Position numbers and translations under genes: made by a program. From NCBI GenBank assembly GCA_009746045.1, contig RPFO01002049.1, positions 1 to 64,000 of the forward strand: a stretch of DNA of 64,000 bases. The letters run 5' to 3'. Under the pieces are notes generated by a model. That model was not told where the DNA came from and did no database searches. It saw nothing but the letters and a program-made list of their open reading frames with translations. The DNA is from Mesostigma viride. Its lineage: Eukaryota; Streptophyta; Mesostigmatophyceae; Mesostigmatales; Mesostigmataceae. Below, piece by piece: positions 1-64,000 of the stretch (the stretch's first letter is position 1; every line of letters starts with the position of its first letter).

Positions 1-812
1 CATCCATCCAATCCATCCCATGCATCCATCCATCCATCCATCCAACATCCATCCATCCATCCATTCCATCCATCCATCCATCCATTCCATCCATTCCATC
101 ATCACCATCCATCCATCCATCCATCCATCCATCATCCATCCATCCATCCATCCATCCATCCATCCATCTCATCCATCATCTCCATCATCCATCCATCCAT
201 CCGGCCATCCATCATCCATCCATCCATCCATCCATCCATCCATCATCCATCCATCATCCATCCATCCATCCATCCATCCATCCATCCATCCATCCATCAC
301 ATCCATCCATCCATCTCCATCATCCATCCATCCATCCATCCATCCATCATCCATCCATCCATCCATCCATCCATCCATCCATCCATCCATCCATCCATCC
401 ATCCATCCCATCCGGCCATCCATCCATCCATCCATCCATCCATCCATTCCATCCATCCATCCATCCGTCCATCCATCCATCCATCCATCCATCCATCATC
501 CATCATCCATCCATCCATCCATCATCATCCATCCATCCATCCATCCATCCATCCATCCATCCATCCATCCATCCATCCATCCATCCATCCATCCATCCAT
601 CCATCCATCCATCCATCCATCCATCATCCATCCATCCATCCATCCATCCATCCATCCATCCATCCATCCATCTCCATCCATCCATCCATCCATCCATCAT
701 CCATCCATCCATCATCCATCCATCCATCATCCATCCATCCTGATCCATCCATCCATCCATCCCGATCCATCCCGATCCATCCATGCATCCATCCATCCAT
801 CCATCCATCCAT
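1..812. repeat. (CATC)n microsatellite array with CAT interruptions
   Basis: About 0.8 kb of almost pure CATC units, broken by occasional 3-bp units and point changes. It runs directly into a LINE 3' end (813-880), so it is an expansion of the short tetranucleotide seed found in other copies of that LINE tail. Long open frames on both strands (IHPS, MDGW repeats) are composition artefacts. The array reaches the window edge, so its true length is unknown. Confidence 0.97.
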
Positions 813-880
813 CGGGGTTGATGCTCCGTGACTCCCAACGGGAGCACGAGTCTAATTCATTAATTTTTTAAGGATGATCT
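813..880 (+). mobile_element. LINE 3' terminal fragment
   Basis: Reverse complement of the LINE tail seen at 14395-14450, 16228-16310 and 21460-21510: a conserved block around GGAGCACGAGTC followed by an AT-rich TTAA-like tail. It is the only plus-strand copy of this tail in the window. Confidence 0.7.
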
Positions 881-888
881 TCCACCTA

Positions 889-1078
889 TGACGGCCCCCT
901 TTGGGACATGCTCTGATAGATCACTGGGGCCGGGTGCCCGGCTTGGTGCATCTAAAGCAGGTGTAGTTTACAGTCCTACCCTTGCAGGAAGTAGCCCAGA
1001 ATGTATTAAACGCCATATGCCCCTTCTCAGGGCTATGTGCCACATGTATCCAACGGAGTCATGTTCTAATTATTAATA
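889..1078 (-). repeat. dispersed repeat family, copy 1
   Basis: Reverse complement of segments at 30527-30790 and 59795-60067. Shared blocks include the CTTGCAGGAAGTAGC motif, the CATATGCCCCTTCTC motif and a GGAGTCATGTT end followed by an AT-rich tail. No coding capacity is visible; a short non-autonomous retroposon or UTR-derived repeat is likely. Confidence 0.6.
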
Positions 1079-1280
1079 GGTCATGGCAGGTGTGCCCATC
1101 TTTCTAGGAATGTCCTTGGGGCCAGGCCAGGTCAGGATATGCCGCCCTGGTTGGCCAAGCCGCTGGGCCGGGGGGCCGGCCATGCAGACCAAGGTCGGTG
1201 TTTACCTGACTGGTGCGAGCTGAAGATGTCCTACGAATGCTATCCTACGCTGCCTAATCTCGGCGTCCGAACGTGAGGCA
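1079..1280 (-). mobile_element. degraded LINE C-terminal relic
   Basis: Non-genic stretch with fragments resembling the minus-strand LINE C-terminal region elsewhere in the window (the CAGGTCAGGATATGCCGCCC block and a TTGGTGCGAGCT block). Too diverged to translate. Confidence 0.45.
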
Positions 1281-1304
1281 TTAATTAATTAATTAATTAA
1301 TTAA
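1281..1304. repeat. (TTAA)n tail of LINE
   Basis: Run of ATTA tetranucleotides immediately 3' (minus strand) of the LINE terminus GACACGTGACTGCG. Similar tails lie at 21411-21463, 29668-29692, 29800-29822, 29887-29905 and 30063-30090. The LINEs therefore end in a simple tetranucleotide tail rather than poly(A). Confidence 0.8.
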
Positions 1305-1858
1305 TAGACACGTGACTGCGTCCCGTGAGCATAAGTCCTCAGTGGGAGGGGAACATGGGATGGAATGGATGGTATAAAGCTATCTAGGTCCTAGTTACAG
1401 GGGTGTGGGCACCGCGGCCCGAATCGCTATGAATGCCATACTTGGTCACGCGGAGCCCCCACAGGCTTGGGGGTGGTCTCCTTCATCACTATTGCCATCT
1501 ATCCTTGCGCACCATCTGCCTCCATATTACAGGCAAACCAGGAGGTTGCCCGGGGGTGAGCCCCGGGCGTCACGTCTAGTGTAGCACATGTCCATGCCGA
1601 GCCTATCACGAAAAGTCCACGGGTGGCGGCCTGCCGCGGCGGCGGGGGCACGCCAGGTGAGGACATATCGCCCAGGCTGGGCGGGCTTGGTGCCAGCTAG
1701 TCTATCTGATGTATCTACCTGATCTGTGCGGGCCAGGTGCCCGGCTAGGCCCAGGCGCCTGTGCCTAATAATGTGGGAAACATAGGGCAAATCAGCGTAC
1801 AAATCCTCATTACTAATGTGCAAACCAAAGGGGATGTTAAGGGCCTTGCGCAGCATCC
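1305..1858 (-). pseudogene. LINE ORF2 C-terminal part (3' half of a split LINE)
   Basis: The minus-strand frame from 1856 to 1527 encodes the LINE C-terminal region, with the recognisable pieces MLRKALNIPFGLHIS and HRRLGLAGHLARTDQ. It is nearly identical to 33508-33890. The homology stops abruptly at about 1858, just before the start of the gypsy insertion. The upstream half of the same protein resumes at 13119 with YGAEAWTL and the reverse transcriptase, so one LINE appears to have been cut in two. Not expected to be functional. Confidence 0.75.
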
Positions 1859-1901
1859 GTGATACAAAGACTCTAAAGTACGTGATACAAAGACAATCCG
1901 T

Positions 1902-3158
1902 ACAGTTGTGTCACGGATGCGAGCTATGTCATCCGGCGGCGCCCACTATGCACAAGACCGGTGACGTGCGCAAGGAATTTGTTTTCTACGCATTTTCGAC
2001 AAAGGCTAGTGACCGGGGGGGACACTAGCACTTGCAGCATAAGAGCGGACGAAAGTGTACGTGCACGCGCGCCGGGCCAGGCACAGCTGGGCGCGCAGCA
2101 CTGACTTGAGCGGACGGCAGCACAAGTGCGCAGCGTCGAGAGGATCATACGCGTGTTAGTGGACAGCTGGAGCTGAAGCTGGACTGCTGGACTTCAACAG
2201 CGCCGAGGCTATTGACAGGCCAGGTGTCTTTGTGGTGTAGAATAGCGGGTCAACGTTATGAGGACTGGACAGAAAATGGAAAAGGACAATTTGCGGTGCG
2301 GAGCCAGATCGCTGGAATGAATGCGAAATCGCTGGCAGCCCTACAAAGGGATTTCTTCTAGAAAGGAACGATTAGACGCAATGTTTGCTGGGCCACTCAC
2401 ACGCAAGGTGTGAGCGTGCAGATTGTCTGAAGGATATTATGCTTCGACCTTGGTGGACGTGACTCAATGCCGGACATTCCCAGGGACAGAAATGCCGGAG
2501 CCTCTAGGAGATGAGATCGGCAACAGGGTAGCAATTTAGATTTGTCGGGATGCCTTCCTGCTTTTGTTGGCATGTGTGGTAGAAAGCCAGGACGGCAACT
2601 GGAATGCGGTTTCTATTTGCATGGTTCAGGCAGCAAGATAGTTTTGGCATTCCTGGCTGGACTGACAAGTGTGGCGTGTGTCATGCGTGTGGCATGACGA
2701 ATGGTTTGGTTCATAGTCGAAGAGGACTCTCACGCAGCGTGTAGTCTCTTCGAGTCTCTCGTTAGTGGCCTTCGTGTTTCTCCCTTTCCTTGGGAGCAAG
2801 GCCGGTAGCATGTCATGGAGCGCTGCCTAACTGCGGGCTCGTGAGCATGGAGTGCATCGATATTGAGACTATCAACGTGTTGTAATTGTATTAACTTTCT
2901 CAATAAATTCCGCATGTGCGGCTTCATCATCAGACTGTGCAAAGTGTGTGTTGTGAAAGCATTGTTCTATAGCAGGGGAGGCAAAAGCACCCTCTTGCAC
3001 CATCATATTGTCGCAATTAGAGTAGTTGGAGCGTCTAGCTAACGCCCCAGCAAGGATATTCAAACGCGGCACGCGACGGTACACAAGGGGATCAAGAAGG
3101 TGGTCATCAGGCACGAGGGACAGTTCCTTGTCCTCGGCTGAGAGCCCTCTTTTCATTA
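1902..3158 (+). repeat. 5' LTR, lacking its first ~130 bp
   Basis: Nearly identical to about 11622-12880. The first ~130 bp of the LTR as defined at the 3' side (11491-11621) are missing here and replaced by short GATACAAAGA repeats. The right end is CATTA at 3158; no canonical CA end is visible. The LTR also carries a 94-codon antisense open frame (3156-2872), conserved in the other copy because the LTRs are near-identical; it may be chance. Confidence 0.8.
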
Positions 3159-3316
3159 CTCGAAGAGACTAGCTCCATCTGCAAAGGAACATTTTCATTT
3201 CAGCAAAGAGAGACGGTGTGCAGTTTTCTGGGGAAGACTAGCACACATAGTGGCCTGATCAACCATTAAGTCTTTCAGATTAGACCGTTGCTACTTGGTA
3301 GTGGTTGTGGCAGTTT
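3159..3316 (+). other. leader between 5' LTR and gag
   Basis: About 160 bp of unique element sequence. A primer-binding site should lie here; a TGGTAGTGG stretch at 3296-3304 loosely resembles a tRNA 3'-end complement but sits too far from the LTR to be called with confidence. Confidence 0.35.
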
Positions 3317-6300
3317 ATGTCATATCACACTAGGTCGGTCACAGCGTTTTTGGCAAGCCACGCAGGCTGTGCCAACACGGGCGTCGACACCGACGGGCAG
3401 GAGCTCTCCAGGGTCGATACCACCATCAACATGTCAGGAACTGACCCCACAGCATCAGGCAGTGGTGGGTCAGCGCCGGCAGCTACGGGCGGTCAAGCAA
3501 CTGACCCGCCCAGCGGTCGTCTCGGCACTAGTGCGGACACCGCTTTGTTAGGTAATGGAGCGCCTTCCCTTTCTTCGGCAGGGGACGGTGGTGCTCTTAC
3601 CCAAGTGCTGCGCCTGCTGCAAGAGCAAGCGGCAGAGCTGGCGGCACTCCGAGCTCAGCAAGCGACGCAGTTATCGCAACAGGCGACGCTTGTTGAAGAA
3701 ACTGTGCGACTTGCTTTGGAGCGCGCGGAATCTACGGCTGAAGCGAGGCGTGCTACGGAGCGCGCTGAGCAACGGCGGCAGGCGGAGGCAACCACGGAAG
3801 CTGCACGCGCCTGCCAAGCTGCGGCCCAACGCGACGCCGAGGCCAGGCAGGCTGCCGACGAGGAGGCCGCTGCCGAGGAAGCGCGGCGACATGAGGCGCT
3901 GCGCGACCAACGCGGACACTTCGACGAAGAGCGCAGTGGGACAGGTCCACTACGCAACGTTGAGCCCAGTCAGCCACGCGTCGGACCAAGCGGTCAACGG
4001 CGGGGCGACGGGGAAATGGCGCAGGATGACGAGCTGCAGCCGAACGTCGGTCGGGTAGGCACCCGGTCGACTGCCGACGCATCTTATACGCTGGGGGGGA
4101 ACCTACGGGCACCCAACCAAGGCACGTTATCGTGGCGCGGCGGGTATGGTGCAGCCCCCAGGGGGGGAGCATCAGGTGGCTTGTTTAGCACAGGTCGGCC
4201 ACCCATGACGGCGGCAGCAACGCCGTTGGGTGGCACCGCAGGGCGGCCCAGGCTTGGCGGCACTCGGTCAGACTTCGGCTGGGGCCAAGTCGATCGGGAG
4301 GTAGCCAGCATACCATGGGGTGAGGGCGACGACGTCCAGCGACCCCACCGCATGCCGTACGGCGTGCATGGCGAATCCACTCGTGTGCCATCGCTGCCCA
4401 AGGTGGAGCTTCGCGAGAAGTTCACCTCAGCAGGCACGGGTGCGACTTTAGAGGAAGCCTATGAGCTCTTCCGAGCTCATTGTAACACTTATCGTTATGC
4501 CTCGGGGTATCCTCTTCGCCATGAGATGGTGATGGATTTTATTCACCTTTTTTTCCATGACCTGACCAAGAAGAAGGTCCAGGTTTTGGTCCAGCATTAC
4601 CGAGCGCTCGTGGACCGATGTCATCGCACGGACATATGGTTTGCGCTCACGGACATGGGCACACCGGATCTCGACTCGATCATCTTCGATGTCGACCCGG
4701 CAGAGCAGCTGTGGCAGCAACTGCGGCTGGAGTACCCAGTTGAGCACGTCAAGGCCATCGCGGAATGGAATGGAGCGTTCACCGTCGCCGAGGGTGAGGA
4801 TCCGGCTTTCTCCCTTGACCGGCTTCTCGCGTTTGCGGGCAAAGTGCCTGATTATACGCAGACCAAGGCTTGCCGGTTATGGCGGAGTGCAGTGCCCCTG
4901 CTGGCCATCGATCTTCCGGAGCCGCCCGGTGGGGAGTGGACTTTGGTGACTCTCTGTGCAGCATTCAAGCGGCTGCTCAGGAAGCGTGCGGAAGGCGAGA
5001 AGGGTATCTCGTCTGAGCTGGCTGAGATGCGCAAGAAGATGGCTGAGATGGAGAAGGCCATCGCGGTCAAGGGTGGCCAGCGGCTGCCTGGTGCGGGGCG
5101 CGGTGAATATGTCGGCACTCAGGGTGGTGGCAACGCCGGTCACGGGGGCAGCGGCGGTGGCGGTCAGGGTGGCAGTGGCGGTGTCAGTCGTGGTGGCGGC
5201 GGCAGTGGCTACGGTGGTCGGGGTCGCGGTGGTGGTCGAGGCGGAGGCGGTCGTCCGCCGTCATCGGATGGGACTCAGGAGGCGCAGGGCGTGCAAGGCG
5301 CGCTGGGCGCACCCACCCCGTCACGCGGTAAATGTTACCTTTGCGACAAGGATGGGCACCTTAGTCGCGAGTGTCCAAGCCGCTGCACGAAGCCGCATGG
5401 GGCAGACACGAAGTGGCACCTGATGAACAAGTGTCCAGCCGCGGGCATCAAGACGGTCCACTTCGCCGAGATGGCGGGCAAGACCGACTCGATGGAAGCC
5501 CAGGTGGCTGCCATCAAGCATGGTGAGGAGGCGACGGCGCCCCCCAACCAATTCGCGACGGTGTACCGGGAGGACCCATTCTGGGCGCCCATGCCGGGTG
5601 ACGTCGAGATCAACGCTGCGGAGGCTACCAAAGGCAAGCAGGCACGCAGCCCGCTTTCTTTTCAGCAGGCACCCATGTTGCCTGCCGGGCAGTTGCCCGC
5701 GTCCTTTTCCATGCCGCTGGCTGGGGTGCAATCTGCTTTTGAGCATGCGAACCCTGCTGGGCTGGAGCAGCGTAGGCGATTGGCGCCTGTGTACCCAATG
5801 CCGTTCATTGTGGACGTACCCATGTTTTCAGCACGGCAGGTGGTCGACACCTTCGGGCAGAAGGGGGTTGAGTGGCTGGGGTCGGTTGTGTCCGAGATCC
5901 AGTTGTTCGCAGATGGGCATGATGTGCGCACCTTGCGCAATTCTGAGTCCGTCACCTACGGGCGTCAGCCGGTAGAAGCCGCAGTGCCCGTGGTGCAAGC
6001 GGGAGTGGTCAGCACAAGTAGCCAGCAGCGCACTAGTGCAGTTCCCCAGGTTCCCACGGTGGTTCCATACCCCAATGGTGAGCCGTCCATAGCGTTCCAA
6101 GCAGTTGGAGCCTGTGGAGATGTATGGAGCGACATGGTGACATGTCCGTTGGTTGGCGCAGTCAAGCTTGATAGCGGTGCTCAGCCGCTAGTCATCAGCA
6201 CAGACTTGGCCACCATGCTGAACCTGACCTACGAGAACGGTGGCTTAGTGGAAAGCCCCGTGTCTGTGTCAGGTTGGCAGGGTCCGGCTAGTAAGCCGTA

Positions 6301-8161
6301 CGCTATGACGGCGGTTAAAGTCAACGTGATTTTCAATCCGTTGCGCGCCTCTAGCATGACCACCGTGTCCGCGTATGCGCTGGTGGTCAACAAGTGTGGA
6401 TATTCCGCACTACTCGGGGTGGATGTCCTTGCTCGCGCCATGGTTCAGGTGGACTATAGGGCGGAGGAGGCATCTTACATCCCTGATTGGGATGGGGCTG
6501 GCCTGAAGCGGGCCAGTGTGCCGGTCTCATGCTTCAGTTCTTCAGCCGGGGCTGCACGCCTCAACCCTTCAGCGGCTGCGGGCGTGGTGGAGGTCAGCAT
6601 GGTGGAGGTACGGGCGGCGGGCTCATCGGCGTGGGACAAGCATCGGACGGTGCTGCCTCAGCCAACGGCGAGCATTGCCAAGATGCGCACGCAGTGGTCG
6701 CTGGATGCTGTGACGTCCACGCGGCAGCTGGCTATGCGCAAGCGGGTGACTGAAGCCGTCATCACCATTCCTCAGATGGCCAGCCATGGCCTCACTTTGG
6801 TGCAACCGGGTGTCTCGGAGGCCCAAGGTAATTTTTCTGCTGCAATCTTACCGCAGGCCCCTGATTTTGCCAAGGGTGCGGTAGTGTTGGAACTGTTTGC
6901 GGGGATCGGAGGGGGCATTGCAGGCTTTTTGGCCGCAGGCGGCGTGTGCCGTAAACTCATCGCGGTAGAGCCATCGCACAAGGCGCGTCAGGTGTACTTC
7001 AGTCACTGTGGCGTGTTGTCGCGAGAGTATCCCGCGCAGTTTCCGCCATCAGCATGGCGTGACCCGTTTGGGGAATGTCCTCAAGATATCCGAGCCATCG
7101 GTGAGGTGCAGGTGCAGCAGTTGTTGCGCAGGCATCATGCCATCGACTTGGTAATTGCGGGTTGGGAGTGCCAGGGCCTGAGCCAGGCAGGGCAAGGGCG
7201 GGGGCTAGCCGATCCGCGTAGCGCGCTGTTCTGGGAACTGTTGCGTGTGGTGGGACTGTTGCAGTCGCGTCAGCCCCATCCGCCTGCGTATCTGTTTGAG
7301 AACGTTGTGGCGGGTGACAGCCCACATCAGGCGGTGCGGGAGGACTGGGCTACAATCGTGGCACTCCTGGGGGAGCCCATCGTGTGTGACAACGCAGGGC
7401 TGGGTGGGCTCACGCATCGTTTGCGTGCCTATTGGACCAACGTGGCGTGTGCGACCGGTGTGCAGGCGGTCTTAGGGGCCGTCGCAAGGCAGCATCCGAG
7501 TGTGTCTGCGGAGGTAGCATTGCCTTCCCACCTAGTCACGCAGAAGGTGGATAGCGAGGATCGCCCACCGTATGCACGCGTCAACCGGGTCGGGAGCCCC
7601 ATGTGTGCACTGCCGACCCTGGTCAGTTACCAAGGGTCGACAGCATACCGTGATCGGGGTAAGGGTCTCGTTTGGGACACTACCACCGGTCTGTTGGTGC
7701 AGCCACCCGCAGAATTTCGTGAGGCCAGCATGGGTTTTCATGTCGGGGCCTCGGCGCTGCCGGGCGTGCTCGAGAGTGAGCGCTGGTCTTTGATAGGCCA
7801 GGCTATGTCGGTGTTGCAGGTCGGGTATGTGCTGCTTGCATCGGTTGCCGTGCGCCAGTCTGGGGGGGCGTCCCCAGCCAATCCGCCTCAGCAGGTTGAG
7901 GCGCGCGCAGCCAAACTGAAGCGCCCTGCAGCGACGGGGACTTCATCAGCATGGGGGTGGCGTCTGCGACAGGTGTGGACTATCATTCTCATGACCGCCC
8001 TGCTGACCAGCACCGTGCTGGCCGGCGAGCCCACGCTGCATCGGGTAATACACCGGCGGCACGCGAGGCTCCGGCGGTGGGTGTCACACCAGGTGTGGCA
8101 GCCTTTTCCTTGTTCCACGACGATGCGGCTAGGGCGCCGCATCTTGAGGCACATGCGGTAG
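3317..8161 (+). CDS. Gag-protease-C5 DNA methyltransferase polyprotein of Ty3/gypsy element
   Basis: The frame is open from 3305. The first ATG is 3317; an alternative ATG at 3431 starts MSGTDP. Order: an Ala/Glu/Arg-rich coiled-coil-like N part (about 3590-3930), a capsid-like helical region (4384-4990), a Gly/Arg RGG-like linker (5110-5260), a CX2CX4HX4C zinc knuckle (5333-5376), then a retropepsin-like protease with LDSGA (Asp codon 6170) and a distal LLGVDVL motif (about 6410). A C5-methyltransferase domain follows (6860-7860): motif I LELFAGIGGG (6887), motif IV with the catalytic Cys in ECQ (Cys codon 7169), ENV motif VI (7298), HRLR motif VIII (7415), a target-recognition region, a PAEFREASMGF-like motif IX and motif X IGQAM (7793). 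The frame ends at 8161 and overlaps the RT frame by 262 nt, so a -1 shift is needed to reach RT. The methyltransferase is an unusual passenger in a gypsy element. Confidence 0.88.
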   Translation: MSYHTRSVTAFLASHAGCANTGVDTDGQELSRVDTTINMSGTDPTASGSGGSAPAATGGQATDPPSGRLGTSADTALLGNGAPSLSSAGDGGALTQVLRLLQEQAAELAALRAQQATQLSQQATLVEETVRLALERAESTAEARRATERAEQRRQAEATTEAARACQAAAQRDAEARQAADEEAAAEEARRHEALRDQRGHFDEERSGTGPLRNVEPSQPRVGPSGQRRGDGEMAQDDELQPNVGRVGTRSTADASYTLGGNLRAPNQGTLSWRGGYGAAPRGGASGGLFSTGRPPMTAAATPLGGTAGRPRLGGTRSDFGWGQVDREVASIPWGEGDDVQRPHRMPYGVHGESTRVPSLPKVELREKFTSAGTGATLEEAYELFRAHCNTYRYASGYPLRHEMVMDFIHLFFHDLTKKKVQVLVQHYRALVDRCHRTDIWFALTDMGTPDLDSIIFDVDPAEQLWQQLRLEYPVEHVKAIAEWNGAFTVAEGEDPAFSLDRLLAFAGKVPDYTQTKACRLWRSAVPLLAIDLPEPPGGEWTLVTLCAAFKRLLRKRAEGEKGISSELAEMRKKMAEMEKAIAVKGGQRLPGAGRGEYVGTQGGGNAGHGGSGGGGQGGSGGVSRGGGGSGYGGRGRGGGRGGGGRPPSSDGTQEAQGVQGALGAPTPSRGKCYLCDKDGHLSRECPSRCTKPHGADTKWHLMNKCPAAGIKTVHFAEMAGKTDSMEAQVAAIKHGEEATAPPNQFATVYREDPFWAPMPGDVEINAAEATKGKQARSPLSFQQAPMLPAGQLPASFSMPLAGVQSAFEHANPAGLEQRRRLAPVYPMPFIVDVPMFSARQVVDTFGQKGVEWLGSVVSEIQLFADGHDVRTLRNSESVTYGRQPVEAAVPVVQAGVVSTSSQQRTSAVPQVPTVVPYPNGEPSIAFQAVGACGDVWSDMVTCPLVGAVKLDSGAQPLVISTDLATMLNLTYENGGLVESPVSVSGWQGPASKPYAMTAVKVNVIFNPLRASSMTTVSAYALVVNKCGYSALLGVDVLARAMVQVDYRAEEASYIPDWDGAGLKRASVPVSCFSSSAGAARLNPSAAAGVVEVSMVEVRAAGSSAWDKHRTVLPQPTASIAKMRTQWSLDAVTSTRQLAMRKRVTEAVITIPQMASHGLTLVQPGVSEAQGNFSAAILPQAPDFAKGAVVLELFAGIGGGIAGFLAAGGVCRKLIAVEPSHKARQVYFSHCGVLSREYPAQFPPSAWRDPFGECPQDIRAIGEVQVQQLLRRHHAIDLVIAGWECQGLSQAGQGRGLADPRSALFWELLRVVGLLQSRQPHPPAYLFENVVAGDSPHQAVREDWATIVALLGEPIVCDNAGLGGLTHRLRAYWTNVACATGVQAVLGAVARQHPSVSAEVALPSHLVTQKVDSEDRPPYARVNRVGSPMCALPTLVSYQGSTAYRDRGKGLVWDTTTGLLVQPPAEFREASMGFHVGASALPGVLESERWSLIGQAMSVLQVGYVLLASVAVRQSGGASPANPPQQVEARAAKLKRPAATGTSSAWGWRLRQVWTIILMTALLTSTVLAGEPTLHRVIHRRHARLRRWVSHQVWQPFPCSTTMRLGRRILRHMR
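6860..7860 (+). other. C5 cytosine DNA methyltransferase domain inside gag-pol
   Basis: Listed separately because it is the unusual module. Motifs I, IV, VI, VIII, IX and X occur in canonical order within about 330 residues, the normal size of a bacterial-type catalytic domain. Motif IV reads GWECQGLSQAGQGRGL: the nucleophilic Cys and following Gln are kept, but the usual Pro before Cys is Glu. A SAM-binding FxGxG-type loop is intact. There is no stop or frameshift inside the domain, so it looks recently maintained. The expected reaction is transfer of methyl from SAM to C5 of cytosine; sequence specificity cannot be inferred. Confidence 0.88.
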
Positions 8162-10524
8162 CTGTGGGTGATCCCGCGGATACGCACCCCTGGGCTATTG
8201 GCGAACACCTTTCTGATGCGCAGCGCTCAGCCATGCTAAAGTGGCTAGGCACTGCAAGGGGGGCCTTCGCTTTCACAAGTGATGAACTGGGGTGTTTCAA
8301 TGGTGGGACCATGCGTGTTCCATTGGACACTGACACTCCTTTGTTCCGACGCCAGCATCGCCTGAGTCAGGCCGAGTTGGATTTTGTAGCCGAGCAATGC
8401 AAGGAGTTAGAGGATGCCGGTATCATCAGGCAATCTTCCTCCAGCTATGCTGCTGCCGTTGTCGTTGCGCCCAAGAAGGACGCTATCACCGGGGCATGGA
8501 CGGGTATGCGCATGGCCACCGATCTGCGGTTGCTGAATGCACACACACCCGTGGACCGTTACCCCATGCCACGTGTGGATGATGTCCTGGATAAGATATC
8601 TCCTCATGTGAAGTTTGTGTCCTCGCTGGACCTGCGTAGCGGCTTTCATCAGATCGCAGTTGCGCCGGAGGATCAGCGGAAGCTTGCATTCTGGGGGGGC
8701 GGCAATTTGTATGAGTGGGTGCGCATGCCCTTTGGGCACCGCAACGCTAGTGCTGTTTTCCAACGAGCTATGGACAAAGTGCTTGCAGGTCTTCCTTTCG
8801 CCGCTTGTTACATTGATGATGTAATCGTCTTTAGCGCGACATTTGAGGAGCACCTGGCGCACTTGGAGCAGGTTCGCTTGGCTCTCGAGGAGCATAATAT
8901 GCGGCTGCACCCTGAGAAGTGCAAGTTCGCCCAGCGGACCCTCTCATTCCTTGGTCATCAGATTGTGCCGGGTGGCCGGACGCCTGATGCCGCCAAGGTC
9001 GAATCCATTGCGCAGGCCGCCGTACCCACGGATGTCTCAGGGGTGCGGGCGTATTTGGGTTTGGCTGGCTATTACCGAGGTTACATTGAGAACTTCAGCA
9101 GCAAGGTGAAGCCCTTGACCGAGTTACTCAAGAAGGGGTGCGTGTGGGCGTGGGGTCCCGCACAGCAACGCGCCATCGAGACAATCAAGCAGGAGCTCAC
9201 GTCGGCACCGATTCTGCGCGCCCCTGACTATGCTTTGCCATTTGTGTTATATACCGACTGGTCCAAGGTAGGACTGGGTGCGGTCTTGGCGCAAAAGGAT
9301 GGTGATGGGCGCGAGCACGTTATTGCTTATGCTAGTCGCAGCAACAACCCAGCGGAGAGCCGGTATTCTTCCTATGAGGGGGAGGCACTGGCTGTGGTGT
9401 GGGCCATCAAGCACTTTCGCCCGTATTTATTTGGGCGCGTGTTTACTCTGGTGACAGACCACCAGCCGCTTCAGTGGCTAATGACCAACACCAACCTGAC
9501 GGGTAAGCTCGCCCGATGGGCCATGATTATCCAGGAGTACCACATGACCATTGTGCATCGGGCCGGCAAGGACCATGTCAACGCCGATGTGCTATCCCGA
9601 TACGCCATGCCTACCACTGTTGACCACACTGGAGCCCGGGCCATGGGTGCCGAGGGCTCGTCTGGTTCTGTGGTCTTTGTGAACGCTGCTGGGTATGCGG
9701 CCGACGATGAGGAGGAGGCGTGGTGGCGCAGTGTCGAGTACTCTGTGGCGGACTTCGGCATCAGCGACGACCCGGTGCGGCCGTCGCCATTCACGCCATC
9801 CAAAGCTGTGTGCGCTATGGAAGAGGGTAGGTCTCTGTCCTTTGACATTGATCCTTCTCTGCAGCAGCTGATCGCTGTGCAGGCTCTCTTAGCGCGTAGC
9901 TCTCTTGCTGATTGCTACACCGCTGATATCTGGCTAGATGGTCGAGTGTTGGAGCAAGTGCAGGGTGCTGTCTTGACTCCTACTCCAGTCGATTGGACTC
10001 CTGCTCAGAAGGCAACGGAGTTGAACAGGGTGCAGCACAGGGCTGCAACCTATGGTTGGGAAGATGGGGTTTTGTACAAGCTGTTGGGCAAGCGTAGGGT
10101 GGTCGTCCCACCGCCTGACAAGCGCGTTGCTATAGTGCAGGCGTACCACGAGCGGTATGGTCACTTGGGTGGCAATCGCACGCTCAGCCTCGTACGGACC
10201 AGCTATTGGTGGAATAACATGCGACACACGGTGGCCCAGGTAGTGGCCAGCTGTGTCCCGTGTGCTCGAACCAAGGCTAACTTTAGCGCAGATCATGGTG
10301 CCAAGGAGCTGATGTCGCTTCCCATCAAGGGCTTGTTTTATCGCTGGCACGTCGATCTGTGCGGGCCGTTTCAGGAGAGCCCTGACGGCAACCTCTATGT
10401 CATGGTATGCGTGGAGAGCTTTAGCAAATGGGTTGAGTTGATCCCCATTGCTGACAAGCATGCCGCTACCACAGCGAAGCATTTTGCGGACATCATACCA
10501 GGTTTGGGGCTCCCGCGGAGGTAG
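7900..10524 (+). CDS. Reverse transcriptase-RNase H-integrase (N part) of Ty3/gypsy element
   Basis: Open in frame +1 from 7900; the first ATG is 7951, but expression more likely needs a -1 shift from the preceding frame. RT spans about 8340-8980 with RMATDLRLLN, SLDLRSGFHQI and the catalytic YIDD (8809-8820). A gypsy-type RNase H follows with the first Asp in TDWSK (9256), a central YEGEALAVVW and TDHQPLQW. The integrase zinc-binding HHCC module lies at about 10141-10270 (HERYGH, then CVPC). The integrase core starts with WHVDLCGP (about 10347) and the frame ends in TAG at 10522. The rest of the core continues 1 nt out of phase from about 10500, so a single-base loss or sequencing error around 10497-10500 splits the integrase. 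Confidence 0.9.
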   Translation, partial: GARSQTEAPCSDGDFISMGVASATGVDYHSHDRPADQHRAGRRAHAASGNTPAAREAPAVGVTPGVAAFSLFHDDAARAPHLEAHAVAVGDPADTHPWAIGEHLSDAQRSAMLKWLGTARGAFAFTSDELGCFNGGTMRVPLDTDTPLFRRQHRLSQAELDFVAEQCKELEDAGIIRQSSSSYAAAVVVAPKKDAITGAWTGMRMATDLRLLNAHTPVDRYPMPRVDDVLDKISPHVKFVSSLDLRSGFHQIAVAPEDQRKLAFWGGGNLYEWVRMPFGHRNASAVFQRAMDKVLAGLPFAACYIDDVIVFSATFEEHLAHLEQVRLALEEHNMRLHPEKCKFAQRTLSFLGHQIVPGGRTPDAAKVESIAQAAVPTDVSGVRAYLGLAGYYRGYIENFSSKVKPLTELLKKGCVWAWGPAQQRAIETIKQELTSAPILRAPDYALPFVLYTDWSKVGLGAVLAQKDGDGREHVIAYASRSNNPAESRYSSYEGEALAVVWAIKHFRPYLFGRVFTLVTDHQPLQWLMTNTNLTGKLARWAMIIQEYHMTIVHRAGKDHVNADVLSRYAMPTTVDHTGARAMGAEGSSGSVVFVNAAGYAADDEEEAWWRSVEYSVADFGISDDPVRPSPFTPSKAVCAMEEGRSLSFDIDPSLQQLIAVQALLARSSLADCYTADIWLDGRVLEQVQGAVLTPTPVDWTPAQKATELNRVQHRAATYGWEDGVLYKLLGKRRVVVPPPDKRVAIVQAYHERYGHLGGNRTLSLVRTSYWWNNMRHTVAQVVASCVPCARTKANFSADHGAKELMSLPIKGLFYRWHVDLCGPFQESPDGNLYVMVCVESFSKWVELIPIADKHAATTAKHFADIIPGLGLPRR

Positions 10525-11459
10525 TCACGGACCAGGGTGGTGAGTTCAGGGGTGAGTTCCAGGAGTTGCTGGATGGATGTCTTATTGATCACCGTCGCAC
10601 TTCTCGGGAGCATCCTCAGGCCAATGGTTTGGCTGAGAGATTGGTGCAGACCGTCAAGCAGGCGCTGCGCAAGTGGAGCCTGCAGGTGCCGGAGTCGGCC
10701 AGGTGGGATCGCGAGTTGGCATGGATTGCCATGGGTTATCGCATGTCTCCCCAGGAGTCTCTCGCTACCTTCTCCCCGTATTTCCTTCTGTTCGGGCGTA
10801 ATCCTCTTTTGCCTACGGAGGCACAGGTTGCGCACCCCGAACCCATGGCCTTCGACAACGCTCAGCAATTTTTGGTTGAGGTGCTGGCCAGGGCAGAGAC
10901 TTTTAAGAAGGTCATGCCCATCGCGATGAACAACTTGTTCATTGCTCAGCACAGGGACTCCCTGCGTTACGCTCAGCGCCGGGGGGGCGCATACATGGCT
11001 CGCCAGCTGCGGTTTAGGCCAGGGCAGTATGTTTTCCTGCGCACTCAGCTGAAGCACACTTTGGATGTGGAGGCGGGGCCCACCATTTTGCGCATTGTGG
11101 CTATCAAACCATCGGGAGTGGCAATTTTGGAGGGCGCCGACGGGAGCCGTACGACTGACAACCTCAGCAATCTCAGTCCCTGCTCGCTGCCCAATTTGGT
11201 CCACGACCTCCAACCGCACACGTCTCGCCGAGTCAAGGACGCCCAGTGTCAGGTTTGTCACCGGGTCGATCAGGCGGAGTCCATGTTATTGTGTGATCAG
11301 TGTAACTGTGGTTGGCACATGCAGTGCTTGCAGCCAGTGGTCACCAGCATTCCGGAGGGGGATTGGTTTTGTCCAGTGTGCACCGCTGCGCAGTTTACCT
11401 CCCGCAGCTTGACTGCGGTCACCGCTGCCCTTGTCTTGGTACGATCGCTGTCTTCGTGA
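10501..11459 (+). CDS. Integrase C-terminal part with PHD finger (frame-broken continuation)
   Basis: Continues the integrase core in the third frame: VVTDQGGEF (second catalytic Asp, about 10530), then HPQANGLAERL with the catalytic Glu (about 10610-10640). An integrase C-terminal barrel-like stretch follows (RFRPGQYVFLR, about 11010). The extreme C terminus (11240-11395) is a PHD finger in C4HC3 order: CQVC, CDQC, GWH, C, then WFCPVC. Chromodomains are the usual C-terminal chromatin module of gypsy integrases; here a PHD finger holds that position and could target chromatin marked at histone H3 tails. The stop is TGA at 11457. There is no independent ATG before 10566, so this is part of pol. 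Confidence 0.85.
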
Positions 11460-11475
11460 TGGGGCCGGTCGCCAG

Positions 11476-11490
11476 CGAGGGGGGGAATCA
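11476..11490 (+). promoter_or_regulatory. polypurine tract
   Basis: CGAGGGGGGGAATCA immediately before the TG that opens the 3' LTR. It is the plus-strand primer site expected for LTR elements. Confidence 0.75.
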
Positions 11491-12880
11491 TGGGACAGGT
11501 CCTCGCCCACCCCACAGGGCATGCAGTTAAGGCAGGCACGTCAGCTCAGCTCATTTGGGTTTTACCAAATTAAGCTGAGTGGCCAGCCGCCATGGTGGCG
11601 CCGGAGATTGTGGCACGCAGACGCGACAGCTGTCACGGACGCGAGCTATGTCATCCGGGCGGCGCCCACTATGCACAAGACCGGTGACGTGCGCAAGGAA
11701 TTTGTTTTCTACGCATTTTCGACAAAGGCTAGTGACCGGGGGGGACACTAGCACTTGCAGCATAAGAGCGGACGAAAGTGTACGTGCACGCGCGCCGGGC
11801 CAGGCACAGCTGGGCGCGCAGCACTGACTTGAGCGGACGGCAGCACAAGTGCGCAGCGTCGAGAGGATCATACGCGTGTTAGTGGACAGCTGGAGCTGAA
11901 GCTGGACTGCTGGACTTCAACAGCGCCGAGGCTATTGACAGGCCAGGTGTCTTTGTGGTGTAGAATAGCGGGTCAACGTTATGAGGACTGGACAGAAAAT
12001 GGAAAAGGACAATTTGCGGTGCGGAGCCAGATCGCTGGAATGAATGCGAAATCGCTGGCAGCCCTACAAAGGGATTTCTTCTAGAAAGGAACGATTAGAC
12101 GCAATGTTTGCTGGGCCACTCACACGCAAGGTGTGAGCGTGCAGATTGTCTGAAGGATATTATGCTTCGACCTTGGTGGACGTGACTCAATGCGGACATT
12201 CCCAGGGACAGAAATGCCGGAGCCTCTAGGAGATGAGATCGGCAACAGGGTAGCAATTTAGATTTGTCGGGATGCCTTCCTGCTTTTGTTGGCATGTGTG
12301 GTAGAAAGCCAGGACGGCAACTGGAATGCGGTTTCTATTTGCATGGTTCAGGCAGCAAGATAGTTTTGGCATTCCTGGCTGGACTGACAAGTGTGGCGTG
12401 TGTCATGCGTGTGGCATGACGAATGGTTTGGTTCATAGTCGAAGAGGACTCTCACGCAGCGTGTAGTCTCTTCGAGTCTCTCGTTAGTGGCCTTCGTGTT
12501 TCTCCCTTTCCTTGGGAGCAAGGCCGGTAGCATGTCATGGAGCGCTGCCTAACTGCGGGCTCGTGAGCATGGAGTGCATCGATATTGAGACTATCAACGT
12601 GTTGTAATTGTATTAACTTTCTCAATAAATTCCGCATGTGCGGCTTCATCATCAGACTGTGCAAAGTGTGTGTTGTGAAAGCATTGTTCTATAGCAGGGG
12701 AGGCAAAAGCACCCTCTTGCACCATCATATTGTCGCAATTAGAGTAGTTGGAGCGTCTAGCTAACGCCCCAGCAAGGATATTCAAACGCGGCACGCGACG
12801 GTACACAAGGGGATCAAGAAGGTGGTCATCAGGCACGAGGGACAGTTCCTTGTCCTCGGCTGAGAGCCCTCTTTTCATTA
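11491..12880 (+). repeat. 3' LTR
   Basis: About 1390 bp, beginning TGGGACAGG right after the polypurine tract and ending CATTA. From about 11622 it matches the 5' copy almost base for base. Its first ~130 bp (11491-11621) are absent from the 5' copy but present again downstream at 12885-13024. Confidence 0.8.
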
Positions 12881-12884
12881 GTCA

Positions 12885-13024
12885 TGGGACAGGTCCTCGC
12901 CCACCCCACAGGGCATGCAGTTAAGGCAGGCACGTCAGCTCAGCTCATTTGGGTTTTACCAAATTAAGCTGAGTGGCCAGCCGCCATGGTGGCGCCGGAG
13001 ATTGTGGCACGCAGACGCGACAGT
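12885..13024 (+). repeat. extra partial LTR copy (LTR start only)
   Basis: A near-exact repeat of 11491-11630 (TGGGACAGG through GACGCGACAG) placed 4 bp after the 3' LTR. It gives an A-B-A arrangement that a simple LTR element does not have; LTR-LTR recombination or a tandem insertion followed by deletion would produce it. Confidence 0.75.
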
Positions 13025-13118
13025 TGTATAGTGATACAAAGACAACGTGAGGCATACCCTGATACAAAGACTCTAAAGACCTATGTGTGGAAAACCCTAT
13101 ACGTTCAGGGCCTAGTGT

Positions 13119-14012
13119 CGGAGCATCCTGGTAACGGTCCGTGCCGTTCAGCCGTGTGGCCAGCGTGTCCGTGAGCGTCCATGCCTCGGCGCCATAGGTG
13201 AGCACCGTGAGGACCAGGACCTTAAAGAGTGCATTCGCTTGCGGTGCTCGCCCAGGTCCTTCGAGTGCCAGTATAGGGTTTGAGCGAACGAAGCCTAGCC
13301 CAGGCCAATGCGGATGTCCACATCGTGGGCGGTGTCAGGGAGCCTGCTCCCCAGCAGTTTGAAGCGATCACGGAACTCGACCTCCTTCCCGTCGAGTGCA
13401 GCCGGGGCTTCGGCGGGGAACTGGTAGCCCCAAGGCACCATCGCCTCAGTGTTGACACTAATCTTAACCCCACCGCCCACGCCTCCAAGCCCGGCAGACA
13501 GTCCAGCCATGGGTCTGAATGTGCTCGATCGGGGCGCCCGATGAGCTGGGTGGTATCATCCGCATAAATCAGGTCGGACACTGAGGCGGTAACCAGGGCC
13601 ACCGCCGCCATATTCACGATCGTTAAGGATGTCCAAGCCGGGCTCGAACCCCTTCTTAAGCTAGAGCAGTAAAGCGTGCACAGTGCCTGGCGCATGACGT
13701 GATCCACGACAATAATGATCAGGTATGGGGACAGGACACAACCTTGCCACACCCCGTGGTGAAGGGGGAATGGTGGGGTGGTGCTGGGGTGGTGCCTCCC
13801 GCAGTCCGCACTACCATGCCTGTGAGCCCTCATACAGCCCCGGGCGAATGGCAGCAACAAACGCTGGGGGCACGCGATCCAGAGCTACAGGATGGCCCAA
13901 AGAGCCTCCCAGAGGACCGTGTCGAAAGCCTTGATATAGTCAACAAAAATGAAGACCAGCGGAAAACCATCAGGGCAAATGCGACGCACCTCCTCCATCA
14001 GTGTTGACACTG
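13119..14012 (-). pseudogene. LINE ORF2 reverse transcriptase fragment (5' half of the split LINE)
   Basis: Minus-strand pieces in several frames: VDYIKAFDTVLW (about 13960-13920), GVWQGCVLSPYL (about 13760), LIYADDTTQL (about 13570-13540) and YGAEAWTL (about 13190). Frames are broken and the 5' part (endonuclease) is missing. It ends where the C-terminal half at 1858 would continue, so the two pieces are probably one LINE split by the gypsy insertion. Confidence 0.75.
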
Positions 14013-14394
14013 ATATAATAACACGATGAGGAGGATACCATTCCAATTTACAATTCGAATGCTACATGGCACAAATTATGTTGACATGAAAAAGCACTTG
14101 ACTGCGTCACGTGGGTAACAATAAAGTAACCTTAATTCAAAGTCCTATACACAACGAGGAGGGAGGGCGCCCTGGCTTCCCTCCCTGCTTGATTTACAAG
14201 CCACACTTTGCCCATGCAGAGAGCCATGGCAGCTCTCTGCTGCGAAGCCATGCCCTAGCTGTTGCATAGCCATGATCCTCTTCCACCCCATGTCAGCACC
14301 TTTGAGCACTGCTGAATACATATGGTGTGCACCCATAGCAGGTGGCAGTTTATACCCCCTGCACTAGTGGCGCAGGTGGTCGCTTAATAGATTA
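14013..14394. other. non-genic stretch, repeat fragments only
   Basis: AT-rich spacer followed by an imperfect repeat with AGAGAGCCATGGCAGCTCTCTG, which resembles the ends of the dispersed repeats at 30760 and 60030. No gene is seen. Confidence 0.5.
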
Positions 14395-14451
14395 ATTAAT
14401 GAAACTCGTGCTCCCGTTAGGGAGTCATGGAGTATTAACCCCGATCAACGA
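14395..14451 (-). mobile_element. LINE 3' tail adjoining the (GGGA)n array
   Basis: TTAATTAATG tail plus the conserved block containing CTCGTGCTCCCGTTAGGGAG, then ATTAACCCCGATCAACGATGG. This places the array at the position where other copies carry a few GATG units. Confidence 0.75.
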
Positions 14452-16140
14452 TGGAGGGAGGGAGGGAGGGAGGGAGGGAGGGAGGGAGGGAGGGAGGGAG
14501 GGAGGGAGGGAGGGAGGGAGGGAGGGAGGGAGGAGGGAGGGAGGGAGGGAGGGAGGGAGGGAGGGAGGGAGGGAGGGAGGAGGGAGGGAGGGAGGGAGGG
14601 AGGGAGGGAGGGAGGGAGGGAGGGAGGGAGGGAGGGAGGGAGGAGGAGGAGGGAGGAGGGATCGAGGGAGGGAGGGAGGGGGGAGGGAGGGAGGGAGGGA
14701 GGGAGGAGGGAGGGAGGGAGGGAGGGAGGGAGGGAGGGAGGGGGGAGGGAGGGGGGAGGGAGGGAGGGAGGGAGGGAGGGAGGGAGGGAGGGAGGGAGGG
14801 AGGGGGGAGGGAGGGAGGGAGGGGAGGGAGGGAGGGGGAGGGAGGGAGGGAGGGAGGGAGGAGGAGGGAGGGGAGGGAGGGAGGGAGGGAGGGAGGGGGA
14901 GGGAGGGGAGGGAGGGAGGGAGGGAGGGAGGGAGGGAGGGAGGAGGGAGGGAGGGAGGGAGGGAGGGAGGGAGGGAGGGAGGGAGGAGGGAGGGAGGGAG
15001 GGAGGGAGGGAGGGAGGGAGGGAGGGAGGGAGGGAGGGAGGAGGGAGGGAGGGAGGGGGGAGGGAGGGAGGGAGGGAGGGAGGGAGGGAGGGAGGGAGGG
15101 AGGGAGGGGAGGGAGGGAGGGAGGGAGGGAGGGAGGGAGGGAGGGAGGGAGGGAGGGAGGGAGGGAGGGAGGGAGGGAGGGAGGGAGGGAGGGAGGGAGG
15201 GAGAAGGGAGGGAGGGAGGGAGGAGGGAGAGGAGGGAGGGAGGGAGGGAGGGAGGGAGGGAGGGAGAGGGAGGGAGGGAGGGAGGGAGGGAGGGAGGGAG
15301 GGAGGGAGGAGGGAGGAGGGAGGGAGGGAGGGAGGGAGGAGGGAGGGAGGGAGGGAGGGAGGGAGGGAGGGAGGGAGGGAGGGAGGGAGGGAGGGAGGGA
15401 GGGAGGAAGGGAGGGAGGGAGGGAGGGGAGGAGGAGGGAGGGGAGGGAGGGAGGGAGGGAGGGAGGGAGGGAGGGAGGGAGGAGGGAGGGAGGGAGGGAG
15501 GGAGGGAGGGAGGGAGGAGGGAGAGGGAGGGAGGGAGGGAGGGGAGGGAGGGAGGGAGGAGGGAGGGAGGGAGGGAGGGAGGGAGGAGGGAGGGAGGGAG
15601 GGGGAGGGAGGGAGGGAGGGAGGGGAGGGAGGGAGGGAGGGAGGGAGGGAGGGAGGGAGGGAGGGAGGGAGGGAGGGGGGAGGGAGGGAGGGAGGGAGGG
15701 AGGGAGGGAGGGAGGGAGGGAGGGAGGGAGGAGGGAGGGAGGGAGGGAGGGGAGGAGGGAGGGAGGAGGGAGGAGGGAGGAGGGAGGGAGGGAGGGAGGG
15801 AGGAGGAGGAGGGAGGGAGGGAAGGGAGGGAGGGAGGAGGAGGAGGGAGGGAGGGAGGGGGAGGGAGGGAGGGAGGGAGGGAGGGAGGGAGGGAGGGAGG
15901 AGGGAGGGAGGGAGGGAGGAGGGAGGGAGGGAGGGAGGGAGGGAGGGAGGGAGGGAGGGAGGGAGGGAGGGAGGGAGGGAGGGAGGAGGGAGGAGAGGGA
16001 GGGAGGGAGGGAGGAGGAGGGAGGGAGGGAGGGAGGGAGGGAGGGAGGAGGGAGGAGGGGGGAGGGAGGGAGGGGAGGAGGGGAGGGAGGGAGGAGGGAG
16101 GGGGGGAGGGAGGGAGGGAGGGAGGGAAGGAGGGAGGGTG
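14452..16140. repeat. (GGGA)n giant polypurine array
   Basis: About 1.7 kb of GGGA units with scattered GGA and GGGGA variants, and almost no pyrimidine on the plus strand. It ends at ACACAGTCCTACCGGTCTAA (16163-16182), the same block that follows the short (GATG)n in the LINE tail at 21500-21545. Long GREG and PPSL open frames are artefacts. The tract could form triplex or quadruplex structures. Confidence 0.97.
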
Positions 16141-16559
16141 GGTGGTCCCGAGGGAGGGAACACACAGTCCTACCGGTCTAAATTCTATCTATATTTGATG
16201 GAGATGGGCCGGACCCTAGCTCGATCACCCCGGGTTTTAATTAAACACGTGCTCCTGTTGGGGAGTCACGGAGTACATACTATAACCCGGCCAATGGATG
16301 GATGGGTGTCCAGATGGACGTACAATCCTACCGGTCTATTGTATCCATCTAATGCCTAATAAAGTAAGAAATTGTAAATTGATTATCGGAGGGGCATGCC
16401 ACTTAGCGCCTAGTTCTAGTGGTCAACACCGAGCGTTCTTCCCACGGTGGGTGACGCGCCTTTTCCCCACTGAGGGGGGATCGTTGTCCTCTACCGGCAC
16501 TGACCTGCGGCGCAGCATTGGCCTTGTTCTGCATCTTTTTCCGTATCACGGAGAGCCGG

Positions 16560-19500
16560 CCTGAGCCCCTCATGTCCTCTTCTAGCCCTCCTTGAACTTG
16601 CGGGCAGCCCGGCGTACATGTCGATCAGATCGCTGGGCCCGTCCCACGTAAGGGGGTGCCTACCTGGCTGCATGTGCGGGCCGCAGCCGGCCCTGCATGC
16701 TGTTGGGCCCCGCGAGGTGTCTAGGTGGTTGGTGCGAGCCAAGTGCCCGACTAGCTGCAATCTACGATGTTTGATAGTGCTAGTGATAAGTGGCATGTCC
16801 AAATACAAATCTTTTCTACGAATGTTCGTGCATGCACTGCATATCCTGCACTGAAAATCAGTGGATCTCAACATCAAGGAGACAACCAGCATGTTGGTGA
16901 CGCGCCGCCTAGATTCTTCTTGAGGGTGACTCCACGTATCGGCGCCGCAAGTAAGCACCGGGAGAACCAGGACATTGAACAGCTTCTCATGCCTGCCCAG
17001 GGGCCGGCGCCAAAGGGCCCCGGGGATTCGGGCGGAGAGCGTGCCAGGGCGAGGGAGATGCGATGCTCGACATCATGCAGGCGGGCTCCGAGCTGCTGGG
17101 GAGCAGGCTACCCAGTAGCCGGACGCTGGCCGGTAAGGGACACAGGAGCCGTCAAGGAGGAAGAGGTCTGGTGGATGGCCATGATTGACCGCCATGGCCT
17201 CTGTCTTCTTCAGTGCTGATCTCGATTCCCACCACGCGGGCCTCAATGGCTAGACAGTCAAGCCAGGTCTGCACGTGGGCGTCTGTTCCCTCGAGGAGGG
17301 TGCCGGTGTCCGCGTCGGCCGGTACATAAATAATTTCTGATAGCATGATCTGTGTGTCAGCCCCACCGTGCCAACGCCGGTTGGCCACCAGCACCCCGGG
17401 TTTCCGACGCGTCACGCGAGCAAAACGCTTGCGCGCTTGGGTCATCACCGCGTATAGTACTGACCACAAGGTCTCAACAAGTATGGCGAAAGCACGCATG
17501 CAGCCCAGTGCCACACTCCATTTTGTAGAGGGCATGGGGGCGTGGACCCAAGCGAAGTGCGCACCGAGGTGGTGGACCCTTCATACAGTTTGCGTCCTGT
17601 ATGACCGCAATGAGGAGCGCGGGAAATATCCGGAACAGAGCCAGAAATTATGTGCGGCACAACGCAGACCAGGACATCGAGTCGAACCTTGATAACCAGT
17701 CCACCAGCACAAGGTGCAAACTGGAGACTCACCATGCAGGCCTGAGGCGTTGCAGTTCCTCCACGACGCGTTGAGTACTCAAAGAGCGCCTGTACTGTGT
17801 TGCGACCGGGATGGAAGCCGAACTGGATTTCCGACTATAAATGCGTCCGTCCACGATGCAACGGGGCAGTGCGCAGACGTTTCAGGATGAGCCGCATGCA
17901 TGAGGATCGAGCTTGATTGAGGGCTGCTGGCTTTGGATGCAGACCCCCCTACGATAGCCCGGGTCAGCTCTACAGGCGGCCCTTTGTTCTTATACAGCAT
18001 GGTTCTGAAGCTGTATTGCCAGCCGTTGCAGGGCATGCGGTTGGCGCCGACAGCAAAAGGCGGTTGCAGTATTGCAGAGCCTGGTCTCGGAAGCTAGTAG
18101 CAATCATTACCCCGGCACGGTGTCCTCGAACGCTCAGTGCTGCAATTAGTTTCACGACCGCGCGGCCGGAATCCCGTCAGCCCGTGGCCGCGTCATGTAG
18201 CGAAGACGTTCAATGGACCGCGTCCGTAGCCTCCTCGGAGGTGAAAGGAGGCACTGAGGTGAATCCGCCGGGTCGGCAAGCGAGCCGGTCAGCCGGGGTT
18301 ACCAAGTAGTACGCGGAGTGAGGAGGGCAGGGCCCCGGGGGGGGGCTCAGCCGTGGGCCGCCGGCCGGGGCGGCCATGCAGGCGGGTGCCGGCAGGGGCG
18401 GGGGCGGCACCCAGGTGCGGAGCCGCTTTGCCGGCGCCCCTGGTACGTTGATCATCATTGGCGGTCGGGGGTCGGCCGAAGGCCGTCCGGATGCCCACTT
18501 GAGACGGCTTGTACCAGAATTACCAGCCAACCAGGCCCCCTTGCCCGGGCGTCGTGTTTCTGCTGGCATGCGCGCACGTCCTTCACCATCTGCTCGGCGT
18601 CGCCGGGCCTTCTCGGCCTGCTTGTACAGTATAGACGGCTGCTGGGGCCCCCTGCAGGCGGGCCTTGGCGAAGGGGTCGCGGTTGCGGCAGAGCTGCTGC
18701 CGGGCGGCAACGACCGCCGGTGCGTGGCGGTGGGCCGCAAGCGGCCGGCGTGGTGGTAGGGGCGCGAGTGCATGCTTGGGCGGCCAAGCGATGCTTGGTG
18801 GCGATGCCTTGCAGAACCGCCGAAATATCGCCTGGGGTTGATGGCGTGTAGCTGCATGTTGTCGACTGTCCCCGTCGGCATCGAAAGCGGCCAAGAATTC
18901 ATCCCGGTATGTGGTGGCGGCCTGCTCGACAGGCGGCTGACATCTTGTCAGCGTCCTTCAGCACGTCCTGCCAGAGCACCTTCAGATCTTGCTGCATGAC
19001 TGTCGTCTGTGGGCGCGACGGTTTCACCGCTCGGAAACCGTGGTCGGATGCCACTGAGTGTGAAGACCAGCCGGTGATCTGAGTCAACCGTGCTGACATC
19101 TGGAATCCTGCACGGCTGGCATTCACAACAGAAGTGCACTGGGCACGGTGAACGCAAACATAGTCGAGACACACAACTCGATTAAGTCGAGCTTGGGCCA
19201 AAGAAGGCGGCCAGTTGCGATGCAGGCCGCGGAAAAGTTTTGTTGCAAGTGACAAGTGCTGATTCGGTCAGCAAATATACCGAAAGAGATCCACTGACCG
19301 TTGGCCGCCGTGCATACTGGGCTCCGCCGGTGCCGACTGGCAGCGTGGCATTGGCGTCAATCGAGCATGCAGCATTACCAGAAAGTGCCGAGCTGGGGCG
19401 CTGGCTTCCTCATGCAGCTTTGAGGGCGTTGAAGAAGGCGGCATGTTCGGTTTTGTCTCGACCCGCGTGCGCCGTGCAGCGCGTAACGCCGTAACCCACT

Positions 19501-20110
19501 ATATCACGGTGAGCGGGTAGTGCGAATGGCCGGGCCCTCAGTTGCCGCGAAAGTGGCCACTAGCATACATACGCGGGGACCGCAGTGCGATGGACTTGAG
19601 GTGAGCTGATGCTGCCGGTGAGCACAGGAGCCCCACCCCACCGCTTGGCCCGGCGCGTCGCCGCTGCCATAGTGGAATCTCCAGCCCGCGCGCAGGTTGA
19701 TCAGCCGCCAGCCCGTTGACTGCTTGGTGGGGGTCAACGGTGCGTCGGTGCTTTTAGACCTGGATGCCGAGGATGGCGATCTTGTGGTCGGTGCACAGGG
19801 CGATCAGCTCGTGGACGCGTTGGCGTGCTGGTGCATGTGGTGGTGCCGTTGGCAGCAGAATCCGTGCAGAGAGGGTGCGAACAGGGTTAAAGGTACCGCA
19901 ATGCCTAGAATGGGGTGTTGCCCTATTAGCGGGCCCGGGGGGGGGGGGAGGGTGCATGGGGTTGGTTCAGGGCAGCTATATAGTGATGGAGGTGGGGGTG
20001 GGGGTGGAGGGGGTGGAGGGGGTGGAGGGGGTGGAGGGGGTGGAGGGGTTGGAGGGGGTGGACGGAGGGGGTGGGGGAGGGGGCCGGGCGGTTGGGGATA
20101 ATACTTGTCA
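16560..20110 (-). pseudogene. LINE ORF2 (endonuclease-reverse transcriptase), copy 1
   Basis: Read on the minus strand: Pro-rich linker from the C-tract (20090-19938), then an APE-type endonuclease start (PILGIAV, about 19910), a DYVCVHRAQ piece (about 19170) and the SDHRLV motif (about 19080) that carries the endonuclease catalytic His. RT fragments occur around 18000-17300, including the WLDCLAIEARVVG segment downstream of the YADD position. The C-terminal RRLQLVGHLARTN lies at about 16760. The frame changes many times, so it cannot encode an intact protein. Copy 2 at 21600-25235 is clearer. Confidence 0.7.
19938..20092. repeat. G-rich (GGTGGAGGG)n tract
   Basis: Imperfect GGTGGAGGG repeat; on the minus strand it encodes the Pro-rich linker upstream of the LINE endonuclease. 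A shorter equivalent lies at 24905-24995 in copy 2. Confidence 0.85.
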
Positions 20111-20202
20111 ACGCATGGAGTCATTCTTTCAGGCCGGATATGCGTCGTCTCCTGCTTGGCTGGGGTCGCCGGCGTGTCAACTGCACATGCTTCATCCCGC
20201 GC

Positions 20203-21390
20203 TCAAGACGGGCCACTGAGGCGTGTGAGGCTGGAACCTTGGCGGGAGGATCGAACGTTGCGTGCTTGGCTGCCTTGCATCCCGATCATGCTCGCATGCA
20301 CGGCGCGACATGTAGATGGAAAGGGGCTTGTTTTGGAAAGGCTGTGCCCAAAGCCTAGTGTACTGCGAGGCCGCGAGGGTGTGCCCATATAGTACCGGGC
20401 TCCCTCCATGGATGGGGAGGCCATTATGACGACGGTCATGGTCGGGCCGCCGGGTGCTGTGACTCGTGTCGCTTGTTGGGGGGGATGACGTCCTGACGCT
20501 CCTTGTTGATGAGGAGCATAGGGGTGTCCTTCACCATGCAGGCGAGCGTAGATCTCAGTGGCCCCCTTGTTCTTGACATCGAGCGCGGTTGCATTGGCCA
20601 CCAGCGGCACGTTTGATGCGGAGTTGTTCCGTGGAGAGCAGATTGTCGATGCTATACCAGGTTGCCTCGCCCGCCCAAGTGCATGGGGGCAGGCTTTAAG
20701 GACCTTCGATCACCTTGCTAGCGACGTTTGTGAAAGTCACCCGGATGGGGCCAGGCTGACCTGCCATCCAGGCGGCTGACTCAGTGGATCTGGATGCGCT
20801 CGTTGCCGAGTTGTAGCCGTTGGGTGATGAGCTCTTTGTGCAGCCGCGCGATGATGATGAACACGCTGTCGGTCTCGATCTGCCCAGGGCTGCGGGCTCT
20901 GAGAAGCCATCTGACCACTATACTGCGTTGGATCGCCATGCGTCCAGGCATACATAGTTGGTTGTCTCACTTCATACTGCGTGAACGAATGTCCTCCTCC
21001 ACCGCTGTCTTGTGGTTACCGACCCACGACGTGCAGCGTCTGCCATCATGTGAGCAATGTCTGTCTGCTTGGCCATCGCTGGATGGCGCTGGTGCAGCAG
21101 GCGGGGGCGAGGTAGCCATGGCTGCCTTATCCTCGGCCAGACTAGCCTGCAGGGCCATGGTGTCTGAGCAAAGCTTATGTGCCAATTTCTTGAGTTGGGC
21201 GGCCATGCATGTAGTAACTGACGTGCTGAGCCGTTGCAGTTCTGCGTCCGGGGAAGCATTAGGAGTGCTGCAGTGGAGCCATGGTTGGTGGCTTGGTACT
21301 ACCTACACTATAAGGCAGAAACAACCTACTATAGGTGGCCGTTTACACCCACCACCTGCATGCAGGTTGTCTCTTAGAATGTATTAAAAT
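20203..21390 (-). pseudogene. LINE ORF1 remnant, copy 1
   Basis: Degenerate minus-strand frames including HKTAVEED and AAQLKKLAHKL, matching HKTAVEEDQRSRS in copy 2 (about 28165). A coiled-coil-like stretch lies near 21200. The right end abuts the (TTAA)n tail of LINE copy 2. Confidence 0.55.
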
Positions 21391-21410
21391 CCATAGACCC
21401 CTTCTCAGGG

Positions 21411-21463
21411 ATTAATTAATTAATGAATAATTAATTAATTAATTAATTAATTAATTAATTAGA
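21411..21463. repeat. (TTAA)n tail of LINE copy 2
   Basis: ATTA repeats broken by one TGAATAATT, next to the conserved LINE terminus GACTCGTGCTCCCGTTGGGG. Confidence 0.85.
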
Positions 21464-21599
21464 CTCGTGCTCCCGTTGGGGAGTCACGGAGCATTAACCC
21501 CGATGGATGGATGGATGGGAGCAAACAGTCCTACCGGTCTAATCTATCTACAACAGCTACCTACAACATCTATCTAAAGCTATCAACATCTACTCTACC

Positions 21600-24500
21600 C
21601 TAGGGGAGCTGTCTGGCGTGCCTCCCGCGGGTTTGCACACGCGGGCGCTTCCCCACGGGGGGGGGCTCGTTGTCCTCTATGACCTGGGCCCACTTGGCCT
21701 TGTCCATCATCTTTTTCCAAATCACGGAGAGGGCCGCCTACTAGGCCCCCCATGTCCTCTACTAGCTGTTCTTTGAATGTGCGGGCCTTGCGGCGTCTAA
21801 CATCACGGGGCCCGGCCCACGTCAGGACGTGCCGGCCAGGCTGGGCTGGTCGCAGTCCCGCGGGGGGGCCACGTGAGTTGTCTACCTGGTTGGTGCGAGC
21901 TAGGTGCCCTACGAGCTGCAGGTGCCGCTGCTTAGTGCCAGGTGCTGGTGATATATGGCATGCCAAGGTACAGGTCCTCATGGCGGACGTGCGCAGCATA
22001 TCCTACTCTGAAAATGGATCGCAGCATGTTGGTGACCGCGCCGTCTAGCTAATGCGGGCCAGGTCGGCGGTAAGGGTCCACGGCTCGGCCCCATACGTAA
22101 GAACAGGATCGAAGGACGAGGACCTTGAACAGGTCCTGTTTCTCGATCTTGCCCAGGGGCTTGCGCCACAGGGCCCGGTATTGGCGTAACGCGTGCCAGG
22201 CAAGGGAGATGCGGTGGTCCACATGCATCAGCCTCGCAGCTGGGGAGCAGGCTGCCCAGCAGCTTGACACGGTCCCGATACAGGACTCGAGAGCCGTCAA
22301 GGAGAAGGAGGGGTGGCGGTGGGTGGGTGAGCCCAATCGCCAGAGCCTCTGTCTTCTTGCTGACCTCAAGCCCCACTGCACGGGCCTCGATAGCCAGGCA
22401 GTCAAGCCACGTCTGCACGTGCCCAGTGTCCTCGAAGAGGGTGGTGTCGTCTGCGTAGATGATGTCCGCCAGCCGAATCTCCGTGTCCGCTCCGCCATGC
22501 CAGAAGTGGTTAGCAACCTGCACCCCTGGTTCCCTACCCACGATGCGGGCAAATCGCTCGCGCGCCTGAATCATTACGTATTCGACCACAATGAACAGGT
22601 AGGGCGACAGCACGCAGCCCTGCCACACACCCTTCTGTAAAGGGCATGGTGGCGTGGTCTCGTAAGAAGTGCGCACCGAAGTGGTGGACCCTTCATACAG
22701 GTTGCGGATGACAGCAATAAGGGGGCGGGGGATCCGGAACAGCTCGATCGAGGATGTCCCAAAGCGCAGGCCAGAAAACCGAATCGAAGGCTTTGATGAA
22801 GTCCACCAGCACAAGGTGCAAAGGGGACTCACCAGGCTGAAGGCGTTGCAGTTCCTCCACAAGTCGGCGAGTAGCGAAGAGCGCCGGTACTGTGTTGCGA
22901 CCTGAACGGAAGCCGTGCTGAGTCTCGCTGAGGTGACCGTCCAGGGCCGTGCGCAGGCGCGGGTTCAGGATGAGCCGCATAAGAAGCTTGAGGGGGGCAC
23001 TTTGAATGCACACCCCTCTGTAGTTGCCGGGGATCCTGGCGACCCCTTGTTCTTGTATACAGCATCGTGCGAAAACTGTGTTGCCAGGCGGCGCTGGAGG
23101 CGGTTGCGACGACAGCAGAAGGCGGTTGCAGATGTCGATCCCGGAAGAGCAGCATAACACCGGTGTCCTCAAATTCGGCTGCAAGTTTCACAACTGCATG
23201 CGGCAGGAATCTCGTCGGAGCCGGTGGATGCGTCATAACGCAGACGCTGGACCGCCTCCGTGACCTCGCGAGAGGTGAAAGAAGGCATGTCTGACGGGTC
23301 GCCAAGTGGGCCGATCAGCCGCGGGGGGACTCCGTAGTCCGCCGCTGACCTAGGCGGGGCCGGGGGCCCAGCGGGGCCGGCCAGGGCAGCCGGGCGGGCG
23401 GGCGGCGGCTGGGAGCAGGGGCGGGGGCGGCGCAGCTGTCCCCACGACCTCGGCCGTGGCCGCGGCCCAGGTACGAAGCCGCTTGGCTGGGGCGCCAGGG
23501 ACGTCGTGGCGATGGGGCCGGCCGAGGCCGTCCGGGTGCCCGAGGCGCTTGTACCAGAACCAGGCCCCCTTGCCGTCGTGCTTCTGCTGGCAGCTGCGCA
23601 GGTCCTTGACCATCTGCTGAGCGTCTGCCTTCTCAGCCTGCTCGTACATAGGCGACCCGCAGAGCCGCTTGCAGCCCAGGTTTGGCGGTCGGGTCCCTGT
23701 TGCGGCGGAGCATCTGCCTAGCGGCGACCACTGTCGGTGCGTGGCGGTGGACAGCAAGCTGCCGGCGCGAAGGCAAGGAGGGGAGGGTGCGGGCAGCCAG
23801 ACGGTATACTTGGCAGCGATACCGCGGAGGATCATGCACTGAGATATCACCCGGCGGCGGAATGGCGTGTAACTGCTGGCGGCTGCCCCTGGCGTCGAAG
23901 ACTGCCAGGAAGTCGTCCCGGTGCGACATAGCGGCCTGCTCTTCTGCTGACATCTTGTCGGCATCCTTCAGTACAATCCGGAGCACCTTGAGATCTGGCT
24001 GAGGCGCCAGTTGTCGCGACGGTTTCACGCCAGGAAACCGCAATCTGATGCGAGCGATCGAGCACGAGACGGTGGTCAGATTCCACCGTGCTGACAGAAT
24101 CTTGCATCACGCAAGCATCGACAACTGAGGGGCGCTGAGCCCGGCGTACGCAGATATAGTCAAGGCGCACCACCCGATCCGACGGCCCAAAAAAGGTGGC
24201 AAGCTGCTCAGTGGGGCGTGCGAAAGAAGCATTGCAGGCAACTAGCGCAGATTCTGCCAGCAGATTCGCAAATAAAGCCGTGTTACCATTGGCTGTCGTG
24301 TTGGTTGGGGAGTACTGAGCGCCCCAAATGCCAACTGGCAGCGTGGCGTTGGCGTCGAGCAGCTGCCATAACCAGGAAGTGCCGAGCTGGGATGTTGGCC
24401 TCCTCCTCCTTGAGGGCGTTGAAGAAGGCCTCAAGTACTCCTCACGTTCCGCCTGAGCTCGACCAGTGTATGTGGTGCATATGTATCCCACGATAACGGT

Positions 24501-25235
24501 TATAGCGTGTGGTGTGAATGGCCCTCCGCATTGCATGGCCGAAAAAGTGGCCACTATCCACGCGGGGATCGCAGCAGGATGGACTGGAGGTGCTCTGATG
24601 CTGCCGGTGAGCACAAGAGGCCCACACCACCTTGACCCGGCGCGTCGCCTCCGCCATACTGTAATGGAACCGCCAGCCCGCACGAAGGTCGTCGACCAGA
24701 AGGCCGTTGACCCCTTGCTGAGGGTCGACGGTGCGTGACTCGGCATGCTCCTGGACCCCGAGGACCGCGATCTTGTTGTCGGCGCACAAGGCGATCAGCT
24801 CGTCGACGCGGTGGCGTGCTGGGGTGCCGCCGCTCGTAGAAGGATCTGCAGGGAGGGTGCGCACATTAAAGCTTGCAATACCAAGAATGGGCCGTTGCCC
24901 TATTAGCGGGGGGGTGGGGGTGGAGGTGGGGGTGGAGAAGGGTAGTGCTGGAGGTGGGGGCACCTGGGGGTGGAGGGGGTGGGGGAGGGGGGGGTGGCGA
25001 TTGGGGTTAATGCTTGTCAACGCATGGAGTCTTTCTTTCAGGGCGGATATGCGTCGTCTCCGTCCTGTCTGGGGTTGCCGGCGTGTCCACTGAGCCTCAT
25101 CCCGCTCAAGGCGGGCCACTGGGAGGCGTTTGAGGCTGGTAAACTGGCGGGAAGGTTGACCGTGGCGTGCCTGGCGACCTTGCATCCTGGTCATGCTCGC
25201 ACGGTGCGACATGAGGATGGAAAGGGGCTTGTTTA
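21600..25235 (-). pseudogene. LINE ORF2 (APE endonuclease-reverse transcriptase), copy 2
   Basis: Minus strand. Pro-rich linker (about 24995-24905), endonuclease start PILGIASFNVRTLP (about 24895), VQEHAE (about 24750), DYICVRRAQ (about 24160) and SDHRLV (about 24070). RT: NYRGVCIQSAPLKLL (about 23020), HGFRSGRNTV (about 22910), DFIKAFDSVFW (about 22790), GVWQGCVLSPYLF (about 22625) and the catalytic IIYADDTTLF (about 22465-22435). The C-terminal block HLQLVGHLARTN (about 21915) and MMDKAKWAQVIEDNE (about 21700) follow. Two or three frame changes interrupt the protein, so this copy is probably inactive. It is an APE-type non-LTR element; the simple-repeat tail recalls RTE/CR1-like clades, but the clade was not determined. 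Confidence 0.78.
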
Positions 25236-27139
25236 TCAAGGGGACATGACACCCGGGACTTTTTTGGCGCCAAAAAAGTCGGGACGGTACCGACAGACCG
25301 TGAAATTGTGGTGCACAGTGCGCGCACCGTGCGGAGGTGGCCATGGCGACGGGCGTTCCGTTAAAATATGGCTAATCCGGCGGGCGACAGGCGAAAAAAT
25401 TAAGCCGATGGTTAAAAGTGATGTTCTATTATGATGTTTCATATAGCCAGATCTGCACTATTTGCAAATTCGCTGCCTTTGTTAGTACAGATTTGTGCAC
25501 GGGGGTCTCATCCAACAATTTGGCCGCGATGAATAATCTAGCATGCGTGCCTGTGACGGTAGAACTCGATATTCGTGGGTTATATTGAGGCAGCAAGAGC
25601 CGTTTAGTAACGGACACCATGAAAATAACCTAAGCGTCTTCGATCTGCGGCCATTTCCTGTCATTTCTAAAATGTCAGATTTCGTTCAGGCCTGCGCGAT
25701 CCGCGGTTAACTGATCCATCCATGGCTGGCTGGCTTTTCTTGCGCGCCTGGGTAGGAAATAATGCCGGCCGTGGAACGTTGATTTGCCGCATGTCACCGC
25801 CCAGTCTGTTTGCGCTGGCATGAACCTGGCATGAAACTTTTGGCGCCGTTTCTGGGTTCTTCTTGCTATTTTGTTTTCCACTTGTTGCAGTTGTGCTATC
25901 AGATTTTCCGCAGCTTTCAATGGTTTTCCTTACGCTGCGTATGCCATGCTTCCTAACTAAAGCTACCCAGAATTGATCGGGCAGTTATCTGGCTTTGCTA
26001 CGCTTCCTGTATCAGTGGACGTTTTCACACGGTAGACATTCTATATTGCGTAGTCAAGGACCCTAGCTGCCTGGGAGCGGCATCACCGTTGCAAGGAGCT
26101 GGCGAGCTCATAAACGCCTGTCATGGCTCTTCAGCCTGCTGGAAAACAAGGTTGTTGCATGGAAGGTGAGAATATGTGAGTTACTTATCACATCCCCACC
26201 TGTTTAGCCTCCATTAAACATGGCTTGTACTTCCTAGATGACAGGGATCAGGTCGTTATGACTATGAAGGATGCACCTTTTATCCATAAGCGTCATGACA
26301 TGGTGTTGGCTATGAGTGATTCCCGCAAGCGGTCATACCTGCTCATAATGGTTAAAGAGTTGGTGGTTGTTTTCTTCAAGCATCTAGCATTTGTTTTTCG
26401 TGGTTCTGCCCTATTTGCAGGGGGCAAGCTTAGGAATGTGCTCATGGTATCGCCTCATGTCATGGTGCACCAAGCATGCAGGCTGGCAGCTATAACAAGA
26501 TGTAATATGGGCAAACTAGGTCAGAATGACTTGTAATTTGGTGGCTTAAGCTTCGTGATACAAATTAATGAATTGCAATTGTTTTGGCCCAGTTTGTGGT
26601 GGGCAAGGGTGTCTTTGGAGTGTTGTTTGTGCTCAAAACTGCTTTTTTTTCACATGACCATATTTCAATGTGGGTAAACGTGGTCAGAATGAGCTGAAAC
26701 TTTGGGGCTGTGTGATTGCAACCCTGGGCCAGTTTTGAATATAAGATTTGACCCCATTGCATGTGTCTATGATTTGATATATTTTTTTAGGCACCAAAAA
26801 ATACGTGTTTTGGGCTAAATTATTTCAATGTGTCTAAACATGCTTATTCTGACCTGCAAACTAGCTACAAGTAATGGCAAGGATTGCAATTAGATGGGAA
26901 TATATGATTTGGCCACATTGGGTTTGCCCATTGTCCTAGGGAAAATCGGCCAAAAATAGCATCTTTTTCTATTTTTAGCTCATAACGGTCACATGGTGGG
27001 GGGTAGTACCCCCCCAAGTGGTTAGAAAAAAATTTTTTTAATCATATTTATGGTCCCCCATCATAACTGGATTTTTATCACATGCCTAGGTATGGTTTCC
27101 AGAAAAGTGCCCTTTTGGTGTGTCTTGTCCCCATTCATA
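25234..27139. mobile_element. terminal-inverted-repeat DNA element (1.9 kb), TA target duplication
   Basis: Copy 1 of the LINE is continuous where this segment interrupts copy 2. The element ends are imperfect inverted repeats: TCAAGGGGACATGACAC at 25236 and, reading inward on the other strand from 27137, TGAATGGGGACAAGACAC; the similarity extends loosely through an ACTTTT-containing block. TA flanks both sides (25234-25235, 27138-27139). No transposase is recognised; the two longest frames inside (25920-25675 minus, 26225-26536 plus) match nothing I know. It is probably non-autonomous, Tc1/mariner-like by target site only. It contains a perfect 22-bp palindrome centred on GGCGCC at 25258-25279. 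Confidence 0.65.
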
Positions 27140-28980
27140 AAGGCTGTGCCCAAAGCCTATTGTACCGCGAGGCCGCGAGGGTGTGCCCTTACCGGGCGCC
27201 CTCCATACCGGGGACGCGCGTTGACGACGATGAGGCCGCTGGGGCGTGCCTGGGGCGGGGCTTGGGCCGCTCGTTACGCTGTAGGAGCCTGCACAGCCGT
27301 GCGCTGTCCGTCGATGAAGAGGACGGGGGTGTCGTTGACGAGGCGAACGTAGGTGCGGATGCCATCGCGCCTGGCTTGGAGTTTGGACCGCTGCGTCGCT
27401 GCCCAGCAAACCGTTCTTGATGACCAGCTGGGCCGGGGAGAGTAGGTCGTCGAGGCTCGGCGCGTTTCTCCCGCCCAGGAGCTTGCGGGCCTGTACATAG
27501 TACTTTCACCTTGCTGGCCACATTCGCGAAGGTCACCCGGATAGGCCAGGCTGGCCCGCCATCCAGGCTGACGACTCAATGCGGATGCGTTAGTTGCCCA
27601 AACGCAGCCGGCCCACAATGAGGTTCTGGTGCAGGCGTTGTGCTAGCATCAGGTCCGTTTCTGGGTGCTGCGCCGGGGCGTGCCTGGGGCGGGGCTTGGG
27701 CCGCTCGTTACGCTGTAGGAGCCTGCACAGCCGTGCGCTGTCCGTCGATGAAGAGGACGGGGGTGTCGTTGACGAGGCGAACGTAGGTGCGGATGCCATC
27801 GCGCCTGGCTTGGAGTTTGGACCGCTGCGTCGCTGCCCAGCAAACCGTTCTTGATGACCAGCTGGGCCGGGGAGAGTAGGTCGTCGAGGCTCGGCGCGTT
27901 TCTCCCGCCCAGGAGCTTGCGGGCCTGTACATAGTACTTTCACCTTGCTGGCCACATTCGCGAAGGTCACCCGGATAGGCCAGGCTGGCCCGCCATCCAG
28001 GCTGACGACTCAATGCGGATGCGTTAGTTGCCCAAACGCAGCCGGCCCACAATGAGGTTCTGGTGCAGGCGTTGTGCTAGCATCAGGTCCGTTTCTGGGT
28101 GCTGCGCGACCTCGAAATACCGGACCACTATACTGCGTGAGCGTTGGTCCTCCTCGACAGCGGTCTTGTGGGCTGCAGCCCCCCTCGGTGTGGCATCCGC
28201 CATCAGGTTGGCAATGTCCGTCTGCTTCACCATGTTAGCTGGTAGGTGCGGGGGCGGCTGGCTGGGGCGAGGTGGCCAGGGCGGCCTTTACCTCGGCCAT
28301 GCTGGAGACTGTGGAGCTCGGCTGTGTCCTGACGTATCAGCAGTTGACAGGGCGCCTAGCTGGGCTGCCATGTCCTCGACTTTCTGGTTGAGCTGGAGCA
28401 GGTCTGCTTCCGGGGAAGCAATAGGGGTGTTGGCGGTGCCGTGCTCGGCGTCCTCGAAAGCGGCAATGAGTGCCCGGAGGCAAGGGGCCTGCGCGTAGCT
28501 CAGGAAAACAGAGAGGCGAAGCTGGGGCTCGTCCACCTCGGCAATGTCGTCCACTGAAATGGTCTCGCCAGACGTGCCAGGAAAATACTATAGATCGCAA
28601 TTTTGTTGTCGTCCAGGTGGACATCGCAGGATAGCCTGCGCCTCCTCGGCGGTAAGCGAAAAGAACCTGTGCTCGGATACAGCCTGCCCAGGCATGAAGG
28701 ACGCTGGGTTGAAATCAGCGTCGTCGGTAGCGTCGTCGATGGCATCGTCAATGGGGGTGTCCTCGCTGGGTTTAGAAGACGAAGGCGGAGGGATCTGGCG
28801 CTCCATCTCGTCGGCTGGGGTGATGCAAAGCCGCTTGGAGGAGGCGGTAATGGCTGCCGCGTTTGCCGGTGGCTGCGTCGCAATGGTTTCCGCATCTACT
28901 ATTAGTTGCGTAATAGTGTTAGGCGCTGAATCCTCCCCCTCGGAGAGAGGAGGGGATGCGGCTGACGGCGATTCTGCCAT
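27140..28980 (-). pseudogene. LINE ORF1 (nucleic-acid-binding protein), copy 2, rearranged
   Basis: The minus-strand start is ATG 28980-28978 (MAESPSAASPP). An acidic, Pro/Ser-rich N part follows, then a coiled-coil-like heptad region (LLQLNQKVEDMAAQLGAL, about 28400-28345), a basic segment with HKTAVEEDQRSRS (about 28170), and a C-terminal domain piece YVRLVNDTPVLFIDGQ (about 27760, repeated at about 27330). Frameshifts and a perfect 434-bp tandem duplication disrupt it. It resembles LINE ORF1p in layout; compare the intact ORF1 at 31908-33257. Confidence 0.6.
27241..28107. repeat. 434-bp tandem duplication
   Basis: Bases 27241-27673 are repeated at 27675-28107 with no difference noticed. 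It lies within LINE ORF1 and is either very recent or an assembly artefact. Confidence 0.9.
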
Positions 28981-29175
28981 AGCTGGTTTCCGGAAAATAC
29001 GAACCCTGCCTGTGCTGCGTTTTATGATATTGCGCTAAATCTTGGGCGATGGCGGCCGAAAATTATATCATCGTGTTCGTCATCAAAAGGCGCGTCTACT
29101 GCAATTTACCCGATCGACCAAATTTCATGCCCGGATGTAAAAGTTATGAGCATTCTCGGCATCCATAGCTCGTCA
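28981..29175 (-). other. LINE 5' UTR, copy 2
   Basis: Shares AAAATTATATCA, followed by a GT-rich segment, and AAAGTTATGAGC with the sequence upstream of the intact ORF1 (33270-33370). This supports it as the conserved 5' end of this LINE family and a likely internal promoter region. Confidence 0.5.
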
Positions 29176-30240
29176 CACCGTCACAATTAATGAATAGACA
29201 CGTGACTGCGTCACGTGAGCATTTATAAGTCCTCAGTGGGAGGGGGACATGGGATTGAATGGATGGTGTAAGCTATCTAGGTCCTAGTTAACTACAGGGT
29301 TGTGGGCTGCCACCACGGCCCGAATCGCTATGAATGCCATACGCGGTCACACGCGGAGCCCCCACAGACTTTGGGGTGGTCTCTTTCAGCACTACTTGCC
29401 ATCTATCCTTGCGTACCATCTGCGCCTCCATATTACAGACAAACCAGGAGGCTGCCCGGGTGTGAGCCCGTCACGTCTAGTGTAGCACATGTCCATGCCG
29501 AGTCTATCACGAAAAGTCCACGGGTGGCGGCCCTGCCGCGCGCGGCCTGGGGCACACCAGGTGAGGACATATCGCCCAGGCTGGGCGGGCTTGGTGCCAG
29601 CTAGTCTATCTGATGTGTCTACCTGATCTGTGCGGGCCAGGTGCCCGGCTAGGCCCAGGCGCCTGTGCCTAATTAATTAATTAATTAATAGACACGTGAC
29701 TGCGTGCCTGTGCCTACTAAGAATGTGGGAAACATAGGGCAAATCAGCGTACAAATCCCCATTCTCAGGGATATGTGTTGCATATCCTCCCCATGGAGGT
29801 ATTAATTAATTAATTAATTAATAGACACGTGACTGCGTCACGTGAGCATAAAGTCCTCAGTGGGAGGGGAACATGGGATGGAATGGATTAATTAATTAAT
29901 TAATAGACACGTGACTGCGTCACGTGAGCATAAGTCCTCAGTGGGAGGGGAACATGGGATGGAATGGATGGTATAAGCTATCTAGCCCTGATTGTATTAC
30001 AAACCCATAGATGCCCCTTTCTCAGGGCTATGTGTTACATATGCTCCCCACGGAGCTATGATTTTAATTAATTAATTAATTAATTAATAAGCTATCTAGG
30101 TCCTAGTTACAGGGGTGTGGGCACCGCGGCCCGAATCGCTATGAATGCCACACTTGGTCACACGCGGAGCCCCCACAGGCTTAGGGGTGGTCTCCTTCAT
30201 CACTACTTGCCATCTATCCTTGCGCACCATTAAAAAATTA
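29176..30240 (-). mobile_element. stack of 5'-truncated LINE 3' ends
   Basis: At least four overlapping or nested copies of the LINE terminus: TTAA-type tail, GACACGTGACTGCGTCACGTGAGC, CCTCAGTGGGAGGGG, then CTATCTAGGTCCTAGTT. They start near 29190, 29690, 29820 and 29905, with another piece at 30090-30230. The longest (29190-29680) includes the C-terminal coding end seen at 1527-1800. Short dispersed-repeat pieces (about 30000-30060) are mixed in. No intact gene is present. Confidence 0.75.
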
Positions 30241-30526
30241 AATTAAATTATAACATGCCTCCGTGGGGAGGTCATGTAGCACATATTTCATGATGGATGG
30301 GGTGGAGGAAGCCGCGTGATCGAACTATCCTAACTCTAAGCTATCTAGGAAAATCCTAACTACACTACTCATCAAAACGCCTCCTCCGCTTGGGGGGAGG
30401 TGGCTTGCCCACAGGGTCGGGCGTGTGCGCCTTGACAATCTTCTTCCACCGCGTCTTGTCTTGCATGGCAGTCCAAAGACGGGAGAGAGAGTGGATTGAA
30501 TTGAATTGAATTGAATTGAATTGTAA
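30241..30526 (-). pseudogene. LINE ORF2 C-terminal tail fragment
   Basis: Reading minus from about 30490, the frame gives AMQDKTRWKKIVKAHTPDP (ending near 30380), analogous to the KMMDKAKWAQVIEDNEPPP end of LINE copy 2. An (AATTG)n pentanucleotide run at 30500-30524 flanks it. Confidence 0.5.
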
Positions 30527-30790
30527 CATAACTCCGTTGGGAGTATATGTAGCACATAGCCCAGAGAAGGGGCATATGGCCTATCATACATTCTAAGCTA
30601 CTTCCTGCAAGGGTGGGAATGTAAACAACACTTGCTCTAGGTGCACTAGGGCACCTGCACCACCCAGAGTTTCAGGCAACACCCAGCGAAGGGGAGCCTG
30701 TCATAGGTGGGGAAGATCATCATGGCTATACAAGAGCTAGGACATGGCTTCTCTACAGAGAGCATCTCTCTGCATGGCATAGCATGGCGA
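30527..30790 (+). repeat. dispersed repeat family, copy 2
   Basis: Matches 59795-60067 over most of its length and 889-1078 in reverse. It is non-coding. Confidence 0.7.
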
Positions 30791-30795
30791 AATTA

Positions 30796-31763
30796 TAACC
30801 CCTAAACCGTCCTCGTGCCGATTTTCGACCACGAGTTTTACTCATGACTGGAATTCGGCATGAGTTTGTGCGCCCTGTAGAAATCTCGCGGGAAGGTTTT
30901 CGCGGGTAAAAATAGGACCGTTGGAAAGGTCTAGATTCACTCTATCCGTAGCACTCTTGAAAGACTGTATCTGACCACCGGACCAGGGTGAAAACCCTGG
31001 TCAAAGCTGACAGGGTACCCTAAACTGGTGACTCAAAATAGTCATAAGATATTTTGAGCATTATCTTGTGGGTCCCTGGGTGAAACAAGACATGGAAGTG
31101 CTTGGATGTAGTGCTTGGGTACACTTACAGTCCCCCCTGAAATACTAGGGTGAAATCCAAGGTATACGTGGTCCATCATGCATTGGTTGTGAAGTTTATA
31201 CTCGCGACCCGCGCGCAGCTGTCTCCAAGCATATGCGGCAGTGGTTATGGTGAATATTGGTGGCACACAGGTTGAAATATGCGTTAACATGCATGTTTGC
31301 CAATATTCCATGCTTACCTATCATGTCCAGGTTCAAAACTGCACTAGAATGCTTGTTCTAGCCCCCCTAAACTGGTGACTCAAATGAGTCACCAGTTATT
31401 TTTAGCTCCATCTGGTGGGCCCCTGGGGCAGTTACAATTTTTAGTGCTAGTATCCCATCCTAACTAGTAAATCTATCTACAAAACCAACCCCAGGGGCAA
31501 CTTATTGAGAAAAGTGGTCTATCATGCATTGTAAGTGGGTCACCGCGCACACTCACCGTACCCCCCTGAGGGGGGTGCTATTTATAGAGCAGGGGGGGCT
31601 AGTACTAGGACCACCCACTATACTCCCAGGTGGGCCCTCATATGGGGATGCTTGGTTCCCAGCATGGTCTAGAAATAATAATTAGGCTGAATGGGGGCAC
31701 CTGTGGCGTACTATGAAACTGGTGACTCACCTTAGGCACGAGTGCGAGACGGTGGAGGGGTTA
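30796..31763. mobile_element. short TIR element (MITE-like), TA target duplication
   Basis: The ends are ACCCCTAAACCGTC at 30798 and the inverse ACCCCTCCACCGTC ending at 31761 (12 of 14 identical), followed on each side by a CTCGTGCC-like block. TA flanks both ends. Inside, CCCCTAAACTGGTGACTCAAA occurs at about 31016 and 31364. There is no coding capacity, as expected of a non-autonomous element. Confidence 0.55.
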
Positions 31764-31907
31764 ATGCAACATCCATGGGGGTCCCGTTATAGGCAGGGCT
31801 TGGCTAAATTCTGTAGACAACATCCATGGGGGCCATTATGGGCGCACATGCGCGTGGGCCACATGCTAGGCTAAGCCTGACTAATCTACACTACTGGTAT
31901 GAATTCC
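31764..31907. other. short non-genic gap
   Basis: Two near-identical pieces around ACATCCATGGGGG; nothing else recognisable. Confidence 0.4.
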
Positions 31908-33257
31908 CTAGTCTGGGGTGGCAGGAGGGGGCTGCCAGGGCTTGTGGTCAACGTGGATGACCGCCCCCCTCCAGTATACCGGCTTCCCCCCTGCGCTGTG
32001 CCGGAGCTGAAGGTAGGTCGGCCATAGCTCGCGTCGCCGCTGTTGCTGGGCCAGGGTCAAGTCGTCGTCCAGCGTGAAGCGAGTCCTCGAGAGCTTCTTG
32101 CGGCATTTAAGGAACTCCAGCTTGTCCGCCATGTACTTAAAGGTGAGGAGCACGGGTGCCGGGCCAGCCTTCCCCCGCGCGCGGGGGAGGCGGACAGCCG
32201 ACATGTCCAGCTCACCAGTGAGTAGCATGGGGGCAAGAATGTCGCGCTTAAATGCCTCAAGAAGGCTCGTGGAGGTCTCACCTGCCGGCTGGTCGAAGTG
32301 CTTGACGATGACATTGTGGCCGCTGCGCCGGGCGATGTCGGTTTCCTCGCGAAGGTCGAGGGCTTGTTGCTTGAGTTGTGCCGAGATGGTGGAGGTGGTG
32401 GAGGTGGTGTGCTGCTTAAGCAAGTCCGCCCAGGTGGAGGGAGCATCGCCGGCCGGGCCAGCAGGCGCCGGCTGGGCGGCGATGTCCTTCACCGCCTGGG
32501 CGGTGAGGCCGGCGGTGTCATGCAAGCTCTCAAGGGCGTTGGCGGTGGCTTGAAGGCGTTGGTCGAGGTCGAGGAGCTGGGCTTTGATGTCGGCAGTGGA
32601 GGCGGAAATGGCAGTGGAGGTGGAGGCGGCAGCGGTGGAAATGTGAGGAAGTTCAGCAGCCAGCGTGCCACCCATTGCTGCGACGTCAGCAGCAAGGGGG
32701 GTCACGTGCTGCTGAAAGGCTTCCGTGAGGATGGAACGGAGGGTGGAGGCGGAGATGGATGGAGCCCAGATCTCGCCGTCAGAGCGCTGGAGAAGGGAGT
32801 TGAGGACGGCGTGCTGGAGTTCGGGGCGGGGGCAGCCAAGCATGGCGCCGTGGGCTAGCCAGGGGCTGCCGTTGCTGCAGAGGAGGCGACCTTGGTCGTA
32901 GAGATGGATGCACAGGTCGTAAAGCGAGGCGTAGTCCCCGAAGAAGATGCAGTCCATAGCATCGTCAGGAGACATGTTGTTCCAGTCGTGATCATCGACC
33001 TTGAAAGGGTGGGGCCGAAAGCGCGGTTCCGAGGGGCGGGACCATCCTGTTTTGTCGGCTGGGCGGGTGCGTTTCGGGTCAGGCGATGCCGATGGCGAGG
33101 CATTAAGCCCGGGAGGTTGCTGGGTGGCCACCAGTGCACGACTAGTGTCACCGCTGCCTGCCGGACCTGATGGCGAAGCGGCAGCCGCAGCTGCCGCATT
33201 TTCATGGGCGAGCGCATCCGCCAAACTGCGTTGCGTCAAAGGACGTTTGCTCGTCAT
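31908..33257 (-). CDS. LINE ORF1 protein, intact (449 aa)
   Basis: The longest uninterrupted LINE frame in the window, with an ATG at 33257-33255. The N part is low-complexity and Ala-rich, then basic/Pro. Residues about 100-190 form a compact hydrophobic segment. Residues about 195-270 are helical and Ala/Thr/Leu-rich, probably a coiled coil for trimerisation. From about 315 the RSGHNVIVKHF start, the LTFKYMADKLEFLKCRKKL segment and the LWPTYLQLRHSAGG end resemble the RRM-like plus C-terminal domain of L1-type ORF1p, which binds element RNA as a chaperone. There is no ORF2 directly downstream; the next sequence is a short gap and a TIR element, so this copy cannot transpose by itself. The 5' flank matches the LINE copy 2 5' UTR. 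Confidence 0.72.
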   Translation of the reverse strand: MTSKRPLTQRSLADALAHENAAAAAAASPSGPAGSGDTSRALVATQQPPGLNASPSASPDPKRTRPADKTGWSRPSEPRFRPHPFKVDDHDWNNMSPDDAMDCIFFGDYASLYDLCIHLYDQGRLLCSNGSPWLAHGAMLGCPRPELQHAVLNSLLQRSDGEIWAPSISASTLRSILTEAFQQHVTPLAADVAAMGGTLAAELPHISTAAASTSTAISASTADIKAQLLDLDQRLQATANALESLHDTAGLTAQAVKDIAAQPAPAGPAGDAPSTWADLLKQHTTSTTSTISAQLKQQALDLREETDIARRSGHNVIVKHFDQPAGETSTSLLEAFKRDILAPMLLTGELDMSAVRLPRARGKAGPAPVLLTFKYMADKLEFLKCRKKLSRTRFTLDDDLTLAQQQRRRELWPTYLQLRHSAGGKPVYWRGAVIHVDHKPWQPPPATPD

Positions 33258-33505
33258 ATATTGCGTGTTAGATTCGGAAAATTATATCAGCATGTGCGTC
33301 TTAGAAAGACGAAGCGATAGTGATATTCACAGCTGAATTTGGGGCTCAAACGTGAAAGTTATGAGCTCCGCCGTCAGCCATGGCTACCTCGTGGCTCGTG
33401 GCTCGTGGCCCGTGGGGACATGTGCAGAGAGTGGATGCGGTGCTCAAACTGGGCTGGGACCACTAGGTCGTCCAGCAACATCTGAACGTAGTTGGTGACA
33501 GGTTT
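33258..33505 (-). other. LINE 5' UTR of the intact ORF1
   Basis: Shares short motifs with 28981-29175. It contains GTGGCTCGTGGCTCGTGGCCCGTGG, a small local repeat, at about 33393-33417. It abuts the 3' end of the next LINE. Confidence 0.45.
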
Positions 33506-33507
33506 CC

Positions 33508-34316
33508 CTACCCTTTTGGGATGCGCACCATCTGCCTCCATATTACAGACAAACCAGGAGGCTGCCTGGGGGTGAGCCCGTCACGTCTAGTGTAGCACAT
33601 GTCCATGCCGAGTCTATCTCGAAAAGTCCACGGGTGGCGGCCCTGCCGCGCGCGGCCGGGGGCACGCCAGGTGAGGACATATCGCCCAGGTTGGGCGGGC
33701 TTGGTGCCAGCTAGTCTATCTGAGGTATCTACCTGATCTGTGCGGGCCAGGTGCCCGGCTAGGCCCAGGCGCCTGTGCCTAATAATGTGGGAAACATAGG
33801 GCAAATCAGCGTTCAAATCCTCATTACTAATGTGCAAACCAAAGGGGATGTTAAGGGCCTTGCGCAGCATCTTGGTGACGGCGCCGTCGAGTCGTTGCTC
33901 CAGCTCCTGCGTCAGTGTCCACGTCTCGGCGCCGTAGGTCAGGATCGTCAAAATGACGACCTTGAAGAGGTCACGCTTGACGATCCGGGGGAGGGCGGGG
34001 TTGCTCCACCAGCGGCGGTGGTCATGAAGTTGCGCCCATGCCATGTCAATCCGTGTCGTCAGGTCGTCCTCGCAGTCGGGAAGCCAACTGCCGGGCAGCT
34101 TGAAGCGGCCTGAAGTAGGGTAGTTGACCTCGGCATCGTCTAAGAGGCGGAGTGTGGGTGGGGGCCCTGCCATGCCGAGGGCCAGGGCCTCCGTTTTGGG
34201 GCTGATTTCTAGACAAACCGCCCGAGCCTCGAGCGCCAGGCAGTCCAGCCAAAGTTGGGCAGACTCCGGCTTCTCGATGAGCGTGATGTCGTCGGCATAA
34301 ATGAGGTCAGCTAGTA
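33508..34316 (-). pseudogene. LINE ORF2 reverse transcriptase C-terminal half
   Basis: Minus strand. Starts at the RT palm motif LIYADDITLIEKPES (about 34305-34265), then LDCLALEARAVCLEISP, KRDLFKVVILTILTYGAETW (about 33985-33930), MLRKALNIPFGL and HRRLGLAGHLARTD, ending near 33508. It is uninterrupted from 34173 but truncated just upstream of the YADD motif, as in 5'-truncated LINE insertions. It is the best template for the split copy at 1527-1858 plus 13119-14012. Confidence 0.8.
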
Positions 34317-34329
34317 AATTACGGAGGTA

Positions 34330-35100
34330 TATTATTCATTAATTAATCAATTCCCTCCCTGCCTCAAGTGGGCAGGCCACAGAGGACTCTCTCTGCATCA
34401 TGGTGCAGGCCCAACAGTGGGTGTGATACAACAAGTAGGCTGACACAAAGCAAATGCTGCGCCGCCGCCTCATAGGCGGGTTTGGGAGAGTACAAAGGCC
34501 TTTCCCGGGGCCTGCGGGTCTATTAGGGGCATACCCGGGGTTGACCCACAACCCCAATGTCGACATATATTGTATTGATAAACCCAATATCAGTGGACCA
34601 TGCAACCTTCCTCTGGTGCATGCATCAGAATCGTGTACACATAATAAACAATGGCATGCTAAATCGATCATTCTAGTAGTACGTACTACACAGTGTGGCC
34701 GGCGCGACACATAGGCCAGCTGGCCAGGCAGCAAGCCATATCCTTCACAGCGCCGCCGCGATGCGCTGTGAGAGCCGGCCCGATGTGTGCATGTGCGGCC
34801 GGAGATATCTTTATGTAGTTCCAGCCAGGCGCTCTGTGCACTAGATGCACATGCATGCGCCAGCTAGAGCTAAATCTACACGCAAATTAAATATACGAGC
34901 CATCCATGCATTCAAGGGAATCAGCAATGTGGCATGCACATGCATACAGATGCAGTCGCGTGCATGCTTTATTAAATCACAATGCAAACTCCCTTCGGAA
35001 TTCTGGGCATGACACCGGGAGTTTGCAAGGGTATTTCAGGGAATGCCGCATAAGCCAAACAGGCGACCTCAGCAGACCAACGCCGCACTGCCATTATTAG
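34330..35100. other. intergenic, no gene seen
   Basis: About 770 bp between the LINE block and the TMEM230-like gene. A short TTAA run at 34336-34348 and an AGGACTCTCTCTGCATCATGG block similar to the dispersed repeats are present. No convincing reading frame. Confidence 0.5.
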
Positions 35101-35103
35101 CGC

Positions 35104-35490
35104 TCAGTACTGAGGCATTTGAGAAAATGCGTATCCCTCCCGACCCCTCATTGCGTAGTAAGCAATCCTTGTTTCGTAGAATCCGGGAAGAAAGACCAAC
35201 ATTCCAATCGTCAGAAACCCATAGCCCTGATCTTTTTCGCCTTTCATGTGGCCCGACAGGATGAAGTACGCCAGTGTTAAAAAAGTTGTTCCAAGGAAAA
35301 ATAGCAAAAGCGCCAGTGCTATTTCCTTCCACGGAAAATGGAGGTCTTCAAAGGTCGAATCGAATCTGGCGTCGTATTCTGGCTCATCAACATTGCGATT
35401 ACTAGAATTTGGACGCCTTCTAAGGGACGTGTCCTGCACCTTCTCCTCCAATCCGTCATCCGTCGGAAGCCTGGAATACTTAGCATCCAT
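35104..35490 (-). CDS. TMEM230-like two-helix membrane protein (128 aa)
   Basis: The start is ATG 35490-35488 (MDAKYSRLPTDDG); the frame is open further upstream without ATG. The N part keeps the KYSRL..TDDG motif typical of TMEM230 (C20orf30). A first hydrophobic helix follows PWKEIALALLLFFLGTTFLTL, then a loop SGHMKGEKDQGYGF, then a second helix whose end carries the family signature VFLPGFYETRIAYYA followed by RGREGY. Length (animal proteins about 120 aa) and all landmarks fit. In animals it is a small membrane protein of secretory and recycling vesicles; the algal role is inferred to be similar. It is a single-exon gene here. The acidic linker before the first helix is longer than in animals. 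Confidence 0.88.
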   Translation of the reverse strand: MDAKYSRLPTDDGLEEKVQDTSLRRRPNSSNRNVDEPEYDARFDSTFEDLHFPWKEIALALLLFFLGTTFLTLAYFILSGHMKGEKDQGYGFLTIGMLVFLPGFYETRIAYYAMRGREGYAFSQMPQY

Positions 35491-35630
35491 CCGATCAGGA
35501 AACGCCCGCGAGATCAAAAACGAGGTCTCCTTAACATCGTCATTCACAGATAATTCTGATCGTTTCGGCTAACGTCATCCGGCTTAGTACATCCTCGCGC
35601 TTTTGCACTGTGGTAATGGAAGGCTCTTCT

Positions 35631-35951
35631 CTATGCCGCCTGCTCAGTTGGCAGTGGGCACGACCGGCAAATTGCAATGGGCTTCACGTCGTCAATCAGG
35701 CAAAGGTTTCCGAGTCGAACCTCAAATAGATTGCTAAGCTTCGAAGTAGAGACTCCTTGTTTTTCACCGCAAATTTCACTATTTCCCGCTTTGCTTTTGG
35801 TGAGCCTGTCGTTTCCCGGATTCCCGTGATCGTCGGCATCTCCCAAGCAATACAGACAAGCACGTCCGACACTGTAGTAGTCACGTCCGATACCGACTTC
35901 TAGCTTTGCCACTAAAAAACTCTCTATTGCCACGGGACCAGGACGGGACAA
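35631..35951 (-). CDS. unidentified short ORF with CxxC pairs
   Basis: An open minus-strand frame of about 107 codons with no ATG at its start (TTG context), so it may be an exon or a relic. The composition is protein-like, with a CLYC pair near residue 33 and a CRSC pair near residue 96 that could bind a metal. It lies upstream of the TMEM230-like gene on the same strand. No family recognised. Confidence 0.25.
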   Translation of the reverse strand: MSRPGPVAIESFLVAKLEVGIGRDYYSVGRACLYCLGDADDHGNPGNDRLTKSKAGNSEICGEKQGVSTSKLSNLFEVRLGNLCLIDDVKPIAICRSCPLPTEQAA

Positions 35952-36126
35952 TATTTTTCAGACTCATGAGTCTGGATGCGCATCCAGCCTCACCCGAGCC
36001 TAGTGGTGCTGTACAAGCAGGTCCGTAGCCTGCATACAAGGCTCGCCTGTCCGCCTGTGGGCCTGCGGGCGCGTAAATTACTGTAGTTGGGCGCCGTAAG
36101 TGCAAGACAGCAGACCCCCGGCAGCC

Positions 36127-36866
36127 ATGGCGGGAGAAACATTTCCGGAAATTGACGGGGGCGGCATGGACATTTACCTAGAAGTAGATTGAAGTTTCAA
36201 TATCTTGTTGCTAAGCATGCAAGTTAGCATTAATTGCAATGCGATAGATAAGGTATTTTATCATGGATTTTCTCCAGAGCTTGACAATGTTTGTCGTGGA
36301 AGAATGTTCCAATGCCGCAAATCAAGTGACGTCATTACTATCGATTGTTATTTTAAATTGCCGAATATTCCAATTGAGCGTCACTTTGAAGATTCATATT
36401 GCCTTGTTATGTTGCCAGGCGGACCAAAATCCAGGCGAGTTACCGTCGACTGTGCTCGCCATCACCTTGCAACAGTTGAAGTACATGCAACTGGCGAGCG
36501 GGGTTGCTGGTGTAAGTGGTGTTCTTTTTTTACCTGCGAGCTGTCTTCGTTCTTCTGCGTTGTGCATTGTTTCTCGATGCATGTAGGAGCGCGCATACAA
36601 GCAGGCTTGCTTTCTTTGGGTCAGGTCCCGGTGGTGCGTTGTCGATCGAGGGAGCCCGTCAAGCAGGCGTGCTGGTTGCTTATTATGATGATGATTTTAA
36701 ACTTGTCTGATTCCCACCATATGTTCAGCTAGACTATGGCCACGTTTGGTGCCATGATGCTACAGTTTTACCGTTGGCAGCCACATTTTCCGCTTGCCTC
36801 AAGCGTTGGAATGCACAACCTCTCCATTTTTATCCCGCCCGGCATGTCAGTCTCGGAACTCCAGGT
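36127..36866 (+). CDS. candidate multi-exon gene, unidentified
   Basis: Three pieces look exonic but the joins are not proven. Piece 1 is ATG 36127 (MAGETFPEIDGGGMDIYLE) with a possible GT donor at about 36184. Piece 2 runs from about 36277, after a TTCTCCAG acceptor, to a donor at GTGTAAGT (about 36510); two overlapping frames are open. Piece 3, about 36734-36865, reads FGAMMLQFYRWQPHFPL and ends SELQ before GTAAGA. It starts 0.64 kb from the TMEM230-like start in divergent orientation. No family recognised. Confidence 0.3.
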
Positions 36867-36959
36867 AAGAAACCCTTCATTGCTTATTCATACTTGCTGA
36901 TTGGGCCAACGTATGTGCTTCTATCGCCAGCCGCGCTTCTCCTTACACCTTTTTTTGTT

Positions 36960-37560
36960 TGACTGCAAGGGCCCTGCCTGATGCCTTGTTGGCATTGGTG
37001 GTGGTCGTTGTGGATGTCAAGCACGTGGTCGGAAAGACGGTATCGCGGTATGGCATCGGTAAACTTCTAAAATTCAGTGTAGGTAAAGCTCTTGCCAGCA
37101 ACCTAGGCACCATAGCAGTAGTATTGTCAGTACGGTTCCTGTGCTTGCTCGACAGGATTAGTCCTGTAGCCTTTTTTTCTCATGAAGGCTATGGTTGGCA
37201 GTGGTACCATTACATGTTGCCTGCATGCAATTGTTCTAGGCTCGATACGTGTCCATGGTAGGTGATTACGATAAGGGTGCTAGAATTTCTTCTAAGAGAA
37301 CGGAAGTCCTGTTGAGATCAAGGTTGGCAGAATAAGTAGACTGGTGGTGTCACATTGGTTTCTCTATGCTAATGTGAATAGGGTTGTGGTGTTGGGATGC
37401 TGCATGTTGCCACCGGAGGAAGGCAGGATTCATGCTTCAAAAAGAAACTATTGTAGCAAACTATATCATAGCGAAGTATTATAGCAGCAGCCAGCACGTA
37501 ATACCTAGCAAGCGAACTTCTTGCATATTGCATCCTGTCTTTCCTTGCTTCCAGGCTTGC
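36960..37560. other. no gene recognised
   Basis: T-rich sequence downstream of the candidate exons; an open frame at 36959-37261 has no supporting features. It may be intron or 3' UTR. Confidence 0.4.
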
Positions 37561-37575
37561 TTCGTTACTTTGGCT

Positions 37576-37640
37576 TTGCTGGCTGGCCGGCTTGCTGGCC
37601 GGCTTGCTGGCCGGCTTGCTGGCCGGCTTGCTGGCTGGCT
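37576..37640. repeat. 12-bp minisatellite CTGGCCGGCTTG
   Basis: About five units of CTGGCCGGCTTG, flanked by CTGGCTGG. Confidence 0.9.
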
Positions 37641-37881
37641 TGTATTGCTTGTTCATGCCCACATGCACACATTTGCATACTTACGTATCCACATGCCCGT
37701 GCGCACACACACATTGCTATCCACACACAATACCACGCTTGTGCCACTACACCAAGGCAACCAACCAATGTAACAAGCTGCCATATCCCATATCGTCATG
37801 GCTTCCCACCCTACCCAGCTGTTAGCTGCACTGCAGGACCAGTGTCTCCTAACACCATGGGTTGTCATGCCAAATCGCTGA

Positions 37882-38031
37882 CATGGCTGTCATGGCTGTC
37901 ATGGTTGTCATGGAGCCCTGTCATGGCTGTCATGGCTGTCATGGCCGTCATGGCTGTCGGTCATGGCTGTCATGGCTGTCATGGCTGTCATGGCTGTCAT
38001 GGCTGTCATGGCTGTCATGGCTGTCATCAAG
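37882..38031. repeat. 9-bp minisatellite (ATGGCTGTC)n, array 1
   Basis: About 16 units with a few variants (ATGGTTGTC, ATGGAGCCCTGTC, ATGGCCGTC). All units are multiples of 3, which leaves frames open by default. Confidence 0.95.
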
Positions 38032-38285
38032 GAGACAACCAGCGCAGGCCAGAAATCGGGAGAATCTGGACCATGGTAGCTCGAGCCTGCTGTTATCTTG
38101 TCCGCGTTTTCGAGTCGTTCAGGATGATGAATATGAATGGAGATGGAAATGTGTAGCCTTGTGCATTGAAATTATGGCTGGCTTACGTGTAGAGCGACTA
38201 GATGGCCTAGACGGTGGGGCCAGAAACAGCTTGCTTGATCAGGGCGTGTGTTTCGAGCCTAACTGGCCGGGAGTGTCTACTGGTG

Positions 38286-38482
38286 AGCTGTCATGGCTGT
38301 CATGGCTGTCATGGCTGTCATGTGGCTGTCATAGCTGTCATATGGCTGTCATGGCTGTCATGGCTGTCATGGCTGTCATGGCTGTCATGGCTGTCACGGC
38401 TGTCATGGCTGTCATGGCTGTCATGGCTGTCATGGCTGTCATGGCTGTCATGGCTGTCATGGCTGTCATGACTGTCATCGCC
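38286..38482. repeat. 9-bp minisatellite (ATGGCTGTC)n, array 2
   Basis: About 21 units with occasional TGTGGCTGTC and ATAGCTGTC variants. It is separated from array 1 by 250 bp of unrelated unique sequence. Confidence 0.95.
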
Positions 38483-39916
38483 GTTGCCAGGGGAATGTTA
38501 TGAGTGCCAGTTTACAATGCTCAAGGGCAGGCAACCAGTTCATTTGGCAATGCGCACGCAGGACGCAGGTGCATGCCGGACATGTGTTCTTTGTAACAGA
38601 AAGCGGCACGCAGCGCAGGCAGTGCCTGCTCGCTGGACATGCAAATGAATGCAGTCTTCAGCAAGTGGTCAGCGCACTTGCAAGATGCACAATCGCAGCG
38701 ATAACTGCAATGTTTTGTATCCACAGGTAAACCTGACATGCACACGATTGGCTAGCGCAGATATTGCTCCAACCACTTATGAAGTGAGACAACTATGCAT
38801 GGACGCATGGCAATCCAATGCCGTGGAAGGACTGGGGTAGTTATCTGAGAGGAGAGACGTGAAGGCCGCGGTCCTTGAGGTGCGCGGTCCTTGCCGTGCT
38901 GGTCCTTGAGGTGGGCGAAGTACTTGCGGACATGGAGGTCCTCCTGCTCCTCCAAATTGGCCTAGAAAAACCCAGATAACTGAGCCGGTAGGATCTAAAC
39001 TGCACGAGGTAGGTTGTCATGCAATATCTAAGATAGAAATCCACTCAGGGCAAGTCTAGCTTCACCTAGAGAGGTGTCCGGAATGCTGGCAGCACATTCT
39101 CAAAGCGCTTGCAGGCGACTCAACCATTACCTGGCAATAAATTATTCACTCCTTCGTCTTGGCCGCGGAAAGCAAATTGCGCAAAAGAGTTGTAGGAAAT
39201 GATTGTGTCATCAGCACTCCCTAAACTAGAACCTCAATTACCATTGTTACGCCTCGGATCCCGACTACCACCATGACCGCGAGTAACCCAATAGTTTCCA
39301 TGCCTAATCTGACCTAAACTATGTAACCGGTGGAAGGGATTCTACTCTGATTCGGGAAGAATCGCGGAGTTGCTGAGCTCAATGCATTTCTGTATGGCCT
39401 CCCAAATTGAGCACAAGACGTCGATAGAACACAAGATGTTGACAGGAGAGAATACACAAAATCATGAGCCCAAGCCACCATGGAACTCCTCCCTGGACTG
39501 TCGACACAAATGGTATAAAGGCGCATAAATGATCACCGTCTTTGTGTGTGCTCGGGCCAAGCATGGCCCTCGCCCGTACGATCACAGGTAGGTCTAGATC
39601 TACGGAGGATAACACACTAGTACCACATATGGCGGCGCTGGTCCAGAACACCAACGGTCAAAACACTAGTCCAAGTCATCATGTACGCGGCCTGACGCCA
39701 CGAACAATGTAAACGGTAGAATACTAACTGACCAACGGCATGACCGGTACTCCTGATTGGCAGGCTACAACTTGACGTAGGATCAACAAATTAGACAGAC
39801 GTAATGCTGAATTTCGGCATAACTACCACCGTTTGTTACAAGCCGTAACAGCAATATGCTTGTGCAAATATATCGTATTCGACTTGATGGATGCCTCGAT
39901 CATCAGAATTTGCGTG
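38483..39916. other. intergenic stretch with one possible exon
   Basis: No gene recognised. On the minus strand a TTTTTCTAG acceptor (about 38965) precedes an in-frame stretch NLEEQEDLHVRKYFAHL, ending near 38850; it reads like a coding exon but has no partner. Local CCTTGAGGTGCGCGG repeats occur at 38872-38915. Confidence 0.3.
39836..39840 (-). terminator. possible TGTAA polyadenylation signal of the DUF1350 gene
   Basis: TGTAA on the minus strand about 77 nt after the stop codon. UGUAA is the usual poly(A) signal in chlorophyte algae. A pentamer match alone is weak. Confidence 0.35.
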
Positions 39917-54692
<14,776 letters not shown>

Positions 54693-55462
54693 CGGAACAA
54701 CTATTACCTAGAGAAAACTAGCATCGAGCCATTCTAATTGGCGTCCCTTCGTAACCAGTATCAATCGTAAGCAAGCTGTTTCTAACTTGTGTAGGCTGAC
54801 CTCGGGGCTCAAGTTTGACGGCAAAGTTTTCTAGATTGCTCACGCGATATCCAGCTTGCAAGCCACACCACTGACACAGGAAACACCTTTTCTTAAGGTA
54901 GAAATTGCCTTGGTCCTTAGGTGCGACCTTCCTCGAAGGGCACCAAGCTCTGAAGCGAGCACGCTGCAGAGTGGTTTGATCGTTTGGTCCTTGATCCTTA
55001 GCAATCACACGCTGGCAGCGTGCACGCGTATCGTTGTGGGAAGGCCAAGTCAGGCACCCATGTGGCAGCATCAGAACGCAGCGGTTACAACTGACAACGT
55101 GGCTCAGAGCTCATCTTTCGTTCTGGCATCGCAACTCGCGCCACCTGAGAAGCCTCAGGCCGGAGACAAGGGGCAATCAACGTCATGTGGGCCGCCATGA
55201 CAGACCTGGGCAACCAGGCAGGCGCGCAATTTTGTCAGCGGGAACAGGGGCGGGAAGAGCCTTTAAGGTTCTAGAAGCTGCGCACCTGTGCGCATACAGA
55301 TTTTTGTTGGAGTGGGAGTTGACACAGCGAGGGAGCTGCGACTATGACACAGGAGTGCACAACGAAGGGCTAAGGGCAACTCTTGAGATCCTTTTAAGGT
55401 CTGCGAAGTTACACGCAGGAAGCATTTATTTCTGATTGTAGCAATTGCAGCAGCGGTTTCCC
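54693..55462. promoter_or_regulatory. shared intergenic region between divergent genes
   Basis: 770 bp between the start of the DUF1350 gene (minus) and the KH-domain gene (plus). No TATA box or other element can be assigned. A minus-strand open frame (55071-54718) is not recognised. The head-to-head layout suggests a bidirectional promoter. Confidence 0.5.
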
Positions 55463-63169
<7,707 letters not shown>

Positions 63170-64000
63170 GCGGGTGCCTCGTGCCAGCATTTCCATGTTC
63201 CAGTCAAACAGGCTTCTCTCATGCCCGTCAAACGTCACCATGTGCCAACATTTTTTGTGGGCCGGTGTTTTAGTGTGCCAGCCCTTGTAGTGTGCCAACA
63301 GTCTTGTAGCCTGCAATTCTCATGCCAGTATGTTTCGTGTGCCAGGATAGGCATCCTGGTGAGTCTTGATGTGTTTTGCTTGCATTTTGATGTCCATGGG
63401 GCACTGTGCAACGCATTCACCCCCCGGTTCCATCGGGTTCAGATCTTGTGTCTTTTCTGTACCTCTCCTGTCTGTACCCACTAGTTCTCTTGGCAGGTGC
63501 ATCTCTTGCTCGCTAGCAGGCTGTGTCCTTTTTTGTCCCCTGGGTCTCACCGACTTCCCACGGAAGGTTCTCGTTTTCCCGGATCGGGGATCCGCATTCT
63601 CTGCCCCTCATCCGCAACTGAGCTGGTGGAAGGTAGCTCTACTAAACCCACTGTTGCGGTTTGTCTTCCTAGTGCGCTATAAACAAAAATTCAGAGAACC
63701 ACAACTTAGCCCTTATTTGGTTCCACAATGGCTTGTATGGGACGAGACAGACCTGAAATGGCAAAGGGCAAGGCTACTGAAAACCCCACTCTCCAAACCC
63801 CGTGGCTTCTCCCTATGGGTATTCTCCTGTCAAGGGAAGGGTTCAGCTAAATCATTGACGTGGCGATGACTTATAGCCAATGCTGACGATCCACACCTTG
63901 TCTGCTATCTCCACATCGCGCCCGTGTCTCCACGTGCGGCCTCGACCTGTGACTGCATGCTCTTGTTCCCCAGTGTGCTGGCGCCCCTGGCAGGCGTCGT
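63170..64000 (+). other. 3' flank of the KH gene
   Basis: Scattered GTGTGCCAACA-like repeats at 63180-63350 (probable 3' UTR or downstream). No further exon can be supported; TGCTGGCGCCCCTGGCAGG at the window edge could belong to the next gene but is too short to call. Confidence 0.4.

Follow-up and report, generated by a model that had tools for sequence, protein, structure and literature searches.

The element and its coding regions

A Ty3/gypsy-type retrotransposon, present in multiple copies in the unicellular streptophyte alga Mesostigma viride, spans positions 1909-13022 of the window, by which the whole analysed stretch of 64,000 nucleotides is meant. All copy counts refer to a genome of 439.9 Mb in 2243 contigs, and the features of the window copy are as follows.

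1905..1908, no strand: 4-bp target-site duplication (TSD) at the left, GTTG, by end comparison among copies
1909..3158, + strand: repeat A1, starting with TGTCACGG and ending in CATTA, 99.76% identical to A2
3159..3304, + strand: leader after A1, presumably opening with a primer binding site (by position only; boundary CATTA/CTCGAAG)
3305..8161, + strand: ORF1, 1618 residues, with gag-like part, CCHC knuckle, protease-like motif and DNMT3-class methyltransferase in a single frame (ORF list, Pfam)
5327..5380, + strand: CCHC zinc knuckle of gag, residues 675-692 (PF00098, E 2.3e-4, over the cut-off)
6161..6193, + strand: protease active-site-like motif VKLDSGAQPLV (DSGA), by eye
6860..7858, + strand: C5 cytosine methyltransferase domain of the DNMT3 class, complete, 333 residues (PF00145, alignment of relatives, DNMT3A profile match, fold model)
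7157-7192, + strand: methyltransferase catalytic cysteine within AGWECQGLSQAG (motif IV)
7951..10524, + strand: ORF2, in a frame different from ORF1, with reverse transcriptase (RT; YIDD at 8809), RNase H, integrase zinc domain and start of the integrase core (Pfam)
10566..11459, + strand: ORF3, in the third frame, with the remaining integrase core and a PHD finger (Pfam)
11247-11381, + strand: PHD finger, the last domain of the element (PF00628, E 1.1e-9)
11475..11488, + strand: purine-rich tract GCGAGGGGGGGAAT, the presumed polypurine tract by its position, adjoining B1
11489..11628, + strand: repeat B1, ending in GCGACA, by repeat comparison
11625..11634, no strand: palindrome GACAGCTGTC at the B-A boundary (GACA-GC-TGTC), whose two halves match the outer ends of the element
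11631..12880, + strand: repeat A2, by identity to A1
12881..13022, + strand: repeat B2 together with the A2 joint, 99% identical to B1, ending in GCGACA, the right end of the element
13023..13026, no strand: right TSD copy, 4 bp, GTTG, by end comparison among copies

The order protease, RT, RNase H, integrase is that of Ty3/gypsy elements, with a gypsy-type RNase H and an H2C2 integrase domain recognized by Pfam profiles, and a short target-site duplication is present as well. The two outer ends do not carry one and the same LTR: in the copies resolved, the left end is A and the right end A-B or B, with the exception of one copy (C133). The repeats, then, are no ordinary LTRs; they flank the internal part as A-int-B-A-B, and the element ends in a PHD finger. 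The single frame with gag described in the original prediction holds for the protease-like motif and the methyltransferase, which share ORF1 with the gag-like part, and does not extend to the RT, which resides in ORF2.

In the window copy, frame shifts occur after the methyltransferase and again inside the integrase; in another copy (L033) the methyltransferase is followed by the RT without a frame change. ORF2 exceeds the Pfam cut-offs for PF00078, PF17917, PF17919 and PF17921. Because the second frame change splits the integrase core, its two parts remain below cut-off (PF00665 in ORF2, E 0.0014; PF13683 in ORF3, E 0.003), and PF00665 is listed for 11 of 13 relatives. The window copy gave no Pfam match for a protease, and VKLDSGAQPLV, named by eye, resembles a protease active-site motif; PF13650/PF13975 are present in some relatives. 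No tyrosine recombinase family was detected in the three ORFs at E 0.01, the element having integrase domains instead. By sequence, the PHD finger is closest in the PDB to those of BAZ2B and BAZ2A. Since A1 and A2 differ at just three of 1250 positions (one substitution and two 1-base indels), the window copy is young and represents a recent insertion.

Elsewhere in the window, ORFs resembling RT and RNase H of a DIRS-type or other element (44672-48202, + strand) and LINE-type RT- and endonuclease-like ORFs (21978-25344 and 13222-13860, both - strand) were recognized by eye. Long simple-repeat arrays (20-871, 14399-16198, 49450-51055 and 57651-59777) give rise to large spurious ORFs, several such arrays being open in more than one frame.

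The methyltransferase domain

A complete C5 DNA methyltransferase within a gypsy gag-pol had been predicted at 6860-7860, and profile comparison of the translation bears this out. ORF1 matches PF00145 (DNA_methylase) at residues 1194-1334 with E 5.5e-11 and 42.9 bits against a cut-off of 22, a match which spans just positions 3-111 of the 324 in the model; the aligned relatives, the fold model and the DNMT3A profile match extend over the whole domain (6860-7858). This stretch encodes a complete C5 cytosine methyltransferase inside a gypsy-type polyprotein and is under selection. The catalytic cysteine, the E-N of the ENV motif and both arginines of motif VIII (RxR) are kept in 14 of 14 aligned domains. 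In the motif IV consensus of C5 methyltransferases, proline precedes the catalytic cysteine. Motif IV of the window domain had been read as PCQ and is in fact AGWECQGLS, without the consensus proline; glutamate takes its place in 11 of the 14 aligned domains (nine ECQ, one ECN, one ECR), and PCQ occurs in the other three (P0006, P0008, P0014).

By sequence profile and predicted fold, the enzyme is assigned to the DNMT3 class. The profile ranks DNMT3A/3B first among solved enzymes, the match to DNMT3A comprising three stretches in order, namely motif I (weak), the central part and motif X. The AF2 model of the domain is confident; among solved folds it comes closest to DNMT3A and DNMT3B, with M.HhaI and DNMT1 trailing by ≈ 3 to 4 Z units in a ranking among enzymes that have one fold in common. 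While the catalytic domain of DNMT3A/DNMT3B is the best match in both respects, identity in structural alignments amounts to 17-24%, with ECQ in the place of PCN, and neither an ADD nor a PWWP domain was found by Pfam beside the methyltransferase. Viral enzymes have the same fold (best E 1.4e-15, for a phage enzyme), so that a viral source is conceivable, the sequence profile favouring DNMT3. A viral link was sought and not found: the domain profile picked out 61 loci in IMG/VR, and not one of them matched the RT or integrase of the window at E 1e-3.

Stand-alone full-length C5-methyltransferase ORFs of 364-387 residues (L001-L010) also occur in the same genome (G000, contigs C1468, C35, C47, C64, C79, C340, C389, C815, C1517 and C1809); L002-L010 are near-identical over at least 1.9 kb, and a viral origin of these ORFs is a guess.

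Relatives, copies and selection

A protein search with ORF1 residues 1180-1530, in which 7981 candidates were scored, returned 14 proteins: the gene model of the window element itself (P0001, Mesvir1 in EukProt; 100% identical throughout the 77% of the query that aligned) and 13 relatives with identities of 29-40%, the majority having gypsy-type Pfam domains and one being from Monoraphidium neglectum. Two positions of the domain occur in these relatives, one flanked by protease and RT, the other by RNase H and integrase. In the RT tree, elements of the order RT-DNMT-IN group together (97/93) and those of the order PR-DNMT-RT less firmly (80/85); the tree of the methyltransferase domains, built from retroelement domains only, has two of 13 inner branches well supported, both trees being rooted at midpoint. 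Either one or two captures of a methyltransferase may lie behind the two positions. By eye, four of the proteins (P0007, P0008, P0012 and P0013) share, past the PHD finger, a stretch resembling another methyltransferase-like fold, and P0014, a JGI protein, begins with the DNMT3-like domain and continues with a DIRS-like RT, an arrangement resembling that of SymbioDIRS-Dnmt3.

The M. viride genome contains 195 exact matches to a 28-mer from the RT active site. Retention of the domain was assessed in 24 of these RT copies, those among the matches listed (contigs C1 to C224), and the copy count proposed by the original prediction came out in its favour: the domain is kept in 23 of these 24 copies. 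In 21, a partial-profile methyltransferase match lies upstream, for two of them at a distance of ≈ 10.7 kb with inserted DNA between (perhaps one locus on two contigs); in two more the domain DNA is present with damaged frames, and in one (C209) it was looked for and is absent. A DNA search, in which the best 40 of 315 candidates were scored, covered the domain end to end in 40 of 40, a proportion that leans upward because the scored copies are the best matches.

At least two further subfamilies exist in M. viride, with domains 66% and 75% identical to that of the window; PF00145 matches at 44.1 bits were rejected as copies of the window family and assigned to a second subfamily, the one at 66%. 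Between the three subfamilies, pS is 0.71-0.76, i.e. synonymous sites are near saturation, pN is 0.18-0.27, and dN/dS, where computable, amounts to ≈ 0.07-0.13. A copy with an internal stop gave ≈ 0.7 against subfamily 2, and two near-identical family-2 copies gave 0.43 with few changes. These sequence comparisons show purifying selection on the methyltransferase domain.

Relation to published elements

Captures of methyltransferases by retrotransposons of algae and dinoflagellates, which the original prediction had mentioned, are documented in the accessible text of de Mendoza et al. (PMC5890265). There, a gypsy element of Klebsormidium nitens with Dnmt3 in its Pol ORF and repeats arranged as in DIRS elements was described in 2018. 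According to this description, KnitGypsy-Dnmt3 resembles the window element in the Dnmt3-class domain within a gypsy Pol ORF, in its streptophyte algal host, albeit a different one, in purifying selection and in the DIRS-like repeat arrangement. As a gypsy element with Dnmt3 was thus already published, the window element is not a new kind. SymbioDIRS-Dnmt3, in the available part of the same paper, likewise has Dnmt3 in Pol and A-coding-B-A-B repeats, and its enzyme was active in yeast; it is a DIRS-type element with a tyrosine recombinase, whereas the window element has integrase domains and TSDs.

A literature search for DNMT-bearing retrotransposons, with most subscription journals outside its coverage, found PMC5890265 alone, and the titles and abstract openings covered mention no gypsy element with a DNMT, whether from Mesostigma or from another green alga; in the accessible text of the M. 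viride paper (PMC6947507) there is none either, the word 'gypsy' being used 0 times. Features read here are the PHD finger, the glutamate of motif IV, the 4-bp TSDs, the GACAGCTGTC boundary and the variable A-B joints. Beyond the domain, the analysis brought out the anatomy of the element, mostly A-int-B-A-B, together with integrase domains and 4-bp TSDs.

Split repeats and a proposed route of insertion

The repeats follow the order A1-int-B1-A2-B2, i.e. they are split direct repeats, a feature otherwise known from tyrosine-recombinase elements, with A units of 1250 bp and B units of ≈ 140 bp. The outer ends read TGTC...GACA and the inner B-A joint GACA-GC-TGTC; an exact 23-mer over this joint occurs 241 times in the genome, as against 0 for the reversed control. 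Fourteen family-1 copies, that of the window among them, share the start of A1 while their flanks differ. Wherever both ends of a copy were read, in 11 of 11 (eight of family 1, three of family 2), a 4-bp TSD flanks exactly these ends, accompanying A-int-B-A-B copies and, in two cases, A-int-B alone.

End counts for family 1 refer to 21 copies, window included, picked by methyltransferase match. Their left ends read flank/A in 14, flank/B-A in one and an upstream tandem unit in one, the other five giving no reading (two N, one truncated, two not found); at the right, B1-A2-B2 is present in 10, B1 only in two and B1-A2 only in two, one end lying beyond the piece examined and six not being found. 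For the ten family-2 copies, the left end is flank/A in six and none or partial in four, and the right end B1-A2-B2 in eight (B2 partial in two) and none in two. One copy (C133) has the order B-A-int-B-A without an evident target duplication; this order led to its rejection as a tandem array, and it looks as if a linear cDNA had been captured. The left end on contig C140 and the right end on contig C111 may belong to one tandem-dimer insertion with the TSD CAAT, which stands outside the 11 TSD copies. A 5'-truncated copy (L059, C224:2934357) keeps six bases past A2 at its right end, as of an uncut cDNA end.

Since the purine tract directly precedes B1 and A1 ends at the internal start, ordinary reverse transcription would give a linear (B-A)-int-(B-A) molecule. 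It can be envisaged that the ends of this cDNA are joined into a circle, the A2-B2 joint uniting the two cDNA ends, and that the integrase opens the circle at the GACA-GC-TGTC palindrome inside the repeat. In subfamily 2, the A2-B2 joint takes seven forms in eight near-identical copies, at least five when A-run lengths are ignored: one form is without ≈ 140 bp of the A end, one retains a run of G from the purine tract, another two carry 2 or 4 additional bases, and the remaining three differ solely in A-run length, where assembly error is possible. This is variability as if cDNA ends had been joined. From the sequences we infer insertion through a circle, although joined concatemers would serve as well. 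The fuller scheme, a retrotransposon with a DDE-type integrase for which the circle is the regular integration substrate, end-joined (B-A)-int-(B-A) cDNA being opened at the palindrome ≈ 140 bp inside the repeat to yield A-int-B-A-B and 4-bp TSDs, is tentative and falls somewhat short of even odds. The circle has two equal B-A sites, yet the form A-B-A-int(-B) was seen in none of 20 resolved left ends, which the scheme does not explain.

Alternatively, the A-int-B-A-B order might not be rebuilt by end joining but inherited, the inner B1-A2 repeat serving as template for a circle of the DIRS/PAT type. The accessible descriptions of PAT, Ngaro and VIPER elements (PMC4157794, PMC6681497) give the same order, A1 ... 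B1-A2-B2, and the repeats of KnitGypsy-Dnmt3 are said to be DIRS-like in the available text of PMC5890265. Furthermore, the A2-B2 joint of family 1 is nearly constant, TTA/ATCATGG being found in 19 of the 23 read, two of which may be one locus; in a survey of 20 further places, three lay beyond the contig and four of the other 17 pieces had no joint. Such near-constant joints would be equally explicable by inheritance. Templating is nevertheless at odds with the seven joint forms of family 2, with the lack of any tyrosine recombinase family in the three ORFs, and with the TSDs. PAT, Ngaro and VIPER are, as far as those descriptions go, tyrosine-recombinase elements, in contrast to the window element with its integrase domains and TSDs.

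DIRS/PAT elements are not known to have target-site duplications. The window family thus has the split direct repeats of that group, and neither its tyrosine recombinase nor its lack of TSDs. Taken together, a templated circle seems rather unlikely, and less so than any of the alternatives considered below.

Possible roles of the methyltransferase and the PHD finger

The reading preferred here, to which we assign a probability of roughly 60%, is that of a young, multi-copy Ty3/gypsy-type element whose DNMT3-class enzyme would methylate new cDNA or adjacent DNA, whose PHD finger would steer the integrase, and which would insert via an end-joined circle. The enzyme would act in the particle, whether still joined to Pol or released by cleavage, and its substrate would be the newly made cDNA or the DNA flanking the insertion, such that the new copy would resemble host chromatin or escape a defence. 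Along these lines, the PHD finger might direct the integrase to a chromatin state. The PHD fingers of BAZ2B and BAZ2A bind unmodified histone H3, and the related finger of the element may guide insertion. From the class of the enzyme and its position in Pol, methylation of new cDNA or of the insertion site would be the simplest role, and the original suggestion, methylation by the element of its own DNA or that of the host, is plausible. Methylation of cDNA or insertion site was also proposed for the 2018 elements in the accessible text of PMC5890265.

On the other hand, the methyltransferase fold might be kept without DNA methylation, as a nucleic-acid-binding part of Pol or an enzyme acting on RNA. 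The glutamate preceding the cysteine in 11 of 14 domains may hint at this, and the element shows no CpG loss (o/e 0.76-0.92 in six element parts versus 0.64-0.87 in five other window stretches). According to the available text of PMC5890265, yeast expressing the gypsy enzyme of K. nitens showed no methylation, a result which the authors call inconclusive, human DNMT3B failing too. The invariance of the catalytic cysteine, EN and both motif VIII arginines throughout the 14 domains, and PCQ in three of them, argue against such a loss, which is regarded as improbable. It is less probable still that the enzyme acts mainly in trans on host or rival DNA, e.g. by silencing competitors or easing the host response: M. 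viride DNA carries widespread 5mC, mostly CG, according to the accessible text of PMC6947507, but a domain inside Pol would be expected to travel with the cDNA. The chance landing of a host methyltransferase gene in one copy is refuted by the retention in 23 of 24 RT-bearing copies among the matches listed and by the 13 other proteins that carry the domain, and has a negligible probability.

Significance

Multiple copies under selection in Mesostigma, together with relatives in Monoraphidium and other public contigs, suggest that gypsy elements with a methyltransferase are more than the peculiarity of a single alga, and an enzyme of the silencing type seems to have been long useful to these parasites. 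Integration of circular cDNA is a route once discussed, and then set aside, for retroviruses. If the proposed circle is real, split direct repeats would arise as a side effect of integrating circles, and the methyltransferase encoded by the element itself might mark one of the two identical sites for cleavage. Should the reading of the repeats hold, these elements would provide a natural test of the use of circular cDNA by an integrase.
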